Positions 1 to 64,000 of a stretch of DNA of 64,000 nucleotides are shown piece by piece (position 1 is the first letter of the stretch; each line of letters opens with the position of its first letter). The translations under genes were made by a program, and so were the position numbers. The notes beneath the pieces were generated by a model. That model saw only the letters and a list, made by a program, of their open reading frames with translations, was not told where the DNA came from and did no database searches. Origin of the DNA: Tabrizicola sp. (GTDB lineage: Bacteria > Pseudomonadota > Alphaproteobacteria > Rhodobacterales > Rhodobacteraceae); assembly GCF_030373185.1 (NCBI RefSeq), contig NZ_JAUCZH010000006.1, positions 124,001 to 188,000 of the forward strand, given 5' to 3'.

Positions 1-1047
1 GCCGCGCACGGGCCGGGGCAGGGCCACCGGGCGGGCTGGGTCTTGCACGGCGTCTTCCGTGTGCAGCAATTCCACCAGCCGCTCGGTCGCCCCCGCAGCG
101 CGCTGCAATTCGCCCCAGATTTCCGAAAGCGCCCCCACCGCGCCCGCGACCATCACCGCGTAGATCACGAACTGGATCAGCTCGCCCACCGTCATCACCT
201 CGGCCCGCACATCCCGCGCGCCGACCCACAGAACGCCGACGATCCCGGCAAAGGTCAGGAAGATCACGATCACCGTCATCACCGCCCGCGTCCTGATCCG
301 GGTCTTGGCAGAGACGAAACTCTTTTCCGTCACATCGGCAAAGGCCGCCTGCGTGGCACGTTCATGGGTAAAGGCCTGCACCGTCTGAACCGAACTCAGC
401 GCTTCCGAGGCGGACCCGGAGGACGAGGCGATCCAGTCCTGATTTTCCCGCGACAGCCGCCGCAACCGTCGCCCCAGCACAATGATCGGCACCACGATGG
501 CCGGCACGATCAAGAGGACCAGCCCGGTCAGTTTGGTCGAGGTCAGGAACAAAAGGATCAGCCCGCCCACCAGCATCAGCAGATTGCGCAGCGCGATCGA
601 CACCGAAGACCCGATGACCGACAGGATCAGCGTGGTGTCGGTGGTGATCCGGCTCAGGACTTCGCCGGTCATGATCCGCTCGAAAAAGGCGGGCGACATG
701 CCCAGAACCCGGTCAAACAACGCACGGCGGATATCGGCCACCACCCGTTCGCCCAGCCGGGTGACAAGGTAATAGCGCAGCCCCGTCCCCAGCGCGAGCA
801 GCGCCGCAATGATCAGGGCGGCGGCAAAATACTGGTCCAGAAGTGCCGCATCGCCGGTGTTGAAGCCATCCACCACCCGGCGCACCGCCAAGGGCAGGAT
901 CAGGCTGACCGAGGCGGTCAGGACCAGCGCCATCAGCGCAAGGATCACCAGCCCGATGTAGGGCCGCATGAAAGGTGCCAGCCCGCGCAGCGCGCCAACC
1001 TGTTTCGACTTTGGCCGTTCTTCAGCCATCGTGGTCGTATCGGCCAT
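1..1047 (-). CDS. ABC transporter permease/ATPase (MsbA-like exporter), 5' part only
   Basis: The reverse strand encodes about 349 residues that run off the left edge of the window. What remains is the transmembrane domain of a half-size ABC exporter. After a short hydrophilic N-terminus (MADTTTMAEERPKSKQ) come several hydrophobic spans, with the family-typical segments GERVVADIRRALFDRVL and TGEVLSRITTDTT (coupling-helix region) and SVQTVQAFTHE. The ATPase half with Walker motifs lies outside the window. The start at 1047 is the first ATG after a purine-rich stretch; an in-frame ATG at 1029 is the alternative. Members of this family export lipids, peptides or drugs; the substrate cannot be told here. 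Confidence 0.9.
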   Translation of the reverse strand, partial: MADTTTMAEERPKSKQVGALRGLAPFMRPYIGLVILALMALVLTASVSLILPLAVRRVVDGFNTGDAALLDQYFAAALIIAALLALGTGLRYYLVTRLGERVVADIRRALFDRVLGMSPAFFERIMTGEVLSRITTDTTLILSVIGSSVSIALRNLLMLVGGLILLFLTSTKLTGLVLLIVPAIVVPIIVLGRRLRRLSRENQDWIASSSGSASEALSSVQTVQAFTHERATQAAFADVTEKSFVSAKTRIRTRAVMTVIVIFLTFAGIVGVLWVGARDVRAEVMTVGELIQFVIYAVMVAGAVGALSEIWGELQRAAGATERLVELLHTEDAVQDPARPVALPRPVRG

Positions 1048-1200
1048 GCGCCCCGTCCCCTTCGCCTGCGCGGTCAGGTTTAGTGCGGCGGGGCGAGGGC
1101 CACAAGCACCGCCTGACCGCGCCCGTCGGGCAAAGTGCCGCGCTGCCCCCTTTCCTGCGCCCCTGCCGCATGCCACGGTGCGGGCAAAGGAAGCTTTGCC

Positions 1201-2058
1201 ATGCCCGACGCCCTGCCACCTGACAGTCTGCCAGCCGACGCCCAGCACTTCACCGCCCCTGACGGCTGCCGCATCGCCTATCGTGACCAAGGCACAGGCC
1301 TGCCGCTTCTGTGTCTGGCCGGCCTGACCCGCAGCATGGCCGACTTTGATTATCTGGTCCCGCACCTGCCGCCCCTGCGCCTGATCCGCATGGACTACCG
1401 GGGCAGGGGGGCAAGTGACTGGACCGGGGCCGCGACCTATACCATCGAACAGGAAGCCAAGGACGTGCTGGCGTTGCTTGACCATCTGGGGGTGGAACAG
1501 GCCGCCATCCTTGGCACCTCACGCGGGGGGCTGATCGGGATGGTGCTGGGGGCTGTAGCGCGGGGAAGGGTGCTGGGCCTGTGCCTGAACGATGTTGGCC
1601 CGGAAATCGGGCGCGAGGGTCTGGAGCGTATCTTCGATTATGTCGGGCGCAATCCTGCGGGCAAAACCTACGAAGGCTTTGCCGAACGGCTGGCCAGAAC
1701 CCCCGGCTTTGCCAATGTTCCCGCCTCCCGCTGGCTGGACGAAGCGCGCAAGCTGGCCGTCGAAACCCCTGACGGCCTGCGCACCCGCTATGACCCCGCC
1801 CTGCGCGAGGCGTTCCTTGCCGCCTTCGAAGGCCCCCCGGTGGACCTGTGGCCCCTTTTCGACGCGCTGGCTGGACTGCCATTGGCGCTGATCCGGGGGG
1901 CGAACTCGGACCTGCTGACGCCAGAGACCACCGCGAAGATGCGCGTCCGCCGTCCTGACATGGCGTTTGCCGAAGTGCCGGACCGCGCCCACATCCCGTT
2001 TCTTGACGAACCCGAAGCCGTGGCGCTGATCCACAGCTTCCTGAAGGCGCTGCAATGA
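1201..2058 (+). CDS. alpha/beta hydrolase, first gene of a five-gene overlapping run
   Basis: This is a 285-residue soluble alpha/beta-hydrolase. It shows the nucleophile elbow GTSRGG (Ser near residue 107), the acid-loop region RGANSDLLTPE and the C-terminal histidine in DRAHIPFLDEPE, so the triad looks complete. A longer reading frame opens at 1135, but the ATG at 1201 follows AAAGGAAG at good spacing and gives the usual length. Its stop overlaps the next gene by 4 bases (ATGA), so the two are probably co-translated. The substrate is unknown; a lactonase or esterase is the likely class. Confidence 0.88.
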   Translation: MPDALPPDSLPADAQHFTAPDGCRIAYRDQGTGLPLLCLAGLTRSMADFDYLVPHLPPLRLIRMDYRGRGASDWTGAATYTIEQEAKDVLALLDHLGVEQAAILGTSRGGLIGMVLGAVARGRVLGLCLNDVGPEIGREGLERIFDYVGRNPAGKTYEGFAERLARTPGFANVPASRWLDEARKLAVETPDGLRTRYDPALREAFLAAFEGPPVDLWPLFDALAGLPLALIRGANSDLLTPETTAKMRVRRPDMAFAEVPDRAHIPFLDEPEAVALIHSFLKALQ

Positions 2059-3023
2059 CCGACATCGCCAGTATCACCGCCGCAGCCCAACGCCTGTCCG
2101 GCCACGTCCGGCAAACGCCCTTGCTGCACGCGCCGCTCTTGGACCGGGTGGCCGGGCGCCGGGTGCTGGTGAAGGCCGAGTGTCTGCAACTGACCGGCAG
2201 CTTCAAGGCGCGGGGCGGCTGGTCTGCCGTGTCTGCGCTTGACCCGCAGGCAAGGGCGCGCGGCGTGATCGCCTATTCCTCTGGCAACCACGCGCAAGGC
2301 GTGGCCCTGGCCGCCGCTCGCCACGGATCGCCCTGCGTGATCCTGATGCCGTCGGATGCGCCAGCGGTAAAGGTTGCCAATACCCGGGCCTATGGGGCCG
2401 AGGTGGTGCTTTACGACCGCGAGACCGAAAACCGCGACGCCATCGGTGCCACCCTTGCCGAAGCCCGGGGCCTGACGCTGATCAGGCCCTATGACGACCC
2501 GCAGGTCATCGCGGGGCAGGGGACCGTCGGCCTTGAACTTGCCGCGCAGGCGAACGTGGCAGGGGTGACCGATGCCCCGGTTCTTGTCTGCTGCGGCGGC
2601 GGCGGGCTTGCATCCGGCATCGCACTGGCGCTAAAGGCCTATGCCCCCGGCTTGACCGTCCATACCGCCGAACCCGCAGGATTTGACGACATGGCCCGTT
2701 CCCTTGCCGCCGGAACCCGCCTGAAGAACCCTGCCGCCACCGGGTCTGTCTGCGATGCAATCCTGACGCCCACGCCCGGCGAGTTGACCTTTCCCATCCT
2801 GCAACGCCTTGCCGGCCCCGGCCTTGTCGTCACCGACGATCAGGCATTGCAAGCCATGGCGCTGGCCTTCACCCATCTGCGGATCGTGCTGGAACCCGGC
2901 GGAGCGGTGGCCCTGGCCGCCGCCCTTTTCGCACCCGATCTGCCCGACACCGTGATCGCCGTTGCAACAGGTGGCAACGTCGACCCCGCCACCTTTGCCA
3001 CCGCCCTTTCCCGGTGCGCCTGA
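2055..3023 (+). CDS. PLP-dependent threonine/serine dehydratase family protein
   Basis: The 322-residue product is a fold-type II PLP enzyme. The Schiff-base lysine lies in SFKARGG near residue 51, and the phosphate-binding glycine loop reads CCGGGGLASG near residue 178. It is the length of a catalytic domain without a C-terminal ACT domain, which suggests a catabolic threonine/serine (or hydroxyaspartate) ammonia-lyase rather than the regulated biosynthetic IlvA. It sits between two alpha/beta hydrolases with overlapping stops and starts. It probably releases ammonia from a hydroxy-amino acid in the same pathway, but the substrate is inferred only from family. Confidence 0.88.
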   Translation: MTDIASITAAAQRLSGHVRQTPLLHAPLLDRVAGRRVLVKAECLQLTGSFKARGGWSAVSALDPQARARGVIAYSSGNHAQGVALAAARHGSPCVILMPSDAPAVKVANTRAYGAEVVLYDRETENRDAIGATLAEARGLTLIRPYDDPQVIAGQGTVGLELAAQANVAGVTDAPVLVCCGGGGLASGIALALKAYAPGLTVHTAEPAGFDDMARSLAAGTRLKNPAATGSVCDAILTPTPGELTFPILQRLAGPGLVVTDDQALQAMALAFTHLRIVLEPGGAVALAAALFAPDLPDTVIAVATGGNVDPATFATALSRCA

Positions 3024-3799
3024 TGCTGGTCTGGCTGGACGATCTGCGCCTGAACGCCGAGCTGAGCGGGCCTGCAACCGCCCCGCCGGTGGTGTTGATC
3101 CACGGCCTTGGCCTTGACCTGCACTTGTGGGACGCGATCCTGCCCCGGCTTTCCCGCCACCGCCTCTTGCGCCTTGACCTGCGCGGCCACGGCCAGTCTG
3201 ACACCCCGGCCCCGCCTTACAGCATGGGCGCGCTGATCCGCGACACTGAACGGCTGATGCAGCATTTCGCCCTGAAAGACGCCGTGATCCTTGGCGCAGG
3301 CGAAGGCGGTCTTGTCGCCCAGGGCCTGGCGGTCAAGCGCCTTGATCTGGTCCGCGCGATGGTGCTGACCGGATCGGCCACGCGTTTCGGCAACCCCGAC
3401 CTCTGGCAACGCCGCATCGCCGCGCTGACTGCCCAAGGTGCGGACCTTGACGCCGAGGCTGCAACCCTCCTTGGCCCCCGCTGGCGCAGCCTGCCCGCCG
3501 CCAGTCAGGTGCAACAGATGCTGGCCCGCACCCGGACCGAGGGTTGGCTGGGCCTCGCCGCAGCTGTCGCCAATACCGATTTTTACCAGACCACCGCCAT
3601 GCTGACCTTGCCGACCCTGATCCTTGCGGGCGGCGATGACCGCAAGACCCCGCCCGACATGCAGCGCGAAACCGCAGATCTGGTTGCCGGGTCGGATTTC
3701 CACCTTCTGCCCGGTGCCAGCCATCTGGCCATGCTGACACATCCCCGGCCCTTCGCGGATGCCCTCTGCGCCTTCCTGACCCGGATAGCCCATGATTGA
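3023..3799 (+). CDS. alpha/beta hydrolase-fold protein lacking the nucleophile serine
   Basis: About 258 residues resemble PcaD-type 3-oxoadipate enol-lactonases, with LIHGLGLDLHLWD (oxyanion region), LRLDLRGHGQSD and the C-terminal GASHLAMLTHP histidine. The elbow that should read G-x-S-x-G reads GAGEGG: codons 3294-3308 are GGC GCA GGC GAA GGC, so the nucleophile position is glycine. The Asp region AGGDDRKTP and the His remain. The ATG at 3023 shares its A with the upstream TGA; an in-frame GTG at 3014 is an alternative. Either the protein uses another mechanism or it is a non-hydrolytic homologue. Confidence 0.85.
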   Translation: MLVWLDDLRLNAELSGPATAPPVVLIHGLGLDLHLWDAILPRLSRHRLLRLDLRGHGQSDTPAPPYSMGALIRDTERLMQHFALKDAVILGAGEGGLVAQGLAVKRLDLVRAMVLTGSATRFGNPDLWQRRIAALTAQGADLDAEAATLLGPRWRSLPAASQVQQMLARTRTEGWLGLAAAVANTDFYQTTAMLTLPTLILAGGDDRKTPPDMQRETADLVAGSDFHLLPGASHLAMLTHPRPFADALCAFLTRIAHD

Positions 3800-3807
3800 G
3801 AACACCC

Positions 3808-4533
3808 ATGTCTGACCTTCTCCTCATCCACGGATCCTGCCACGGGGCCTGGTGCTGGGACGCGGTGATCCCCGCGCTCTCCCGGCTTGGCGTCAGCGCC
3901 ACCGCGATCGACCTGCCCGGCCGTGACGGCAGCCCCACCACGCTGGGCGACTACGCCCGCGCGATCCTTGCCGCCGCCAGCCCCGGCACCGTCCTTGTCG
4001 GCCATTCTGCCGGCGGCTACGCCATCACCGCCGCAGCCGAGGCAGCCCCCAGCCGCTTTGCCGGCCTGATCTACCTTTGCGCCTATCTGCCCGCCTCCGG
4101 CCAAAGCCTTGCCGACATGCGCCGCGCCGGGCCGTCGCAACCCCTGCTTCCCGCGATCCGCATGGGGCAGGACCGGATCAGCTTTACCGTCGATCCGGCA
4201 CTTGCCGCGGCAGTCTTCTACCACGACTGCCTGCCCGAGGTCGCTGCCGCCGCCACCGCCCAGCTTTGCCCGCAACCGGTGACCCCGCAGGAAACCCCGC
4301 TTTGGCCCAAGGCCGCGCAGTCCCTCCCGCGGCACTACATCGTCTGCCAGCAGGACCGCGCCATCCCGCCCGAGTATCAGGCCCGGATGGCCCAGGCCCT
4401 GCCGCCAGAAGCGATGACATCCCTTGAGGCGAGCCACTCGCCCTTCCTGTCGATGCCAGATCAGCTTGCGGCCCGACTTGCAGAAATTCTGCACAAGATC
4501 CGCCATGGATCACCACATGAGGCCAAAGGTTGA
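3808..4533 (+). CDS. alpha/beta hydrolase of the EstC / plant methylesterase-like group
   Basis: The 241-residue protein begins MSDLLLIHGSCHGAWCWD, the typical opening of small esterases related to plant methylesterases and hydroxynitrile lyases. The elbow is GHSAGG (Ser near residue 71), the acid lies in QQDRAIP and the histidine in EASHSPFLS, so the triad is intact. An in-frame TTG at 3796 would overlap the previous stop, but the ATG at 3808 starts directly at the first beta strand. It is the third hydrolase in the run and the most credible catalytic member. Its end overlaps the MFS gene. Confidence 0.86.
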   Translation: MSDLLLIHGSCHGAWCWDAVIPALSRLGVSATAIDLPGRDGSPTTLGDYARAILAAASPGTVLVGHSAGGYAITAAAEAAPSRFAGLIYLCAYLPASGQSLADMRRAGPSQPLLPAIRMGQDRISFTVDPALAAAVFYHDCLPEVAAAATAQLCPQPVTPQETPLWPKAAQSLPRHYIVCQQDRAIPPEYQARMAQALPPEAMTSLEASHSPFLSMPDQLAARLAEILHKIRHGSPHEAKG

Positions 4534-5771
4534 CAGTTTCGAACATCGGCCCGGCAAACAGCCGCCTTGCCCTCACCTTCATCCTGACGACTGTCACGCT
4601 GGATGCCATCGGCATCGGCCTGATCTTTCCGGTCATGCCCGATCTGATCCAAGAGGTGACAGGCCGCCCCCTTTCCGAGGCCGCGCTCTGGGGTGGCGTC
4701 CTCGCCGCCGCCTTTGCGGTCATGCAGTTTCTGTTCGGCCCGGTCATCGGCGCGCTGTCCGACCGCTTTGGTCGCAGGCCGGTGCTGCTTTTGTCGCTGG
4801 CCGTGATGGCGGCGGATTATCTGGTCATGGCGCTGGCCGGTTCGATCTGGCTTCTCCTTGCCGCACGCCTGGTCGCGGGGATCACGGCGGCAACCTTTGC
4901 CACGGCGGGGGCCTATATCGCCGACTTCACACCCCCAAACGAACGCGGCCGGCGCTTCGGGCTCATCGGAGCGGGCTTTGGGGTCGGCTTCGTCCTTGGC
5001 CCGCTGATCGGCGGGCTATTGGGAGCAATCGATTCCCGCGCACCCTTCTACGCGGCCGGGGCGCTTGCGCTGGCAAACATGGCGTTTGGCTATTTCGTCC
5101 TGCCCGAAACCGTGACCGACGCCACCCGCCGCCCTTTCGCCCTTGCCCGCGCCAACCCCCTTGGGGCGCTGCGTGCGCTTGACCGCCTGCCGGGCCTGCG
5201 CCTGATCCTTGCCACCTACCTCATCCTCGGTATCGCGATGAACGTCTACCCAACCGTCTGGGCCTATTTCGGTCAGGCCCGCTTTGGCTGGGACAGCACG
5301 ATGGTTGGCGTCTCGCTTGCGATCTACGGGGTCTCCTTCGCCGTTGGTCAGGCAATGCTGGTCGGCCCCCTGATCCGCCGCTTTGGCGAGCACCGCGCCG
5401 CGCATTACGGGATGTGGGTCAACGTGGTCACCCTTGTCGGCCTCGGCCTCGTCGTCTCCCCCGTTCTGGCGCTGATGCTGACCCCGGTCACGGCCCTTGG
5501 CGGCGTTGTCACGCCTGCCTTGCAGGCCATCGCCTCCCGTGCGACGCCCGCCAATGCCCAGGGCGAGCTGCAAGGCGTCTTCGCCAGCTTGAACGCCATC
5601 GCCATGATCACCGCGCCCTTGATCATGACCACGACCTTCGCCACCTTCACCGGCCCGACCGCGCCTGTCTTCGCCCCCGGCGCGCCCTTCCTTCTTGCTG
5701 CAACCCTGATGCTTGCCTGCATTGCCCTTCATGTCCTCGGACACCGACTGCGACCAGTTCGGTCGCAATGA
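4530..5771 (+). CDS. MFS transporter, TCR/Tet-like exporter
   Basis: This 413-residue membrane protein has about 12 hydrophobic spans and resembles class TetA efflux pumps. It shows DAIGIGLIFPVMPDL in helix 1, the MFS motif A GALSDRFGRRPVLL between helices 2 and 3, and the antiporter motif C region GFGVGFVLGPLIGGLLG in helix 5. The only sensible start is TTG at 4530, which overlaps the upstream stop as TTGA, so translation is probably coupled. Placed last in the hydrolase/dehydratase run, it may export the product or the toxic substrate of that pathway. Drug specificity cannot be inferred. Confidence 0.87.
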   Translation: MTVSNIGPANSRLALTFILTTVTLDAIGIGLIFPVMPDLIQEVTGRPLSEAALWGGVLAAAFAVMQFLFGPVIGALSDRFGRRPVLLLSLAVMAADYLVMALAGSIWLLLAARLVAGITAATFATAGAYIADFTPPNERGRRFGLIGAGFGVGFVLGPLIGGLLGAIDSRAPFYAAGALALANMAFGYFVLPETVTDATRRPFALARANPLGALRALDRLPGLRLILATYLILGIAMNVYPTVWAYFGQARFGWDSTMVGVSLAIYGVSFAVGQAMLVGPLIRRFGEHRAAHYGMWVNVVTLVGLGLVVSPVLALMLTPVTALGGVVTPALQAIASRATPANAQGELQGVFASLNAIAMITAPLIMTTTFATFTGPTAPVFAPGAPFLLAATLMLACIALHVLGHRLRPVRSQ

Positions 5772-5813
5772 GGGATGCATGCCGCCCATTTTGTCCCTAA
5801 CTTCCTCTCTGCG

Positions 5814-5852
5814 CAAATATCCCACGGGGGTGCGGGGGTGTGAAACCCCCGC
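5814..5852. repeat. intergenic palindromic repeat, copy 1
   Basis: Between the MFS gene and the enolase-family gene lies a sequence with CAAATATCC followed by two G-tracts and a hairpin (GCGGGGG / CCCCCGC, loop TGTGAAA). A near-identical block occurs in reverse orientation at 19498-19537. The shared order is CAAATATCC, CGGGGGT, CGGGGGTG, then AACCCCCG. It may be a REP-like or attenuator element. There is no T-run, so it is not a classical terminator. Confidence 0.6.
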
Positions 5853-5879
5853 CGCACCGACAGCCGGAAAGACCACGCC

Positions 5880-7118
5880 ATGAAACTGAAGCACCTCGAA
5901 ATCTTCATCGTCGCGCCGCCCTTTCCGGGTTGGGGCGGCCGCTACTGGATCTTCCCCAAGCTGACCACCGATACCGGGATCGTCGGCTACGGCGAATGCT
6001 ACGCCTCCACCGTTGGCCCCAAGGCCATGCAGGCTGTCATCGAAGACGTGTTCGAACGCCACATGCTCGGCGAAAACCCCGAAAACATCGAACTGATGTT
6101 CCGCCGCGCCTACTCCTCCGGCTTCACCCAGCGGCCTGATCCCACCGTGATGGGCGCATTTTCCGGGCTGGAGATTGCGTGCTGGGACATCCTCGGCAAG
6201 GCCCGCAACCGCCCGGTCTGGGCGCTTCTGGGCGGCAAGATCAACGAGCGGATCCGCAGCTACACTTACCTCTACCCGGCGCCGGGACAGGAATCGGCCG
6301 AATTCTGGGTTGATCCCGACGCTGCCGCCGCCGCAGCCGTCCGCTTCATGAACGCGGGCTTCACCGCGGTGAAGTTTGACCCCGCCGGCCCCTATACCAT
6401 TCGCGGCGGCCACGAACCCGCCATGTCCGACATCACCCGCAGCGTCGCCTTCTGCAAGGCGATCCGCGAAGCGGTGGGCGACCGGGTCGACCTTCTCTTC
6501 GGCACCCATGGCCAGTTCTCCACCCCCGGCGCCATCCGCATGGGCCGCGAGTTGGAACCCTACAACCCGCTCTGGTACGAAGAACCGATCCCGCCAGACA
6601 ACTTCCTGGAGTTTGCCGAGGTCGCCAAATCCGTCCGCGTCCCCCTCGCCACTGGCGAACGCATGACGACCAAGGCCGAATTCGGCACCCTTCTCCGCGC
6701 CGGCGGCGTCAAGATCCTGCAACCGGCGCTGGGCCGGGTGGGCGGCATCTGGGAGGCCAAGAAGATCGCGGCCATGGCCGAGATCTTCAACGCCCAGATG
6801 GCCCCGCATCTTTACGCCGGTCCCGTCGAATGGGCGGCCAACGTTCACTTCGCCGCCTCGATCCCGAACCTTCTGATCGCTGAGACGATCGAAACCGGCG
6901 GTGCCTTCCACCTGAAGCTGATCAAGAACTCGATCAAATGGGAAGACGGCTACATCATCCCGCCCGACGCCCCCGGCCTTGGCATCGAGTTTGATGAAGA
7001 CCTCGCCCGCGCGCATCCCTTCACCGGCACCGGGTTGCACCTTCAGATGCAAGAGGCACCTTGCGACTATCGCCACGGCAACCGCTTCGAAGGCGGCGCG
7101 CCGTCAGCGAAGACCTGA
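5880..7118 (+). CDS. enolase-superfamily (mandelate racemase/muconate lactonizing) sugar-acid dehydratase-like protein
   Basis: The 412-residue protein has the N-terminal capping domain and the C-terminal barrel of the MR/MLE family and is closest in layout to galactonate dehydratase. It shows GLEIACWDILGKA, LEPYNPLWYEEPIPP (Glu ligand), PLATGER (Glu ligand), GGVKILQP and APH near residue 315. The third-strand motif that should supply an Asp ligand (DxHG) reads FGTHGQ, so that ligand is Gly while the catalytic His is kept. The start ATG has no strong SD. A sugar-acid dehydratase or isomerase role is likely; the substrate is not known. Confidence 0.85.
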   Translation: MKLKHLEIFIVAPPFPGWGGRYWIFPKLTTDTGIVGYGECYASTVGPKAMQAVIEDVFERHMLGENPENIELMFRRAYSSGFTQRPDPTVMGAFSGLEIACWDILGKARNRPVWALLGGKINERIRSYTYLYPAPGQESAEFWVDPDAAAAAAVRFMNAGFTAVKFDPAGPYTIRGGHEPAMSDITRSVAFCKAIREAVGDRVDLLFGTHGQFSTPGAIRMGRELEPYNPLWYEEPIPPDNFLEFAEVAKSVRVPLATGERMTTKAEFGTLLRAGGVKILQPALGRVGGIWEAKKIAAMAEIFNAQMAPHLYAGPVEWAANVHFAASIPNLLIAETIETGGAFHLKLIKNSIKWEDGYIIPPDAPGLGIEFDEDLARAHPFTGTGLHLQMQEAPCDYRHGNRFEGGAPSAKT

Positions 7119-7191
7119 CGGCAAGGCTGGCCGTGGCAACGCCGTCCGAATGGGCTCGATGCCCATGAGGACGGCGGCACTTTCGGGAAAG

Positions 7192-7268
7192 TGGCGGGCC
7201 CGGAAGGAATCGAACCCTCAACCTCGGACTTAGAAGGTCCTTGCTCTATCCAGTTGAGCTACGGGCCC
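7192..7268 (-). tRNA. tRNA-Arg (anticodon TCT)
   Basis: The reverse strand folds into a full cloverleaf. The acceptor arms are GGGCCCG and CGGGCCC with discriminator G and an encoded CCA. The anticodon loop is CTTCTAA, giving anticodon TCT (reads AGA). The T-loop is GGTTCGATTCC. The gene is 77 nt including CCA. Confidence 0.96.
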
Positions 7269-7300
7269 GCGCGATGCCTCTTTTGCGGCAAGGCCAAAGG

Positions 7301-7765
7301 TCAGGCAAGTATCTTTGTCATGAAGACCGAATTCGGGTCGTCCCAATACCCCTCGAACGGCGGGCAGTCCACGAAGCCGGCCCGCGCATACAGGGCGCGG
7401 GCGGCGACAAAGGTGGGCTGCACGCCGGTCTCCAGGCTCAGCCTTGCAAACCCGTCCGCCCGGGCCTCGGCCAGCAGATGGTCCAGCATCGCCTTGGAAA
7501 GCCCGCGCCCCCGTGCCTCGACCAGCACATGCATCGACTTGATTTCGGCGTGACCCGCGTCAATCCGCTTGAACGCCCCCATCGCCAGGGCCGCACCGTC
7601 TTCGCGCAGCACGAAGAACCGGATACCGGGGGCCGCCAACGCGCCCTTGTCCATCATGTGAATCGATTCCGGCGGGGTGTCGGCGTGCATGTCTGCCGTG
7701 TGGCGCTGGAACAAAAGCTCCAGGTCGGGGGTCAACGGGTGTTCTTCGGTGATCAGGAACGCCAT
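7301..7765 (-). CDS. GNAT family N-acetyltransferase
   Basis: The 154-residue protein carries a GNAT domain. IKSMHVLVEARGRGLSKAML contains the acetyl-CoA pyrophosphate-binding R-G-x-G/S segment (near residue 85), and ARALYARAGFVDCPPFEGY is the usual C-terminal motif B of small GNATs acting on free amino acids or small molecules. The ATG at 7765 lies one base after the stop of the complex I subunit gene, so it is probably translated by coupling; no clear SD precedes it. The acyl acceptor is unknown. Confidence 0.85.
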   Translation of the reverse strand: MAFLITEEHPLTPDLELLFQRHTADMHADTPPESIHMMDKGALAAPGIRFFVLREDGAALAMGAFKRIDAGHAEIKSMHVLVEARGRGLSKAMLDHLLAEARADGFARLSLETGVQPTFVAARALYARAGFVDCPPFEGYWDDPNSVFMTKILA

Positions 7766-7766
7766 G

Positions 7767-8078
7767 TCAGTGGGTCCAGACACCCCTGCGGTCGGTTGCG
7801 AAGTTTTCGCCATAACCGCGTGGCCGGATAATCGCACGGCGCGGTTTCGGGTCTTGCACGTCCGCCTCGATGCCCTTTTCCGCCGCGTAGGCCAGCGCCG
7901 CCTCCCGGCTGTCAAAGCGCAAGCGAACCTGCGCCTGAGTGTCCGAGGAAGACGTCCAGCCCATCAGCGGGTCAACCTCGCGTTCAGAGGCCGGTGCAAA
8001 TTCCAGCACCCATTGCTGGGTCTTGGCGGTCCCCGACTGCATGGCGGTTCTGGCTGGCTGATAGATACGAGCACGCAT
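7767..8078 (-). CDS. ETC complex I subunit, NDUFS4 family
   Basis: The 103-residue protein begins [16 protein letters not shown] and contains [37 protein letters not shown] and ends with [12 protein letters not shown]. This matches the NDUFS4 (18-kDa/AQDQ) accessory subunit of NADH:ubiquinone oxidoreductase that alphaproteobacteria share with mitochondria. It sits at the peripheral arm near the NADH-oxidising module. The start at 8078 has a GGGAG Shine-Dalgarno. It lies apart from any nuo operon, and it is followed one base later by the GNAT gene. Confidence 0.92.
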
Positions 8079-8335
8079 CGCAAAACTCCCGGCGTTTGGG
8101 ACGTTATCGATAAGGTTTCGGTAAAGCGCAAGCACGACCTTCAGTCGCAAAAGACTGTCGGCTGATCTTGGGGTGTGGGTGGGGTGGGGTAAGACCAGCC
8201 GACAGCTTCAGTTGCTGCTTGCCCGACCAAGCTGCCCGAAGCGCCAGCAAAATGCAACCATAAGATGAATGAAGAGATTAAAAAACACCCAAGAATGAAA
8301 TCTGCGGCTGTCTTCCGCAACCCGGTTCGCCATCG

Positions 8336-9193
8336 TCAGCCCTTCTGCACCAGCCGCAAGATCAAGTAGTGGTTGAACTTCCGGAACACTTCGGCCGAGC
8401 GCGTGGTTTCTGTCAGGCGCTGCATCAGGTTGCGCCGGCGCTTGCGCGACAGGAACAGCGCCACCAGCTTTGACAAGGCCCAATGGGCCGCAGGTTTGCT
8501 TTCATGGATCGCGTCACTGACCCGGGTCAGGCCGTGACCGATCACGTTGAACAAACCCTGCTCCAGATCGATCGAGGGGGCCACGGCGTCGGTAATCTCT
8601 TCCTCGGCCGCGACCGTGAAGTCAGACTCCGCCAGCGCGGCACGGAACGCTGCCAGCGGGTGTCCGCCCCCCGGCTGGGGTCCGTGGGCAGACCGGCTGC
8701 GGTAAGCGGCGCTGCGAAAGCAGTCGGCAATCAGCACCTGCCCCCCGGGGGCCAGCAGGCGGGCGCATTTCGGCAGGCTTTCGGCAAAGGGAATATACTG
8801 AAAACTTTCGGAAAACAGACACAGATCAAACGGCCCGGCTCCGGCAAAGTCTTCAAAGGTGCATTCATGAACCACCGCACCCGGCGCATTTTCCCGGCAG
8901 CGCGCCGCCAGAAACGCCGATGGTACCACGATCTCGACCTTGTGGCCCAGCGCGAGGAGTTTCTTCGCCGTCTCGCCCGCGCCGCCACCGATGTCCAGTA
9001 TCCGCAGTGGCCCTTCCGGCAGGTAGCCGAACAGCTTGACCGTATAGGCATCCTGCGCCGTCCTCAGGTTGCCTGCCGTCACCTCAAGCCCGGTCCAAAG
9101 CCCGTAATGCAGGTTTTCCGCCCCGGTCAGCCAGCGGATGAACGCCAGCCCCACATCCAGCCCCACGGCCCGCGTGTCGATCTTGTCAGCCAT
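8336..9193 (-). CDS. class I SAM-dependent methyltransferase
   Basis: The 285-residue protein has a Rossmann methyltransferase core: motif I LDIGGGAGETAKKLLALGH (near residue 80), motif post-I VEIVVPSAFL, motif II FDLCLFSESFQYIP and ARLLAPGGQVLIADCFR. The C-terminal part is helical and basic (FLSRKRRRNLMQRL). The start at 9193 is preceded by AAGAGGTG; a longer frame from 9229 lacks an SD. It resembles small-molecule or lipid methyltransferases. The substrate is unknown and the neighbours do not help. Confidence 0.85.
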   Translation of the reverse strand: MADKIDTRAVGLDVGLAFIRWLTGAENLHYGLWTGLEVTAGNLRTAQDAYTVKLFGYLPEGPLRILDIGGGAGETAKKLLALGHKVEIVVPSAFLAARCRENAPGAVVHECTFEDFAGAGPFDLCLFSESFQYIPFAESLPKCARLLAPGGQVLIADCFRSAAYRSRSAHGPQPGGGHPLAAFRAALAESDFTVAAEEEITDAVAPSIDLEQGLFNVIGHGLTRVSDAIHESKPAAHWALSKLVALFLSRKRRRNLMQRLTETTRSAEVFRKFNHYLILRLVQKG

Positions 9194-9376
9194 CTTGCAC
9201 CTCTTGGGCGCGAGCCTTAGCCGCTTCACCGCCTGTCGGCAACGGTTTCACCCCCCTTGGCGTGCCATCCGAAGGATCTGCGCTTGAATTGGAACAAAAA
9301 CGGATCAAATCTAGCAGGCCGCGAGTCGCCCGCCGCGACGCCCAAGCCTTTCCCCAGTCTGGAAGCAGTCCGCGCC

Positions 9377-11563
9377 ATGCCGCACAACAATTCCAACGCC
9401 ATCGCTGAACGCCCCGACGTGCTGACCCGGCCCAAGCTGGAGGGCGGGCGCCGCTTCACCCTTTCAACCCCGTTTCAGCCCGCAGGCGACCAGCCGACCG
9501 CGATTGCCGAACTGACGGCGGGGGTGTTGGCAGGCGAACGCAATCAGGTGCTTTTGGGCGCGACCGGAACCGGCAAGACCTTCACCATGGCCAAGGTGAT
9601 CGAACAGACCCAGCGCCCGGCCATCATCCTTGCACCGAACAAGACGCTTGCCGCGCAATTGTATGGGGAATTCAAGGGCTTCTTCCCTGATAACGCAGTG
9701 GAATACTTCGTCAGCTACTATGACTACTACCAGCCCGAGGCCTATGTGGCGCGGACCGATACCTATATCGAGAAGGAATCCCAGATCAACGAACAGATCG
9801 ACCGGATGCGCCACTCGGCCACCCGGGCGCTTCTGGAACGTGACGACGTGATCATCGTGGCCTCGGTCTCCTGCATCTACGGCATCGGGTCGGTGGAAAC
9901 CTATTCGGCCATGACGCAAGACCTTGTGGTCGGCCAGATGTATGACCAGCGCCGGGTGATCGCTGAACTGGTCGCCCAGCAATACAAACGGCTGGAGGCC
10001 TCGTTCCAGCGGGGTGCCTTCCGGGTGCGGGGCGACAGCCTGGAGGTCTGGCCCGCCCACCTTGAAGACCGCGCGTGGCGCTTTTCCTTCTTTGGCGAGG
10101 AACTGGAATCGATCACCGAATTCGACCCTCTGACCGGTGCCAAGACCGACAATTTCAAGCAGATCCGGCTTTACGCCAACAGCCACTACGTCACCCCGCG
10201 CCCCACGCTGGCGCAGGCGACCAAGGGCATCAAGGAAGAGCTTTTCCACCGCCTGAAACAGCTCACCGGCGAAGGGAAACTGCTGGAAGCCCAACGCCTT
10301 GAACAGCGCACCAACTTTGATCTTGAAATGCTTGAAGCCACCGGCGCCTGCGCCGGGATTGAAAACTACTCGCGCTATCTGACAGGCCGCGCGCCGGGCG
10401 AACCGCCGCCGACGCTGTTCGAATTCATCCCCGATAACGCCATCGTCTTCGCCGACGAATCCCATGTCTCGGTCCCCCAGATCGGCGGCATGTTCAAGGG
10501 TGACTTCCGCCGCAAGCTGACGCTGGCTGAACACGGGTTCCGCCTGCCCAGCTGCATGGACAACCGGCCCCTGAAGTTTGAAGAATGGGACGCGATGCGC
10601 CCGCAATCCGTCTTCGTCTCCGCCACCCCCGCGGCTTGGGAGATGGAACAGACCGGCGGCGTCTTCACTGAACAGGTCATCCGCCCCACCGGCCTGATCG
10701 ACCCGCAGGTCGAAATCCGGCCGGTGGAAATGCAGGTCGACGACCTCCTGGACGAGATCCGCAAGGTCGCCGCCCGTGGCCTGCGCACCCTTGCCACGGT
10801 CCTGACCAAGCGCATGGCCGAGGATCTGACTGATTACCTGCACGAACAGGGCATCCGCGTGCGCTACATGCACAGCGACATCGACACGATCGAACGCATT
10901 GAAATCCTGCGGGATTTGCGGCTGGGGGCATTTGACGTGCTGGTCGGCATCAACCTTCTGCGCGAAGGTCTGGATATTCCCGAATGTGGTCTTGTGGCGA
11001 TCCTGGACGCTGACAAGGAAGGCTTCCTGCGGTCTGAAACCAGCCTTATCCAGACCATCGGTCGCGCCGCCCGCAACTCGGAAGGCAGGGTGATCATGTA
11101 TGCCGACCGGATGACCGGCAGCATGGAACGCGCCATCGGGGAAACCAACCGGCGCCGCGAAAAGCAGGTTGCCTACAACCTGAAACATGGCATCACCCCG
11201 GAGACCGTCAAGAAGAACGTCGAGGATGTTCTCTTTGGCCTCTGGGAAGGTGACACCGATCAGGCACGGATCACGACGAAGATTGACAAGCCCATGGTCG
11301 GCTCGAACCTCGCCGCGCATCTGGACGCGCTGCGGCTGGCCATGCGCAAGGCCGCCGAAAACCTCGAATTCGAGGAAGCCGCCCGCCTGCGCGATGAGGT
11401 GAAGCGGCTGGAAGCGGTGGAGCTTGCGGTGGCCGACGACCCCTTCGCCCGGCAAGAGGTGATCGAGGAGGCGGTTGAAGAGGCGGTGAAGATGGCTGGC
11501 CGGTCCACGGCGGGACGGGCGGGGCAGAGGGGTGGGAAGCGAAGCAGGGGGCGGGGACGCTAG
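9377..11563 (+). CDS. uvrB: UvrB, nucleotide excision repair subunit B
   Basis: UvrB binds UvrA and damaged DNA, then recruits UvrC. The product shows the Walker A GATGTGKT, the damage-inserting beta-hairpin region [11 protein letters not shown], the helicase motif [14 protein letters not shown], the motif VI region [19 protein letters not shown] and a C-terminal UVR (UvrC-binding) coiled coil [17 protein letters not shown]. The length of 728 residues fits. The ATG at 9377 is preceded by GGAAG; a frame open from 9257 gives an unlikely extension. A basic Gly/Arg tail (about residues 708-728) ends the protein. Its stop overlaps the convergent NYN gene by 4 bases. Confidence 0.97.
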
Positions 11564-12117
11564 CTGGCCGCCCTGGCGGTAGCTAATGGCGCAACCTCGG
11601 CCAGCCAGAACTCGCCAGTGTTGCGATAGCCGCCACGGATCAGGAACCCCGGTTCCTTCACTTCGGGATGTGCCTCGGCCCAGTCGCGGAAACGGTCATT
11701 GGTCACGATCCGCGCGCCAAACTCTCGCGCCGTCGTAAGCAGAAAGGGATCGGCTTGTGTCCCCTTGGGCACGACCATTACTTGCCGTGTCCCCAGATCC
11801 AATCGTCTCGCGAAATCGCCGTCATGCAGATAGCGGCCTTCCAGTTTCCAGCCCGCATTGGCATCGAAAACAACGCCGGGTACATAACCAAGCGACTTCA
11901 GAAACGCGACAGTCTCACGGACTGGTTGAAGCCGCGCCATATTGTCTTGCCAGTGCATGACATTGGACCCGTCAACCAGGATCCAGGTCTCGTCGGATCC
12001 CCTTGTTTGAGGTCGCAGGATGCGAAGCAGCAAAAAGACGGCGACCAGCGCCGCCGTCATCACGGCGATCCAGGCAAGGGCTTCGGCGCCCTGTCCAGAG
12101 AAGAGTGTCTTCAACAT
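11560..12117 (-). CDS. membrane-anchored NYN/Zc3h12a-like ribonuclease
   Basis: The 185-residue protein has one N-terminal transmembrane helix ([20 protein letters not shown]), then a PIN-fold NYN domain. [13 protein letters not shown] (Asp near residue 49), [11 protein letters not shown] and [16 protein letters not shown] supply the conserved acidic residues of RNases such as Zc3h12a/YacP. It therefore looks like an endoribonuclease tethered to the inner membrane with its catalytic domain in the cytoplasm. Its stop interlocks with that of uvrB on the opposite strand. Its RNA target is unknown. Confidence 0.78.
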
Positions 12118-12308
12118 GCGCGCAAGCTATCGTGACGCAGGAAGATCTGCAAAGTCCTCTCATGCAAAACGCGCCCGATTCGCCCCAGATGATTAACTTA
12201 CCACGATCTCCCCGTGCGTAGAGACGGAAGGAAGACGCGGGCAAGATAGAAAGAAGGCCCTTGGAATCCGCCTAACCCGTTGAAGTTAAAAGACTGCCGC
12301 AAGGGTGT

Positions 12309-12626
12309 TCAAAACACCCCCGTCACCTCATACATCACCGGCTCGAACCCTTTGCACAGCTCGTTGATCTTGCGGTTTCTTTCCCGCATTTCGGGCGTCC
12401 GCAGCATTGCCTGATAATCTTCGCGCGCGCGCCACTGGGAATAGTTGCAGACCCGCGTTCGGGCGTCATTCATGTGCAGCCCGGCCGCAATGAATCCCGG
12501 TTGCAGCCGGATGCAGTCGCGGTAGGCCACTTCCAGCGCTTCGATCAGATCAAAGGCCATCGCCGGCGTGGTCTCGAAGGTGGTGATGACGGTTTGTCCT
12601 TGGAAATCCTTGACAATCTTTGGCAT
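12309..12626 (-). CDS. putative antibiotic biosynthesis monooxygenase-like (ABM, ferredoxin-fold) protein
   Basis: The 105-residue product (MPKIVKDFQGQTVITTFETT...) has the size and pattern of a dimeric alpha-beta ABM barrel: beta strand, a long helix (PAMAFDLIEALEVAYRDCI), QPGFIAAGLHMNDARTRVCNYSQW and REDYQAMLRTPEMRER. The start at 12626 has a strong GGGAGGA SD. Most proteins of this class are small oxygenases or heme-handling enzymes, and many are uncharacterised. It is divergent from the 62-residue membrane protein gene. Confidence 0.75.
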   Translation of the reverse strand: MPKIVKDFQGQTVITTFETTPAMAFDLIEALEVAYRDCIRLQPGFIAAGLHMNDARTRVCNYSQWRAREDYQAMLRTPEMRERNRKINELCKGFEPVMYEVTGVF

Positions 12627-12676
12627 GTCGTCCTCCCTGCCATGATCCATCATGCCACAGAATTGGGGAAGCTGGG

Positions 12677-12865
12677 ATGAAACTTCTTGATCCGGACGAC
12701 CCGTTCTTTGCAAGACCCTGGGTGCGCTGGGTGACGGTGCTGCTGCCCACCGGCTGGGGGCTGGCCGAGCTTTTCTGGATCGGCTCGCCGATGTGGGGGG
12801 TGCTGTTCCTTGCCGCCGGAGCCTACGCCGCCTGGGCTCTGCTTTTGAACCGCAAGGGCGATTAG
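12677..12865 (+). CDS. small two-helix membrane protein of unknown function
   Basis: This 62-residue protein (MKLLDPDDPFFARPW...) has two hydrophobic segments, RWVTVLLPTGWGLAELFWI and PMWGVLFLAAGAYAAWALLL, and a short basic tail. The ATG at 12677 has upstream GGGAAGCTGGG. Small proteins of this type occur beside unrelated genes in Rhodobacterales. Its stop overlaps that of the convergent zinc-ribbon gene by 4 bases. No function can be assigned. Confidence 0.7.
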   Translation: MKLLDPDDPFFARPWVRWVTVLLPTGWGLAELFWIGSPMWGVLFLAAGAYAAWALLLNRKGD

Positions 12866-14004
12866 CGCCCGTCCAGCCAGTCGGGTGGCGGCAGGCCAAG
12901 TGCATCCGGGTCGGCCAGATAGACGGCTGCAAGTGCAAGTGCTGCAACGACAATCACCGCAAAGGCGATCTTCCAGACCGACCACGGACGTTCGCCCTGC
13001 ACCTCTCCGGTCTGGCCGTTAACCAGAAAGCGGTAACTCTTGCCGTTATACTTGTAGGCGGCCATCCAGACCGGCAACAGGATGTGCTTGAAGGTTTCAT
13101 CCGACCAGCGCGTGTCGACGGAATGGATGCGCTGTTCATCGCCCCCGATGCTGCGGCGCACGTCGCTGCGGATCACATCGGCCATCCGGTCGCGGGCCGT
13201 GGCATGGCCGTCAGACAGCGGCACGGTATAGCCTTCCGCCTGAAAACCGGCAAGAAAATCAGGGCTGTAGGGAACAAGGGCGCCCAGATCCCACGGGGTC
13301 AGCTCATTGCCCAGCCGGGCGGGCAGGCTGGTCGATGCCATGACCAGCACATCGTCAAACACCCGCGCCACCCGACCCGAGGCCGGGTACCAGCGCGTGT
13401 GCCGGACCTGTTCCTGACGCTGTTCCGTCTTGCCGTTGACCCGGACAGTCACGGTGCGGGTCTCATAGTAATACTCGCCCCGCTCGCCGGAATAGCGGCT
13501 GGCGGTATCGGCGTCGAAGGTCCAGAACGGCACATAGATCCCGTTCATCGCCCGCCCCTTGCGGGCATATTCCAAAAGGGTGCCGGGCGCGAACCACAGG
13601 CTTCCCATCCAGGCGATCATCGCCTTGCGTGCCTCGGCTTCGGTCAGCGCGAAAGGCACCAGCGCCTGCGGCTTGATGTGGCGCCGGGTGCCGGTGTCCA
13701 GCACCACGGGCGTCGCGCAGAACGGACATTCGGTGGCATGGGTGGCGCCGGTGATCTCGACCGTCGCGCCGCAACCGGGGCATGAGGTGGTGCGGCTTTC
13801 CTCCATGTCCGAAACCGGAAGCTGGTCGCGCAATCCGCGCACCAGATCAAGCTCTTGCAAGGCCTTGGCGCGCGATGACGGGGTCTCGCGCGGGATGGCC
13901 TGGACATGGCCGCAATGGTCGCAGGTCAGGCTGGTCTGGCCCGGCGCATAGCGCAGTTGCGCCCCGCATTGCGCGCAGGGCCAGCGGTGTTCCTGTGCGG
14001 CCAT
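12862..14004 (-). CDS. double zinc-ribbon membrane protein (YdjG-like)
   Basis: The 380-residue protein opens with two zinc ribbons, C-x2-C (CAQC and CDHC near residues 10-31) and CPGC/CPFC near residues 75-95. A globular region follows with APGTLLEYARKGRAMNGIYVPFWTFDAD, then a C-terminal helix (IAFAVIVVAALALAAVYLA) next to the end. This is the TFIIB-type zinc-ribbon family of Bacillus YdjG. It is the last gene of the six-gene operon starting at 18237 and lies 8 bases after the SPFH gene. It probably acts at the inner membrane with the SPFH protein; its biochemical role is unknown. Confidence 0.82.
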   Translation of the reverse strand: MAAQEHRWPCAQCGAQLRYAPGQTSLTCDHCGHVQAIPRETPSSRAKALQELDLVRGLRDQLPVSDMEESRTTSCPGCGATVEITGATHATECPFCATPVVLDTGTRRHIKPQALVPFALTEAEARKAMIAWMGSLWFAPGTLLEYARKGRAMNGIYVPFWTFDADTASRYSGERGEYYYETRTVTVRVNGKTEQRQEQVRHTRWYPASGRVARVFDDVLVMASTSLPARLGNELTPWDLGALVPYSPDFLAGFQAEGYTVPLSDGHATARDRMADVIRSDVRRSIGGDEQRIHSVDTRWSDETFKHILLPVWMAAYKYNGKSYRFLVNGQTGEVQGERPWSVWKIAFAVIVVAALALAAVYLADPDALGLPPPDWLDGR

Positions 14005-14012
14005 GACGGGTG

Positions 14013-15110
14013 TCAGGGTTTCGGCGGTGGCGGGGGCAGGCTGTCAAGCAGGCGGACAAGGTCGGTCTCGGCCGCCATTTTCCAGCCGTCCTGCCCCGGG
14101 GTCCAGACCATCGAAGCGCGCGACAGCCGTCCGGCGGCGGCAAGGCCGGCCAGATCCGCCTCGGCGAAGGGTCCAGAGGTCGCGCCGTTCTCGGCCAGAT
14201 GCCAGAGCTTCGCGGCAGGCACGGGCGGCGGGGCCGGCGGCGGCGGAGGTGCGGCCGGGCTGGCCCCCCACGGCCCCATGTTCTGCGCCATGCCCATTCC
14301 CATGCCGGCGCCCATCCCGGCCCCCATGGCCGCGCCCATTGCGGAGCCCGGCTGGCCCATCGCTTCGGCCGCGTTGTACTGCATGTATTTCTGAAGGTCG
14401 CCCGCCACCCCGATCGAGGTGCGCTTGTCCATCGCCTTTTCCACCTCTTCGGGCAGGCTGATGTTTTCAATGTAGAATTCCGGGATCAACAGTCCGTATT
14501 CCGCCACTTGCGGTGTGATGGCGTTGGCAATGATCTTGCCCAGATCGGCAGTGTTCGCGGCCATGTCGAGGACCGGGATTCCCGACTTTGCCAGCACCTG
14601 ACTGACCTGCTGGACGATCACGTTGCGGATCTGGAAGCTGATCTCGTCGGCGGTGAACTCACCATCGGTGCCCACGACTTCCTGAATGAACTTGCCCGGA
14701 TCGCTGACCCGCATCGAATAGGTGCCGAACGCCCGCAGCCGTACCGGGCCAAATTCCGGATCCCGCGCCATGATCGGGTTCTTGGTGCCCCATTTCTGGT
14801 CGTTGAACCGGGTAGTGTTGACGAAATAGACCTCTGACTTGAACGGCGACTGGAAGCCGTGATCCCAGTGCTGAAGCGTGGTCATGATCGGCATGTTGTT
14901 GGTCTCAAGCATGTAAAGACCGGGGCCGAAGACGTCAGCCAGCTGGCCCTCATGGATGAAGACCGCCGCCTGACCTTCCCGCACGGTCAGCTTGGCCCCC
15001 ATCTTGATCGCCTGGCCATGCCGGTCAAAGCGCCAGACCATCGTGTCGCGGGTATCATCCAGCCAGCTGATGACGTCGATGAATTCGCCTTTGAGGAAAT
15101 CGAAGACCAT
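14013..15110 (-). CDS. SPFH (YdjI-like) protein with Gly/Met linker and GYF domain
   Basis: The first 235 or so residues are the YdjI-type SPFH/virion-core-like domain (REGQAAVFIHEGQLADVFGPGLYML, DPEFGPVRLRAFGTYSMRV). A low-complexity Gly-Met-Ala linker (about residues 250-275) and a proline run lead to a GYF_2-type domain (KLWHLAENGATSGPFAEADL) near residues 300-355. SPFH proteins form membrane scaffolds; GYF domains bind proline-rich peptides. It lies between the DUF2927 lipoprotein (22 bases upstream) and the zinc-ribbon gene (8 bases downstream), and forms the core of this envelope module. Confidence 0.86.
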   Translation of the reverse strand: MVFDFLKGEFIDVISWLDDTRDTMVWRFDRHGQAIKMGAKLTVREGQAAVFIHEGQLADVFGPGLYMLETNNMPIMTTLQHWDHGFQSPFKSEVYFVNTTRFNDQKWGTKNPIMARDPEFGPVRLRAFGTYSMRVSDPGKFIQEVVGTDGEFTADEISFQIRNVIVQQVSQVLAKSGIPVLDMAANTADLGKIIANAITPQVAEYGLLIPEFYIENISLPEEVEKAMDKRTSIGVAGDLQKYMQYNAAEAMGQPGSAMGAAMGAGMGAGMGMGMAQNMGPWGASPAAPPPPPAPPPVPAAKLWHLAENGATSGPFAEADLAGLAAAGRLSRASMVWTPGQDGWKMAAETDLVRLLDSLPPPPPKP

Positions 15111-15132
15111 GGCTACCTCCGTGGGGCTGCAA

Positions 15133-16065
15133 TCAACTGTCGCCGCCCATCAGGCGACGCGCAAGGGAATAGACGATGGGCCGCGCTTCCGACAGGGTCA
15201 TCCCGGGGCGCAGCTCGCGGCTGTAAAGCATGCGCAGCATCAGCTCGTCCTTGTCGGTCAGCAGGGCAAATTCCTCATCGTCGTTGAAGATCGAGGGGCG
15301 CGCGCGCGGGCTGTCATTCGGCAGACCCAGCGCCTGGGCGATTTCCTCATGCATGCAGGACAGGCGTAAAAGATCGGGGTGTTCGGCACGGATGACAGCG
15401 AAGGCACGGGTATAGGCACCCGAGTTGCCTTCGGACAAGGCGTAGACAAGGCAATAGGTGCTGCGCGGCATGTTGGTGATACCGGCCACATCGTTTGGCC
15501 CAAGGCTGGGAATTGCGGCCCGGACCTTCGGACCAAGAGCTTCACGTTCGTCTTCGGATACGATGTGGATCAGGAAGTTCGGCGCCGTTTCGTCGATGGC
15601 GATCGGGTGACCGGTCACTTGCGACAACCGGGCAAGATAGCTTGCCACCCGCGCCCGGTCCGTGGTCTGACGGTCTGGCGGCACGCTGGCCCCAAATCGC
15701 AGGCCGACGCGGACCGAGACTTCCCAGCGGCGCAGGCGGCTTTCGGTTTCCTCGCGGACAAAGCCGCTGCTGCTCCGGCGGTATTCATCAAACAGCGCAA
15801 TGCGCAGGAAGCTGTCGGCCAGCATCCGGTCGGTGAAGGGGATATTGGCCCCACTGTCGGTCCGTAAAAGGCCTTGGGCCAGCAGGGCCTTCTGCACCTG
15901 AGCGTAATAGGCAGCCGCCGTGGCGCTTTTTTCAGTCGGCACCGCTGGGGCGGGGGCCGTGGGGATTGCCGGTCCCGCGGGTGGGCCGCCCGGAATCGTG
16001 CAGGCCGTCAAGGCAAGGCAGGCGATTCCTGCCAGAAACGTCCTGAGTGTCCTGTGTCGGGCCAT
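15133..16065 (-). CDS. DUF2927 lipoprotein
   Basis: The 310-residue protein has a lipoprotein signal with lipobox LTAC (Cys near residue 22) and a Pro/Ala linker, followed by the DUF2927 domain. FTDRMLADSFLRIALFDEYR and a HEEIAQALGLPNDS motif resemble the HExxH-like centre of metalloproteases, with Gln where the second His would be. The segment GNSGAYTRAFAVIRAEHPDLLRLSCMHEE precedes it. It is lipid-anchored in the envelope and lies between telA and the SPFH gene in the same operon. The function of the family is unknown; protease activity is only a possibility. Confidence 0.82.
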   Translation of the reverse strand: MARHRTLRTFLAGIACLALTACTIPGGPPAGPAIPTAPAPAVPTEKSATAAAYYAQVQKALLAQGLLRTDSGANIPFTDRMLADSFLRIALFDEYRRSSSGFVREETESRLRRWEVSVRVGLRFGASVPPDRQTTDRARVASYLARLSQVTGHPIAIDETAPNFLIHIVSEDEREALGPKVRAAIPSLGPNDVAGITNMPRSTYCLVYALSEGNSGAYTRAFAVIRAEHPDLLRLSCMHEEIAQALGLPNDSPRARPSIFNDDEEFALLTDKDELMLRMLYSRELRPGMTLSEARPIVYSLARRLMGGDS

Positions 16066-16104
16066 GCCGGTCTGCTGCGTCCTTGTTTTCTGGTCCGCTG
16101 GTCT

Positions 16105-17268
16105 TCAAGCGGGATTGGTTTGGCGCGCGCGGGCCGAGGCAAGCGTATCGCGCAACTCTGCCTCCATCTTGACCAGTTCCACCTCGGCCGCCGCCCGGCG
16201 GGCCTTGCCTTCGTCGGCAATCGCAAGGCTTTCGTTGATCGAGGCGATCAGCGTCGCGTTGGCGTTCTTCACCGTATCGATGTCGAAGACGCCGCGCTCC
16301 ATTTCCTCGCGCACCACCCGGTTGGCCTGTTGCAGGTTCTCGGCATTGGCCTTCAGAAGTTCGTTCGTCAGATCATTCGCGTCACGCACCGCATCGGCCG
16401 CCTCCTTCGAGCGCTGGATGGTGACCGCCTGCGCCAATTGCGTTTCCCACAGCGGCACCGTGTTGACGAGGGTGGAGTTGATCTTGGTCACCAGCGACTT
16501 GTCATTTTCCTGTACCAGCCGGATCGACGGAAGCGACTGCATCGTGACCTGCCGGGTCAGTTTCAGATCATGCACCCGGCGTTCCAGATCATCGCGGGCA
16601 GCGCGGATGTCGCGCAATTCCTGCGCCCGGATCACCTGATCGGCTTCGGGCGCGGCGGCGACTTCGGCTTCCTTGGCGGGGATCACGGTCGCGTCCACAT
16701 CGGCCAGCTTCGCCTCGCCCGCAGCGATGTAAAGGCCAAGCTCATTGTAGAAGTCGAGCGTCTTTTCATAAAGGATATCAAGGCTTTTGATGTCCTTGAG
16801 CAGGGTGTGTTCATGCGACAGAAGCTCGGAGGTGATCTTGTCGATCTGGCCCTGAACGTCTTCATATTGCGCCACGAATTCGGCGAAGGGCGCGGCCCGG
16901 CCGAGAAGTTTTTCCCACCAGCTTGCCTCGCGGCGCAGGTCAAGTTCATCGACCGCGAAGCCACGGATCGTGGTGACGATCTTGCGCAAGCTGTCGCCTG
17001 CCGGCCCCACATCCTTGTTCTTCACGTCCTGCAACATGGCCTGACTGATCACCTGCAATTCCGCCTGCGCGGCCGACCCGAAGGCGATGATCGACTGGGT
17101 ATTCGACAGGTCCACCTCGGACATCCGCTGGCGGATCGCTTCGGCCTGCGGGGCGGGGGCTGCGTCCAGCGGCACGATCTCGGCCATGGGTTCGGGCAGG
17201 ATCACGGCGGTCACCTTCTCGACTTCGGTCAGGAAGGCTTCGGCTTCGGCTTGGACGGTCGTGGACAT
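16105..17268 (-). CDS. telA: toxic anion resistance protein TelA family
   Basis: The 387-residue cytoplasmic protein is almost wholly helical with long heptad stretches. It matches TelA/KlaA/YceH: WWEKLLGRAAPFAEFV, LLSHEHTLLKDIKSLDILYEKTLDFYNELGLYI, QSLPSIRLVQENDKSLVTKI and NTVPLWETQLAQAV. The start at 17268 follows AGGGGAT; an upstream open frame lacks support. TelA proteins are linked to tellurite and cell-envelope antibiotic tolerance and usually pair with XpaC, which is encoded 22 bases upstream here. The exact mechanism is not known. Confidence 0.92.
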   Translation of the reverse strand: MSTTVQAEAEAFLTEVEKVTAVILPEPMAEIVPLDAAPAPQAEAIRQRMSEVDLSNTQSIIAFGSAAQAELQVISQAMLQDVKNKDVGPAGDSLRKIVTTIRGFAVDELDLRREASWWEKLLGRAAPFAEFVAQYEDVQGQIDKITSELLSHEHTLLKDIKSLDILYEKTLDFYNELGLYIAAGEAKLADVDATVIPAKEAEVAAAPEADQVIRAQELRDIRAARDDLERRVHDLKLTRQVTMQSLPSIRLVQENDKSLVTKINSTLVNTVPLWETQLAQAVTIQRSKEAADAVRDANDLTNELLKANAENLQQANRVVREEMERGVFDIDTVKNANATLIASINESLAIADEGKARRAAAEVELVKMEAELRDTLASARARQTNPA

Positions 17269-17290
17269 GGGCAATCCCCTTTGGAAAACG

Positions 17291-18154
17291 TCAATGATCA
17301 AGCTTGAGACGGTCACGCAGCACGGCAATTTCGACATCCAGATCGCTGCGGTTGTTTGACAGGAAGGCGGTGGTCTTTCTGGCAAAGGTGGTTTCCAGAT
17401 CGGTCAGCAGCGCCTCATAGTCGGTTCGTGCGGCGGCGTCGCGGCTTTGGGCGTAATGGTCGGCGAACTTCATCGTCGCGTCACGCGCGCCCATCAGGTA
17501 GACGGACATATACTTGCGCGCGGCGGTCAGATCGCCCGGATCGCCCTCGATCGTGCGAAACAGGGTGCGCGCGGCATTGGCAAAGCGGTCCACCCGGGCC
17601 TCCAGCTTGCGGTCGCCAGCGCGCAGGATTGCATCCTTCATCGCGGTCAGATGGGCTTCGCCTTCCTCCACCGCCTTGGCAACACGCCCGGTCTGGAAGG
17701 CATCGACCCCCGCCATCCCCTTGTCCGCCAGAGGATCAAGCCCGAAGGACATCAAATGCAGAGCCGCCCCGACCAGTGCGAAAAGCGCGGGATAGACCAG
17801 CCCGAGATCGGCTATCACGCCCCCCACGGCCAGCGAAGCACCGGTCAGGACTGCCCCGGCGATCTTGCGCGGAAAGGCCGGGCGGCGGGCCAGCTTGCGG
17901 GCGTCATAGGCGGCTTCGGCCTTCAACCCCTCGCGCGTTGCCCAGGAAGACAGCACCAGAAGCCCCCCGGCGGCAAAACCCAGGAGCATGTCACGTGGGC
18001 CGTCGCCAAAGGCGGGAAACAGGAACAGGAAGGCCGACAGGAACAGCACGTTGCACCGCCACAACCCCGCCGGACGCGGCGGGGCGACGGCTGCGGGCGT
18101 CTCTGCCGGGCGGTTGCCCGTCGGAGAGTATTTGCCGCCAAACCGTTCGGCCAT
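17291..18154 (-). CDS. xpaC: XpaC family protein (5-bromo-4-chloroindolyl phosphate hydrolysis)
   Basis: The 287-residue protein has an N-terminal cytoplasmic stretch, then two pairs of hydrophobic helices (LWRCNVLFLSAFLFLFPAF, MLLGFAAGGLLVLSSWA; AGAVLTGASLAVGGVIADLG, LVYPALFALVGAALHLMSFG). A helical C-terminal XpaC domain ends with TAFLSNNRSDLDVEIAVLRDRLKLD. Its ATG at 18154 overlaps the stop of a 27-residue membrane peptide gene (TGATG). XpaC is the usual partner of TelA. Despite the family name, phosphatase activity has no clear catalytic motif here. Confidence 0.87.
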   Translation of the reverse strand: MAERFGGKYSPTGNRPAETPAAVAPPRPAGLWRCNVLFLSAFLFLFPAFGDGPRDMLLGFAAGGLLVLSSWATREGLKAEAAYDARKLARRPAFPRKIAGAVLTGASLAVGGVIADLGLVYPALFALVGAALHLMSFGLDPLADKGMAGVDAFQTGRVAKAVEEGEAHLTAMKDAILRAGDRKLEARVDRFANAARTLFRTIEGDPGDLTAARKYMSVYLMGARDATMKFADHYAQSRDAAARTDYEALLTDLETTFARKTTAFLSNNRSDLDVEIAVLRDRLKLDH

Positions 18155-18237
18155 CACGTTCCCCCGGACCAGGCCACATATGCAACAAGTGCCACCAGCA
18201 GCACAAACGACAGGGTCCGCAGTCCGGTTCCCGACAT
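18154..18237 (-). CDS. 27-residue single-span membrane peptide coupled to xpaC
   Basis: The frame from 18237 encodes MSGTGLRTLSFVLLVALV then AYVAWSGGT and stops at TGA, whose last bases are the ATG of xpaC (TGATG). A strong purine-rich SD (AAGGGGGCGGGA) lies just upstream. The peptide is one hydrophobic helix with a short basic N-terminus. It is the first gene of the TelA/XpaC/SPFH operon. Either it is a real membrane subunit or it serves to couple translation. Its size keeps it out of most annotations. Confidence 0.62.
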   Translation of the reverse strand: MSGTGLRTLSFVLLVALVAYVAWSGGT

Positions 18238-18348
18238 TCCCGCCCCCTTGCAACCATTCACGACGCCAACCTTAGCCGATGCCCCCCATCCATGCCAGCG
18301 GCGAGGAGGGGGAATAGGCGGCAAACTTCCCCTTTCGCGGAAGGCGGC

Positions 18349-19467
18349 TCAGCCCTTGCGCGGGGCAGGGGGGCGGGACCTGCCCGCACCGCCGCGCGGT
18401 GTTGTCGAGGGACGGGAAGGATCTGCCGCGTCGCGTTTCGGGCGCGCCGTTGCCTTCTGCCAGCTGTCCGACAGGGTTTTCAGTCCGGCACCGGGCTTCA
18501 GCGGGCGCTTGGGCGGCCGTGCCGTGGCATCGGCTTCAGGCTTGCCGGCCTTCCTGGGGGCAGGCTTCTGGGCGGCGGGCTTCTGGGCGGCCGGCTTGGA
18601 GCCGGTTTGCCTGGGGGCAAGTTTGGCGCCCGGGCGCGCGTCGCCGCGCGGGCCGGATCTTGTCGGACGCGGCGTCTCGACCTCGGTCTCGCCCGTCATC
18701 CCCAACTGTTCGCGCAAGACCTTGGGCCGCACCTCCTCGACCTGGCCCGGCTCAAGTTCATTCAGCCGGAAGGGGCCATAGGACACGCGAATCAATCGGT
18801 TCACCGTCACGCCGATATGGTCCATCGCCCGGCGGATCTCGCGGTTGCGGCCCTCGCGCAGGCCCACGGTCAGCCAGGCATTCGCGCCTTGGTGGCGGTC
18901 GATCTTGACCTCCATCGGCTGGAAGCGTTCGCCGTCGATGGTGATGCCCTTGCGCAGGGGTTCGATCTCGGGCTCGGTCGGGTTGCCCTTCACCCGCACC
19001 CGATACTTGCGCAGCCAGCCGGTTGACGGCAGTTCCAGCCGCCGTTTCAACGCGCCGTCATTGGTCAGCAGCAAGAGCCCTTCCGAGTTGAGGTCAAGCC
19101 GGCCCACCGACATCACGCGGGGCATGTCCTCGGGCAGGTGGTCAAAGACCGTGTCGCGGCCCTTTTCGTCCGAGGCCGAGGTGACCAGACCTTCGGGCTT
19201 GTAGTAAAGCCAGAGGCGGGCGGGTTCAGGCGCGCCCACGGGTTCGCCGCGCACGGTGATCTTGTCGGCCGCCGTCACGTTCAGCGCGGGCGAGGTGATG
19301 ACCTTGCCGTTCACACTGACCTCACCAAGCTCGATCAGCCGTTCCGCCTCGCGCCGCGAGGCGATGCCGGCGCGCGACAGCACCTTGGCGATGCGTTCGC
19401 CCTCGGTCGTCTTCTCAGGCCCGGCGGGGGGCTTTCGGGGGGCTTTGGGCTTTTCTTTTCCGGCCAT
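18349..19467 (-). CDS. rluB: pseudouridine synthase RluB family with long basic tail
   Basis: The protein (about 372 residues) has an S4 RNA-binding domain (ERIAKVLSRAGIASRREAERLIELGEVSVNG), then the RsuA/RluB catalytic domain with Asp in GRLDLNSEGLLLLTNDG and the R-E-G-R-N-R-EIRR motif. It modifies 23S rRNA near position 2605 (E. coli numbering) by family. About 110 C-terminal residues are low-complexity Lys/Pro/Ala/Arg, including a tandem PAAQK repeat, as often seen in Rhodobacterales. I chose ATG 19467 because GAAGG sits at correct spacing; ATG 19476 abuts it. Confidence 0.92.
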   Translation of the reverse strand: MAGKEKPKAPRKPPAGPEKTTEGERIAKVLSRAGIASRREAERLIELGEVSVNGKVITSPALNVTAADKITVRGEPVGAPEPARLWLYYKPEGLVTSASDEKGRDTVFDHLPEDMPRVMSVGRLDLNSEGLLLLTNDGALKRRLELPSTGWLRKYRVRVKGNPTEPEIEPLRKGITIDGERFQPMEVKIDRHQGANAWLTVGLREGRNREIRRAMDHIGVTVNRLIRVSYGPFRLNELEPGQVEEVRPKVLREQLGMTGETEVETPRPTRSGPRGDARPGAKLAPRQTGSKPAAQKPAAQKPAPRKAGKPEADATARPPKRPLKPGAGLKTLSDSWQKATARPKRDAADPSRPSTTPRGGAGRSRPPAPRKG

Positions 19468-19497
19468 GGACTTCATCCTTCGGCACGGGGTGGCCAG

Positions 19498-19537
19498 CCC
19501 CGGGGGTTTTCCACCCCCGGACCCCCGAGGATATTTG
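19498..19537. repeat. intergenic palindromic repeat, copy 2 (reverse orientation)
   Basis: This block matches 5814-5852 on the opposite strand. Here a CGGGGGT/ACCCCCG hairpin is followed by a second C-tract and then ATATTTG, which leads directly into the GAGGA Shine-Dalgarno of the adenosine deaminase gene. The element separates the divergent rluB and tadA genes and therefore lies in the 5' leader of both. Confidence 0.6.
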
Positions 19538-19544
19538 AGGACAG

Positions 19545-20006
19545 ATGAAAGAGCAACGCGAAGGGTTCCGGTCTTTCATGCAGGCCGCCCTGGACGAGGC
19601 GCGGGACGCGGCCTTGCGCGGCGAAGTGCCGGTCGGGGCGGTCATCGTGCGCGGCGGTCAGGTGGTGGCGCGGGCTGGCAACCGGACGCGGGAACTGGCT
19701 GACCCCACGGCCCATGCCGAGATGCTGGCGATCCGCGCGGCCTGTGCGGCGGCAGGGTCGGAACGGCTGACGGGCCATGACCTTTACGTCACGCTGGAGC
19801 CTTGCCCGATGTGCGCCGCCGCCATCAGCGCAGCACGGATCGACCGGCTTTACTACGGCGCGGCCGATCCGAAGTCGGGCGGGGTCTCGGTGGGCGCGCG
19901 GGTCTTCAGCCACCCGCAATGCCACCATGTGCCGCAGGTTTATGACGGCATTGCCGCAACCGAAGCCGAGGCAATGCTGAAGGCCTTCTTCGCCGAGCGC
20001 CGCTAG
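19545..20006 (+). CDS. tadA: tRNA(adenine-34) deaminase TadA
   Basis: This 153-residue zinc deaminase converts A34 to inosine in tRNA-Arg(ACG). The HAE motif (TAHAEMLAIR, with the catalytic Glu) and PCPMC (EPCPMCAAAIS) supply the zinc ligands. GAADPKSGGVSV and the FFAERR end are typical. The ATG at 19545 follows GAGGA; an in-frame ATG at 19578 is a weaker alternative. It is divergent from rluB and convergent with the metallo-hydrolase, overlapping its stop by 4 bases. It is unrelated to the pilus gene also called tadA. Confidence 0.95.
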   Translation: MKEQREGFRSFMQAALDEARDAALRGEVPVGAVIVRGGQVVARAGNRTRELADPTAHAEMLAIRAACAAAGSERLTGHDLYVTLEPCPMCAAAISAARIDRLYYGAADPKSGGVSVGARVFSHPQCHHVPQVYDGIAATEAEAMLKAFFAERR

Positions 20007-20701
20007 ATCAGGATCGGGTCCAGCACGTCATGCTCGATCACTTCCACCCCCGGCGGCAATCCGGCCCGCAGCGCCGAGGCGTCCTGCGCAAGGATCGGGA
20101 AGGTCTTGTAGTGGCAGGGGATCACCCAGCGGAAGTTGAACCATTTCCGCGCGGCCCAGGCGGCGCGGTCCATGTCCATGGTGTAATGCCCGCCGCAGGA
20201 CAGGATACCGATATCGGGCTGGTGGTATTCGGCCATCCAGCCCATGTCGGCCATTATGTCGGTATCGCCTGAAACATAGATCGTGTGGCCCTCGCCCGCG
20301 ATCATGAACCCCGCAGCCGAGCCGCCCGGCATGAGGCCCTTGCCGGCAAAGTCGATACTGGCGGAATGGGCGGCGTTGACCATTGTCACTTTCGCGCCGC
20401 TCAGGGTCAGCGTGCCGCCCTTGCCGAAGCCCACTGTTTCAGCCAGGCCCTCGGCAGCGATCCATGTGGCAAGTTCATGGATGCAATGCACCTTGATCCC
20501 CAGTTTCCTGGCCAGTCGAGCGGCGTCAGCGGCATGGTCGCCATGCGCGTGGGTCAGAAGGATATGGGTTGCGCCGGAAACTGCCTCATCCTCGCGCGCG
20601 GCGGGGAACAGGGGGTTTCCGGTCAGCCAGGGGTCCACCAGCAGGACGGCGTTCTCGATTTCGATGCGAAAGCCGGAATGGCCAAGCCAGATGATTTTCA
20701 T
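20003..20701 (-). CDS. UPF0173-type metal-dependent hydrolase (metallo-beta-lactamase fold)
   Basis: The 232-residue protein is a compact metallo-beta-lactamase-fold hydrolase. It starts MKIIWLGHSGFRIE and carries the metal motif THAHGDHAADA (HxHxDH), a later NAAHSAS His and YVSGDTDIMADM Asp, ending with PCHYKTFPIL. This is the UlaG-like UPF0173 family of unknown substrate. The start at 20701 is chosen for its GGAGAAC SD; the longer frame from 20758 has none and would run into the divergent gene. Confidence 0.88.
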   Translation of the reverse strand: MKIIWLGHSGFRIEIENAVLLVDPWLTGNPLFPAAREDEAVSGATHILLTHAHGDHAADAARLARKLGIKVHCIHELATWIAAEGLAETVGFGKGGTLTLSGAKVTMVNAAHSASIDFAGKGLMPGGSAAGFMIAGEGHTIYVSGDTDIMADMGWMAEYHQPDIGILSCGGHYTMDMDRAAWAARKWFNFRWVIPCHYKTFPILAQDASALRAGLPPGVEVIEHDVLDPILI

Positions 20702-20756
20702 GGATGTTCTCCTTCGTTGACCGCGATACTGTAGCGGAAGGAGGTAACACTTCACC

Positions 20757-21440
20757 ATGCAATGGATGCAAGCGGTTGATGGCTATTGTGAAAGGCTTGC
20801 TCCCGGGTTTGGGGCGGAGCCGTTCAACACATTGACAGGGCTTGCCTTTCTTGGTGTTGGGATCTTTGCATTCGTCCGCGGGCCAGAGGGGGATGATCGT
20901 CGTGCGGCGGCCGCTTTGGCGCTGGTGGGCATTGCGTCGGCGTCTCAGCACGGCTTCTCGGTGGTATTGACTGTCTGGGCCGATATCGCGGCGAACCTGA
21001 TCTATCTTGTTCTGCTTGGCGTGCTGATATTGCGCCGCCTTGTCGGTGTCGGAGCCTTGGCCGCCGGTGTCGGGGCCTTCTGCGCCGTTGCCTTGGTGTT
21101 TCAGGTGTCCCAAAGCGGCGCGCTGCGGCAGGCTTTCGGGGTGGCGGCGGATATGTTCTTCATCCTGATGCTGGTTCTCTTCGGCGCGGCGCTGGCGCTG
21201 CGTGCGCGCGATCCCGCAACCGCCAGCCGTATCGCGCTGTCTGCGGCCGTGCTTGCGGCGGGTCTGCCGTTCCGGTTTCTCGATCCTGCGCTTTGCGGCG
21301 TCTGGCCCTTCGGCACGCATGGGATCTGGCACCTGATCAACGCCACTTCGGCTGCGCTTCTTCTGTCGGCCCTTGCCCGACTCTCCGCAGATCGCTCCAC
21401 AGATCGCCCAAGCGACCGCCCCCCCGCGCTTGCGGAGTAA
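20757..21440 (+). CDS. ceramidase-like (CREST family) integral membrane protein
   Basis: The 227-residue protein has about seven hydrophobic helices. Two motifs fit the alkaline-ceramidase family: [19 protein letters not shown] with [22 protein letters not shown], and the C-terminal [19 protein letters not shown], whose His residues would coordinate an intramembrane zinc. The start follows an AAGGAGGT Shine-Dalgarno with somewhat long spacing. The tail is Asp/Arg/Ser rich. A membrane amidohydrolase role is a family inference; bacterial substrates are poorly known. Confidence 0.72.
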
Positions 21441-21486
21441 CGGGAGGGGCGCTAAACGGCTGTTCGATCCCGCGAAGGAGAGCGCC

Positions 21487-21774
21487 ATGGCCATTGACAT
21501 CGACACCGCCCGAAAGGTGGCAAAGCTGGCCCGGATACGGGTCGAGGAAGCCGATCTTCCGGCGCTGGCCGGAAAGCTGTCCGGCATCCTTGGTTTCATG
21601 GAACAGCTGAACGAGGTTGACGTATCCGGCGTCGAACCGATGACGTCGGTCACACCGATGCGGCTGAAGCGGCGCGCGGATGTGGTGACGGATGGCGATA
21701 TCCAGGCGCAGATCCTGAAGAACGCTCCCGATGCGCGGGAAGGCTTCTTTGCAGTGCCGAAGGTGGTGGAATGA
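21487..21774 (+). CDS. gatC: Asp-tRNA(Asn)/Glu-tRNA(Gln) amidotransferase subunit C
   Basis: GatC is the small clamp subunit of the transamidation complex that makes Gln-tRNA(Gln) and Asn-tRNA(Asn). The 95-residue product begins [19 protein letters not shown] and contains [19 protein letters not shown] and [19 protein letters not shown], all family-typical. The ATG at 21487 has a GAAGGAG SD, while a longer open frame exists upstream. Its stop overlaps gatA by 4 bases (ATGA). gatB is not in the window. Confidence 0.95.
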
Positions 21775-23255
21775 GTGCGAACCAGTGGACCATCGCCGCA
21801 GCCCGAGACGCCTTGCGCAAGGGCGAGATTTCGGCCGTCGATCTGACCATGTCCTGCCTGACGGCGATTGACGCGGGCGATGCGTTGAACGCCTTTGTTC
21901 ACAAGACCCCGGAACTAGCGCTGGAACAGGCGCGGGCGGCTGATGCGCGGATCGGCTCGGGCAACGCCCCGGCGATGTGCGGGATTCCCCTGGGGATCAA
22001 GGATCTGTTCTGCACCAGGAGCGTGCCGTCGCAGGCCGCGTCGAACATCCTGAAAGGCTTCAAGCCCGAGTATGAATCGACCGTCACCTCCAAGCTGTTC
22101 GATGCGGGTGCGGTGATGCTGGGCAAGTTGAACATGGATGAGTTTGCCATGGGCTCGTCGAACGAAACCTCATGCTACGGCAATGCGGTGAACCCTTGGC
22201 GGCGGCAGGGGTCAAACGTCCAGTTGACGCCCGGCGGGTCTTCCGGGGGGTCGGCCTCGGCTGTTGCGGCGGACCTGTGCCTTGCGGCGACTGGCACCGA
22301 TACCGGCGGATCGATCCGCCAGCCTGCGGCCTTTACCGGGATTGTGGGCATCAAGCCGACCTATGGCCGGGTCAGCCGCTGGGGCGTGGTCGCCTTTGCC
22401 TCGTCGCTGGATCAGGCCGGACCGATGACCAAGACGGTCCGCGATGCGGCGATCATGCTTCAGGCGATGTCCGGGCATGATGCGAAGGATTCCACCAGCG
22501 CCGATATTCCGGTGCCGGATTTCGAAGCCGCGCTGACCGGCGATATCCGGGGGCAGGTGATCGGCATCCCGCGCGAATACCGCATGGACGGCATGCCTGC
22601 CGAGATTGAGGCGCTTTGGCAAAAAGGCATCGAGATGCTGAAGGACGCCGGCGCCGAGGTCCGCGACATCAGCCTGCCGCATACCAGATACGCTCTGCCA
22701 GCCTATTACGTCATCGCCCCGGCCGAGGCGTCGTCAAACCTCGCCCGCTATGACGGGGTGCGCTACGGGCATCGGGCGAAGCTGTCCGCGGGCGATGGCA
22801 TCACCGAGATGTATGAAAAGACCCGCGCCGAAGGCTTCGGGCCCGAAGTCCAGCGCCGGATCATGGTTGGCACCTATGTCCTCAGCGCGGGTTTCTATGA
22901 CGCCTATTACAACCGCGCCCGCAAGGTCCGCGCCCTGATCAAGCGCGACTTTGAAACGGTGTTTGCCGATGGCGTGGACGCGATTCTCACGCCCGCCACG
23001 CCGTCAGCCGCCTTTGGTCTGGGCGAAATGTCCGAGGCGGACCCGATCCAGATGTATCTGAATGACGTGTTCACCGTGACGGTCAATCTTGCCGGCCTGC
23101 CCGGAATTGCGGTCCCGGTGGGGCTGGATGCACAGGGTCTGCCGCTGGGTCTGCAACTGATCGGGCGGCCATGGGAAGAGGCCTCTTTGCTCAATCACGC
23201 GCATGTTTTGGAGAGTCGCGCGGGGTTTGTGGCCAAAGCCGAAAAATGGTGGTAA
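21771..23255 (+). CDS. gatA: amidotransferase subunit A (GatA)
   Basis: GatA is the glutaminase subunit of the amidotransferase. The 494 residues contain the amidase-signature Ser-cisSer-Lys triad: Lys in [11 protein letters not shown] near residue 80 and the Ser pair in [14 protein letters not shown] near 155-180. [19 protein letters not shown] (residues 177-195) and [11 protein letters not shown] follow. The length is usual. Translation is coupled to gatC. Confidence 0.97.
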
Positions 23256-23285
23256 TGGGCGGAAAACAATCCTGTTGAGGCAGCA

Positions 23286-24074
23286 ATGACCCGTTTTTCC
23301 TTCGGCTCCGCCAGTTGTGCGGCTCTTGCTGCACTTGCCTTGGTCGCCTGCACGCCAGCCGCCCAGGATACCGGCGGCGCAGGTGTCGGATTTCAGGACT
23401 ATAACAGCTACATCCGCGGCGCGCGCCCCGCGCCAGCCGTGACGGGCGGCCCGGTGGTGATATCGCCGCCCTCGGCAAGCTTCGATCCTGCGGCTGCCGC
23501 TGCCGCGATTGACCGCGCCGAAGGTGTAGTCCCGGTTGCAAGCCCGCTTGCCTCGGCCCAGCCTTCGCTTGCCCAGCCGCCGCTCGCCCAGCCTGCACCT
23601 TTGCCGCCGCAGGCTGACAGCTCTAGCCGCCCGCGTGGCGGCGCACCTGCCGGTATCCGCGAAGAATCCGGGGAAGTTGCGGGAAGTGCAGGCATTTCGG
23701 ACGAGCAGGATTTCAACGCCGTGGCCTCGCGGGAATCGATTGAAAGCGATGCTCAGCGGATCGCGCAAAACCGGGCCGAATACGTGATCGTGCAGCCGAA
23801 AGACCTGCCACAGCGCCCCGGAGATACCGGCCCGAACATCGTGGAGTTCGCGCTGGCCACCAAACATGCGCCAGGCGTGCAGCTTTACAAACGCGGCGGC
23901 TTGTCGATCCGTGACCCGAACGCCGCCTGCGGAAAATATGCCTCGCCGGATCAGGCGCAGCAGGATTTCCTTGCCAAGGGCGGGCCGGAACGTGACCGGA
24001 TGGGCGTTGACCCCGATGGCGACGGCTTTGCCTGTTCATGGGATCCGCGTCCGTTCCGCACCGCCTTGCAGTGA
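23286..24074 (+). CDS. lipoprotein with C-terminal excalibur-like calcium-binding motif
   Basis: The 262-residue protein has a lipobox (ALVAC, Cys near residue 22). A Pro/Ala/Gln-rich linker with QPSLAQPPLAQPAPLPPQ (residues 96-113) follows, then a C-terminal domain with DPNAACGKYASPDQAQQDF and the excalibur-type loop DPDGDGFACSWDP. That loop suggests calcium binding at the cell surface. The following amidase gene starts within its stop codon (GTGA), so the two are probably made together as an envelope or murein pair. Confidence 0.82.
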   Translation: MTRFSFGSASCAALAALALVACTPAAQDTGGAGVGFQDYNSYIRGARPAPAVTGGPVVISPPSASFDPAAAAAAIDRAEGVVPVASPLASAQPSLAQPPLAQPAPLPPQADSSSRPRGGAPAGIREESGEVAGSAGISDEQDFNAVASRESIESDAQRIAQNRAEYVIVQPKDLPQRPGDTGPNIVEFALATKHAPGVQLYKRGGLSIRDPNAACGKYASPDQAQQDFLAKGGPERDRMGVDPDGDGFACSWDPRPFRTALQ

Positions 24075-24739
24075 CGCTGACGCACCCGTCCCCGAATTTC
24101 GGCGAACGGCGGGGCGGGCAGCGGCCTGAACTTGTGGTCCTGCACTACACCGCAATGGCTAGCTGCGCCGAGGCGCTGGAGCGCCTTTGTGATCCTGTTG
24201 CCGAGGTGTCGGCACATTATCTGATCGATTGCGATGGCACGGTCTTGTCACTGGTTGCCGAAGAGTTCCGCGCCTGGCACGCGGGGGCGGGCGTCTGGGG
24301 TGGCCGGGGGGATGTGAACTCCCGCTCTATCGGGATCGAACTTGCCAACCCGGGGGCGCAGCCATTTTCCGCGCGACAGATGGCGGCGTTGGAAGCCCTG
24401 TTGCGGGGTATTCTGTCGCGCTGGTCGCTGCCGCCGCACGCGGTGATCGGTCACAGCGACATGGCCCCTGACCGCAAGGCCGATCCTGGCCCGCGCTTTG
24501 ACTGGCGCCGCCTTGCCTTGGCTGGGCTGTCGGTCTGGCCCGAACCGGCGGAACCGGGTGACCTTGCCGCCGATCTGGTGGCCTTCGGCTACCCCGATCT
24601 GCCGATGGAAACGCTGCTTGCCGCCTTCCGTCTGCGCTTCCGCCCTTGGGCCACTGGCCCGCTTGACGCAACCGACCGCGCTCTTGCCTCCGACCTTGCC
24701 CGCCGCTTTCCAGTTGACGTGATCACGCCACAGGCATAA
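24071..24739 (+). CDS. N-acetylmuramoyl-L-alanine amidase (Amidase_2, AmpD-like)
   Basis: The 222-residue zinc amidase carries ELVVLHYTAM (first zinc His), EVSAHYLIDCDGTVLSLV, RAWHAGAG, NSRSIGIELANPG and the final VIGHSDMAPDRKADPGPRFDW with the second His and Asp. No signal peptide is seen, which fits a cytoplasmic AmpD-type recycling enzyme acting on anhydro-muropeptides. I choose the GTG at 24071 (overlapping the upstream TGA) because it starts at the family's usual N-terminus; an ATG at 24038 would extend it inside the lipoprotein gene. Confidence 0.88.
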   Translation: MTLTHPSPNFGERRGGQRPELVVLHYTAMASCAEALERLCDPVAEVSAHYLIDCDGTVLSLVAEEFRAWHAGAGVWGGRGDVNSRSIGIELANPGAQPFSARQMAALEALLRGILSRWSLPPHAVIGHSDMAPDRKADPGPRFDWRRLALAGLSVWPEPAEPGDLAADLVAFGYPDLPMETLLAAFRLRFRPWATGPLDATDRALASDLARRFPVDVITPQA

Positions 24740-24748
24740 TCCGGCGCG

Positions 24749-25148
24749 GCGCGGAGGGCTGGATGGCCGCGGGCGGCAACGTCCGAGGAAAGTCCGGACT
24801 CCAGTTGACAAGGGTGCCGGGTAATCCCCGGCGGGGGCAACCCCAGGGAAAGCGCCACAGAGAAGAGACTTCCCTTGTTCGCAAGGGTAAAGGTGAAACG
24901 GTGGGGTAAGAGCCCACCGCGGGACTGGCAACAGGACCGGCACGGCAAGCCCCACCCGGAGCAATGCCAAATAGGGGCCTCGCGCGGGGCTGGTCCCGGG
25001 CCGCAAGGCTTGGGATACCGCCGCAGGGACGCCAACGCCCGAGAGGCCCGGGTTGGCAGCTTGACCGCCGTGGCAACACGGTTGGCAGAGGAATGGTCAT
25101 CCAGGGGCGCAAGCCCTGGACAAAATCCGGCTTACAGGCCCTCCGCGC
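24749..25148 (+). ncRNA. rnpB: RNase P RNA, type A
   Basis: The region folds as bacterial RNase P RNA. P1 pairs GCGCGGAGGG (24749) with CCCTCCGCGC (25139-25148). The conserved CR-I reads CGAGGAAAGTCCGGACTCC (24782-24800), a GCCACAGAGAA stretch and GTGAAACGGTGGGGTAAGAG form the specificity domain, and the 3' part has GACAAAATCCGGCTTACAG, the CR-V element. It cleaves pre-tRNA 5' leaders. Terminal positions are set by P1 pairing and may be a few bases longer. Confidence 0.97.
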
Positions 25149-25320
25149 ATCCTTGGCCTCTCACGAACTTTGCGGCGTCATTCACCGTCGCCCCCGCGCC
25201 GCCCCCCGGCGCCGCCGCCTGCGATTGACGCCGGTCAATGTCGCAAGATCCGCGCGCAATCATGATGCAGCCATGATCGGCTCACCTGCGGCCGCTCGTC
25301 TGTTCACAGGAGTCGTGACC

Positions 25321-25941
25321 ATGAGAAAATTGCTGATGATTTCCCTCATCACGACCGCGATGGGATCAACCGCCTTCGCTCAGGGCCAGCCCGGAGGCGG
25401 GTGGTGGGACGGCTGGGGCAATGGTCCCGGCAATGGCTGGTGGTCAGGCGGTCCGGGCATGATGGCACCCGGCTATGGCGGCGGTCCCGGCTGGGGGGGT
25501 GGTCCCGGAACCGGTCCTGGATGGGGTTTCCCGGGTTGGGGGCAAGGCATGATGCCCCCTGGAATGGGGATGGGTATGGGCAGCATGGGTATGGGCATGC
25601 CCGCGATGGACGCTGATCAGGATGGCGTGATTTCTGCCGAGGAAGCCGCCGCACATGCCGAAGTCATGTTCGTAGCCATGGATGCAGATCAAGATGGCGT
25701 TCTTGTAGCCGAGGAAATCGGCGGTGGCCGGATGGACATGATGCGCCGGATGAACCCGGCACGGTCCGCCGCCATGCAGGAACGGCACGCCGCGCGATTT
25801 GCGGCAATGGATGCAGATGGGGACGGCAAGGTCACGATGATCGAATTCCTGGCTGCGGAAAAGGCACAGTATGACGCTGCCGATACCGATGGCGATGGCA
25901 AGGTCACCCCTTGGGAGTTGCGCGGCCAGATGTGGAAATGA
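25321..25941 (+). CDS. secreted EF-hand protein with Gly/Trp/Met-rich N-terminal region
   Basis: The 206-residue product has a Sec signal (MRKLLMISLITTAMGSTAFA), then about 75 residues rich in Gly, Trp, Pro and Met, and four EF-hand loops: DADQDGVISAEE, DADQDGVLVAEE, DADGDGKVTMIE and DTDGDGKVTPWE. It should be exported to the periplasm and bind calcium. The ATG at 25321 follows AGGAG; a much longer open frame through rnpB is spurious. The Met/Gly-rich stretch might also bind metal. Partners are unknown. Confidence 0.85.
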   Translation: MRKLLMISLITTAMGSTAFAQGQPGGGWWDGWGNGPGNGWWSGGPGMMAPGYGGGPGWGGGPGTGPGWGFPGWGQGMMPPGMGMGMGSMGMGMPAMDADQDGVISAEEAAAHAEVMFVAMDADQDGVLVAEEIGGGRMDMMRRMNPARSAAMQERHAARFAAMDADGDGKVTMIEFLAAEKAQYDAADTDGDGKVTPWELRGQMWK

Positions 25942-26043
25942 TATCGCGCATTTGCGGTTGACTCTGCCGGGCAGGCCGATAAAAGGCGGGCTTCAAGGAT
26001 TTCACCGGGAACCTTTGGGTTTGCCGATGCAGGAGAAACGACC

Positions 26044-26211
26044 ATGGCGAAGCCGGCCACTATCAAGATCCGCCTGAACTCCACTGCGGGGACCGGCCAC
26101 TTCTACGTCACCAAGAAGAACGCCCGCACGATGACCGAAAAGATGGTCGTCAAGAAGTATGATCCCGTCAAGCGGGAGCATGTCGAATACAAGGAAGGCA
26201 AGATCAAGTAA
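26044..26211 (+). CDS. rpmG: 50S ribosomal protein L33
   Basis: The 55-residue protein ([36 protein letters not shown]) is the short, Cys-less form of L33, with a GGAG Shine-Dalgarno. It is monocistronic and followed at once by a clear terminator hairpin. It was below common length cut-offs but is unambiguous. Confidence 0.97.
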
Positions 26212-26235
26212 GATCTGCCGCCTGTGTCAGACTGA

Positions 26236-26270
26236 AAAACCGCGCCCCATTCGGGCGCGGTTTTGTTTGT
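26236..26270 (+). terminator. rho-independent terminator of rpmG
   Basis: A hairpin pairs AAAACCGCGCCC (from 26236) with GGGCGCGGTTTT (to 26264) around a 4-base loop, followed by a T-rich tail on the plus strand. Confidence 0.9.
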
Positions 26271-26336
26271 TTGTGCAGACTGGTGCCTTGACGGTATCCG
26301 AACATGCCGGATGCCGCTGGCGCATGGCTGGCCCGG

Positions 26337-26801
26337 TCAGGTGGCTGCGGCGTAGCTGGTGAAGACCGAACTGCCGCCATCGCGGTGCAAAAGCACCACG
26401 TCATACGCCTCACGCTCGGCCTCTGGACCCATGCCGGGGGAGCCGTAGGGCATGCCCGGCACCGAAAGGCCAATCGCATCCGGTTGCTCTGCCAGCGGGC
26501 GGAGGATGTCGGCGGCGGGGACATGGCCCTCGATCACATAGCCCGCGATGGTGGCTGTGTGGCACGAGGCAAGGTTGGCCGGCACCCCCATCTCCAACTT
26601 GTAGGCGGCAAGGCTTTCGATATCACGTTCCTCGATCGTGGCGGCAAAACCTTCGGCGGTCAGATGTGCCACCCAGGCCCCGCAGCACCCGCAGTCGGGG
26701 TCTTTGACGACATGTATCGCAGGCACCTCGGCGCGCGCCGGAAGGGCCAGCATGGCGGCGGCGCTGGCGATCAGCGTCCGGCGGGAAAGGATGACAGGCA
26801 T
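26337..26801 (-). CDS. DUF411 periplasmic metal-handling protein
   Basis: The 154-residue protein has an N-terminal export signal with a twin Arg (LSRRTLIASAAAMLALPARA), so it may use the Tat path. The DUF411 core follows: VVKDPDCGCCGAWVAHL (C-x-C-C metal site), PANLASCHTATIAGYVIEGHVPA and GLSVPGMPYGSPGM. DUF411 proteins are linked to copper handling. The start at 26801 is preceded by GGGGG at short spacing; ATG 26813 is an in-frame alternative. Confidence 0.86.
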   Translation of the reverse strand: MPVILSRRTLIASAAAMLALPARAEVPAIHVVKDPDCGCCGAWVAHLTAEGFAATIEERDIESLAAYKLEMGVPANLASCHTATIAGYVIEGHVPAADILRPLAEQPDAIGLSVPGMPYGSPGMGPEAEREAYDVVLLHRDGGSSVFTSYAAAT

Positions 26802-26898
26802 GATAACCCCCATTGCAGGCTTTACCGCAGCATAGCGCAGACTGCGTCTGGCGACAGCCGCACCGGGACCATTCCCGATCACGCTTCTGCGACGAAAA

Positions 26899-26926
26899 AA
26901 CCCGGCCAGAGAGGCTCTGGCCGGGT
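26899..26926 (-). terminator. rho-independent terminator of the Bax-inhibitor-1 gene
   Basis: The reverse strand reads a perfect stem (AACCCGGCCAGA / TCTGGCCGGGTT) followed by a six-T run, and it lies just downstream of the stop at 26954. Confidence 0.9.
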
Positions 26927-26953
26927 TGCGTCTGGTGCTTTGGGCAGGTGCGA

Positions 26954-27691
26954 TTATTCGCGGTTGCCCATGAATTGCAGCAGGAACATGAACATGTTGA
27001 TGAAGTCGAGGTAGAGGTTCAGCGCGCCCATGATGGCAGCCTTGCCAAGCCATTCCTGATCCATCGCCTGCGCATGCTGGATGTAGTCGTTCTTGATCTT
27101 CTGCGTGTCATAGGCCGTCAGACCGGCGAAGATCAGCAGACCGATGACAGAGATCGCGAAAGCCAGCATTCCCGAGCCGAGGAAGATGTTCACGATCATC
27201 GCGACGATCAGGCCGATCAGGCCCATCATCAGGAAGGTTCCCATCCCCGACAGGTCACGCTTGGTGACATAGCCGTAAAGCGACAGGCCCGCAAAGGCGA
27301 TGGCCGTGATCAGGAAGGTCTGGGCGATGGATACGCCGGTAAAGACCTTGAAGATCCAGGCCAGCGACAGGCCCATCACCGCCGCGAAGGCATAGAAGAA
27401 CAGCTGCGCGCCAGCCGCCGACAGCTTGTTGATCATCGCACCAAAGGCGAAAACCATCGCCAGCGGGGCAAACATCACCACCCAGCCCAGGATATTCGGG
27501 CGCATCGTCATCGGGTCACGGAAGATCGACATCAGCGCGTCGGACGTACCGACAGACCATGCCACACCGGCCGTTACCAGCATTGCTACGGACATCAGCC
27601 CGTAGACCTTGTTCATATGGGCGCGAAGCCCTTCGTCGATCTGCGCGCGGGCGCCGACGCCTACGCTGCGGATCGTTTCATATTGAGCCAT
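26954..27691 (-). CDS. Bax inhibitor-1 / YccA family membrane protein
   Basis: The 245-residue protein has about seven hydrophobic helices and the BI-1 signatures HMNKVYGLMSVAMLVTAG, AYDTQKIKNDYIQHAQ (the conserved Asp of the pH/calcium gate lies in AYDTQ) and ALNLYLDFINMFMFLLQFMG. Bacterial members can act as inner-membrane pH-sensitive calcium leaks or as FtsH modulators (YccA). The start at 27691 has a GGAGG SD. It is transcribed alone and ends at the strong terminator downstream. Confidence 0.92.
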   Translation of the reverse strand: MAQYETIRSVGVGARAQIDEGLRAHMNKVYGLMSVAMLVTAGVAWSVGTSDALMSIFRDPMTMRPNILGWVVMFAPLAMVFAFGAMINKLSAAGAQLFFYAFAAVMGLSLAWIFKVFTGVSIAQTFLITAIAFAGLSLYGYVTKRDLSGMGTFLMMGLIGLIVAMIVNIFLGSGMLAFAISVIGLLIFAGLTAYDTQKIKNDYIQHAQAMDQEWLGKAAIMGALNLYLDFINMFMFLLQFMGNRE

Positions 27692-27814
27692 AGAAGCCTC
27701 CGATGTTGTCCCTAAGGGCAACGCCGGGGGAACCGGCGCGACCTCGTGGGTGGAATATCGGCATTATGGGCTGCGATTTCAAGCGTTCATGGCCTGAAAT
27801 GCGAAGTGTTTTCC

Positions 27815-28036
27815 TCAGACATTGTCGCGGTGCCAGTGCGGGGGGGCATCCCAGACTGGGCGGGCCACCTCGGCTTCTGCTTCGGCCCGGCTCAGCCCGA
27901 TGTCGCGCAAAAGATGGTCGTCCAGCCGGGCAAGATGCCGACGCGACCGTGACAGTGCGATCAGGCGCCACAAGCCCGCTACGGGACGGGGACTCAGAAG
28001 GCGGATCAGCGGGATTGAAAGAGCTTTGGCGGACAT
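27815..28036 (-). CDS. DUF1127 small basic protein
   Basis: This 73-residue basic protein holds a DUF1127 core: LIALSRSRRHLARLDDHLLRDIGLSRAEAEAEV. Such proteins are common in Rhodobacterales, and some bind RNA or regulate phosphate and carbon metabolism. The ATG at 28036 has a GGAGG SD; ATG 28084 has none. It is divergent from a LysR-type regulator, a frequent arrangement that suggests regulation by it. Confidence 0.85.
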   Translation of the reverse strand: MSAKALSIPLIRLLSPRPVAGLWRLIALSRSRRHLARLDDHLLRDIGLSRAEAEAEVARPVWDAPPHWHRDNV

Positions 28037-28163
28037 GGCGGCCTCCGTTTCATTGCTGGATGTGATGCTGTTCAATTTTTGCATCACGATGCTTGATCTT
28101 TTGCCCGATCTTGCTTCATGATGAAAACGAATGATTGTGACGCCAAACATCAGGATCTGTGAT

Positions 28164-29015
28164 ATGCCTCGTAATCTCGACCTTGCCGCCTTGCGATCTT
28201 TCGTCACCGTTGCCGATGTCGGCGGGGTCACCCGGGCTGCGGGCTATCTGAACCTGACGCAGTCGGCGGTCTCGATGCAGATCAAGCGGCTGGAAGATTC
28301 GCTCGGGATGCAGCTTTTCCTGCGCGCCGCGCGCAAGCTGGCGCTGTCACCCGAAGGCGAACAGCTTCTTTCCTACGGCCGCCGGATGCTGGCGCTCAAC
28401 GATGAGGCGCTTTCGCGCTTTGCCGCTACCGCTTGCGAAGGCGAGATCCGTCTGGGGGTGCCGCATGATGTGGTCTACCCCGCGATCCCCGGAATTCTCA
28501 AGCGGATGGCGCAGGCCTGGCCCTGCCTGCGGATCAATTTGGTCTCCTCCTTCACCGTGCTGATGAAACAGGAGTTCGAGCGTGGCGGCTTTGATGTGAT
28601 TCTGACGACCGAGGAAACCCCCGATCCTGGGGCCGAGGTGCTGGGCCTTCGGCCTTTGGTCTGGGTTGGCGCGGTGGATGGCAACGCCTGGCAACGGCGG
28701 CCCTTGCGGCTGGGCTTCAAGGATACCTGCATCTTTCGCCCGCGCGCACAGGCCTTGCTGGATGCGGCGAATATTCCGTGGCAACTGGCCACCGGTGGCG
28801 AAAGCGAGCAGGCTGTCGAGGCAACCGTAGCCGCCGATCTTGCCGTGACCGCCCGGATGGCAGGCAGCATTCCCGATGGCACCTGCGTCATTGCCACCGA
28901 AAACCAACTGCCGCCCCTGGGCGAGATGAAGCTGGCGCTCTACCGCGCCGACCGCCGGAAGGATGAGGCCATGGATATGCTGATGGCCGAGTTGCGCTGC
29001 GCCTACTGCTGCTGA
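28164..29015 (+). CDS. LysR-type transcriptional regulator
   Basis: The 283-residue protein has the N-terminal winged HTH of LysR regulators: LDLAALRSFVTVADVGGVTRAAGYLNLTQSAVSMQIKRLE, then FLRAARKLALSPEGEQLLSYG. A periplasmic-binding-like effector domain follows (IRLGVPHDVV, FDVILTTEETP). A CysL/GcvA-type effector cannot be named. The start at 28164 follows AGGAT. It is divergent from the DUF1127 gene, and its last 13 bases overlap the convergent oxidoreductase gene. Confidence 0.93.
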   Translation: MPRNLDLAALRSFVTVADVGGVTRAAGYLNLTQSAVSMQIKRLEDSLGMQLFLRAARKLALSPEGEQLLSYGRRMLALNDEALSRFAATACEGEIRLGVPHDVVYPAIPGILKRMAQAWPCLRINLVSSFTVLMKQEFERGGFDVILTTEETPDPGAEVLGLRPLVWVGAVDGNAWQRRPLRLGFKDTCIFRPRAQALLDAANIPWQLATGGESEQAVEATVAADLAVTARMAGSIPDGTCVIATENQLPPLGEMKLALYRADRRKDEAMDMLMAELRCAYCC

Positions 29016-29974
29016 TCCACCCGGATCACCACCTTGCCAGTCGCGCGGCGAGAGCGCAGCAGGTCGAGTCCTTCGGGGAAGGCCTCGAACGGCAAGGTCT
29101 GGCCGATATGGGGCCGCAGCCCGCCTTCGGCCCGCCAACGCAGCAATTCGGCCATGCTTGCTGCCACAAGGGCAGGGGCGTGTGTCTCATATCCGCCATA
29201 CCAGAAGCCCGACACAGTCAGGTTCTTCACCAGAAGGACGTTTGCAGGAACCTGCGGCACCTGACCCGACGCAAACCCGATCGCAAGGAGCCGGCCATCC
29301 GGCTTGCACGCGCGCAAGGCTTCGTCGAAGGCCGGGCCGCCTACGGCATCATAAACCACATCGACACCACCCAGCGATCGCAGCGCGTCCTTCAGTCCGG
29401 GGGCCTCGCTGTCGATCAGATGATCCGCCCCCGCCGCCTGCGCCACACGCAGCCGGTCCGCCCCCCGCGCCGAGGCGATGACAGTCGCCCCCAGCCGCTT
29501 GCCGATCTCCACCGCCGTCAACCCGACGCCACCCGCTGCCCCGGTAACGAACAGCGTCTCTCCCGGCTGCAAGCGCGCCTTGTAGCTCAGCGCCAGATGC
29601 GAGGTGCCATAGGCAATCGGAAATCCCGCCGCTTCGTCAAAGCCCATGGCGTCAGGCAGAGGTGACAGCCGGTCCGCCCGCAGGCACAGCCTTTCGGCCA
29701 GCGCCCCGGCACCGCAGACCCCAAGCACACGCGTGCCGGGTCGGGGGCCGGTCGTATGCGGCCCCAGCGCCTCGATCACGCCGGAGAATTCCATGCCCGG
29801 CACGAAAGGCAGCTTGGGGCGGACCTGATATTTCCCTTCGATCATCAGCAGGTCGGCGAAGTTCAGCCCCGCCGCCATGACGCGCACAAGTGCCTCGCCT
29901 TCTGCGGGAATCGGGTCATTCAGGACGCCAAGCTCTGGCTGGCCTCCAACGGTATTGATTTGCCATGCGCGCAT
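29003..29974 (-). CDS. zinc-independent medium-chain dehydrogenase, NADPH:quinone oxidoreductase-like
   Basis: The 323-residue MDR protein has the QOR pattern: VRVMAAGLNFADLLMIEGKYQ, LPFVPGMEFSGVIEALG, and the cofactor motif VTGAAGGVGLTAVEIGKRLGA, followed by RGADRLRVAQAAGADHLID (NADPH preference). The structural and catalytic zinc ligands of alcohol dehydrogenases are absent. It probably reduces quinones or enones in the cytosol. The start at 29974 was chosen over 30043 because it matches the family N-terminus (MRAWQINT). Confidence 0.9.
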   Translation of the reverse strand: MRAWQINTVGGQPELGVLNDPIPAEGEALVRVMAAGLNFADLLMIEGKYQVRPKLPFVPGMEFSGVIEALGPHTTGPRPGTRVLGVCGAGALAERLCLRADRLSPLPDAMGFDEAAGFPIAYGTSHLALSYKARLQPGETLFVTGAAGGVGLTAVEIGKRLGATVIASARGADRLRVAQAAGADHLIDSEAPGLKDALRSLGGVDVVYDAVGGPAFDEALRACKPDGRLLAIGFASGQVPQVPANVLLVKNLTVSGFWYGGYETHAPALVAASMAELLRWRAEGGLRPHIGQTLPFEAFPEGLDLLRSRRATGKVVIRVDQQQ

Positions 29975-30333
29975 GATTTTGCCCTGCCTTCCGCTTGTGC
30001 ATTGCGTATATTGTTTTCGGTTTGCTGCACAGTCTATCGCCATTTGCCGGACTGTATCTTTTCACTTTGCGAAGATTTTTTGCTATTTTTGCATTTTGCA
30101 ATGCAATATGGAACTCGCGCAAAAGGCGAGCGCAGCAAGGGGAAGGTTCGCAAAGGGTGTCGGCTCGAACAACCCCGCCGTGTCTTATTCACCTGTATAA
30201 TTGACCCTGTCGAAAAGGACAGGTTTTGACCCGAGGTTGATTTTTCTCGGGATAACTTCTGAACTTTCCAGTTCTGGCACGAAACTTGCTTGGATATCCA
30301 TGAGGGGACTGAATACTGTAGTTGGAGTGAAGA
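29975..30333. other. long intergenic region upstream of an XRE regulator
   Basis: No credible gene lies in these 359 bases. They are AT-richer than the flanks and hold a perfect TATAAT (30196-30201), a TTGACC (30226-30231) and a short hairpin CCTGTC/GACAGG (30205-30223) followed by TTTT. The region probably carries the promoters of the oxidoreductase and the regulator. The arrangement of the elements is not clear enough to call a start site. Confidence 0.5.
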
Positions 30334-30696
30334 ATGAAGCATCCCGTAGACGCACACGTCGGCAAGCGTATCCGCCATCGCCGCTGGATGGTGGGCATGA
30401 CGCAGCAGCAGCTCGCCGACAAGGTGGGTATCAAATTCCAGCAGATCCAGAAATATGAGACCGGGATGAACCGGGTCAGCGCTTCGCGTCTTTGGGACGT
30501 CGCGGATGCGCTGGGCGTGTCGGTCTCGTTCTTCTTTGAGGGTCTTGCTGACGGTCAGGCCGCTGCGGCGCAGGCTCAGGGCGACATGATGGCAGACAAA
30601 GAGGCTCTGGAACTCGTCCGGTCCTACTATGCCATCCCCGAAGCGCAGCGCCGCCGCCTGTTCGATCTGGCCCGGGTTCTGTCGGAAGCCGCCTGA
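30334..30696 (+). CDS. XRE family HTH transcriptional regulator
   Basis: The 120-residue protein has a Cro/CI-type HTH near residues 10-66 (VGKRIRHRRWMVGMTQQQLA, then IKFQQIQKYETGMNRVSASRLWDVADAL), followed by a short helical tail (ELVRSYYAIPEAQRRRLFDLARVLSEA). It is close to the small SinR-like regulators common in Rhodobacterales. The ATG follows GGAGTGAAG. The target genes are not evident; the long leader suggests it is itself regulated. Confidence 0.9.
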   Translation: MKHPVDAHVGKRIRHRRWMVGMTQQQLADKVGIKFQQIQKYETGMNRVSASRLWDVADALGVSVSFFFEGLADGQAAAAQAQGDMMADKEALELVRSYYAIPEAQRRRLFDLARVLSEAA

Positions 30697-30768
30697 TCTT
30701 GACCTTCGCCCTGCGAGCCTTTAGCGCCCGCAGGGCAGGCTGCCTTTGCCTGCGATTGCGGGGAAGGG

Positions 30769-31572
30769 ATGGCCATGCGGGTTTCCAACGCCTTGGCGAC
30801 CGAACTGGTCGCCACCGCGCATGAACTGGCCGATGTGGCGCGGGTGGCAACGCTGTCGTTCTTCCGTAGCCGCGATCTGGCCGCTGATACCAAGGAAAGC
30901 CACCGTTTTGACCCCGTGACGGCAGCCGACAGGCTGTCGGAAGAACGCATGCGTGCTGTCCTTGCGCGCCGCCGCCCGAATGACGCGATCCTCGGCGAGG
31001 AATTCGGCCCCAAAGAAGGGACGTCAGGCCTGACCTGGGTGCTGGACCCCATTGATGGCACGCGTGGATACATGTCTGGCACGCCGACCTGGGGTGTCCT
31101 GATTTCGGTGCGCGATGCCGAAGGCCCGCTTTACGGCATCATTGACCAGCCCTACATCGGCGAGCGGTTCGAAGGTGGGCTTGGCCATGCCCGGATGCAT
31201 GGCCCGATGGGCGAAAGCACCCTGTCGGTCCGCAGCCCGCGCCCTTTGTCACAGTCGATCCTTTTCTCCACCTTCCCCGAGGTTGGCACCCCCGACGAAT
31301 CCGCTGCCTTCCGCCGCGTCGCGCCGAAGGCAAGGCTGGTGCGCTATGGCACCGACTGCTACGCCTACGCGTTGATCGCCGCCGGTCAGATCGACCTTGT
31401 GATCGAGGCGGGCTTGCAGGCCTATGACGTCCAGGCCCCGATCGCGGTGATCGAGGCCGCGGGTGGCATCGTGACCGACTGGCAGGGCCGCCCGGCCCAT
31501 GACGGTGGCCGGATCCTCGCCGCCGCCAGCAAGGAATTGCATGCCGAAGTGGTGGCTCTTCTGAACGGCTGA
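30769..31572 (+). CDS. hisN: inositol monophosphatase-family histidinol-phosphatase
   Basis: The 267-residue protein has the Mg-dependent IMPase signatures: ILGEEFG, WVLDPIDGTRGYM and the C-terminal AYDVQAPIAVIEAAGG metal Asp. The R-G-Y after DPIDGT and the AYD variant place it with histidinol-phosphate phosphatases (HisN) rather than inositol phosphatases. That is my reading of the motif and not proven. The ATG at 30769 is preceded by GGGAAGG. A second paralogue of inositol type lies at 62618. Confidence 0.82.
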   Translation: MAMRVSNALATELVATAHELADVARVATLSFFRSRDLAADTKESHRFDPVTAADRLSEERMRAVLARRRPNDAILGEEFGPKEGTSGLTWVLDPIDGTRGYMSGTPTWGVLISVRDAEGPLYGIIDQPYIGERFEGGLGHARMHGPMGESTLSVRSPRPLSQSILFSTFPEVGTPDESAAFRRVAPKARLVRYGTDCYAYALIAAGQIDLVIEAGLQAYDVQAPIAVIEAAGGIVTDWQGRPAHDGGRILAAASKELHAEVVALLNG

Positions 31573-31615
31573 GCCCCACTATCGGTCTCGTTCGCTCTTT
31601 TCGGAAACACCCTGC

Positions 31616-31638
31616 GGGGAGGTCTGGGCAGACTCCCC
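31616..31638. terminator. hairpin downstream of hisN
   Basis: A bulged stem pairs GGGGA and GTCT with AGAC and TCCCC around a GGGC loop. It lies 43 bases past the hisN stop. There is no T-run, so it may be a rho-assisted end or a leader element of the next gene. Confidence 0.4.
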
Positions 31639-31803
31639 ACTTCAAACGCCTGGACTTCGGGTTTGCGTCTCCCACCCCGCGCCCACCTCTTGCCAGTGGG
31701 GCAAGGGCAGGCATAGACTGCGGTCGGCTGTCCGTGTCCTTCTCCCTTCTGACGGATTGCAGTGGTTTCCCCATGAAACCGAAGGGTGCGCAAAGGCTGC
31801 ACC

Positions 31804-33144
31804 ATGTCTGACATTCTGATCCGAAATGCCGCCGCCGTGGTCACAATGAACCCCGGAAGGGCAGAACTTGCCGGGGCCGATATCTTCCTGCGCGACGGGG
31901 TGATTCTTGCATTGGGCCACGGCCTGCCAGAAGCAAAGGCCGAAGTGATTGATGCCACGGGCTGCGTGGTGACGCCCGGGCTCGTGAACACCCACCACCA
32001 CCTGTACCAGACCCTGACCCGCGCCGTACCCGGTGGGCAGGATGCTCTGCTTTTTGGCTGGCTGAAGACGCTTTACCCGATCTGGTCGCGCTTTGGACCT
32101 GATGAGATGTTTACCTCTGCGCAGGTCGGTCTGGCCGAACTGGCGCTGTCGGGCTGCACGCTGACCTCGGACCATCTCTACCTCTATCCCAACGGCGCAC
32201 GGCTGGATGATACCATTGCGGCCGCGCAGGAAGTCGGCCTGCGCTTTCACCCCACCCGTGGTGCGATGAGCATTGGCGAAAGTGCCGGTGGTCTGCCGCC
32301 CGACGCGTTGGTGGAACGTGAACCGGCCATTCTTGACGACATGATCCGCGTGGTTGACCGGTTCCACGACTCCGGGCCCGGTGCGATGGTTCGGGTGGGC
32401 CTTGCCCCCTGTTCGCCCTTTTCGGTCAGCCGGGATCTGATGCGCGACGCGGCCCTTCTGGCGCGTGACAAGGGCGTGATGCTGCACACCCATCTGGCCG
32501 AGAACGATGAGGATATCGCCTATTCCCTCGCCCAGTTTGGCTGCCGTCCGGGGCAATATGCCGAAGATCTTGGCTGGACCGGCCCGGATGTCTGGCACGC
32601 ACATTGCGTGAAGCTGGATAGTTCTGAAATTGAACTTTTCTCCCGCAGTCTGACGGGGGTAGCCCATTGCCCATGTTCGAATTGTAGACTCGGGTCCGGC
32701 ATTGCCCCGGTCCGAGCCATGCGTAACGCAGGGGTCAAGGTGGGGCTTGGCGTTGATGGATCGGCCTCCAATGATGCCGGAAACCTGATTGGTGAGGCGC
32801 GGATGGCCATGCTTTTGCAGCGGGTGTCCAACGGAGCTGATGCCATGTCCGCCCGTGAAGCGCTGGAGATTGCGACGCTTGGCGGCGCGCGGGTGCTTGG
32901 GCGTGATGATCTGGGGTCGCTCGAACCCGGCAAGCGCGCGGATCTGGCAATCTGGGATGTCTCGGGGATCGAGGCGGCCGGCAGTTGGGATCCGGTCGCC
33001 GCACTTGTGCTGTGCGGTCCGACCCGGGTGCGACACCTGATCGTCGAAGGGCGCCCGGTGGTGCGCGACGGCCAGATGGTAACGCTGGACCTGCCGCGCG
33101 TGATCGAACGGCAGAACCGGCTCGCACAGGCCCTGGCCCGCTAG
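31804..33144 (+). CDS. 8-oxoguanine deaminase (amidohydrolase)
   Basis: The 446-residue cytosolic amidohydrolase has the metal-site HxH in VTPGLVNTHHHLYQTLTRA near residue 62, MLHTHLAEN (His), HAHCVKLDSSE (His) and VGLGVDGSASNDAGNL (Asp). The AHCPCSNCRLGSGIAP segment and the long LYQTLTRAVPGGQ active-site loop are typical of bacterial 8-oxoguanine/TrzN-like deaminases. It would convert 8-oxoguanine to urate, salvaging oxidised purine. The guanine deaminase nearby supports a purine role. The start at 31804 has a weak AAAGG SD. Confidence 0.85.
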   Translation: MSDILIRNAAAVVTMNPGRAELAGADIFLRDGVILALGHGLPEAKAEVIDATGCVVTPGLVNTHHHLYQTLTRAVPGGQDALLFGWLKTLYPIWSRFGPDEMFTSAQVGLAELALSGCTLTSDHLYLYPNGARLDDTIAAAQEVGLRFHPTRGAMSIGESAGGLPPDALVEREPAILDDMIRVVDRFHDSGPGAMVRVGLAPCSPFSVSRDLMRDAALLARDKGVMLHTHLAENDEDIAYSLAQFGCRPGQYAEDLGWTGPDVWHAHCVKLDSSEIELFSRSLTGVAHCPCSNCRLGSGIAPVRAMRNAGVKVGLGVDGSASNDAGNLIGEARMAMLLQRVSNGADAMSAREALEIATLGGARVLGRDDLGSLEPGKRADLAIWDVSGIEAAGSWDPVAALVLCGPTRVRHLIVEGRPVVRDGQMVTLDLPRVIERQNRLAQALAR

Positions 33145-33224
33145 ACGCAAGCAATTCCCGCCCGCCGCACCCGGATCTAGCGGGCGCGCGGGCCTTGCGT
33201 TAGAAGGCTGGCAAGGAGACCCCG

Positions 33225-33542
33225 ATGGACCATAACTTCGAAGCCCAGCGACGCGAAACCTTTGACACCTTCCGCCAGTCGAAGGGCGTCAGCCTGCCGA
33301 AGACGGCGGTGATCGACTATGCCTTCTTCATCGAAGAACTGGATGCAAGCTGGCCAGCGCTGGAACGCGCCTTGCGGCTGGAGGGGTTCAACACCCGGCG
33401 CGCCAAGGACGGCGAGACGCTGATCGCGTCGATCGGGCCGATCCCGGTGACGGCCGAGGATATCTGGCACTACGAACGCATCGCCACATCCATCGCGCTG
33501 AAGCACGATTTCTATCCTGACGGCTGGGAACTGGCGGAGTAG
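33225..33542 (+). CDS. rraB: ribonuclease E inhibitor RraB family protein
   Basis: This 105-residue acidic protein (MDHNFEAQRRETFDTFRQSKG, DYAFFIEELDASWPALERAL, ARRKDGETLIASIGPIPVT region) matches the RraB domain, ending with SIALKHDFYPDGWELAE. RraB proteins modulate RNase E. Whether this stand-alone form does so in alphaproteobacteria is not shown. The start follows AAGGAGAC. It lies between the two purine deaminase genes and is convergent with guaD. Confidence 0.8.
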   Translation: MDHNFEAQRRETFDTFRQSKGVSLPKTAVIDYAFFIEELDASWPALERALRLEGFNTRRAKDGETLIASIGPIPVTAEDIWHYERIATSIALKHDFYPDGWELAE

Positions 33543-33572
33543 GCGCGCGGGGTCAGCCCAGGAATCATCCTG

Positions 33573-34877
33573 TCAGGTACCGCCTCCGGAGGTTTCGGGC
33601 TCATGGCGCTTGCCGCCCAGCCAGACCGCTGACACCGCGCGGTCATCGCCCATCATGATCGTCGGGAACATGGCCTGCCACAGGTCATTCGCCCGCGCCG
33701 CGGCCTGTGCAATGGCAGGGGTCGAGGCCAGGTCGATCACCACCAGATCAGCCTCCATCCCCACGGCGATATTGCCGATCCGACCTTCGCACCGCAGCGC
33801 CCGGGCAGAGCCCTGCGTTGCCAGCCACCAAAGCTGAGACGGATGCAGCGACTGGCCGCGCAATTGCGCCACCTCATAAGCCGCAGCCATCGTCCGCAGC
33901 ATCGAAAACGAGGATCCACCCCCGGTATCGGTTGCAAGGCCCACCCGCAACTGCCGCGCAAGGCCCATGTCGAACAGGCCCGAGCCGATGAAGGTGTTCG
34001 AGGTCGGGCAATGGACAAGGCTTGCCCCGGCTTCCACCAACCGAGCCCGTTCGCGGTCGGTCAGGTGGATGGCGTGGCCGTAGACAGCCCCTTCCCGCAA
34101 CAGCCCTTGCGCCTCATAGGTATCCAGATAGTCGCGCGACTGGGGGAAAAGTTCCCGGACCCAGGCGATCTCGTCCGGCTGTTCGGAAAGATGGGTCTGC
34201 ATCAGACAGTTCGGGTATTCACGCCAAAGCGCGCCAAGGGCGGCAAGCTGTTCGGGGGTTGAGGTTGGCGAAAACCGGGGTGTGATCACATAAGACAGTC
34301 GGTCCACCCCATGCCACTGTTCCAGAAGGCGCTTGCTGTCGTCATAGGCCGATTGCGCGGTATCGCGCAGGCCTTCGGGGGCGTTGCGGTCCATGCAGGT
34401 CTTTCCGGCAAAGACCCGCATCCCCCGGGTCTGTGCCGCCGCAAAGATCGCGTCCACGCTTTCGGGGTGGATCGTGGCATAGCTGCAAACCGTGGTCGTG
34501 CCACGCGCCAAAACCAGATCAAGATAGCGCGCCGCGATGTCATCGGCATAGGCGCGGTCGGCAAAGCGCATTTCCTCTGGGAAGGTGTAGGTGTTCAGCC
34601 AATCGATAAGCCGCTTGCCCCAAGAGGCGATGATGGCGGTCTGCGGGTAATGCACATGGGCATCGATGAAGCCCGCCGAGATCAGCCGCCGACCATAGTC
34701 ATGCACCGTTGCCATGGGAAAGCGGGCGCGCAGATCCGCTGCCTCGCCCAAGGCGGCGATGCGCCCCTGATCCACCAGCACCGCGCCATGTTCCATCGTT
34801 TGCGCAGCATCGTCGCTTGCAAACGGGTCACCCTGAAAACGGATCACCTGCCCCAGAAGAAGATCGGCCATCACCAT
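33573..34877 (-). CDS. guaD: guanine deaminase
   Basis: The 434-residue amidohydrolase carries the zinc HxH in SAGFIDAHVHYPQTAIIASWGKRL, the signature CMDRNAPEGLRD, TPRFSPTSTPEQL, QTHLSEQPDEI and a late GLATDTGGGSSFSML Asp. These match guanine deaminase (guanine to xanthine). The start is ATG 34877 (MVMADLL...) or 34871. Divergent from mgtE across a leader with two hairpins, it belongs functionally with 8-oxoguanine deaminase on the same segment. Confidence 0.92.
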   Translation of the reverse strand: MVMADLLLGQVIRFQGDPFASDDAAQTMEHGAVLVDQGRIAALGEAADLRARFPMATVHDYGRRLISAGFIDAHVHYPQTAIIASWGKRLIDWLNTYTFPEEMRFADRAYADDIAARYLDLVLARGTTTVCSYATIHPESVDAIFAAAQTRGMRVFAGKTCMDRNAPEGLRDTAQSAYDDSKRLLEQWHGVDRLSYVITPRFSPTSTPEQLAALGALWREYPNCLMQTHLSEQPDEIAWVRELFPQSRDYLDTYEAQGLLREGAVYGHAIHLTDRERARLVEAGASLVHCPTSNTFIGSGLFDMGLARQLRVGLATDTGGGSSFSMLRTMAAAYEVAQLRGQSLHPSQLWWLATQGSARALRCEGRIGNIAVGMEADLVVIDLASTPAIAQAAARANDLWQAMFPTIMMGDDRAVSAVWLGGKRHEPETSGGGT

Positions 34878-34911
34878 GTCCCTGTTCTTGCCGCTGTAAC
34901 CTACGACCTTT

Positions 34912-34957
34912 AGGGGCAGGGGTAAATTTGCCTCTGGCCCCTGTTTCCTTGAAACAG
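34912..34957. promoter_or_regulatory. tandem hairpins between guaD and mgtE
   Basis: A 12-pair stem with one bulge (AGGGGC...GCCCCT outer, CAGGGG/CCTCTG inner, 34912-34942) abuts a perfect stem CTGTTTC/GAAACAG (34941-34957). The stems share one or two bases and so may compete. They lie in the 117-base divergent gap, 38 bases before the mgtE start. Confidence 0.5.
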
Positions 34958-34994
34958 CTTTCGCTAAGGTCGCGGCAATCGGTTTGGAGGCGGA

Positions 34995-36365
34995 ATGGCG
35001 GAACATCTGGCGGACCCGGAAGACGAAACGCTGGATCAGGACCGTATTGACGCGGTGCTGCGCGCCGTCTCGACCGAGGACCGTTCAGGCCTCGACGCGC
35101 TGTTGGAACCGCTGCACGCCGCCGACATCGCCGACCTCTTGGAGCAGATCGGCGGGGCGGATCGGCGCGCGCTGCTGGCGCTTTGGTCGCATGAGATCGA
35201 CGGGGACATCCTGTCTGAAATCTCGGACGCGATCCGCGAAGAGGTGATCGAAAGCCTGCCGCCCGAGGTTTTGGCCCATGCGGTGCGCGATCTTGAATCC
35301 GACGATGTGGTCGACATCCTTGAAGACCTGGACCCGCCGCAGCAGGGCCTGATCCTGAACGCGCTGGAAGATGCGGACCGCCTTGCCGTGGAACAGGCGA
35401 TGGCATACCCGGAATATTCCGCGGGCCGCTTGATGCAGCGCGAAACGGTGGTCGCACCAGAGCACTGGACCGTGGGTGAGGCGATCGATTTCCTGCGCGC
35501 TGCGGACCATCTGCCGGACCAGTTCTACCATGTGATCCTGGTTGATCCGCGGATGGAGCCTCAGGGCTATGTCACTCTGGGTCGCTTGCTGTCGTCGCGC
35601 CGGGACGTGGCCTTGCGCGACATCACCGAGGACAGTTTCCGCACCATCGAGGCGGCAGAGCCCGAGGCCGATGTGGCCTATGTGTTCAACCAGTACCACC
35701 TGATTTCCTGCCCTGTTGTCGATGCGGGCGGTCGCCTGGTCGGCGTGATCACCATCGATGACGCGATGAACGTGCTGGATGAGGAACACCAGGAGGACAT
35801 GCTGCGTCTGGCCGGTGTGGGCGACGAAAGTTCGATTTCCGACCGGGTACTCGAGACGACGCGGCAGCGGTTGCCATGGCTGTTCGTGAACCTGCTGACG
35901 GCGATTCTGGCGAGTATGGTGATCGCACAGTTCGAGGATGCGATTGCCCGGCTGGTAGCGCTTGCGGTGCTGATGCCAATTGTCGCCTCGATGGGCGGTA
36001 ATGCGGCGACGCAGTCGCTGACCGTTGCGGTCAGGGCCTTGGCTACTCGTGATCTGACCGGGGCCAACGTCGGTCGGGTGATCTGGCGTGAGACGGCTGT
36101 AGGGCTGTTGAACGGGGTGTTCTTCGCGGTGGTAATGGGGTTGGTCAGTTGGATCTGGTTTGGTGATCCGACGTTGGGAATGGTGATCGCGGCGGCGATG
36201 GTGGTCAATCTGGTGGTGGCCGGAATGGCGGGCATCCTGGTGCCGGTGATGATGGAGCGGGCAGGAGTGGACCCGGCGCTCGCCTCGGGGACATTTGTCA
36301 CGACGGTGACGGATGTGGTCGGGTTCTTCGTGTTCCTGAGCCTGGCAGCGATGGTGCTTTTATGA
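34995..36365 (+). CDS. mgtE: magnesium transporter MgtE
   Basis: The 456-residue protein has an N-terminal helical MgtE N domain (about residues 20-130), paired CBS domains (about 130-255; GRLMQRETVVAP, ISCPVVDAGGRLVGVITIDDAM) and five C-terminal transmembrane helices. The pore segment is MPIVASMGGNAATQSLTV, with VTDVVGFFVFLSLA at the end. It imports Mg2+, gated by cytosolic Mg2+ through the CBS pair. The SD is GGAGGCGG. It overlaps the folate gene by 4 bases (ATGA). Confidence 0.96.
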   Translation: MAEHLADPEDETLDQDRIDAVLRAVSTEDRSGLDALLEPLHAADIADLLEQIGGADRRALLALWSHEIDGDILSEISDAIREEVIESLPPEVLAHAVRDLESDDVVDILEDLDPPQQGLILNALEDADRLAVEQAMAYPEYSAGRLMQRETVVAPEHWTVGEAIDFLRAADHLPDQFYHVILVDPRMEPQGYVTLGRLLSSRRDVALRDITEDSFRTIEAAEPEADVAYVFNQYHLISCPVVDAGGRLVGVITIDDAMNVLDEEHQEDMLRLAGVGDESSISDRVLETTRQRLPWLFVNLLTAILASMVIAQFEDAIARLVALAVLMPIVASMGGNAATQSLTVAVRALATRDLTGANVGRVIWRETAVGLLNGVFFAVVMGLVSWIWFGDPTLGMVIAAAMVVNLVVAGMAGILVPVMMERAGVDPALASGTFVTTVTDVVGFFVFLSLAAMVLL

Positions 36366-36907
36366 ACGATATCAAATCTATGGCACGAGAGGCTGCCTTT
36401 GCCGCGCGCAAGGCCGCCTTTGCGGCGGGGCAGGGCCAGGCGGCAGAGATTCTCGCGGATTACCTGGCGGGGCAGGGGGGGCGGGTGCTTGCGGGCTACA
36501 TGCCGATGCGGACCGAGATTGATCCCTTGCCCGCCATGGCCGCGCATCAGGGGCCGGTGGGCGTGCCTGTGATCATCGGCAAGGCGCAACCCCTGCGGTT
36601 TCGCGAATGGTCCCCCGGCGCAAAGATGGTGGAAGGCGCGTTCAAGGCGCTGATCCCGGAGGAAGGCGTCTGGGTGGAACCGGAGGTGCTGATCGTGCCG
36701 CTTCTGGCGTTTGACGCGCGCGGCTACCGGCTGGGCTATGGCGGAGGCTTTTATGACCGCACACTGGAAGGTTTGCGCGCCTCGGGGCCGGTGCTGGCGG
36801 TGGGCTTTGCCTTTTCGGCGCAAGAGGTTGCTCAGGTGCCGATCGATGCGACAGATCAGCGACTTGATGCGATTGTCACGGAAAAGGGCGTCACGCTTTT
36901 CAGCTGA
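36362..36907 (+). CDS. 5-formyltetrahydrofolate cyclo-ligase
   Basis: The 181-residue product converts 5-formyl-THF to 5,10-methenyl-THF with ATP. It has the family motifs VLAGYMPMRTEIDP near residue 42 and LLAFDARGYRLGYGGGFYDRTLEGL near 115-138, then DATDQRLDAIVTEKG. It is translated right after mgtE with an ATGA overlap, an arrangement whose reason is unclear unless Mg2+-ATP demand is the link. The assignment is firm. Confidence 0.94.
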   Translation: MNDIKSMAREAAFAARKAAFAAGQGQAAEILADYLAGQGGRVLAGYMPMRTEIDPLPAMAAHQGPVGVPVIIGKAQPLRFREWSPGAKMVEGAFKALIPEEGVWVEPEVLIVPLLAFDARGYRLGYGGGFYDRTLEGLRASGPVLAVGFAFSAQEVAQVPIDATDQRLDAIVTEKGVTLFS

Positions 36908-36960
36908 CGCCCTGTTGTCCCTCGCCGGATTGTTCCGCAGCGATTGGCCAGACCGGCCCG

Positions 36961-38277
36961 TCAGTGGGCGATTTCTTCCTGACGTACGAACATGTTGCTC
37001 CAGGCCCGGTCGATCAGCTCTGGTGTCATCTGATAGGGGATGTTCTCGAAATCGCACACCGAGATCATCTGGTCGATCAGGAAGACCGGCATGTAGTTCG
37101 CATAGACATTCTCGATCGTCGGGAACTTGACCTTCATCAGATGCATCAGGGCGGTTTCGTCCAGAGGCATCTTCTTCTTCCGGGCGACCATGGCGAAGAT
37201 CTTCAGGAAGTTTTCCTGGTTTGGTCCGTCGATCTTGATCTTGAAGAAGATACGACGCAACGCCGCGCCATCGAAGATCTGGTTCGGGTGGAAGTTGGTG
37301 GAAAAGATCACCAGCGTGTCAAACGGCACGGTGAATTTTTCGCCCGATTGCAGCGCAAGGATATCGCGGCTTTCTTCCAGCGGCACAATCCAGCGGTTGA
37401 CGATCTTCTGCGGCGGTTCGGCCTGACGGCCAAGGTCGTCGATGATGAAGATGCCGCCGGTGGCCTTCAGTTGCAGCGGCGCCTGATAGGTGCGGGCCGT
37501 GGGGTTGTAGGTCAGGTCGAGCATCTCAAGCGACAGTTCACCGCCGGTGATCACCGAGGGGCGCTCACAATAGACATAGCGGTTGTCGAACTTGTTCGAC
37601 GTGCGGCGCAACGAGTTCGGGTCATCGACATTCGCCTCGGCGGCGCTATGCACGATCGGGTCATAGACCGAGATGATCTGGCCTGAATATTCAATTGCCC
37701 GTGGCACATAGACCTTGTCGCCCAAAGCGGCGCGGATGCCGTGGCTGATCGAGGATTTACCGTTGCCGGGCGGACCGTAAAGCAGGATCGACCGGCCCGA
37801 GGTGACGGCAGGCCCAAGGTTGTCAATCAAGTCGGGCGGCAGGATCAGATGGCCCATGCCGGACATCAGCTGTTCCTTGTTCAGCCGGATGTCGCGCACC
37901 GACTGGCGCTTGATCTGCACCGAATACTGGTCCAGCGGCACCGGCATCGCGCCGTAATATTCCGACTGCGACAGCGCATCCAGCGCGCGCGCCTTGCCGG
38001 CATCCGTCAGCTCATAGCCCATTTCGTTGCCAGCGGTGGCGTGCATCGTGCCGGTCGCGGTCACCAGTTTCTGCGTCCGGGCAAGGTCCACAAGTTCCTG
38101 GACCAGTGGCACCGGCAGACAGACCACCTTCGACAGGACAGACACCTGATCCTGATTGGTCCGGAACATGGACTTCAGCAGGATGTCCCGCATCATGATG
38201 GTCGAAAGACCCGTGTCGGCAAGCGACCGGGGCGAGGGTGGTGGCGTAACGTTCGACACCGGGGATTCAGCGTTCAT
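36961..38277 (-). CDS. AAA-type ATPase at the end of the tad locus
   Basis: The 438-residue protein has a helical N-terminal region (about residues 25-150), then a P-loop with Walker A ILLYGPPGNGKSSISHG near residue 166, Walker B GGIFIIDDLGR near 274, and a sensor region VIFSTNFHPNQIFDGAALRRIFFKI with Asn and Arg residues. It resembles Rhodobacterales ATPases encoded next to tad pili. It may assist secretion or pilin handling, but this is association only. It is the last gene of the tad run, 63 bases after cpaA. Confidence 0.82.
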   Translation of the reverse strand: MNAESPVSNVTPPPSPRSLADTGLSTIMMRDILLKSMFRTNQDQVSVLSKVVCLPVPLVQELVDLARTQKLVTATGTMHATAGNEMGYELTDAGKARALDALSQSEYYGAMPVPLDQYSVQIKRQSVRDIRLNKEQLMSGMGHLILPPDLIDNLGPAVTSGRSILLYGPPGNGKSSISHGIRAALGDKVYVPRAIEYSGQIISVYDPIVHSAAEANVDDPNSLRRTSNKFDNRYVYCERPSVITGGELSLEMLDLTYNPTARTYQAPLQLKATGGIFIIDDLGRQAEPPQKIVNRWIVPLEESRDILALQSGEKFTVPFDTLVIFSTNFHPNQIFDGAALRRIFFKIKIDGPNQENFLKIFAMVARKKKMPLDETALMHLMKVKFPTIENVYANYMPVFLIDQMISVCDFENIPYQMTPELIDRAWSNMFVRQEEIAH

Positions 38278-38340
38278 TCAACCAGCTCCGTGGACAATGG
38301 CAGCAGACTGCGTTGATTTAGAGCTTAAATGCGACTTGTG

Positions 38341-38838
38341 TCAGACTTGCGGCCAGATGGCGGCAACAAGATAGAAGACCACAATCCCCGACAATGCAAA
38401 TCCCAACGGGAAATAACGCCGTTCGGTCCAGCTTTGCCAGTCCGGCGTCATGCGCCGGATCGCCGGAATCGCCCGCATGACCCGGTGCGTGATCAGTGCG
38501 CCGATCAGGCAGGCAGCAATCAACAGCAGGATCGGGCCAATGTTTGTGCCAACAAAGATCGGCGCCATGGCAGCGGCATATTTCGCGTCACCCGCGCCGA
38601 AAGTGCCGGTAGTATACAACAGGTAGCCCGCAACCAGAACGATTGCCATCAAGGCAAAGCCCCAGAGCCAAGCGGCCCATGTGGCCACCGCCAGCCAGCC
38701 AAGAAGCGGCCACACGGCAGCCAGCGCCAGCACGGCATTGTTCGGGATCTTCATCCGCTTCATGTCGCTGACTGCGGCCCAGACAGCGATGGGAAGGACG
38801 GGAACGATAAGAATCAGGGCGCCGGTCGGGGTGATCAT
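38341..38838 (-). CDS. cpaA: prepilin peptidase CpaA/TadV
   Basis: The 165-residue membrane protein is an aspartic prepilin peptidase of the short TadV type. The two catalytic Asp residues are visible: AVSDMKRMKIPNN near residue 25 and FGAGDAKYAAA (GxGD) near residue 84. It has about five to six hydrophobic spans. It cleaves the Flp pilin leader at the inner membrane. The ATG at 38838 shares one base with the upstream stop (TGATG); a GTG at 38841 is an alternative. Confidence 0.92.
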   Translation of the reverse strand: MITPTGALILIVPVLPIAVWAAVSDMKRMKIPNNAVLALAAVWPLLGWLAVATWAAWLWGFALMAIVLVAGYLLYTTGTFGAGDAKYAAAMAPIFVGTNIGPILLLIAACLIGALITHRVMRAIPAIRRMTPDWQSWTERRYFPLGFALSGIVVFYLVAAIWPQV

Positions 38839-39695
38839 CACAGCGTCACATTCGCATCGATGGCTTCAAGGCTGCGGGTGGCAGCTTCGAAAAACTGCGG
38901 ATGGGTGTCGATGGCTTGCTGCAACAGACCCTTGCCCACCGTCACATCGCCTTGCTTGATCGCCGCCAGCGCCATGGAATACAACAACTCGGCGCGTTCG
39001 GTCTGTGTCATCCGCACCACGGGCAGGTCATATTTGCGCTGGGCGGCACGGGCAAGAACCAGGTTGTTTTTCGCCGTGAACAGGCCTGGATCGTAGGTCA
39101 GTGCCTCGGCGAACAGCTTCTCGGCCCCGGCGTGTTCGCCACGGGTCAGCTTGGAAAAGCCCCAGTTGTTCAGCACCCCGGCTGGTTTTGTGGTCAGTCC
39201 GACGGCGATCTCGTAGAAGCTGTCGGCCTTTTTCCAGTTCTTGTCCGAGTCGGCGATCATCGCTTCAAGCCGGTAGCGGTCGAAAGATTCATGCGTCGGG
39301 GGAATCTGGTTCAGTTCCGCCTTTGCCTCGGCCCACTGGTTCGACCGGATCAGCGTATCGGCCAGCATCACCCTGTCTTCCGACGTGGCTTCGGGGTGTT
39401 CGATCACACGGCGCCAGATTTGCGCGGCCTCGGTCGGCTTCTGGGCGCGGCTCAGGGATTTGCCAAGTCCCCGCATCAGGTCGATGCGGTCAGGGTTCTG
39501 TTGTGACGCCTTCGCGAAATAGGCGACCGCCTCATTTGGGTCCGCAACGGTCAGCATCACCTCATTGAGGTTTGATTCGTCGATGACGTTGATGTCTTTC
39601 AAAGCCCGCTGAACCTGCTCGTCAGAGTTCTGCTGACAGGCTGACAGAAAGACCGTGCTTCCAAGGCACAGTGCAACAAGAACAGGGTGGCGCAT
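38838..39695 (-). CDS. tadD: TadD-like TPR lipoprotein, tad locus
   Basis: The 285-residue lipoprotein (lipobox FLSAC near residue 20) is made of TPR repeats: DPNEAVAYFAKASQQNPDRIDLMRGLGK, AGVLNNWGFSKLTRGEHAGAEKLF and ALAAIKQGDVTVGKGLLQQAID. TadD is an outer-membrane lipoprotein needed for assembly of the Tad secretin. The ATG at 39695 has AAGGAC and directly precedes the signal; a longer frame from 39860 adds an Arg/Ser-rich artefact. It is one of two TPR lipoproteins here. Confidence 0.87.
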   Translation of the reverse strand: MRHPVLVALCLGSTVFLSACQQNSDEQVQRALKDINVIDESNLNEVMLTVADPNEAVAYFAKASQQNPDRIDLMRGLGKSLSRAQKPTEAAQIWRRVIEHPEATSEDRVMLADTLIRSNQWAEAKAELNQIPPTHESFDRYRLEAMIADSDKNWKKADSFYEIAVGLTTKPAGVLNNWGFSKLTRGEHAGAEKLFAEALTYDPGLFTAKNNLVLARAAQRKYDLPVVRMTQTERAELLYSMALAAIKQGDVTVGKGLLQQAIDTHPQFFEAATRSLEAIDANVTL

Positions 39696-39723
39696 ATTCG
39701 CGTCCTTTTTTTCCAGACTGCCC

Positions 39724-39768
39724 GATTTTCGACTTCTCGATCTTCGACTGCTCAATCTTCTACTGCTC
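39724..39768. repeat. three imperfect 15-bp tandem repeats
   Basis: Three consecutive units, GATTTTCGACTTCTC, GATCTTCGACTGCTC and AATCTTCTACTGCTC, occupy the short gap between the two TPR lipoprotein genes. Neighbouring units differ at two bases each. They lie 29 bases before the tadD start on the reverse strand. Confidence 0.75.
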
Positions 39769-39780
39769 GGAGCCCTTCCC

Positions 39781-40332
39781 TCAAAGCTGCGTAAGAAGGA
39801 CGTATTTGCCCTTTTCACGCCGCACGAGGCGGAACTCACCTTTTTCTTCCATCGGATCATATACGCCCGCCTCGGTTGAGGCGATAGCGAGCTTCAGATT
39901 TTCGCGGATCGAGTCTGTTTGGCCACTATCCTGGGCGAAAGCCTGCTGAAATACGGCGCGTGCTTCGCCCAACTGGCCGCTTTCCATCAGCGCAACACCA
40001 AGATTGTTGATGGCTGGCACGAATGTCGGGTCTTCTTCAATCGCGCGACGCAGGATCTTTTCAGCCTGACCAATCCGGCCGAGCGCCAGATTTGCCGATC
40101 CGATCGCAGAAAGCGTGTCCACGTTCACCCCGTTGGTCGCGGCCGCGCGGTAATAGGCTTTCAGCGCCAGCTCGTATTCGCCAGCTTCCATCAGCCGGTG
40201 GCCGACAATCAGCCCGTCCACCGCATCGCCGCGCGCGTCTACGCCATATGGGACGTTCCGCGATACACCGCCGGACGGAGTGCAGGCGCCAAGTGCAACA
40301 AGCAGCAAAAGTGAAAGACCATGTAGACGCAC
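39781..40332 (-). CDS. second TPR lipoprotein of the tad locus
   Basis: The 183-residue protein has a lipobox (ALGAC near residue 17) and several TPR units: GHRLMEAGEYELALKAYYRAAATNG, ALGRIGQAEKILRRAIEEDP and NNLGVALMESGQLGEARAVF. It resembles TadD but is shorter. Its place after tadC and before tadD suggests a paired role in pilus assembly at the outer membrane. It probably arose by duplication, which is common in Rhodobacterales tad loci. Confidence 0.83.
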   Translation of the reverse strand: MRLHGLSLLLLVALGACTPSGGVSRNVPYGVDARGDAVDGLIVGHRLMEAGEYELALKAYYRAAATNGVNVDTLSAIGSANLALGRIGQAEKILRRAIEEDPTFVPAINNLGVALMESGQLGEARAVFQQAFAQDSGQTDSIRENLKLAIASTEAGVYDPMEEKGEFRLVRREKGKYVLLTQL

Positions 40333-40353
40333 GTCAACCCTTGTCTGCCGCCA

Positions 40354-41343
40354 TCACCCCCCGGGCCGCATGTTGCCCAGCATCGTTGCGATGCCATAGA
40401 CAGAGGGACCGATCAGAATGACCAGAAGTGGCGGAACTGTGAACAGCATAGTGCCAAGGGTCAGTTTTGTAGGCAACATGTTTGCCTTTTCTTCGGCCCG
40501 CATGACCCGTTTGTCGCGCATGTCGGCGGAATAGACACGCAAGGCATCCGCAACCGATGTGCCGAACGTCGCCGACTGCACCAGCGTGGTCACAAACGAG
40601 GCCACATCCGGGACGCCAACCCGTTCCGCCATGTCCTTCAGAACCGTTGTCCGTTCCTTGCCGGCCTTCACCTCTTGGGCAACCATGTCGAATTCGTCCG
40701 CCAGCGCCGGATAGCCAGCCCGGCTTTCCTTGCCGACACGGATCAGCGACTGGTCAAGCGACTGGCCGGCCTCGACGCAGACCAGCATCAGGTCAAGCGC
40801 GTCAGGGAAGCCCTGGATGATTTCGGTCTGGCGCTGTTCAAGGCGTTTGTCGACCCAGTAGCGCGGAATGTAGTAGCCGATGGCACAGGGCAGCAGCGAA
40901 TAGACCAGCATGGAATTGGTGGTCAGGTCGCCGGTGACCGACTTGATCAGGGCATAGATCAGACCAAGGATCAGGAAAGCGATGCCAAGCAGAAACTGCA
41001 TCGCGTGGAACATGCGAACGGCGTTTTTCGACGTATAGCCCGCCCGAAGCATCTTCAGCTTCGCGGCAGAGAGTTCGTCCTTCTTTTGCGGTTCAAGGAA
41101 CTGGGCAAAGCGTTCAAGCTTGTCCATCCGTTCGTTCCGGCGCAGCGCACGCTTCTTGTCATTGGTGTTGGCGGCAGGCTGGGACGTGTCCTTCAACTCG
41201 CGAAAACGGTCGCGCTGGCGCTTCATGACGATCGGAAGGGCAAGCAGGATCAGCAGCAGCCCCAGCATGCCAACCGCGATCAGCGGGCCAAGAGGGCCAA
41301 GCGCATCGGTCAGCATGGTGTTCAGTTCGGAAAGCGGGTTCAT
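40354..41343 (-). CDS. tadC: TadC, type II secretion F-domain membrane protein
   Basis: The 329-residue inner-membrane platform protein has an N-terminal span, a linker and then the T2SSF domain (FPDALDLMLVCVEAGQSLDQSLIRV, DEFDMVAQEVKAGKERTTVLKDM) and C-terminal spans (MLFTVPPLLVILIGPSVYGIA). With TadB it forms the membrane platform for Flp assembly powered by CpaF/TadA. The gene follows tadB by 6 bases. Confidence 0.94.
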   Translation of the reverse strand: MNPLSELNTMLTDALGPLGPLIAVGMLGLLLILLALPIVMKRQRDRFRELKDTSQPAANTNDKKRALRRNERMDKLERFAQFLEPQKKDELSAAKLKMLRAGYTSKNAVRMFHAMQFLLGIAFLILGLIYALIKSVTGDLTTNSMLVYSLLPCAIGYYIPRYWVDKRLEQRQTEIIQGFPDALDLMLVCVEAGQSLDQSLIRVGKESRAGYPALADEFDMVAQEVKAGKERTTVLKDMAERVGVPDVASFVTTLVQSATFGTSVADALRVYSADMRDKRVMRAEEKANMLPTKLTLGTMLFTVPPLLVILIGPSVYGIATMLGNMRPGG

Positions 41344-41349
41344 GGCCGT

Positions 41350-42318
41350 TCAAACCTTGATGTTGGTCATCACCTTCATGAAGATGATGTTGATGATCAG
41401 GAACACGATGACAAACAGCGCCGCCGGGATGAAGGCAGGCGTATCCCTGACACCGTCATAATAGTCCGGCTTGATCACGTTGATCATGATCAGCGCGGCA
41501 ATCGGAAAGCCGGACAGGAACATGCCGGACCATTTCGCCTCGGCGGTGATGGCGGCGACGCGGCGGAACAGCTTGAAGCGCGCGCGGATAACCTTGGACA
41601 GGCCGTCCAGAATTTCGGCCAGGTTGCCGCCAGACTGCTGCTGGATCGACACAGCAACCGCAAGGAACCGCAAATCCTGACTGTCCATCCGTTCGGCAAA
41701 GGCCTTGAGCGACTCTGTCACATCGCGGCCATAGGCAGCCTCGTCAGCGATGACACCGAACTCCGATCCCAGTGGATCGGGAATTTCCTTGGCCACAATC
41801 CCGATCGCGGTCGAGAACGGGTGGCCTACCCGCAGGCTGCGGACCATCAACTCGATGGAATCGGGCAGTTGTTCTTCCAGAAGCGACATGCGCTTCTTGG
41901 CCTTGCGGTTGACCCAGTAGTAGACCCCACCGATCCCCATGGCGACAGACAGGATCAAGCGGATGCCAACCTCTGCACTGGTCATGACGGTCAACATCAG
42001 GAAGGCCAGAACCGAAACCAGCCCCATGATCCCGATCAGCGCCTGTGGAGAAAAGGCGATATTCGCGCGCTGGGCCTTTTTCGCGAAGACCGAATACAGC
42101 GGGATGTTCTTCGAATTCAGGTGCTGGTTCATCTCCTTGCGAAGTTGTTCCAGAACCTGTTCGCGGTTGGCGTTCTTTTCCAGCAGCGTCAGACGACGGC
42201 TGAGCCGATTGTTCAGGCTGATCGACTTGCCGAAAACCGTCAGGTAAATCCCTTCGACGATCACCACGACGGCAACGAATATCAGGAAATAGATAAGGGG
42301 TGCTGCGCTGATCTGCAT
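41350..42318 (-). CDS. tadB: TadB, type II secretion F-domain membrane protein
   Basis: The 322-residue protein begins with a hydrophobic helix (LIYFLIFVAVVVIVEGIYLTVF), then QALIGIMGLVSVLAFLMLTV and the T2SSF domain QLPDSIELMVRSLRVGHPFSTAIGIVAKEIPDP, SIQQQSGGNLAEILDGLSKVIR. It pairs with TadC as the inner-membrane base of the Tad machine. It lies between cpaF and tadC with gaps of 9 and 6 bases. Confidence 0.94.
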   Translation of the reverse strand: MQISAAPLIYFLIFVAVVVIVEGIYLTVFGKSISLNNRLSRRLTLLEKNANREQVLEQLRKEMNQHLNSKNIPLYSVFAKKAQRANIAFSPQALIGIMGLVSVLAFLMLTVMTSAEVGIRLILSVAMGIGGVYYWVNRKAKKRMSLLEEQLPDSIELMVRSLRVGHPFSTAIGIVAKEIPDPLGSEFGVIADEAAYGRDVTESLKAFAERMDSQDLRFLAVAVSIQQQSGGNLAEILDGLSKVIRARFKLFRRVAAITAEAKWSGMFLSGFPIAALIMINVIKPDYYDGVRDTPAFIPAALFVIVFLIINIIFMKVMTNIKV

Positions 42319-42327
42319 GTGCGTGCC

Positions 42328-43758
42328 TCAGATGGTCGGTTCGTAGATCGAGGCCGGCAGATCATAGCCCCACTGGCGGAACCGGTCCGAGAAGGAAGAC
42401 CGGATACCGGTGGCGTTGAAGCGGCCGATGATCCGGCCCGAAGGCTCGATCCCAAGGCGTTCAAAGCGGAAGACTTCCTGCATCGAGATGACCTCGCCTT
42501 CCATGCCGGTGATCTCGGTGATCGAAGTCATGCGGCGGGTGCCGTCCTGAAGGCGGCTGGCCTGCACCAGAAGGTTGACGGCCGAGGCGATCTGGCTGCG
42601 TACCGCCTTCAGCGGCATCTCGATCCCGGCCATGGCGACCATGTTTTCCAGACGGCTGATGGCGTCCCGCGGGTTGTTGGCGTGGATCGTGGTCATCGAG
42701 CCGTCGTGGCCGGTGTTCATCGCCTGAAGCATGTCGATCACTTCTTCACCCCGGGTTTCCCCCACGATGATGCGGTCAGGCCGCATACGAAGCGCGTTCC
42801 GCAGGCAGTCGCGCTGGGTGACGGCACCCTTGCCCTCGACGTTGGCCGGGCGGCTCTCCATCCGGCCGACGTGGACCTGCTGAAGCTGAAGTTCCGCCGT
42901 ATCCTCGATCGTCAGCACACGCTCATGGTTGTCGATGAAAGAGGACAGCGCGTTGAGCGTTGTCGTCTTGCCCGAACCCGTGCCGCCCGAAACGATGATG
43001 TTCAGACGGCAGGACACTGCCGCTTGCAGATAGGCCGCCATTTCATCGGTGAAGGCGCCGAACTTGACCAGATCGTCGATCCGCAGCTTGTCTTTCTTGA
43101 ATTTCCGGATGGAAACCAGCGACCCGTCCACCGCGATCGGCGGGATCATGCAGTTGAAACGGCTGCCATCCTGCAAGCGGGCGTCGCAATAGGGGTTCGA
43201 TTCATCGACCCGGCGGCCCACGGCGGACACGATCTTGTCGATGATCCGCAACAGGTGGCGTTCATCGCGGAAGGTCACGTCGGAAAGTTCCAGCTTGCCG
43301 GCGCGTTCCACAAAGATGCGGCGCGGGCCGTTTACGAGGATATCGTTGATCGTGTCATCCTTGAGCAGCGGCTCCAGCGGGCCAAGGCCCATCACCTCGT
43401 CATAAAGCTCTTGCGTCAGTGCAAGGCGGTCTTCCTTGTTCAGGGCGACCGACATCTCGTCCAGCGCTTCCGAGGCAAGCGACGAGATTTCCTGACGCAG
43501 GTTCTGTTCGGTGGCTGATTCCAGCGCGGACAGGTTCAGGTCTTCCAGCAGCCGTTTATGGATCTCGACCTTGAGTTCGGTCAGGCGTTCCTTGCGCTTC
43601 TTGTCGCGGTCCGCCGCCATGGCCTCGGCGGCGGTCTTTTGCGAGATCGGGGCAGCCATCCGTGCCGTAAGGCCCGGCTTTTCCACCAAGGCCGGATCTG
43701 CGGCTACAGCGGCACCGGCGCGTCCGGTCGGCGTGGTCTTGTTGAAACGAGTAAACAC
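42328..43758 (-). CDS. cpaF: CpaF/TadA secretion ATPase
   Basis: The 476-residue type II/IV secretion ATPase shows Walker [22 protein letters not shown] (residues 255-275 or so), the Asp box [11 protein letters not shown], Walker B region [20 protein letters not shown], and the His box [14 protein letters not shown]. It powers Flp pilus extension and possibly retraction. A helical N-terminal region (residues 45-110) precedes it. It is downstream of cpaE and 9 bases before tadB. Confidence 0.97.
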
Positions 43759-43777
43759 GGATCAGCCCCCTACTTCG

Positions 43778-45037
43778 TCACGACTTGGCGACTTCGACAG
43801 ATTTATTCAAATCATACAGTGACTTGGCAAGCTTTTGCAGTTCCTTGCGAAGCGGATTCTTTGCGGCGTTCTCGGAAATCGGCAGGCCGTGGTCATTGGC
43901 CTGCGTCACCTGTTCGCCGCCATCGGGCAATTGAACCTCGATCTGGATATCAAGGCTTTCCGCCATCCGCTTGACGCGCGCCTTGGCCGAAAGATCGGTG
44001 AACTTGGGCGCCCGGTTCAGGACATAGCGCACCTTGTCATGCGGCAAAGCCTCGGCCTTGAGAGCGCGGATGAAGCGCAGGATGTTCTGGGCAGACCGCA
44101 GATCAAGCTCCAGAAGGGCAAAATAGACATGGGCGCGGGTCAGGACTGCCTCTGTCCAGGCCACAACTGTTGACGGCATGTCAACAATCACAAAGTCGAA
44201 ATTTGCCTGCGCCATGTCCAGAATCCGACCCACATCTTCAGGGGTCAGCATTTCCAGCGGCAGCATGTCAGCGGGCGCGGTCAGGACGTACAGCTTGTCG
44301 TTGAAGGTCAGCATCGACTTCATCAGGCTGTCGCTGTCCAGGCCCGCCGTGTCGCTCAGTACTTCCAGCACCGCTTCCTTGCGCGGCAGGTCAAGATAGG
44401 TGGCGATCGTCCCGAACTGAAGGTCCAGATCGATGATGCAGACGCGGGTTCCCTCGCTGTCGGGAATATTGCACAGTTCCCAGCCAAGGTTTGCCGCGAA
44501 GGTCGTGGCACCAACCCCCCCGGCCATGCCATGCACTGGCAGGATCACGCCGTTGCGGTCGCCTTTGGGGCGCGTCACAGCCGAGAACATGCCGGTAACC
44601 GGGTCATAGCCTTCCGGCATGACCGGGCTTGGCTTGCGCAGCCGCTCGATCGACTCGTGCAGCGCGCCTTCCGGCAGCGGGTAGGGGACAAAATCATCGG
44701 CCCCGAGTTTCAGCATCTGGTGCAGGACCGACGGGCTGACCTGATTGGCGATCAGAAGAACCTTGATCTTCTTGGCCTTCGCCGCCTTGATCACGTCGTT
44801 CATCTTCGACAGTTCGCTCTCGTCCTCGCTGTCCACGGCAATGGCGACAAACTGCATGCCCGAACTGTCCGGCTGCTTGAGAAACACCAGCGCATCCTCA
44901 AAGTTGAGGTCGCCCCAGGCTTCGCCCAGTTCCTGCTCCATATCGTCGATCAGAAGATCGAATCGCTGCACATCGCGTGAGATTGTGCAGGCCAAGATTG
45001 GCGCGGGGTCACTCTGTACTGTTGCTTTGCTCGTCAT
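43778..45037 (-). CDS. cpaE: CpaE/TadZ pilus localisation ATPase
   Basis: The 419-residue protein joins an atypical receiver domain (about residues 15-140: VQRFDLLIDDMEQELGE, AIAVDSEDESEL, KKIKVLLIANQVSPSVLHQM) to a MinD/ParA-type ATPase domain with deviant Walker A LPVHGMAGGVGATTFAANLGW, then CIIDLDLQFG and VDMPSTVVAWTEAVL. TadZ/CpaE sets the polar site of the Tad machine. The ATG at 45037 is preferred over 45085. There is a 244-base gap to the upstream ompA-like gene. Confidence 0.93.
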   Translation of the reverse strand: MTSKATVQSDPAPILACTISRDVQRFDLLIDDMEQELGEAWGDLNFEDALVFLKQPDSSGMQFVAIAVDSEDESELSKMNDVIKAAKAKKIKVLLIANQVSPSVLHQMLKLGADDFVPYPLPEGALHESIERLRKPSPVMPEGYDPVTGMFSAVTRPKGDRNGVILPVHGMAGGVGATTFAANLGWELCNIPDSEGTRVCIIDLDLQFGTIATYLDLPRKEAVLEVLSDTAGLDSDSLMKSMLTFNDKLYVLTAPADMLPLEMLTPEDVGRILDMAQANFDFVIVDMPSTVVAWTEAVLTRAHVYFALLELDLRSAQNILRFIRALKAEALPHDKVRYVLNRAPKFTDLSAKARVKRMAESLDIQIEVQLPDGGEQVTQANDHGLPISENAAKNPLRKELQKLAKSLYDLNKSVEVAKS

Positions 45038-45234
45038 CTCGCGTCGCGTCCTTTCAGTGCGGTGCGTAAGTATCTGAACTGCCAAGGGTATGTGGCAAGA
45101 TCAATGCCACGGACAACCCTTGTGGAAGTGCAGACTCCAACCATCGCCGACATAGGGGACACTGGTCAAGAATGGTGGCGATAATTGGGCTAAAAATGCC
45201 TGATTCTGGGATTATCACTATACTGGAAACGAAG

Positions 45235-45257
45235 AGGCCGGGCAGATGGCCCGGCCT
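45235..45257 (-). terminator. probable terminator between ompA-like gene and cpaE
   Basis: A 9-pair GC-rich stem AGGCCGGGC/GCCCGGCCT with a 5-base loop lies 25 bases past the OmpA-like stop on the reverse strand, followed by CTTCGTTTCC, a weak T-run. It may give partial termination so that the pilus base genes are transcribed less or from their own promoter. Confidence 0.5.
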
Positions 45258-45281
45258 TTCCGAAGTCGAATTAGTCAGGCC

Positions 45282-45932
45282 TCACTCGCCGCCATCGGCT
45301 ACCGTGCCGCTGTGGGCGCGGGTCGCGCTTGTGACGTATTCGCGCCAGATCACCTCGGCGTACTTGCCGTTCAGCACCAGCGGATGCGACGACACGAAGC
45401 CCGAAACCTCGGTCACCGTGCGGCGGTTGCGCATTTCCGGAGCGCTGGTCTGGATGATCGGACGGGTCTTGCCATAGGAAACGACAGCTTCCAGCCGCGA
45501 CTTGCTGACGCCAAGCGAGGTAAGATAAGCCACCGCCGCCTGTGCGCGGCGCAAGCCAAGCCGTTGGTTGTATCCGGCCGAACCCACAAGGTCGGTATGC
45601 CCGAAGACACGGAACCGCACTTCGGGGAACTGGCGAATGAAGGTCGCCTGCTTTTGAAGGATCGACCGCGCCTCATCGGACAGCTCGGCACTGTTGAAGG
45701 CAAAGTTGATCGTGTCCGGAACCTCGGCCGCAAAACGCTGGGCCAGGGCAACGGTGTATTCGATCTGACCCGTCTGGATCAGGGTGTTGTTCATCGTGGC
45801 GTTGCCGAACTGGCCCTTGTCGACTTCAGAGCCGAGTTCCTTGTCGAAGCTTGTGGTATATTCAGAGCCACAAGCGGCCAGAGTGACAAGAGCAGAGGCT
45901 GCAAGCAGCTTTGGAAGCATACTGGTCATCAT
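45282..45932 (-). CDS. OmpA-family lipoprotein of the tad locus
   Basis: The 216-residue protein has a lipobox (TLAAC near residue 21) and a C-terminal OmpA-like peptidoglycan-binding domain: INFAFNSAELSDEARSILQKQ, FRVFGHTDLVGSAGYNQRLG and LRRAQAAVAYLTSLGV. In alphaproteobacterial tad loci such a protein sits with cpaC and probably anchors the secretin to murein, in the place of RcpB. It starts one base after the cpaC stop. Confidence 0.87.
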   Translation of the reverse strand: MMTSMLPKLLAASALVTLAACGSEYTTSFDKELGSEVDKGQFGNATMNNTLIQTGQIEYTVALAQRFAAEVPDTINFAFNSAELSDEARSILQKQATFIRQFPEVRFRVFGHTDLVGSAGYNQRLGLRRAQAAVAYLTSLGVSKSRLEAVVSYGKTRPIIQTSAPEMRNRRTVTEVSGFVSSHPLVLNGKYAEVIWREYVTSATRAHSGTVADGGE

Positions 45933-45933
45933 C

Positions 45934-47328
45934 TCACTCCATCACATAGCCGTAGGAACTGCTGAAGTCCTGCCGGGCCACTTCGCCCGCGCCGCCGCTT
46001 TTCGGTCCGGTCGCAACTTTGCCGAACAGGAACAGATCACGCTCGGTCGGGATGCGCACCCGGTCGGTCGGCAGGGCAAGCGCCTCTCCGGCCACCGGGG
46101 TCACCAGATGCGGCGTGATGATCACGACCAGTTCGGTCTGTGCGCGTTGATAATCCGAGCTGCGGAACAGCGCGCCAAGGATCGGAATATCCCCGATCCA
46201 CGGGATCTGCGATGCTCCATTCCTGAAGTCGTCCTGCAAAAGCCCGGCAATCGCAAAGCTTTCACCGTCGCGCATTTCGACCGTGGTCGAGGTCTGACGC
46301 TGGCGGAAAGCCGGAATGACCGTGCCATCGGACTGTGTGAAGCCGTTGGTCGTATCGATGGATGATACGGCGGCGTCAATTGTCAGGTTGATGATGTCCT
46401 GATCGACCACGACGGGGGTAAAGTTCAGTTCAACACCGAAGGGTTTGTAGCTGACCGTGATCCCGCCCGAATCCGATTCTCCGGGAACTGGATACTCACC
46501 CCCGGCAAGGAACTTCGCCTCTTGCCCGGAAAGTGCGGTCAGGTTTGGTTCGGCCAGGGTGCGGACCATGCCCTTGCTTTCAAGGGCTTCAAGCAGAACC
46601 TCGAACTCCAGCCCGCCGATCGACCCGCCAAGGCCGATTGCGCCGTTGGGGTTGCCGGACACCGTGATCGGCAAGCCAAGCCCGTTGGCACCCTGAAGGT
46701 AGGTTCCGCTTTCACCACGAAGCCTGCCGCCATCGCCTAAAGCCACCGAAGACGAGAAGCCTTTGGAAACCGTGCGGCTCATCTCGGCGAAGCGGACTTT
46801 CAGCATCACCTGCTGGGTGCCACCGACCACCATCAGGTTCGACACCCGGTCAGGTGCGTAGCGGTTTGCCAGATCCAGCGCCCGGTCCAGCTTGGCGGTC
46901 GAAGAGACCTGACCCGACAGCACGATGCCATCATTCGCGGTGCGCACTTCGATCGGTTCGCCCGGAAGGATCTGCTGGAGCCGCTCCTTGAACTCGGCGA
47001 TGTCGGGCGTGACATGCACGTCGACGTTCGAGATCAGTGCGCCTTCCGGCGACAAGAGTGTGAGCGTCGTTCGCCCCGGCGCCTTGCCCAGAACGTAGAT
47101 GGAGCGGTCCGACAGGGTAGAGATGTCGGCAATGCCCGGGTTCGCGATCGACAGTTCCGCAAACGGAACGTCACTTTCAACGACAACGGCCCGGTTCATC
47201 GGAACGTTCAGTGCGCCTGATGCCTGACCCTGCAAAACACGCAGGACTTCGGCGGTAACCGGAGTCATGACTGTCGATGCAAGAAGCGCACCGAGATAAC
47301 CCGCAACAAGAATTCGTTTCATGTTCAT
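45934..47328 (-). CDS. cpaC: CpaC/RcpA outer-membrane secretin
   Basis: The 464-residue secretin has a signal peptide (residues 1-27), an N-terminal RcpA/BON-like segment (DVHVTPDIAEFKERLQQILPG, NDGIVLSGQVSSTAKLD) and the secretin core VMLKVRFAEMSRTVSKGF, VRTLAEPNLTALSGQEAKFLAGGEYP and the C-terminal QTELVVIITPHLVTPV. It forms the outer-membrane channel for the Flp pilus. The ATG at 47328 is preceded by AGGGCAG; ATG 47322 is close. It is followed by the OmpA-like lipoprotein. Confidence 0.96.
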   Translation of the reverse strand: MNMKRILVAGYLGALLASTVMTPVTAEVLRVLQGQASGALNVPMNRAVVVESDVPFAELSIANPGIADISTLSDRSIYVLGKAPGRTTLTLLSPEGALISNVDVHVTPDIAEFKERLQQILPGEPIEVRTANDGIVLSGQVSSTAKLDRALDLANRYAPDRVSNLMVVGGTQQVMLKVRFAEMSRTVSKGFSSSVALGDGGRLRGESGTYLQGANGLGLPITVSGNPNGAIGLGGSIGGLEFEVLLEALESKGMVRTLAEPNLTALSGQEAKFLAGGEYPVPGESDSGGITVSYKPFGVELNFTPVVVDQDIINLTIDAAVSSIDTTNGFTQSDGTVIPAFRQRQTSTTVEMRDGESFAIAGLLQDDFRNGASQIPWIGDIPILGALFRSSDYQRAQTELVVIITPHLVTPVAGEALALPTDRVRIPTERDLFLFGKVATGPKSGGAGEVARQDFSSSYGYVME

Positions 47329-47484
47329 GTGATCTGCCCTTTCGACCACGCCTCTGTAGGGTCTTGGATGCCCTTATCTCGGCCAGAATGCAGTAGGTGC
47401 CGTTTATTTGCAATAATCAATTGGTTGGAAGGTTTTGTTGATGTGGGCAAACTGCAACAGACCGCAATGTCTTGCAAAATGAAT

Positions 47485-47517
47485 GGGGCGCGACCCCATA
47501 TGATGTGGCCGCGCCCC
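47485..47517 (-). terminator. GC-rich hairpin after cpaB
   Basis: GGGGCGCG (47485-47492) pairs with CGCGCCCC (47510-47517), 18 bases past the cpaB stop on the reverse strand, followed by ATTCATTTTG. It is a probable terminator or attenuator ahead of cpaC. Confidence 0.55.
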
Positions 47518-47534
47518 GCAGATATTCCACCGCA

Positions 47535-48389
47535 TCAATCGCGGCAGGGAATGACCGTCTCCACTTCCTCGCCACCCCGGCGAGACTTGATAGTGCAGAC
47601 TTTTTCGACTTCCTTCGGTGCTTCGACAACAACCTGCTCCCGCTCGATCCCAAGCATGGAGTCGGTGTTGACCTCGATCCTGTCGGTGACGATGTCATCG
47701 CCGCTTCCAACAAGCGACATGGACAGACGCCCGGTCGATTGGGCTTGCGCCAGGCGGGCAACCTGCTCTGGCGTGGCTGCGACGGTGACTGTTCTGGCAT
47801 CGCCCGTGCTGACGGTCTGGGCTTCGTTGAAGGCGTTGTCGACCGCAATGATCTGGATCGAGCTTTCGATCAGCCGTGTGACTTCGCCGTTCATGCCCGC
47901 CACGCCGCCGGTCCAGTAGATGTCGATGTAGTCATCGGGCTTGACGAACCCCGAGACGCCCGAAGCAACGCCGACCCGGATCGCAAAGGCGCGCTGGCCG
48001 GCCCCGAGTTTGGCGGTAAGCCCGGCAAGCTGCCCGGGTTCGGTCAGGCGGCTGGCCAGAACCGGCTCGAACGCTTCGGTGGGGCGCATGACATAGCGCG
48101 GCCCGGGCGCATTTTCCGGGAACAGTTCCGCCTGATCGCGGAAGATCGTCGGAGGCAATGCCCGCTCGGGCCAATAGATCAGCTGAACGTCACCCTCTTG
48201 CAGCGCGTCGCCAAAGTTGAGGGGCTTGTTGAAAACAAAGACCTCGACCAGCCTGCCGGCCTTCTCGTTGAATGCGCGCTCGTTCTGAAGCAGGACTTCC
48301 GTCTGCTTGATGTAACCCTGGATCATGTAGACAGCAGCACCCGCAAGGGCCATGCCGACGACGAGAACCAATCCGAACACTGCTCTCAT
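47535..48389 (-). CDS. cpaB: CpaB/RcpC pilus assembly protein
   Basis: The 284-residue protein has an uncleaved-looking N-terminal hydrophobic helix (AVFGLVLVVGMALAGAAVYMI), a SAF-like domain near residues 45-110 (VFVFNKPLNFGDALQEGDVQLIYWP) and the RcpC/CpaB domain (GQRAFAIRVGVASGVSGFVKPDDYIDIYWTGG). It sits in the periplasm next to the secretin. Its C-terminal Cys pair (VCTIKSR and VIPCRD) could form a disulfide. Upstream is one Flp gene. Confidence 0.93.
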   Translation of the reverse strand: MRAVFGLVLVVGMALAGAAVYMIQGYIKQTEVLLQNERAFNEKAGRLVEVFVFNKPLNFGDALQEGDVQLIYWPERALPPTIFRDQAELFPENAPGPRYVMRPTEAFEPVLASRLTEPGQLAGLTAKLGAGQRAFAIRVGVASGVSGFVKPDDYIDIYWTGGVAGMNGEVTRLIESSIQIIAVDNAFNEAQTVSTGDARTVTVAATPEQVARLAQAQSTGRLSMSLVGSGDDIVTDRIEVNTDSMLGIEREQVVVEAPKEVEKVCTIKSRRGGEEVETVIPCRD

Positions 48390-48500
48390 TTTCTTCCCCT
48401 ACGCTCTGCGGCTCTGTCGGGTTTCGATCTTAATATCAGAAGGGCGCCCCTTCAAGCCAATGGCCGGGCGCCCCGTTGGCAGCAGGTGGACAGCTCTGCC

Positions 48501-48683
48501 CTATTCCATGAACTTCTTGTACTCGGCGACAGTATCGCCGATCTTCTCGCCGTTTTCAAAAACGGCACGCTGGATCGGAGGCGCGACGATGACCGCCAGT
48601 ATCACGACCCCAGCGGTGAGAACCACCCAGTCAACCGTGACTGCCCCAGTTTCGTCCGTAACAAAGTGCTTCAAACCAAGCAT
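48501..48683 (-). CDS. flp: Flp-family pilin 1
   Basis: The 60-residue pilin has a short leader with the cleavage motif DETGAVTVDWVVLTAG: processing is expected after the Gly, giving AVTVDW in place of the classical ATAIEY. The hydrophobic helix WVVLTAGVVILAVIVA follows, and the end is charged. The start has GGAGAGCCGG. It lies directly upstream of cpaB, unlike pilin 2, which has its own terminator. Confidence 0.87.
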   Translation of the reverse strand: MLGLKHFVTDETGAVTVDWVVLTAGVVILAVIVAPPIQRAVFENGEKIGDTVAEYKKFME

Positions 48684-48835
48684 ACCGGCTCTCCGATTTA
48701 TGGCACCATACTTCTCTTAGCCCAATCTTGACGGCCGATTGCGGCGAAACTTTAGCCGAGATCAGACAATTCGTGGCAGGAGATTGCATTTTCTGGTCGG
48801 TCTTGCGCTGCGCGTCAACTACGCACAACAAAAAG

Positions 48836-48859
48836 GGCCGCGTCCGGAAGGACGCGGCC
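48836..48859 (-). terminator. rho-independent terminator of pilin 2
   Basis: A perfect 10-pair stem GGCCGCGTCC/GGACGCGGCC with loop GGAA lies 23 bases past the pilin 2 stop; on the reverse strand it is followed by CTTTTTGTTG. Confidence 0.93.
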
Positions 48860-48882
48860 ACTCAAGAAAAGGATCTTCCGGA

Positions 48883-49083
48883 TCAGTTGCCGGCAGCGAT
48901 CATCTTCGAACCGGCCTTGTCGACTTCTTTGCCGATGTCGTCTGCCAGGCCCGAAATCGCCGGCTGGATGTAGGTGAAGACAACCAGGCCCAGGCCGACG
49001 ATGGCAGCGGTCAGCACCACCCAGTCAACGGTCACGGCACCGGATTCGTCTTTCAGAAAAGCGGAGAACTTGGTCATGGTCAT
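48883..49083 (-). CDS. flp: Flp-family pilin 2 (major pilin candidate)
   Basis: The 66-residue pilin (or 64 from the second ATG at 49077) has the leader MTKFSAFLKDESG, then AVTVDWVVLTAAIVGLGLVV and a charged C-terminus (LADDIGKEVDKAGSKMIAAGN). The strong downstream terminator suggests a highly expressed, separate transcript, typical of the major structural pilin. The GAVTVDW junction again replaces the canonical Glu-Tyr by Asp-Trp. Confidence 0.9.
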   Translation of the reverse strand: MTMTKFSAFLKDESGAVTVDWVVLTAAIVGLGLVVFTYIQPAISGLADDIGKEVDKAGSKMIAAGN

Positions 49084-49422
49084 AATCCCTTCCTAAGGTG
49101 TTCACTTGTCAGTCAACCGCTTCGACTGGCTATCGTTTGCGCCGCTGCCGTTCGGTATGCACTTATATGACCGGCCAATCGTGGCATCAGTTTGAACAGA
49201 GGTGAAGGTTTTTCTTGTTCCTCGAAGATTCCACCGAATCTGGCATAACTAAATGAATAGTAACAATAAAAATCTTAACCGGATGTTGACGGGCTTGGGT
49301 TAGGCCGTGGTTTTTCGGTCAATTCTGGCGGAAATGCCATGATTCAGCGGCGAAAGTGCTGGCTCGAAGGGGGCGAAACTGCGATTCTCCGACGAAAAGA
49401 ACAACAAGCAGGCACCCAGCCG
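49084..49422. other. divergent promoter region of pilin 2 and lytic transglycosylase
   Basis: These 339 bases hold no credible gene. The middle (49200-49290) is markedly AT-rich (AACAATAAAAATCTTAACC) within a GC-rich genome, as expected for the pilin promoter. An ATG at 49339 opens a frame into the transglycosylase but precedes its signal peptide by 28 residues. Confidence 0.5.
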
Positions 49423-50283
49423 ATGCGGCAGACAGTCAGGTTGATCTCAGTGATTCTCTGCGCGGTGGCTCCCTTCGCCGCCGCTGCGGATGATTTCCAG
49501 TTCAAGCGCGTCAAGGTGGGCGAGGGCCTGCCGGGCAAGCGGATCACCGTCCAGATCGATCCGGAAGAACAGGCCCGCTATCTGGCCTCGCTGCCCAAGG
49601 TCGACCCAAGGCCGAAGCGTAGCGAAGAGGCCGAAACCCCCAAGGCCGACCGTGACGGCCCGCTTGCCCCCGCCCCCGCGCCGAAATCTTCCTATGCCTG
49701 GTTCTGGGACACCGTACCACCGGGGGTGAAGGATGTGTCAGGCCGGTTTGATCTGGCCTTGGCGACATTGTCGCTTGGGCCGGATGGCAAGACCGTCAAC
49801 GCCCCGCGGATGCAGCACATGCAAGAAGTCGCCAAGACCTATGGCAAGGATATCCTTCTGGCCACCATCGGCACTGATGTTTCGCCCGCTCTGGTGCTGG
49901 CCGTGATCGGAATCGAAAGCGCCGGACGGTCCGATGCGGTCAGCCATGCCGGGGCGGTCGGGCTGATGCAGTTGATTCCGGCCACCGCCGAACGCTTCGG
50001 GGTGACGGATTCCAAGGATCCGGCGCAGAACATCAAGGGCGGTGTGGCCTATCTGGATTGGCTGCTGAACGAGTTCAACAACGACCCGCTGATGGTCCTT
50101 GCAGCCTATAATGCGGGCGAGGGCGCGGTGAAGGCCAATTCCGGCGTGCCGCCTTACGCCGAGACACGCGATTACGTGCCGAAGGTGCTGGCCGCATGGC
50201 AGGTGGCGCAGGGCCTGTGCCTGAGCCCGCCACAACTGGTAACCGATCCTTGCGTCTTCAAGGCCATCGCAGCGGGCGGGTAA
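49423..50283 (+). CDS. lytic transglycosylase (SLT domain)
   Basis: The 286-residue protein has a signal peptide (MRQTVRLISVILCAVAPFAA) and a charged linker. A C-terminal SLT domain follows: VIGIESAGRSDAVSHAGAVG (catalytic Glu in IES), MQLIPATAERFG and LMVLAAYNAGEGAVKANSG. It cleaves murein glycan strands and might open gaps for pilus or envelope machines. It lies divergent to pilin 2. The internal ATG at 49423 is preferred because the signal starts there. Confidence 0.9.
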   Translation: MRQTVRLISVILCAVAPFAAAADDFQFKRVKVGEGLPGKRITVQIDPEEQARYLASLPKVDPRPKRSEEAETPKADRDGPLAPAPAPKSSYAWFWDTVPPGVKDVSGRFDLALATLSLGPDGKTVNAPRMQHMQEVAKTYGKDILLATIGTDVSPALVLAVIGIESAGRSDAVSHAGAVGLMQLIPATAERFGVTDSKDPAQNIKGGVAYLDWLLNEFNNDPLMVLAAYNAGEGAVKANSGVPPYAETRDYVPKVLAAWQVAQGLCLSPPQLVTDPCVFKAIAAGG

Positions 50284-50301
50284 TCCCGCTTCCCCACCCT
50301 G

Positions 50302-50394
50302 TCAGACAAAGACATCCGCCTCTTCGTCTCCCCTGCGGATGACATAGCGCCCCTTGGAGGCGCCATGTTCGCGGCTGATCAGGGCCTCGGCCAT
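50302..50394 (-). pseudogene. N-terminal remnant of a GNAT acetyltransferase (30 codons)
   Basis: The ATG at 50394 follows the CoA-transferase B stop with no gap and reads MAEALISREHGASKGRYVIR then RGDEEADVFV before TGA. This looks like the beta-strand start of the small YjdJ-type GNAT proteins, which normally continue for about 65 more residues. The sequence beyond the stop does not restore the domain before the transglycosylase gene begins. It is therefore probably a truncated remnant; a genuine small protein is less likely. Confidence 0.5.
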
Positions 50395-51021
50395 TCAGCC
50401 CACAATGGTGGCTTCGGTCGCGGCGCGGAGTTCCGCCTCGGTCACGCCATCGGCCAGTTCCACGATATGCAGCCCCTTGTGACCAACATCCAGGACGCCA
50501 AGGTTGGTGATGATCCGGTCCACCACCGCCTTGCCGGTCAGGGGCAGGGTGCATTCGCGCAACACCTTGGATTCGCCGTGCTTGCTGGTGTGGTCCATCA
50601 CCACCACCACCCGGCCCACGCCCGCCACCAGATCCATCGCCCCGCCCATGCCCTTGACCAGTTTGCCCGGGATCATCCAGTTCGCGAGGTCTCCCTTCTC
50701 GCTGACCTCCATCGCGCCAAGGATCGCCATCGCGATCTTGCCGCCCCGGATCATCGCAAAGGACTGAGCCGAGTCGAAATAGGCGGTCTGCGGCAGTTCG
50801 GTGATCGTCTGCTTGCCTGCGTTGATCAGGTCGGGGTCTTCCTCGCCTTCAAACGGGAACGGCCCCATGCCCAGCATGCCGTTTTCCGACTGAAGCGTCA
50901 CATGAACGCCTTCGGGGATATAGTTGGCGACCAGCGTCGGGATGCCGATGCCAAGGTTGACGTAGGTGCCGTCCTGAAGTTCCTTCGCCGCGCGTGCGGC
51001 AATCTGGTTGCGGTCCCACAT
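50395..51021 (-). CDS. scoB: 3-oxoacid CoA-transferase subunit B
   Basis: The 208-residue subunit B carries the catalytic Glu motif LQSENGMLGMGPFP and the start WDRNQIAARAAKELQDGTYVNLGIGIPTLVANYIPEG, with a GGKIAMAILGAMEVSEKGDLANWM middle. With subunit A it moves CoA from succinyl- or acyl-CoA to acetoacetate. The gene is adjacent to scoA with stop and start overlapping by one base (51021). Confidence 0.95.
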   Translation of the reverse strand: MWDRNQIAARAAKELQDGTYVNLGIGIPTLVANYIPEGVHVTLQSENGMLGMGPFPFEGEEDPDLINAGKQTITELPQTAYFDSAQSFAMIRGGKIAMAILGAMEVSEKGDLANWMIPGKLVKGMGGAMDLVAGVGRVVVVMDHTSKHGESKVLRECTLPLTGKAVVDRIITNLGVLDVGHKGLHIVELADGVTEAELRAATEATIVG

Positions 51022-51725
51022 CAGACAGACTCCTTCTTGCGCACGGTGCGCTGTTCGATGCGTTTTTCATGTGGTCCGGTGACCAGACGATGCACATAGA
51101 TGCCCGGCAGGTGGATCGTGTCGGGGTCAAGTGACCCAAGCGGCACGATCTCTTCAACCTCGGCCACGCAGATGCGGCCACAGGTGGCGGCGGGAACGTT
51201 GAAATTCCGTGCGGTCTTGCGGAACACAAGGTTGCCCGACGTGTCGGCCTTCCACGCCTTCACGATGGCCAGATCGGCCACGATCCCGCGTTCCAGAATG
51301 AAGGTCTCACCGTCGAAATCGTGGTGTTCCTTGCCGTCGGCAATGACCGTGCCGACGCCGGTCTTGGTATAGAACCCCGGGATGCCCGCACCCCCGGCCC
51401 GCATCCGTTCGGCCAGCGTGCCTTGGGGGTTGAACTCCAGCTCCAGCTCGCCCGACAGATACTGGCGCATGAATTCCGCGTTTTCCCCGACGTAGGACGA
51501 GATCATCTTCTTCACCTGCCGGGTTTCCAGCAGCAGCCCCAGACCGAACCCGTCAACGCCCGCGTTGTTTGACGCGACCGTCAGCCCCTTGACGCCACTG
51601 TCACGGATCGCCGCGATCAGAAGTTCCGGGATACCGCACAGGCCAAAGCCGCCTGCCGCGATCAGCATGCCGTCCTTCAAGACCCCGTCCAGCGCCGCAG
51701 CGGCACTTGGAAATACCTTGTTCAT
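51021..51725 (-). CDS. scoA: 3-oxoacid CoA-transferase subunit A
   Basis: The 234-residue subunit A has the CoA-binding glycine loop [17 protein letters not shown] near residue 22, the oxyanion segment [23 protein letters not shown] and [15 protein letters not shown]. It is used for ketone body and acyl-CoA metabolism. The start at 51725 follows GGAGAGCAGGA. Transcription diverges from a PAS-LuxR regulator whose promoter region holds an inverted repeat. Confidence 0.95.
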
Positions 51726-51827
51726 TCCTGCTCTCCCCCACCGGTTCCACGCCGCCACATCGAAAGGGCCGGAAACTTCGGACCCGGCAATCCTGAAAGA
51801 TTGCGCTGCCGACTGCCATCCGTAAGA

Positions 51828-51847
51828 ATACGTAGATCGCTACGTAT
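51828..51847. promoter_or_regulatory. inverted repeat operator candidate between scoA and PAS-LuxR regulator
   Basis: ATACGTA (51828-51834) and TACGTAT (51841-51847) are perfect inverted arms with a 6-base spacer (GATCGC), located 12 bases before the regulator ATG. The TACGTA half-site form suits a dimeric LuxR-type HTH. Confidence 0.6.
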
Positions 51848-51858
51848 AAGGCTTGCCC

Positions 51859-52425
51859 ATGGCCACCCCCGATTACGAACGCCTCGCCTTCCGCCATGCA
51901 CCTGATGCCACGCTGATCCTTGCCGAAAGGGTGATCCTGCGCGCCAGCCTGCGGGTGGAGGCGGTATTCGGCTGGAGCCCGAAGGAACTGGAGGGCCAGT
52001 CGATCCGCCTCCTGTACCCCGGCCAGACCGATTATCAGGTGATCGGGGAACGGGCGCGCAAGGCGATGCTGGCCCAGACCATCTACCGCGACGAACGTTT
52101 CATGCGCCACAAGGACGGGCAGGCGCTGTGGATGGAAGGGCGCGGCACCGCCCTTGACCGGGATGATCCGCAGCGGTTGGCGATCTGGACCTACCGCCCG
52201 CTGGAGGCTGACCCGGGGCCGGGCGACCTTCTGACGCCCACCGAAAAACGCATTGCCCGCTATCTGGTTAATGGCTTCACCTCAAAGGAAATCGCGCAGG
52301 CGCTGGCGTCGTCCCCCCGCACGGTGGAGGTTCACCGCGCCAACATGATCCGCAAGATGAAGGTCAGGAACAGCTTTGAACTGGTCAGTCGCCTGCTGGC
52401 CGCGCCGGGGGCGGTAGAGGGCTGA
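51859..52425 (+). CDS. PAS domain LuxR-family transcriptional regulator
   Basis: The 188-residue regulator has an N-terminal PAS domain (residues 10-115; ILAERVILRASLRVEAVFGW, IYRDERFMRHKDGQALWMEG) and a C-terminal LuxR HTH (LTPTEKRIARYLVNGFTSKE, IAQALASSPRTVEVHRANMIRKM). It is divergent from scoAB and its start lies next to the TACGTA repeat. It probably senses a ligand or redox state and controls the CoA transferase and itself. The start TTG 51853 is a less likely alternative. Confidence 0.9.
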   Translation: MATPDYERLAFRHAPDATLILAERVILRASLRVEAVFGWSPKELEGQSIRLLYPGQTDYQVIGERARKAMLAQTIYRDERFMRHKDGQALWMEGRGTALDRDDPQRLAIWTYRPLEADPGPGDLLTPTEKRIARYLVNGFTSKEIAQALASSPRTVEVHRANMIRKMKVRNSFELVSRLLAAPGAVEG

Positions 52426-53448
52426 TCAGTCAATGTGCCAGCGGTTCAGAAAGGCCGTGGCATTGTGCTGGATATAGTCGATCTGCACCTTGTCATCCGT
52501 GTCGCCCTTCCAGAACTGGCCATCAGCATACCAGCCAAGCTGAAGCGCCATGTTCTCGGCCGCTGTCTGCAAGGCGGCAGCGCGCAAGGCAGGGGGAAAG
52601 CGGCCCGGCCACTGGTCGCAAAGCCCGACGAACCGGGTCAGCGCCTCGGACCGGCAGGCGATGGGCGTGGACATGCGCCGCCTGCGATAGGCGTCATCCT
52701 CGATCATGGCGGTGATCAGGTCGGTGAGGTAGCCGGTCAGGCGCCCAGCATCGATCAACCCGCGCGCTGCCGCTTCGCAGGCGGCATAGGCCATCCAGTG
52801 ACTTTGTTCCGCCACGCCGTAGCGCCGGGCGATCAGGGCTTCGGTCGTGGCCAGAAGCCTTGGGTCAGAGCAGCCGGTGACGAACAGGCCCAGCAGAACC
52901 TCGCCGGTATAAAAGGCGCTGCGGAACGGCAAAACCGTGCCATCCGTGATCAGCCGTTTGTGCAGGAAGTCGTTGTCGGCAATCTGGACCAGCGCATAGG
53001 TCTGCAAGCGGGGGATCATTTCCTCCGGCCCCGGCAACCCGGCCGCGGGCAACCCGTGCTGACAGGCGCGGCGGTATTCTTCCAGCATCACCAGAGCCAG
53101 CCCGATGCCTCCGGTCTTGACCGCCCCCTTGGTGACAAGCGCGAGGCTTGGCTCGGAAATCCACAAGGGGCGCTCGAACTTGCCCGTGGCATAGGCGACG
53201 GCCCGGTCAAGTGCCGCGCGTCCGGCCGGAGCAAGCGGCAGCGCCAGTTCGTTCAAGGCCCGCAGCATGAACCACAAAGTCCCGCAATGGCGCAGCATGT
53301 TGTAGCCGTCCAGCATCACATCGGGCCGACCGGCGCGATGGGCATAGACGAAGCGCCCGTTGTCCCGGACAAGGCCCAAGAGATGCGCGAAGCTGGCCTC
53401 GACGACGCCGCGGCAATGCGATCGGGTCTGGGTCTTGGGCGCCATCAT
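52426..53448 (-). CDS. unknown protein, possibly (alpha/alpha)6-barrel
   Basis: The 340-residue protein is mostly helical, with VMLDGYNMLRHCGTLWFMLRALNE, PFRSAFYTGEVLLGLFVTG and FWKGDTDDKVQIDYIQHNATAFLNRW. Repeated helix pairs of this kind suggest an alpha/alpha toroid like glycan-processing or epimerase enzymes, without clear acidic catalytic motifs. No signal peptide is seen. Its stop abuts the LuxR gene stop directly, convergent. No function is assigned. It is the last host gene before the integrated element. Confidence 0.78.
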   Translation of the reverse strand: MMAPKTQTRSHCRGVVEASFAHLLGLVRDNGRFVYAHRAGRPDVMLDGYNMLRHCGTLWFMLRALNELALPLAPAGRAALDRAVAYATGKFERPLWISEPSLALVTKGAVKTGGIGLALVMLEEYRRACQHGLPAAGLPGPEEMIPRLQTYALVQIADNDFLHKRLITDGTVLPFRSAFYTGEVLLGLFVTGCSDPRLLATTEALIARRYGVAEQSHWMAYAACEAAARGLIDAGRLTGYLTDLITAMIEDDAYRRRRMSTPIACRSEALTRFVGLCDQWPGRFPPALRAAALQTAAENMALQLGWYADGQFWKGDTDDKVQIDYIQHNATAFLNRWHID

Positions 53449-53585
53449 TCGGCCTCTCTACCGGACGCAGTCTTGTGGGTCCGATGAAAAATTGTCAAAT
53501 CATCCAAAATGCTGGCGGGGTCTTTCGGCCCCCGGCAAAGCCGCTATGCTGCGCCCGATGACCGACCCTTTGACCAGCCTCGCAA

Positions 53586-53623
53586 GCCCGCGTGGTGGAA
53601 CGGTAGACACAGGGGACTTAAAA
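53586..53623 (+). pseudogene. 5' half of tRNA-Leu(TAA), displaced by integration (left end)
   Basis: These 38 bases begin GCCCGCGTGGTGGAACGG and end in GGACTTAAAA, equal to the first 38 bases of the intact tRNA at 61682 except for C53601 against T61697. After A53623 the sequence diverges (GAGTCTGG). The 22 identical bases 53602-53623 mark the left attachment core. The host tRNA promoter should still lie upstream and would now transcribe a tRNA half. Confidence 0.9.
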
Positions 53624-53738
53624 GAGTCTGGTAGGCATTGATAAAAAACAAGATTCTTCTGTCAGTAGACGAAAAGCAGACAGATGAGCCTCTGAGGCCA
53701 GTATATATAGTGACTGTGGGACTGACTGAGGGCCTAAG

Positions 53739-53978
53739 TTACCGCCCAATCTGCCTCTTAGCTTCTTGCTCCTCGTGCCACTCCTTCACCAGCTTGCAGA
53801 ACTCGCCGATCCACGGAGACCAGATAACCTGCTCTGTCTCCCCAAGAGGGATGAAGCCCGGATGGTCTTCGGGATCAAGAACCCACGTTCCGATGATCTC
53901 CCCGTCCTTGGTGATAACATCGCCGCTTAGCTTTTCCCTGTCGCCGTAACCGTCCAGTATCACATGCCAATGGTCCAT
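53739..53978 (-). CDS. small acidic protein of the element, unknown
   Basis: The 79-residue acidic product (MDHWHVILDGYGDREKLSGD, WVLDPEDHPGFIPLG) has no recognised domain. Its GGAGAAG SD is good. It reads leftwards towards the left attachment end, so it is the outermost gene on that side. No transmembrane helix or Cys motif is present. A role in host interference is possible but unsupported. Confidence 0.65.
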   Translation of the reverse strand: MDHWHVILDGYGDREKLSGDVITKDGEIIGTWVLDPEDHPGFIPLGETEQVIWSPWIGEFCKLVKEWHEEQEAKRQIGR

Positions 53979-54131
53979 GAGTTTCTTCTCCTGCTACCAG
54001 AGGTTGCAACTTACCAGAGGTAAGGCGAGGAGGGCCAGAGCTACAGACCATCTCATCTGCTTAGGGTTCTTCAAGTTGACTGATCGGCAGGCCGGTGAGA
54101 GGCTTCATCAAAGCTGGCCGAGGAGACTTAC

Positions 54132-54719
54132 GTGACAACCAGTGCTGTAAGCGAAGTCTATAGGAATGTGCATGTCTTCCTACTCGTGGATTCCGCTGAA
54201 GTCCGAGTTGTGGCAATGGTTCCTCAGTCCGAAAATTGGTTTATGATTGCTGAGGAGAAGCTAATCTATAGCAGAACCTTCAATAGCGAAAGTGAGGCAG
54301 AGCAGTTCCTGAAAGAAAATGAACTTCCATACGCTACCTGTCAGTTAGAATCTGTTTCGTCACAAGTACTATATGCAAAGAAGGGATATCACAAGGAATC
54401 TGAGTTCACTTCCAAGTATCTATGTAAGGTAGTACTAAACTACAATCAGCGGGAGCCAAAGTTCAGAACAAAGAAAGAATCCCAGATTTATCACAGCGGA
54501 TACCATCCTAGGAAGGTTATTGCAATTGAAAGTAACGTAGCGGTAGGATCACCAAGCGAGGTGGAGATATACATGAGTAAGGTATCGCAAAGGTACCCGA
54601 ACTTCATACCACCTATCGAGGAAAAGATGCTTTCGCCTTTGAAGGGCAAAATCGGAGACTATCTGCCCTACGCACTTGCAGTCCTCGCAATCGGCTTTCT
54701 AATCGGAACGAACTGGTGA
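54132..54719 (+). CDS. tail-anchored membrane protein of the element, unknown
   Basis: The 195-residue product starts at GTG 54132 with a GAGGAGAC SD. It has a soluble alpha/beta N-terminal part (VHVFLLVDSAEVRVVAMVPQ) and a C-terminal hydrophobic helix (YLPYALAVLAIGFLIGTNW), so it looks like a tail-anchored inner-membrane protein. It is one of few plus-strand genes in the element and is convergent to the helicase gene. It has no recognised family. Confidence 0.72.
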   Translation: MTTSAVSEVYRNVHVFLLVDSAEVRVVAMVPQSENWFMIAEEKLIYSRTFNSESEAEQFLKENELPYATCQLESVSSQVLYAKKGYHKESEFTSKYLCKVVLNYNQREPKFRTKKESQIYHSGYHPRKVIAIESNVAVGSPSEVEIYMSKVSQRYPNFIPPIEEKMLSPLKGKIGDYLPYALAVLAIGFLIGTNW

Positions 54720-54741
54720 TAAAATTAGCGAGCAAAAAGAA

Positions 54742-54769
54742 AAGCCCCATGGAGGCGACCACAGGGCTT
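54742..54769 (-). terminator. terminator after the element helicase gene
   Basis: AAGCCC (54742-54747) pairs with GGGCTT (54764-54769) around a 16-base loop; on the reverse strand it is followed by TTCTTTTTGC, fitting termination of the leftward element operon. Confidence 0.65.
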
Positions 54770-54794
54770 AAGCAGTAAGTCAGGCTTTGGGGAC

Positions 54795-56057
54795 TTACGC
54801 CGCTAGGAGCGTAACAGCATCATCAAGTTGACTATCGTTAACGAACTCGTCAGCGAAGCTGACAGCCTCTTCCTTATTGTCTAGGAAGTCCTCAAGCAAT
54901 GCCTTCATCCTAGGTGAAGCAAGGTAGAGAGACACATAGTCACCCTCTCTAAGCCTAGACCTCATCACCCACTGTATTAGCTCACTTAAGGCCCACTGGT
55001 CCTCCTGTTCCTTGTTCCATCCTAACCATTCCTTCTCGGCAGGATTAAGCCTAAGGTCATTGAGGTAAAGGGCATGGCTACAGTGCCGATATTTGTTGGT
55101 TCCTCTGGTAGTCTTGGGAAGGAAGTTGCATAGACTAAGCTTGCTGCCCTGAGCAAATAGACCCTTGGGCTGGTCGTTCTGGGAATGCCATTTGGATTTG
55201 TTGCAAGACAGCATTATGTTCTCAGCTTCTACTCCCTTAAGCTCCCTGCCTCTCAGGTTCATCAGGGCAGTAGAAACCTTCTTGGCTCCTTCCTTCCTCA
55301 TCTTCTCTTGGGCTGTATGGGTCATCTGAGTATCCCGAAGGGCAGGGATATCCTTGACCTCTAGTCTTTGTCGTAATCCATGCTTGAAAGCTGAATCATC
55401 CGACCTGTCGATTCTGAAAGGAATCCCAAGCCTCCGAAGGTATCCCACCATCTGACTGCTTTCAGCTTGGTAGGTTAAGACAGTACAGCTTAAAGGACTG
55501 GTGAACAGTTCCACCGGCACAATCGAGACAAAGAATCCCTTGCCTTCTACCTTATACAAGCTCCCCTGCTTGGCTTTCTGATACAGGTCATTGCGTACAG
55601 TAGGGGCTAGCTTCTCTGCCTCTTGGCTATGGGTAATCCACTTGGCAGTAGGAGTAACTCTACCAGTGCAAGGATCGACTACCGCATAGCCTTCTCCGAT
55701 ATAGACCTTCTCAAACACTTCTTCCTTTACGCCATGAATGCTTTCAACACAGTCAAAGACCTCATCAATCAGGACGTGGTACTCACTGAGGTCTGTTCTG
55801 TCCAAGTCCACTAGGTCGAATAGCTTGTGAGTGCAGACTATGTTGTTACCCTCTAGAACATTCTCCCTCAGCCAGTCTGACTTGTTGCTGTCGTCTGGTG
55901 CTGCCTCTAATGGTATTCCGGCCTGATTTTTCCACCTGTCTACCTCAGACAAGAAGGGGACTACGATTAGGTACTGTCGCCTAGGGTCAAGTGATGCAAT
56001 CTGCTCTGTGGTCTTTCCTGCTCCACAAGGCTTATCAATAAATCGAATATCAGTCAA
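54795..56057 (-). CDS. SF2 helicase-like ATPase of the element
   Basis: The product (about 420 residues) has Walker A FIDKPCGAGKTTEQIASL near residue 12, motif Ia YLIVVPFLSEVDRW, NIVCTHKLFD, a motif II LIDEVFD, TVLTYQAESSQMVGYL and a motif VI-like ELIQWVMRSRLREGDYVSLYL. This is the layout of phage-type DEAD-like replication helicases, with DEVF in place of DEAD. The start is uncertain: TTG at 56057 has GGAG at good spacing, while TTG at 56069 extends it by four residues. It is the best candidate for element replication. Confidence 0.8.
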   Translation of the reverse strand: MTDIRFIDKPCGAGKTTEQIASLDPRRQYLIVVPFLSEVDRWKNQAGIPLEAAPDDSNKSDWLRENVLEGNNIVCTHKLFDLVDLDRTDLSEYHVLIDEVFDCVESIHGVKEEVFEKVYIGEGYAVVDPCTGRVTPTAKWITHSQEAEKLAPTVRNDLYQKAKQGSLYKVEGKGFFVSIVPVELFTSPLSCTVLTYQAESSQMVGYLRRLGIPFRIDRSDDSAFKHGLRQRLEVKDIPALRDTQMTHTAQEKMRKEGAKKVSTALMNLRGRELKGVEAENIMLSCNKSKWHSQNDQPKGLFAQGSKLSLCNFLPKTTRGTNKYRHCSHALYLNDLRLNPAEKEWLGWNKEQEDQWALSELIQWVMRSRLREGDYVSLYLASPRMKALLEDFLDNKEEAVSFADEFVNDSQLDDAVTLLAA

Positions 56058-56171
56058 AATATGCTCCAAGAAATATGCTGCTGGTGAAATGGGGGGTAGG
56101 GTAGCCTAAATTGGGGAGAATAGGCCCAGTAAAATAAGGCGAAAAACTCCCCAACTTTTAGCTATCGGGTA

Positions 56172-56648
56172 CTACCCTACCTGAAGCTCCCCAACTTGCA
56201 CTTTTGGGGCCTCTGGTGAAGCCTTTTGGAGATAGGTCTTAGCCTGATCCAGCGTAGGGAATTGCTTCTCTAGCTTCTTGCCATTGACCTGCTTTCGTAC
56301 TCTCCAAGCTCCCTTGTGGTAGTCGATCCCCTTGGGGACTACTGCCTCTGGCTCTTGGTGTTTGAGCTTCTCTCGATACTCGTAGTCTTCTTCTACCAGA
56401 GTAGCCAATACCCTAGCTTGGAAAGGGGAAAGAGAGACGCCTTGCAGCTTGCTACGCAGGTATTCCCCTGCTCTGCGTTGCTTGTCCTTTTGGGCTAGCT
56501 CTTGCAGGTCAAGCTCTGGGATGAGACTGGCCAGTATGGCAACGTCACCAAAGAGGCTATCTGCGGCCCTGTGGGGTGATTGCGTAGGGGTGGAAGTGAT
56601 GAAAGGTAATTCAGAATAAAGGGACAAAGATAAATCGACGTTAGGCAA
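56172..56648 (-). CDS. AP2-like DNA-binding protein of the element
   Basis: The 158-residue product is charged and helical in the middle (QELAQKDKQRRAGEYLRSKL) and has a C-terminal AP2/integrase-type segment, GIDYHKGAWRVRKQVNGKKL then EKQFPTLDQAKTYLQKA. Such domains bind DNA in phage and mobile-element proteins. The start is a TTG at 56648 that overlaps the previous gene. It is next to the helicase, so it may bind the replication origin. The fold assignment is moderate. Confidence 0.66.
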   Translation of the reverse strand: MPNVDLSLSLYSELPFITSTPTQSPHRAADSLFGDVAILASLIPELDLQELAQKDKQRRAGEYLRSKLQGVSLSPFQARVLATLVEEDYEYREKLKHQEPEAVVPKGIDYHKGAWRVRKQVNGKKLEKQFPTLDQAKTYLQKASPEAPKVQVGELQVG

Positions 56649-56928
56649 CGAGAGGTAACTCCTTTCTCATAAGTTGATTGACAAACATTGCTGCATCTAG
56701 AGGAGACTTGAATCCTTCCCCTCTACCGTTGAGCAGGAACCTGTCCTGAGGTCCTAGGAACTTTACCAACATCAGGGACCAGAGTTGCTTTCTGTCCTTG
56801 CTGACAATGGTGTAGGTCTGAGGCTTCCGATACTCCGTCGCAGTCTTGTAGTCCCGTTTACATCGGGAAGTTAGGTTAACAGAGTCTTCGTATAGGAGGA
56901 CGTGGGATAATTCAGCAATCAATTTCAT
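56641..56928 (-). CDS. small basic protein of the element, unknown
   Basis: The 95-residue product (MKLIAELSHVLLYEDSVNLT, YTIVSKDRKQLWSLML, GEGFKSPLDAAMFVNQLM) has a good AGGAAA SD. Its C-terminal G-x-x-F-x-S-x(3)-A-A pattern also appears in the product of 56941, which may be a distant paralogue. It overlaps the AP2-like gene by 8 bases. No known family is recognised. Confidence 0.7.
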   Translation of the reverse strand: MKLIAELSHVLLYEDSVNLTSRCKRDYKTATEYRKPQTYTIVSKDRKQLWSLMLVKFLGPQDRFLLNGRGEGFKSPLDAAMFVNQLMRKELPLVA

Positions 56929-56940
56929 TTTCCTGAATCC

Positions 56941-57267
56941 TTATTTACTCAAGTACTCGTCAAGAGCCTTAGCGGCAATGAATGCTGAGGTGAATCTGTG
57001 ACCTTCAAAGGGAGCGAAGTCAGTAATGACATAGGTGAGGCTATGCTCTTGTGTTCCTCTCTTGATGTAATACGTTGTCTCGTCCTTGTCCTTTAAGACA
57101 GCGAACCACTTTGTTTCCTTTCTAGCCATGCCAGAAGAAAAATCTTCAAAGAGGGTCAGATTGGGATATGAGTACGCAAGGTATTCCTCTTTTGCGACCC
57201 TGTTAGCCTGAGGGTGATCATCTACATTGATTGACGTAATGGGTTGCTTGGTTTTAATCGCTGGCAT
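56941..57267 (-). CDS. small protein of the element, unknown
   Basis: The 108-residue product (MPAIKTKQPITSINVDDHPQ, KWFAVLKDKDETTYYIKRG, GHRFTSAFIAAKALDEYL) has an AAGGAGAA SD and lies 12 bases before the 56641-56928 gene. Its C-terminal helix-forming pattern resembles that protein. It is soluble, and no cysteine or metal motif is visible. A regulatory or DNA-associated role is possible but unsupported. Confidence 0.7.
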   Translation of the reverse strand: MPAIKTKQPITSINVDDHPQANRVAKEEYLAYSYPNLTLFEDFSSGMARKETKWFAVLKDKDETTYYIKRGTQEHSLTYVITDFAPFEGHRFTSAFIAAKALDEYLSK

Positions 57268-57277
57268 TCTGTTCTCC

Positions 57278-57700
57278 TTATGCTGCCTTGATAAATTTGG
57301 TAGTACTGAGCTTGGCAATATTAGTAAGTTGCTCAGTGGGTCTAATGGTCTTGGTGGAACGGTTGTACTTAATAAGATTTTTCTCTGCTAGCTTGTCCAG
57401 GTACTCGATCCAGATAGCTGAGTAGCCCTGCTTGATCCAATCCATCCCGTTACGGATATTGACCTTGGTAACCTCATCTTCATCGACAAAGCGGATTAGG
57501 GCGGCTACGAACTTCCTTTGATTGCTGCCGTGCATACCTGCTCTAATGGTTGGCAATACGCCTTCCAGCTTCAGAGCTTCCTCCAGATTATTGATACGCG
57601 CAACGTTCCAAGGGTCATCAAAGTCCCAAGTTGCTACGCTTCCGATGAAACACCAGAAGGTATTCATAGGCTCATCCTTCTCTAAAAATATTCTTGCCAT
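57278..57700 (-). CDS. protein of unknown function of the element
   Basis: The 140-residue product starts MARIFLEKDEPMNTFWCFIG and ends in a basic tail (NRSTKTIRPTEQLTNIAKLS). It is mostly helical, with VDEDEVTKVNIRNGMDWIKQG and AIWIEYLDKLAEKNLIKYN. The ATG at 57700 has a GGAG SD. The last part looks like a winged-helix-type segment (YLDKLAEKNLIKYNRSTKTI), so DNA binding is possible. No family was recognised. Confidence 0.68.
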   Translation of the reverse strand: MARIFLEKDEPMNTFWCFIGSVATWDFDDPWNVARINNLEEALKLEGVLPTIRAGMHGSNQRKFVAALIRFVDEDEVTKVNIRNGMDWIKQGYSAIWIEYLDKLAEKNLIKYNRSTKTIRPTEQLTNIAKLSTTKFIKAA

Positions 57701-57705
57701 AGTGG

Positions 57706-57978
57706 TTACTCCGAACCGTAAAAAGCTTCTCGACCAAGTAGACCAAAGTCTCTCTGGACCTGCTCTTGAACCTTGCGACTGCGGTAGATCGTATCTCCGA
57801 CCCTCTTGCGGTAGCTCATCCATTGCGCAAAGGTTCTTGGCCGGTCGGAGCTATGTAGACCAATACGCTCAGCCTCAGCAGACTTTGAAGGCTCTTTCTT
57901 ATCAAGCTGAGCCTTAAGCAAAGCAAGCTCTGAGCGCAGTGCTTCCAGTTCATTAGTCTCATCCGAAAATAGTCCCAT
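57706..57978 (-). CDS. small coiled-coil protein, first gene of the leftward element operon
   Basis: The 90-residue product starts MGLFSDETNELEALRSELAL and holds a heptad-rich helix (residues 10-35), then a basic segment (FAQWMSYRKRVGDTIYRSRK). The SD is AAAGGAT with long spacing. It is the first gene of the leftward run 57978 to 54795, just downstream of the structured non-coding region. It may be a regulator or replication accessory; this is inference. Confidence 0.65.
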   Translation of the reverse strand: MGLFSDETNELEALRSELALLKAQLDKKEPSKSAEAERIGLHSSDRPRTFAQWMSYRKRVGDTIYRSRKVQEQVQRDFGLLGREAFYGSE

Positions 57979-58286
57979 AAAAATATCCTTTCTAAAGTGT
58001 TGGGAGATAGAAGTGGGCTGATAGCCAGAGAACAGGTAATTCTGTTTCAAACTTCTATAATACTAGTTTGACACATTTTTACTGATTTGTCAAGCTTAAT
58101 TAGCGTTCGGTTTGTAATAGAATTGCTAAAGCATTGCAATAGAACGAAAAGAATATTTGGAAGTTTCCTTAATAATTTTTATGCTTGAGCGACAAGGATG
58201 AGGCTAGAAGGTTGTGCCTGAGTGGCTCTAAAGCAGGCTAATAAAACCCATACCGGTTTCACGACCCTCAAAAAGCCCTTATTTTA

Positions 58287-58315
58287 TTGGTCGAAATGGA
58301 CCCCCTCCGTATAAT
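58287..58315 (+). promoter_or_regulatory. candidate plus-strand promoter in the non-coding region
   Basis: TTGGTC (58287-58292) and a perfect TATAAT (58310-58315) stand 17 bases apart, a near-consensus sigma-70 promoter. It would transcribe rightwards into the structured region, where no gene starts, so an antisense or non-coding RNA is possible. Confidence 0.5.
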
Positions 58316-58746
58316 CTTTACTAGGTATGAGGGTGGTTGGAGGTTGGCCCTTTAACCCAGCCGTAAAGGCTGTCATTTGGATAGTGATCTAACGGGGTAT
58401 CAGACAACAGGGATGCTCCCGGCTGGTCTTAAATGCTCACCTTCAGGAAAGCCAAGAGACAGATCATGGACAGAAGGCTAACAGGCATAGACAAGAGTGT
58501 TGAGCTAAAGTAGGCTTAAGCTGTTGTTCTTATTATCCTAAAGGGCTATTATTTGACAAAAGGTAATACTAGAAGTATCCCTAGTTGCCTTGAGTTACTT
58601 CGTATTTCATTCCACTAATTCTTACAGAAGCTGCCTCAAGGCCCTCTTAAGGTATATACTTTATGCTACTACGTAGGTTGGTATCTTTTATTCTTACGAA
58701 GCTATCATAAAGCTAAGTGGTACCCTTAAGCAGTTCCCCTATGTTT

Positions 58747-58809
58747 CTGTCGAGTAATGCTGCGTAGCAACAGCCTTCGGCTGTCGAGTAGGCGGAGCCT
58801 ACGCTCTCG
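58747..58809. repeat. cluster of small hairpins with a direct repeat
   Basis: CTGTCGAGTA occurs twice (58747-58756 and 58781-58790), and CTCTCGAC closes the cluster. Inside lie TGCT-GCGT-AGCA (58758-58769), CAGCC-TTC-GGCTG (58771-58783) and GTAGGC-GGA-GCCTAC (58788-58802). The layout resembles a structured RNA or a recombination/replication site. Confidence 0.6.
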
Positions 58810-59048
58810 ACGTATAGTCTGATAGTAGTAACTCTTCTACTAATGAAATAAACGGAATCTACTTCCGAAGGAACTAGAGGTGAGCATCAAGCTACTACCT
58901 CTTAGTATACTTATAGGGTGAATCCACGGAGAGGGGCCAAAGAGGCCCGTACAGCGTAGCTAACTCCGTGGGCGGTCCCCGGTGGAAAACCAAGAGAAGG
59001 GCCTCTAGCGCCTCTCCTATGAAGCCTGAGGGCATACCAAAGAAAAGA

Positions 59049-59066
59049 CCCCCGGTGAAGGGGGCC
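59049..59066 (-). terminator. terminator of the rightmost leftward operon
   Basis: CCCCC (59049-59053) pairs with GGGGG (59060-59064) around GGTGAA; the reverse strand continues TCTTTTCTTT. It ends transcription from the integrase/recombinase side, just before the structured region. Confidence 0.6.
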
Positions 59067-59094
59067 TGATGCAAGCTAACGGTGATCGAAAGGA

Positions 59095-59556
59095 TCAGTT
59101 GTCCAGGTCTTTGACCCAGAGGTAGGCAGTGGGGTTCTTCGGAGACTTCCCCTTGCTGGTGTCCTTCACGGTAGCCTCGATGTGTCCGCTGGCAAGCAGG
59201 TCCTTGAGGTGCTTCTGCATGGTCTGGTGCCTGCTTTGCTCGTAGCCAAGACCATCAAATATTTCTGTCTGGCTCTGCTGATCGGCCTTCTTGCCCTTAA
59301 GGAAGGCCAGCATATCCTTCTGAGCCTCAAGAATGTCTGTTTCTGACATCTGTTTCCTGTTGCCAGTGCTGCCTGTGGTGGTCCTAGCTGCTGGTGCGTT
59401 GCCCTCTCTGAGCGAGTAGGAGAAACCAAGCTCTTTCCCCAGCTCATTCAGCTCAGCTACAGCTTTCTCTGCTGCGGCCAGCAGTACCGCCTTAGCCTCC
59501 TTCACCAACTCTGCTCGTTGCTTCTCTAGGTCTCTGATTTGATCAAGTACAGACAT
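59095..59556 (-). CDS. coiled-coil plus winged-helix-like protein of the element
   Basis: The 153-residue product has an N-terminal amphipathic coiled coil (LEKQRAELVKEAKAVLLAAA and AVAELNELGKELG), a flexible Thr/Ser/Gly linker (residues 56-72) and a C-terminal alpha-helical domain ending QTMQKHLKDLLASGHIEATV, like a winged helix. The build recalls H-NS-type silencers, but no H-NS DNA-binding motif is seen. It is well expressed by its GGAGG SD. It may repress element genes. Confidence 0.6.
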   Translation of the reverse strand: MSVLDQIRDLEKQRAELVKEAKAVLLAAAEKAVAELNELGKELGFSYSLREGNAPAARTTTGSTGNRKQMSETDILEAQKDMLAFLKGKKADQQSQTEIFDGLGYEQSRHQTMQKHLKDLLASGHIEATVKDTSKGKSPKNPTAYLWVKDLDN

Positions 59557-59577
59557 TCATTCCTCCTATGGTTACAG

Positions 59578-60114
59578 CTATGACAGATACCGGTAGACAG
59601 TCTGTCGGGTTACGTCAAGTTTCCTAGCAATATCCGATATGCTAAGCCCATCCTGCTTGAGCTGATCTACCTCCTGCTTGGTGACGCTAGGCTTCCTGCC
59701 ACGGTAGACACCCTTAAGCTTGGCCTTCGCTATGCCTTCCTTCTGTCGTTCCCTGATCAATGCCCTTTCAAACTCTGCCACAGCCCCAAGTACTTGGAGA
59801 TACAGGGTACTTGCAGGATTGGAGTTGTCAGGGCTGAAGGTGAGGCCATCCTTAACAAAGACAATGGTTACCTTCTTGCGAAGGAAGCCCTGCACCAGTT
59901 CAAGTAGGTCTTGAAGGTTCCTAGCCAGCCTGTCGATTGACCAGACCTTGATTGTATCCCCTTCCCGTACCCACTCAATCAGGTCAGTTAAGCCCTGTCT
60001 GTCCTTAGTGCCTGCTGATGCCTTGTCCTCAAACACCTTGTCGCATGGTCCTAGGTCCTGTCGGTCTAGGGATTGGTCTTCTGATGATACCCTTCGGTAG
60101 CTTACTGTAGCCAT
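59578..60114 (-). CDS. small serine recombinase (resolvase/invertase type)
   Basis: The 178-residue protein has a resolvase domain with the nucleophile Ser in YRRVSSEDQSLDRQ near residue 10, the KVWSIDRLARNLQDLLELV Arg region and AEFERALIRERQKEGI at the domain end. A C-terminal HTH follows (ISDIARKLDVTRQTVYRYLS). It is the size of Tn3-type resolvases and Hin-type invertases. It may resolve multimers of the excised form or invert a segment. The SD is AGGAAGC. Confidence 0.93.
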   Translation of the reverse strand: MATVSYRRVSSEDQSLDRQDLGPCDKVFEDKASAGTKDRQGLTDLIEWVREGDTIKVWSIDRLARNLQDLLELVQGFLRKKVTIVFVKDGLTFSPDNSNPASTLYLQVLGAVAEFERALIRERQKEGIAKAKLKGVYRGRKPSVTKQEVDQLKQDGLSISDIARKLDVTRQTVYRYLS

Positions 60115-60416
60115 AATGCTTCCTTTCGTATGGTTAGGGTCTAGAGTATCATTCAGCTAGTGTAACATATAGCATAAGTCAACCCTATCGTTACACTTTA
60201 GTCTAGCCTAATGCGTGTAATGTTTGAGTACACCCTAAGGTTACGCATTGAGCAAGCCTCACGCTACAGCCCCATGCCTGTCAGCTAGGGGTCATTCCCC
60301 CACTGAATGAATGAAGGGCCTAAGTCTTCTAGGCAAATCTTGATGGGGGCCTACAAGGGGGGGGCTGGGGGTACTCCTTCTTAAGAGAAATACCCCCCGA
60401 AACTATCTCTGGAAAA
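60115..60416. promoter_or_regulatory. recombinase promoter and possible recombination site
   Basis: This AT-rich stretch between integrase and recombinase holds an inverted repeat AGTGTAAC/GTTACACT (60159-60166 and 60190-60197) and a looser pair ATGCGTGTAA/TTACGCAT (60211-60248). Such paired sites are typical of resolvase res sites and autoregulated promoters. No gene is seen. Confidence 0.5.
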
Positions 60417-61586
60417 TTACCGCAGTTTAAGACCAGCGTCCCTAAGCATCTGTAGCACTGCCTCAGCGTCTAGAACCTCTTCCCCGACTATCCCTGTCTC
60501 TCCCTCCATGTAGGCAAGGTACTGCTTGGAGACAGTCTTGAGACACTGGGTCAGGATCATCTTCTTAGCCAGACCACCACCCAGATAGCTTGTTCTAGTC
60601 ACCCCGATGGGAGTATGGTTCAGAGCTATGCCAATGGCCCCTACATCAACACCAGCTAGCTGAGCATGTTCTGCAAAGGTCCGTCTAAGGTCATGCACTG
60701 TCCAAGGCTGCTTGAAGCCTAGAGCCTCTCTGGCCTTGTCTAGCTCGTTCCTCCACTGAGTATCCGTGTAGACAAAGGGACCGTGGTTTGCCTCGATCAG
60801 CCCTACAATCGGTATCGTATGGTCCTTGCCTGACTTGGTGTTCTTGAAGGTCAGTTGGTCCCCATGAACCTCGAAGTTCAGAGCTTCATTCTTCCTGCAT
60901 CCGGTGCAGAGGTAGAACATCAGGAGCTTCCCGAAGGGTTCCTTCTCTGCGTATTCCATCACCTTCACGATTTCATCGTCTGACAGATACCGTGTCTTGG
61001 CGCTGGAGCTAGTCCTAAGCCCACCTTTCTTCATAGCTCTGTTGACTGGGTTAGGAGCAATGCCAGCAGAGTTGAGGATCGCCTTAAGGGTCCGCATGGC
61101 CTTATTGGTGTAGTCCTCGGAATGCTTGTCCCTGAGTAGGGCATACCGGAGAGCCACCATCTTGTCGGTTATGTCTGTGGCCTTCAAAGGAAGCCAATCG
61201 CTGAAGCAGTTCTGCATCACCTTCTGGTAGTCGGCCACCGTGCTAGGCTTGAGCTTGTGCCTTCTTAGGGCAAGGTACTGGGTCAAATGGCTTTGCAGGC
61301 TGTCTTCGTCTTCTGGCTCTACCCTAGCAACGTCTATCCCTTTGGAGAGTTGCAGCAGCACTTCCCTAGCTTCCTCTCTGGCCTGATCCAGCGGAAGCAA
61401 GCTCACTTCACCGATGGTCTTCCTGACCACCCGACCACCCTTGATACGCTTCTCTGCGATGTATGTAGCCCTGCCAGCCTCAGAGACCTTCACCCCGAAG
61501 CCTATCAGCTTGGTATCTCTGACAAACTGGACCTTCCCACTGGCTTTCAGTCCTGACAAAGTGTCTTTGGTGATCTTGGTGAGCAT
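60417..61586 (-). CDS. int: tyrosine integrase of the element
   Basis: The 389-residue integrase has an N-terminal DUF4102-like arm-binding domain (residues 1-85), a SAM-like core-binding domain (about 95-190) and a catalytic domain. That domain shows YLCTGCRKNEALNFE (Arg near residue 231), TKSGKDHTIPIVG (Lys), VHDLRRTFAEHA (His-x-x-Arg), ALNHTP (His) and TSYLGG, a possible Tyr region. It lies 95 bases from the tRNA-Leu and points away from it, as expected for site-specific integration there. Confidence 0.95.
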   Translation of the reverse strand: MLTKITKDTLSGLKASGKVQFVRDTKLIGFGVKVSEAGRATYIAEKRIKGGRVVRKTIGEVSLLPLDQAREEAREVLLQLSKGIDVARVEPEDEDSLQSHLTQYLALRRHKLKPSTVADYQKVMQNCFSDWLPLKATDITDKMVALRYALLRDKHSEDYTNKAMRTLKAILNSAGIAPNPVNRAMKKGGLRTSSSAKTRYLSDDEIVKVMEYAEKEPFGKLLMFYLCTGCRKNEALNFEVHGDQLTFKNTKSGKDHTIPIVGLIEANHGPFVYTDTQWRNELDKAREALGFKQPWTVHDLRRTFAEHAQLAGVDVGAIGIALNHTPIGVTRTSYLGGGLAKKMILTQCLKTVSKQYLAYMEGETGIVGEEVLDAEAVLQMLRDAGLKLR

Positions 61587-61681
61587 GGAAAAATCCCCTG
61601 CGGCAGTCCGGTAGACGGTAGACAGACTAGCAGACAGGGAAGCGGAAGGATAGAGTCTCGTAAGTATTTAAAAAGACTAAT

Positions 61682-61767
61682 GCCCGCGTGGTGGAATGGT
61701 AGACACAGGGGACTTAAAATCCCTCGGCTGAAAGGCCATGCCGGTTCAAATCCGGCCGCGGGCACCA
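61682..61767 (+). tRNA. tRNA-Leu (anticodon TAA), attachment target
   Basis: The cloverleaf has acceptor arms GCCCGCG and CGCGGGC, discriminator A and an encoded CCA. The anticodon loop CTTAAAA gives TAA (reads UUA), and a long variable arm (CTCGGCTGAAAGGCCATG) marks tRNA-Leu. It is 86 nt. The first 38 bases repeat the remnant at 53586, with one change (T61697). Its promoter must now lie in the element (61587-61681). Confidence 0.95.
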
Positions 61768-61900
61768 GAAAATCTGCAAAGACATTTTAAAACATAGGCT
61801 TGTGTACTTTCAAGAACCCCGATCCTTCAGGAAAGGACAGTTCGGGTAAACCTGATCAGCCCTGTCGGGGATCAAGGCCGGGCTTTTCTGCGTGCCGTTG

Positions 61901-62557
61901 TCAGCCGGCACTGAAAAGCCGGTCAAATGCGTTGTAGTCCGGCACTTGAAAGCTACAGAAGCCCGACATTTCCGCCTTGAGGGTTTCCGGACCGATTCCG
62001 ATGACCGTCAGACCCGCGCCATGGGCAGATATGACACCGGGAAGCGCGTCTTCCACCGCAAAGGCGGCATCGGGGGCAAGCCTCAGCCGCTGCAAGGTTT
62101 CGAGGTAGGGCAAGGGATCGGGCTTGCCGCGCGGAAGGTCCGCACCCGAAACCAGAACCCGCACGAAGCCAGCGATGCCCAACTGGTCCAGTGCAGCCAC
62201 GATGTGCCGATGCGGGGACGACGAGCAGACCGCAATGTCCAGCCCCGCATCCACAAGCCGTCGGATGCTTTCGGCTGCTCCGGGAACGGGCTTGCGCAGC
62301 TGCGGCAAAAGGATATCGGCCTCGGCCCCGATCTGGTTGGCAAGCTCGGTCCGGCGGGTGTCGGCAAGGTCCGGTCCAAGCACCTCGCTTAGAAAACCAC
62401 GCAAGCCGCGACCGACGAAGGCGTCGTAGACAGCCTGCGGGATCTGGATGCCAAGCCGGGCCAGCACGCGGCGCTTGGCCTCTTCCCAGGCGGGTTCGGA
62501 CAGGACAAGTGTTCCGTCCAGATCAAAGATCGCCGCCCTGTAATCCGATAGGCGCAT
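61901..62557 (-). CDS. HAD-superfamily phosphatase (HAD-IA)
   Basis: The 218-residue phosphatase has the HAD motifs: FDLDGTLVLSEP (nucleophile Asp near residue 12), VCSSSPHRHI (Thr/Ser motif II), GKPDPLPYLE (Lys) and FAVEDALPGV (Asp pair). The cap region and length fit beta-phosphoglucomutase- or GPH-like enzymes. The start at 62557 follows AGGGGA; a frame from 62581 is an alternative. It lies after the tRNA, divergent from the IMPase. The substrate is unknown. Confidence 0.9.
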   Translation of the reverse strand: MRLSDYRAAIFDLDGTLVLSEPAWEEAKRRVLARLGIQIPQAVYDAFVGRGLRGFLSEVLGPDLADTRRTELANQIGAEADILLPQLRKPVPGAAESIRRLVDAGLDIAVCSSSPHRHIVAALDQLGIAGFVRVLVSGADLPRGKPDPLPYLETLQRLRLAPDAAFAVEDALPGVISAHGAGLTVIGIGPETLKAEMSGFCSFQVPDYNAFDRLFSAG

Positions 62558-62617
62558 AGGCTCAATTCCCCTTGCCGACATGGGATGCTAGTGTCCGGCC
62601 AAATGAAGGAACGCCAG

Positions 62618-63409
62618 ATGACCGACCTTGCCGCCCGTTACACCGCCGCCCGCCGCATCGCTGCCGAAGCCGGCAACATGGCGCTGGACTATTTCCAGAA
62701 ATGGGAGGCATTGACCATTGATGTGAAGGGGCATCAGGATTTCGTATCCGAGGCCGACAAGAATGTCGAACTCGCCGTGCGCGCAGCCTTGGCGCAGGCC
62801 TTCCCGGAAGACGGGATCGTCGGTGAGGAAGGCGCGCCGACCCCCGGAACCAGCGGCTATACTTGGGTGATCGACCCGATCGACGGAACCACGAACTTCA
62901 TCAACGGCATTCCCCAGTGGTGCGTGATCATCGCTTGCGTGCATCAGGGGCAGACGGTGATCGGGGTCGTCCATGACCCGGTGCATGACGAACTGCATCA
63001 TGCAATGCTGGGCGGCGGGGCCTTCTGCAACGACCGCCCGATCCACTGTTCGGCCAAGACCAGCCTGCGCGAGGGATCCCTGGGCGTGGGCTTTTCGGGC
63101 CGCACACACATCGAGGGGATCAAGCGGCTGGTAAGCCTTTCTTGCGACGCAGGCACGGTCTTCTGGCGCAACGGGTCTGGCGGGCTGTCGCTGGCCTATG
63201 TGGCGACTGGCCGTATCCTTGGCTATGTCGAGGAACACATGAACGCCTGGGACTTCCTTGCCGGTCATCTGATCGTGGCCGAGGCCGGTGGCCGGGTGGA
63301 ACCGGTGAACGCCGATGAGGCCATCGCCCGTGGCGGGCGGGTGGTCGTCGCCGGGGCTGGGGTGTTCGACGCGGTCGAGGGCCTTGCCAAGGCGGCCTAT
63401 GACGTCTGA
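62618..63409 (+). CDS. suhB: inositol monophosphatase family protein (SuhB-like)
   Basis: The 263-residue protein shows the IMPase motifs [11 protein letters not shown] (near 45), [28 protein letters not shown] and the C-terminal [17 protein letters not shown]. The FINGIPQW loop suggests an inositol- or SuhB-type enzyme, distinct from the HisN-like gene at 30769. The ATG at 62618 is preceded by AAGGAA; upstream ATGs at 62603 and 62585 are in frame. It is convergent with the ABC ATPase gene. Confidence 0.9.
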
Positions 63410-64000
63410 GCCGGGATCAGGACCGGGCCGGAAGCGGCGAAGGAAATCGTCACCGCGTCGCCAACCCTGAACGGCGTGACCACGTCATCCAGAACCGCAA
63501 AGACGGTGCCGAAGGCGGCGGTCACGGTATATTCCATCCGGCTGCCGACATAGGTGGCCTTGTCGATCACCGCCGCCACCCCGTCGCCCGCCCCCGCGAC
63601 CAGTTGCATCCGCGACGGGCGCACGGCCAGTTTCGCAGCGCCTTGCGGCAGGCCGCGTGAAGGCAGGCGGTGGGTATAGTCGGCAATCCGCACGGTCGCG
63701 GTATCCCCCTCCAACGCCGTGATTTCCACCGGGATCAGGTTTGCCTCACCGATGAAGTCCGCCACGAAGCCATCCGCGGGGGCCTCGTAAAGGTCGCGCG
63801 GGGTGCCTTTCTGGGCGATGGCTGCATTGCGCATGACGACGATCTCGTCGGACACCGCCAGCGCTTCCTCCTGATCATGGGTCACATAGACCACGGTCAG
63901 GCCGAGGCTTTGCTGGATCTCGCGGATTTCCTCGCGCACCTGCCGGCGCAGCTTTGCGTCAAGGTTCGACAACGGCTCGTCAAACAGCAGCACCTGCGGC
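63397..64000 (-). CDS. ABC transporter ATP-binding protein, PotA/FbpC-like, 3' part
   Basis: About 201 residues remain; the N-terminal Walker A lies beyond the window. Visible are Walker [18 protein letters not shown], the H-loop [20 protein letters not shown] and a TOBE domain from near the middle ([28 protein letters not shown]). It belongs to the spermidine/iron/sugar import class of the MalK/PotA type. Partners lie outside the window. It ends overlapping the IMPase gene by 13 bases. Confidence 0.93.

Follow-up and report, generated by a model that had tools for sequence, protein, structure and literature searches.

We identified an 8.1-kb integrative element in the window (the whole 64,000-nucleotide stretch of Tabrizicola sp. 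DNA that was analysed), which appears to have entered the anticodon loop of tRNA-Leu(TAA) through its own tyrosine integrase and which carries the 5′ half of its target. Integration would join the element's 5′ half to the native 3′ half and leave the native 5′ half and its promoter stranded at the opposite end, an arrangement shown at the level of DNA sequence. The explanation as a whole, comprising an integrase-borne 5′-half element, a habit shared by an integrase clade, a tRNA driven from element DNA and an excision that restores the native gene, is one that we hold with high confidence. The boundaries are as follows.

53586..53623, plus strand: stranded native 5′ half of tRNA-Leu(TAA) (repeat; exact matches to the 38-mer in genus loci)
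53624: start of the element (left end)
61682..61719, plus strand: element-borne 5′ half of tRNA-Leu(TAA), with the crossover in the anticodon loop at 61713-61719 (ARAGORN, repeat)
61720..61767, plus strand: native 3′ half of tRNA-Leu(TAA) (ARAGORN, genus empty sites)

ARAGORN called a single tRNA-Leu(TAA) at 61682-61767 on the plus strand, and a repeat search paired 53586-53623 with 61682-61719 (38 nt, 97% identical, spacing 8096). Together they confirm the initial annotation's reading of a whole tRNA-Leu and a stranded 5′ half of 38 bases with one mismatch. The stranded half lies 8,096 bp ahead of the whole gene. The sole mismatch is tRNA base 16 (C on the left, T on the right); the claimed 22-nt identical core follows it and runs to the final base of the anticodon loop. 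Chance is ruled out as the cause of the repeat because it begins exactly at tRNA base 1 and because five other elements, whose integrases are related, are bounded by a 38-39 nt unit that stops at the same point. G+C is 0.486 within the element versus 0.636 in 4 kb of left flank. As in other tDNA-targeted elements, an intact tDNA and a cognate fragment in the same orientation bound the element, a tyrosine integrase (PF00589, PF13356) lies inside, and relatives hold the empty site, here for the left side and the tRNA only. With its 5′ fragment upstream of the intact tDNA, the element belongs to the 5′-fragment subtype.

A survey of same-genus genomes recovered a locus with a whole tRNA-Leu(TAA) in 26 of 31, with no empty site of the same species seen. 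The tRNA is intact in these relatives, and at 14 of the 26 loci it directly follows the window's left-flank 340-aa gene (52426-53448), so the stranded half is the native one, and the proposal that the element carries the 5′ half is borne out. Base 16 agrees: the left 38-mer is exact in 5 of the 26 loci and the right, element-borne 38-mer in 0 of 26. One relative (G007) has two CoA-transferase-like genes, the 340-aa gene and the tRNA in the same order as the window, which has an extra 190-aa ORF between them; by their look, we take the two genes in both genomes to be CoA-transferase subunits. When the left flank, the stranded half and the native 3′ half are joined, the result is a normal tRNA-Leu(TAA), with one mismatch to that of locus L035. 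On the right, the gene after the tRNA, presumably HAD-like, adjoins tRNA-Leu(TAA) at none of the 26 loci of the genus; G007 has it on the tRNA's contig, but far away. The right flank shows no synteny with relatives, so a rearrangement or assembly join there is possible.

Within these boundaries, the element contains the following features.

60417..61586, minus strand: complete tyrosine integrase, 389 aa (PF13356 and PF00589 above cut-off; phrog_1; clade test)
59578..60114, minus strand: serine recombinase of the resolvase/invertase kind (PF00239, E 4.2e-36; phrog_125)
59095..59556, minus strand: 153-aa ORF with no Pfam family above cut-off and a weak PADLOC CARF match (E 5.9e-05)
58051..59094, no strand assigned: 1-kb stretch with no listed ORFs (at least 60 aa) and many predicted hairpins
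56172..58050, minus strand: up to five small ORFs (158, 95, 125, 181 and 114 aa) without a family above cut-off
54795..56069, minus strand: 424-aa protein matching phrog_2467 (E 1.8e-33), its N-terminus P-loop-like by eye (GAGKTT)
54132..54719, plus strand: 195-aa ORF with no family above cut-off
53739-53978, minus strand: likely ORF, the first from the left end

The integrase ORF is whole, starts 96 bp from the tRNA and matched three integrase chains among solved structures. For the ORF-free 1-kb stretch, no Rfam family reached gathering score (two matches only, E above 2), and the last two of the small ORFs (181 and 114 aa) overlap each other. Among 20 phage records listed as relatives of the 424-aa protein, one is annotated as a helicase and the rest as hypothetical; 385 class genomes yielded two relatives besides itself, at about 40% identity, and solved structures gave nothing under E 0.9. 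The three stretches around these genes contained no tRNA, and the two with listed ORFs contained no element like the window's. At one relative's locus (L070), an ORF looks by eye like another integrase. Viral contigs held no close relatives of the integrase or the 424-aa protein, nor did a single-protein scan of genome contigs find any. ARAGORN called no other tRNA gene within the element. Among the 10 ORFs scanned for virion genes, no head, tail or packaging family was found, apart from a weak terminase match (E 0.0066) that sits on the resolvase helix-turn-helix; the element thus lacks the virion genes that would mark a prophage.

The same architecture recurs across the bacterial family. Six elements in six genera have a related integrase that starts 96-119 bp from the tRNA 5′ end, divergently from it in every case, and, at the opposite end, a stranded 5′ half; three occupy tRNA-Leu(TAA) and three tRNA-Leu(CAA). 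Two further cases, G800 and Thalassovita litoralis, share the right end. Phylogenetic analysis placed the five complete 5′-half integrases in one clade (support 100/100; 0 of 500 label shuffles as low), in a midpoint-rooted tree with long branches from which three partial or broken 5′-half integrases were left out. The input comprised 55 loci, with L008, L010, L014-L033, L121, L124-L126 and duplicates set aside; L118 gave no hit, and removal of the broken L206 and L214 and the partial L198 and L201 left 50. An integrase clade, found here in one bacterial family only, takes both tRNA-Leu(TAA) and tRNA-Leu(CAA). In a separate scan of 55 integrase loci, not the set given to the tree, a whole tRNA lay near the integrase in 3 (the window, L006 and L023), and none was called within 1.5 kb of fifteen weaker integrase matches (L207-L221). 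G677, with a repeat 126 bp away, was considered as a possible scar; the 85 bp between contain no TAGAC motif.

The nearest relatives with a visible site hold the other half. In L197 a 3′ half adjoins the integrase and the whole tRNA-Leu(TAA) lies at the far end, and G557 has the same arrangement at tRNA-Leu(CAA). ARAGORN called a tRNA beside the G557 integrase, which made it a 5′-type candidate; the call is really a 3′ half preceded by unrelated sequence, and the intact tRNA gene lies 10 kb from this integrase-side half. At the integrase end, the end in view here, G791 (tRNA-Tyr) and L196 (probably tRNA-Phe) also show by eye a 3′ half beside the integrase. All four 3′-half cases share one side of a 99/95 split with the 5′-half clade in the unrooted tree, and their integrases have the same orientation as in that clade. 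In L006, which falls across that split, and L023, outside the tree, the tRNA 3′ end faces the integrase; orientation varies across the wider family. L197 and G557 resemble the window in orientation, tandem arm sites 11 bp apart, an anticodon-loop crossover and a tRNA-Leu target, but they carry the 3′ half, so that the tRNA keeps its upstream side. With orientation and arm layout shared, the switch between halves becomes traceable step by step.

Both ends of the window's element bear putative arm-type sites.

53666..53683, plus strand: putative left-end arm-type site (TAGACG at 53666, AGCAGACAG at 53675-53683)
61610..61637, plus strand: putative right-end arm-type sites (GGTAGACGGTAGACAGACTAGCAGACAG)

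The TAGAC motif, picked after inspecting the ends, occurs 24 times in twelve 110-bp ends versus 3.06 expected (maximum 9 in 2000 first-order Markov resamplings). The distance from the main arm pair to the anticodon loop is 91-125 bp in seven 5′-half cases, 94/101 bp in the window and 117-144 bp in four 3′-half cases. In the sampled elements, the tRNA half lies in the arm-to-core spacer without lengthening it: in the 5′-half clade it fills a spacer no longer than that of the 3′-half relatives. The direction of this change is one that we infer. The choice of the 5′ half and of tRNA-Leu could alternatively reflect a tRNA D-arm (GGTAGAC) that doubles as an integrase arm-type site, given that this 7-mer is part of the D-arm in each of the two target tRNAs and recurs in arm sites of several elements. 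We consider this unlikely: L196 and L197, which carry 3′ halves, also have GTAGAC arm sites, L196 at a different tRNA, so the motif does not track the half switch. Many tRNA D-arms read GGTAGA, which also counts against it.

The preferred reading, a 5′-half element that displaces the upstream side of its target, implies a changed promoter, and two intervals bear on this.

53522..53550, plus strand: native tRNA-Leu(TAA) promoter (CTTTCG, 16 nt, CTATGCT) before the stranded half (matrix, alignment)
61587..61681: 95 bp from the integrase start to the tRNA, without a native-type promoter; the integrase promoter and the new promoter of the tRNA probably both lie here

A matrix of the native promoter, built from 24 of the 26 genus empty sites (TAA; not the CAA elements), scored 18.4 on the left flank, as high as in none of 1000 Markov resamplings, which supports the claim that this promoter was left behind with the stranded half. 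The same matrix scored -7.2 on 61587-61681, with 724 of 1000 resamplings as high. The native promoter clearly stays with the fragment in three TAA elements (the window, G561 and G589); three CAA elements gave no clear match to this matrix, which was not built for CAA. Integration might thereby trade promoters, gaining a host tRNA promoter for genes at the element's left end, which the native-type promoter faces in those three TAA elements; plus-strand ORFs do lie near that end in the window, G589 and G688. The first left-end ORFs are nevertheless oppositely directed in G561, G651 and G460, the window's own first ORF (53739-53978) is likely on the minus strand, and the CAA elements show no clear promoter match. 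We give such a trade slightly less credence than the D-arm account.

The initial annotation had the tRNA expressed from 61587-61681. A native-type promoter there is not supported, but element DNA probably drives the rebuilt tRNA, given a living strain in which no other source was seen; the gene would now be transcribed from the element. Over the 130 bp upstream of the tRNA, the closest match to the sigma-70 consensus is 7/12, a score that says little in this host because the consensus also misses the native promoter. The suggested check for another UUA-reading tRNA returned a single one in the assembly, in an inventory that is incomplete because it lacks tRNA-Phe, -Tyr, -Trp and -Ile. About 60-95 bp separate the start of the rebuilt tRNA-Leu from the main arm sites of the integrase; in two elements an extra copy of the site lies 31 bp away. 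It is conceivable, though we think it improbable, that the new tRNA promoter overlaps or adjoins the recombination complex, so that the supply of UUA/UUG decoding became coupled to integrase occupancy and excision as the clade moved its tRNA homology from the far side to the integrase-side arm, with the arm-to-core spacing no longer than before.

The annotation further proposed that the host is tied to the element, its sole UUA-reading tRNA depending on it. The single TAA gene seen in the assembly and the severing of the native promoter from the tRNA would fit this, yet a full tRNA-Leu(TAA), with the native promoter before it, is regained when the flanks are joined, and the tRNA inventory is incomplete. 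The tie is therefore overstated, and we reject it as improbable, a little more so than the promoter trade. Exact excision should be harmless because it would return the native gene and promoter to the host; only inexact loss would be expected to hurt, as holds for 3′-half elements too. A plain gene duplication or assembly chimera mimicking an element, which the non-syntenic right flank might suggest, is very improbable given the integrase, the arm sites, the lower G+C and the five parallel cases from other genera.

Elements carrying a 5′ half are a known minority kind, represented by Islander islands, cyanophages and archaeal pTN3. Table 1 of the Islander paper lists 3,760 islands with a 3′ fragment and 159 with a 5′ fragment, of 3,919 (PMC4383910), counts that bear out the statement that 3′-half elements are commoner. 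As described there, the 5′-fragment islands resemble the window's element in their tyrosine integrase, tDNA target, intact tDNA and stranded 5′ fragment upstream; in the portion of that paper considered here they are database entries without integrase clade or arm geometry, whereas the window case has both (PMC4383910). The T7-like cyanophages P-SSP7 and S-TIP37 likewise have a 5′-half attP, and in S-TIP37 int and attP are required for integration, but they are phages of cyanobacteria with attP downstream of int; the sections of that study drawn on report that no stable lysogens were found (PMC8776855). Archaeal pTN3-like integrases, as excerpted in two accounts, also use a tRNA-Leu 5′ half and split the tRNA from its original promoter, but their integrase gene is disrupted upon integration, and the window's 389-aa ORF is whole (PMC5495485, PMC8371274). 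In phages with tRNA-dependent lysogeny, host tRNA supply relies on mobile-element DNA as it would here, but the phage, according to the excerpt used, supplies a separate whole tRNA and none is rebuilt, whereas the window tRNA is rebuilt (PMC10865867). Bacterial tRNA genes targeted by such elements are described, in the part of the source cited, as retaining, in all but very few cases, the promoter they had originally (PMC8371274). Here the exception is an integrase clade, which offers natural cases of an apparently sole tRNA gene run from mobile-element DNA and a comparison for the 5′-half attP cyanophages that, in the cited sections, lack stable lysogens (PMC8776855).

The sole tRNA-Leu(TAA) gene of the window (61682-61767) is accompanied by a copy of its first 38 nt at 53586-53623. 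This repeat has one mismatch; it covers the tRNA from base 1 through to the end of the anticodon loop, and its final 22 nt are identical. G+C content between the copies is 0.486 versus 0.636 in the left flank (4 kb). The element encodes a tyrosine integrase (389 aa, complete, with both the arm-binding and the catalytic domain), a serine recombinase and a 424-aa protein of phrog_2467, while its small ORFs matched no family above the cut-off. A 1-kb segment (58051-59094) without listed ORFs of at least 60 aa contains many predicted hairpins, some of them in a tight cluster near 58750-58820, and matched no Rfam family. A relative of the 424-aa protein occurs in two frames at locus L070 (G249:C1:1418500-1438400, at 7034-8179 and 8852-10146), near an ORF resembling, by eye, another tyrosine integrase and defence-like genes.

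Of 31 genomes from the same genus, 26 yielded a locus with a whole tRNA, which we used to identify the native 5' half. In 14 of these 26 loci the tRNA follows the 340-aa gene that stands left of the element in the window, and the relative G007 retains three left-side genes in the same order, up to the tRNA. The left 38-mer of the window matched exactly in 5/26 loci and the right 38-mer in 0/26. Together, this synteny and these counts indicate that the left copy is the host's and that the right copy was brought in by the element, in agreement with the initial annotation, which had the element carrying the 5' half. The empty sites matched the window in the whole tRNA and the left side, but not in the right flank. 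The gene after the tRNA, which we take to be HAD-like, is located elsewhere in relatives; the downstream sides of G003 and G007, both relatives, differ from each other, and the first downstream gene of G007 occurs in 0 of the other 29 tRNA loci. Because downstream genes differ among relatives, the right flank is considered variable. At 61768-61900 the tRNA joins a gene block, presumably HAD-, IMPase- and ABC-like, that sits elsewhere in G007, the downstream side varying among relatives.

A search with the TAA 5' half matched 128 of 295 family genomes, and two close same-strand copies were found in four besides the window's. An integrase relative occupies the same position in two of them, G561 (Aestuariivita sp. 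MAG M30B59) and G589 (Rhodobacteraceae bacterium HIMB11), and none was found there in G567 and G677. A profile from an alignment of three integrases, run over 394 family genomes, gave matches at E 1e-25 or better in 24; the same alignment over genome_contigs added Thalassovita litoralis DSM 29506. The family searched is Rhodobacteraceae in the wide sense, judged by organism names. At the end away from the integrase, six elements in six genera carry a stranded 5' half.

Spacing from the stranded half to the whole gene
Window, tRNA-Leu(TAA): 8,096 bp
G561, tRNA-Leu(TAA): 4,048 bp
G589, tRNA-Leu(TAA): 6,441 bp
G688, tRNA-Leu(CAA): 15,472 bp
G651, tRNA-Leu(CAA): 4,113 bp
G460, tRNA-Leu(CAA), one mismatch: 13,896 bp

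The same right end is present in the genome G800, whose 16.5-kb contig yielded no second copy and whose integrase has an internal stop, and in T. litoralis, where the integrase frame stops after 125 aa, about 90 bp short of the contig end; a far end was seen in neither. In all eight, alignments place the integrase start at an estimated distance of 96-119 bp from the 5' end of the tRNA. Apart from the integrase, the cargo of the six has little in common: three of them (window, G460, G688) encode serine recombinases, and two (window and, as a weak match, G651) phrog_2467-like proteins. In the G688 element, PADLOC detected type IV-A-like CRISPR-Cas genes (DinG/Csf4, Cas7, Cas5, Cas6-like) at about 4600-9850 of locus L222; eight 28-nt repeats form an array at 10483-10971. 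In the G561 element (locus L184, 6062-10195) the integrase is, by eye, interrupted by IS-type transposase genes, the whole tRNA still being the element-side copy.

Other split loci were also observed. At L186 (G567:C1:649000-659000) the native tRNA-Leu(TAA) is apparently split into two stranded halves, 5' (5012-5051) and 3' (5984-6038), separated by about 1 kb; between them lies another, complete tRNA-Leu(TAA) of different sequence (5303-5389; 79% identity to the window's over 82 nt), a layout resembling tRNA-dependent lysogeny. L187 (G677:C5:10000-20000, 4792-5003) has an extra tRNA-Leu(TAA) 5' half 126 bp before the whole gene and no integrase, possibly the scar of such an element.

Phylogenetic analysis of 50 complete integrases placed the five complete 5'-half ones in a single clade (support 100/100), which, with 14 further rows, split from the other 31 at 99/95. 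These 14 include four integrases standing beside a tRNA 3' half: G557, with an intact tRNA-Leu(CAA) and the 3' half 10 kb on; L197 (a Pseudohongiella MAG), similarly arranged at tRNA-Leu(TAA); and G791 (tRNA-Tyr) and L196 (probably tRNA-Phe), both read by eye at the integrase end only. Integrase orientation relative to the tRNA is the same in these four and the six 5'-half elements, the half alone differing. Family-wide it is not constant: L006, one of the other 31, and L023, outside the tree, have the tRNA 3' end facing the integrase.

The right ends of all six elements carry tandem GTAGAC-like motifs, spaced 11 bp apart in every element except the window's, where the step is 7 bp. At the left end, G589, G688 and G460 have tandem motifs, and those of the window, G561 and G651 are single or scattered. 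TAGAC, a motif picked after viewing the ends, was counted 24 times across twelve 110-bp ends, where 3.06 were expected and no more than 9 arose in any of 2000 resamplings; element interiors have 0.07-0.31 per 110 bp. Many other family integrases have different motifs with an 11-bp step. In seven 5'-half cases the distance from the anticodon loop to the main arm pair ranges from 91/102 to 114/125 bp (window 94/101), and additional copies lie at 96 bp (G688, G800) and 62 bp (G651, T. litoralis); the four 3'-half cases have 117/128, 128/139 (twice) and 133/144. As the 5'-half distances are no longer than the 3'-half ones, the tRNA half occupies the normal arm-to-core spacer without lengthening it.

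A native promoter matrix (approximately CTTTCC, 16-17 nt, CTAWGGT), built from 24 of the 26 native upstream regions, scored 18.4 on the window's left flank, a value reached in 0/1000 first-order Markov resamplings; the 95 bp preceding the rebuilt tRNA scored -7.2, a value reached in 724/1000. The element sides of G561, G589, G688, G651, G460, G800 and T. litoralis likewise gave no match beating resampled sequence (124-249/300 as high). Native-type promoters stand on the stranded side in G561 (0/300) and G589 (4/300); this matrix, made for the TAA gene, gave no clear match there in the CAA elements (G688 41, G651 90, G460 20 per 300). A plain sigma-70 scan found nothing on the left flank, so its low score for the element side carries no information. 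From host viability, we infer that the rebuilt tRNA is transcribed from element DNA.

The assembly has 38 tRNA genes, with one each for Leu anticodons TAA, CAA, TAG, GAG and CAG, and a DNA search with the tRNA query had three matches only: the genes for TAA and CAA and the stranded half. A second UUA-reading tRNA-Leu, which the initial annotation had proposed looking for, was thus not found in this inventory, which is itself incomplete, since no Phe, Tyr, Trp or Ile tRNA gene was found among the 38. The proposal that this tRNA ties the host to the element is overstated: the left flank and stranded half joined to the native 3' half reconstitute a normal tRNA-Leu(TAA) gene preceded by the native promoter, with one mismatch to the locus L035, so that exact excision should be harmless to the host, in contrast to true addiction.

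Among known systems, Islander counts 159 of 3,919 islands with a 5' tDNA fragment (PMC4383910). An archaeal review states that bacterial tRNA genes use their original promoter after integration, with very few exceptions (PMC8371274), and pTN3-like archaeal integrases are described there as using the tRNA 5' half (PMC8371274; also PMC5495485). T7-like cyanophages carry 39-bp attP motifs corresponding to the first half of tRNA-Leu and integrate without stable lysogens (PMC8776855). A search by title and abstract start, with subscription literature mostly outside its coverage, found no description of this 5'-half integrase clade. The window element is a real, well-resolved case of a rare known kind, and the wider group of related elements tells more than the single window case.
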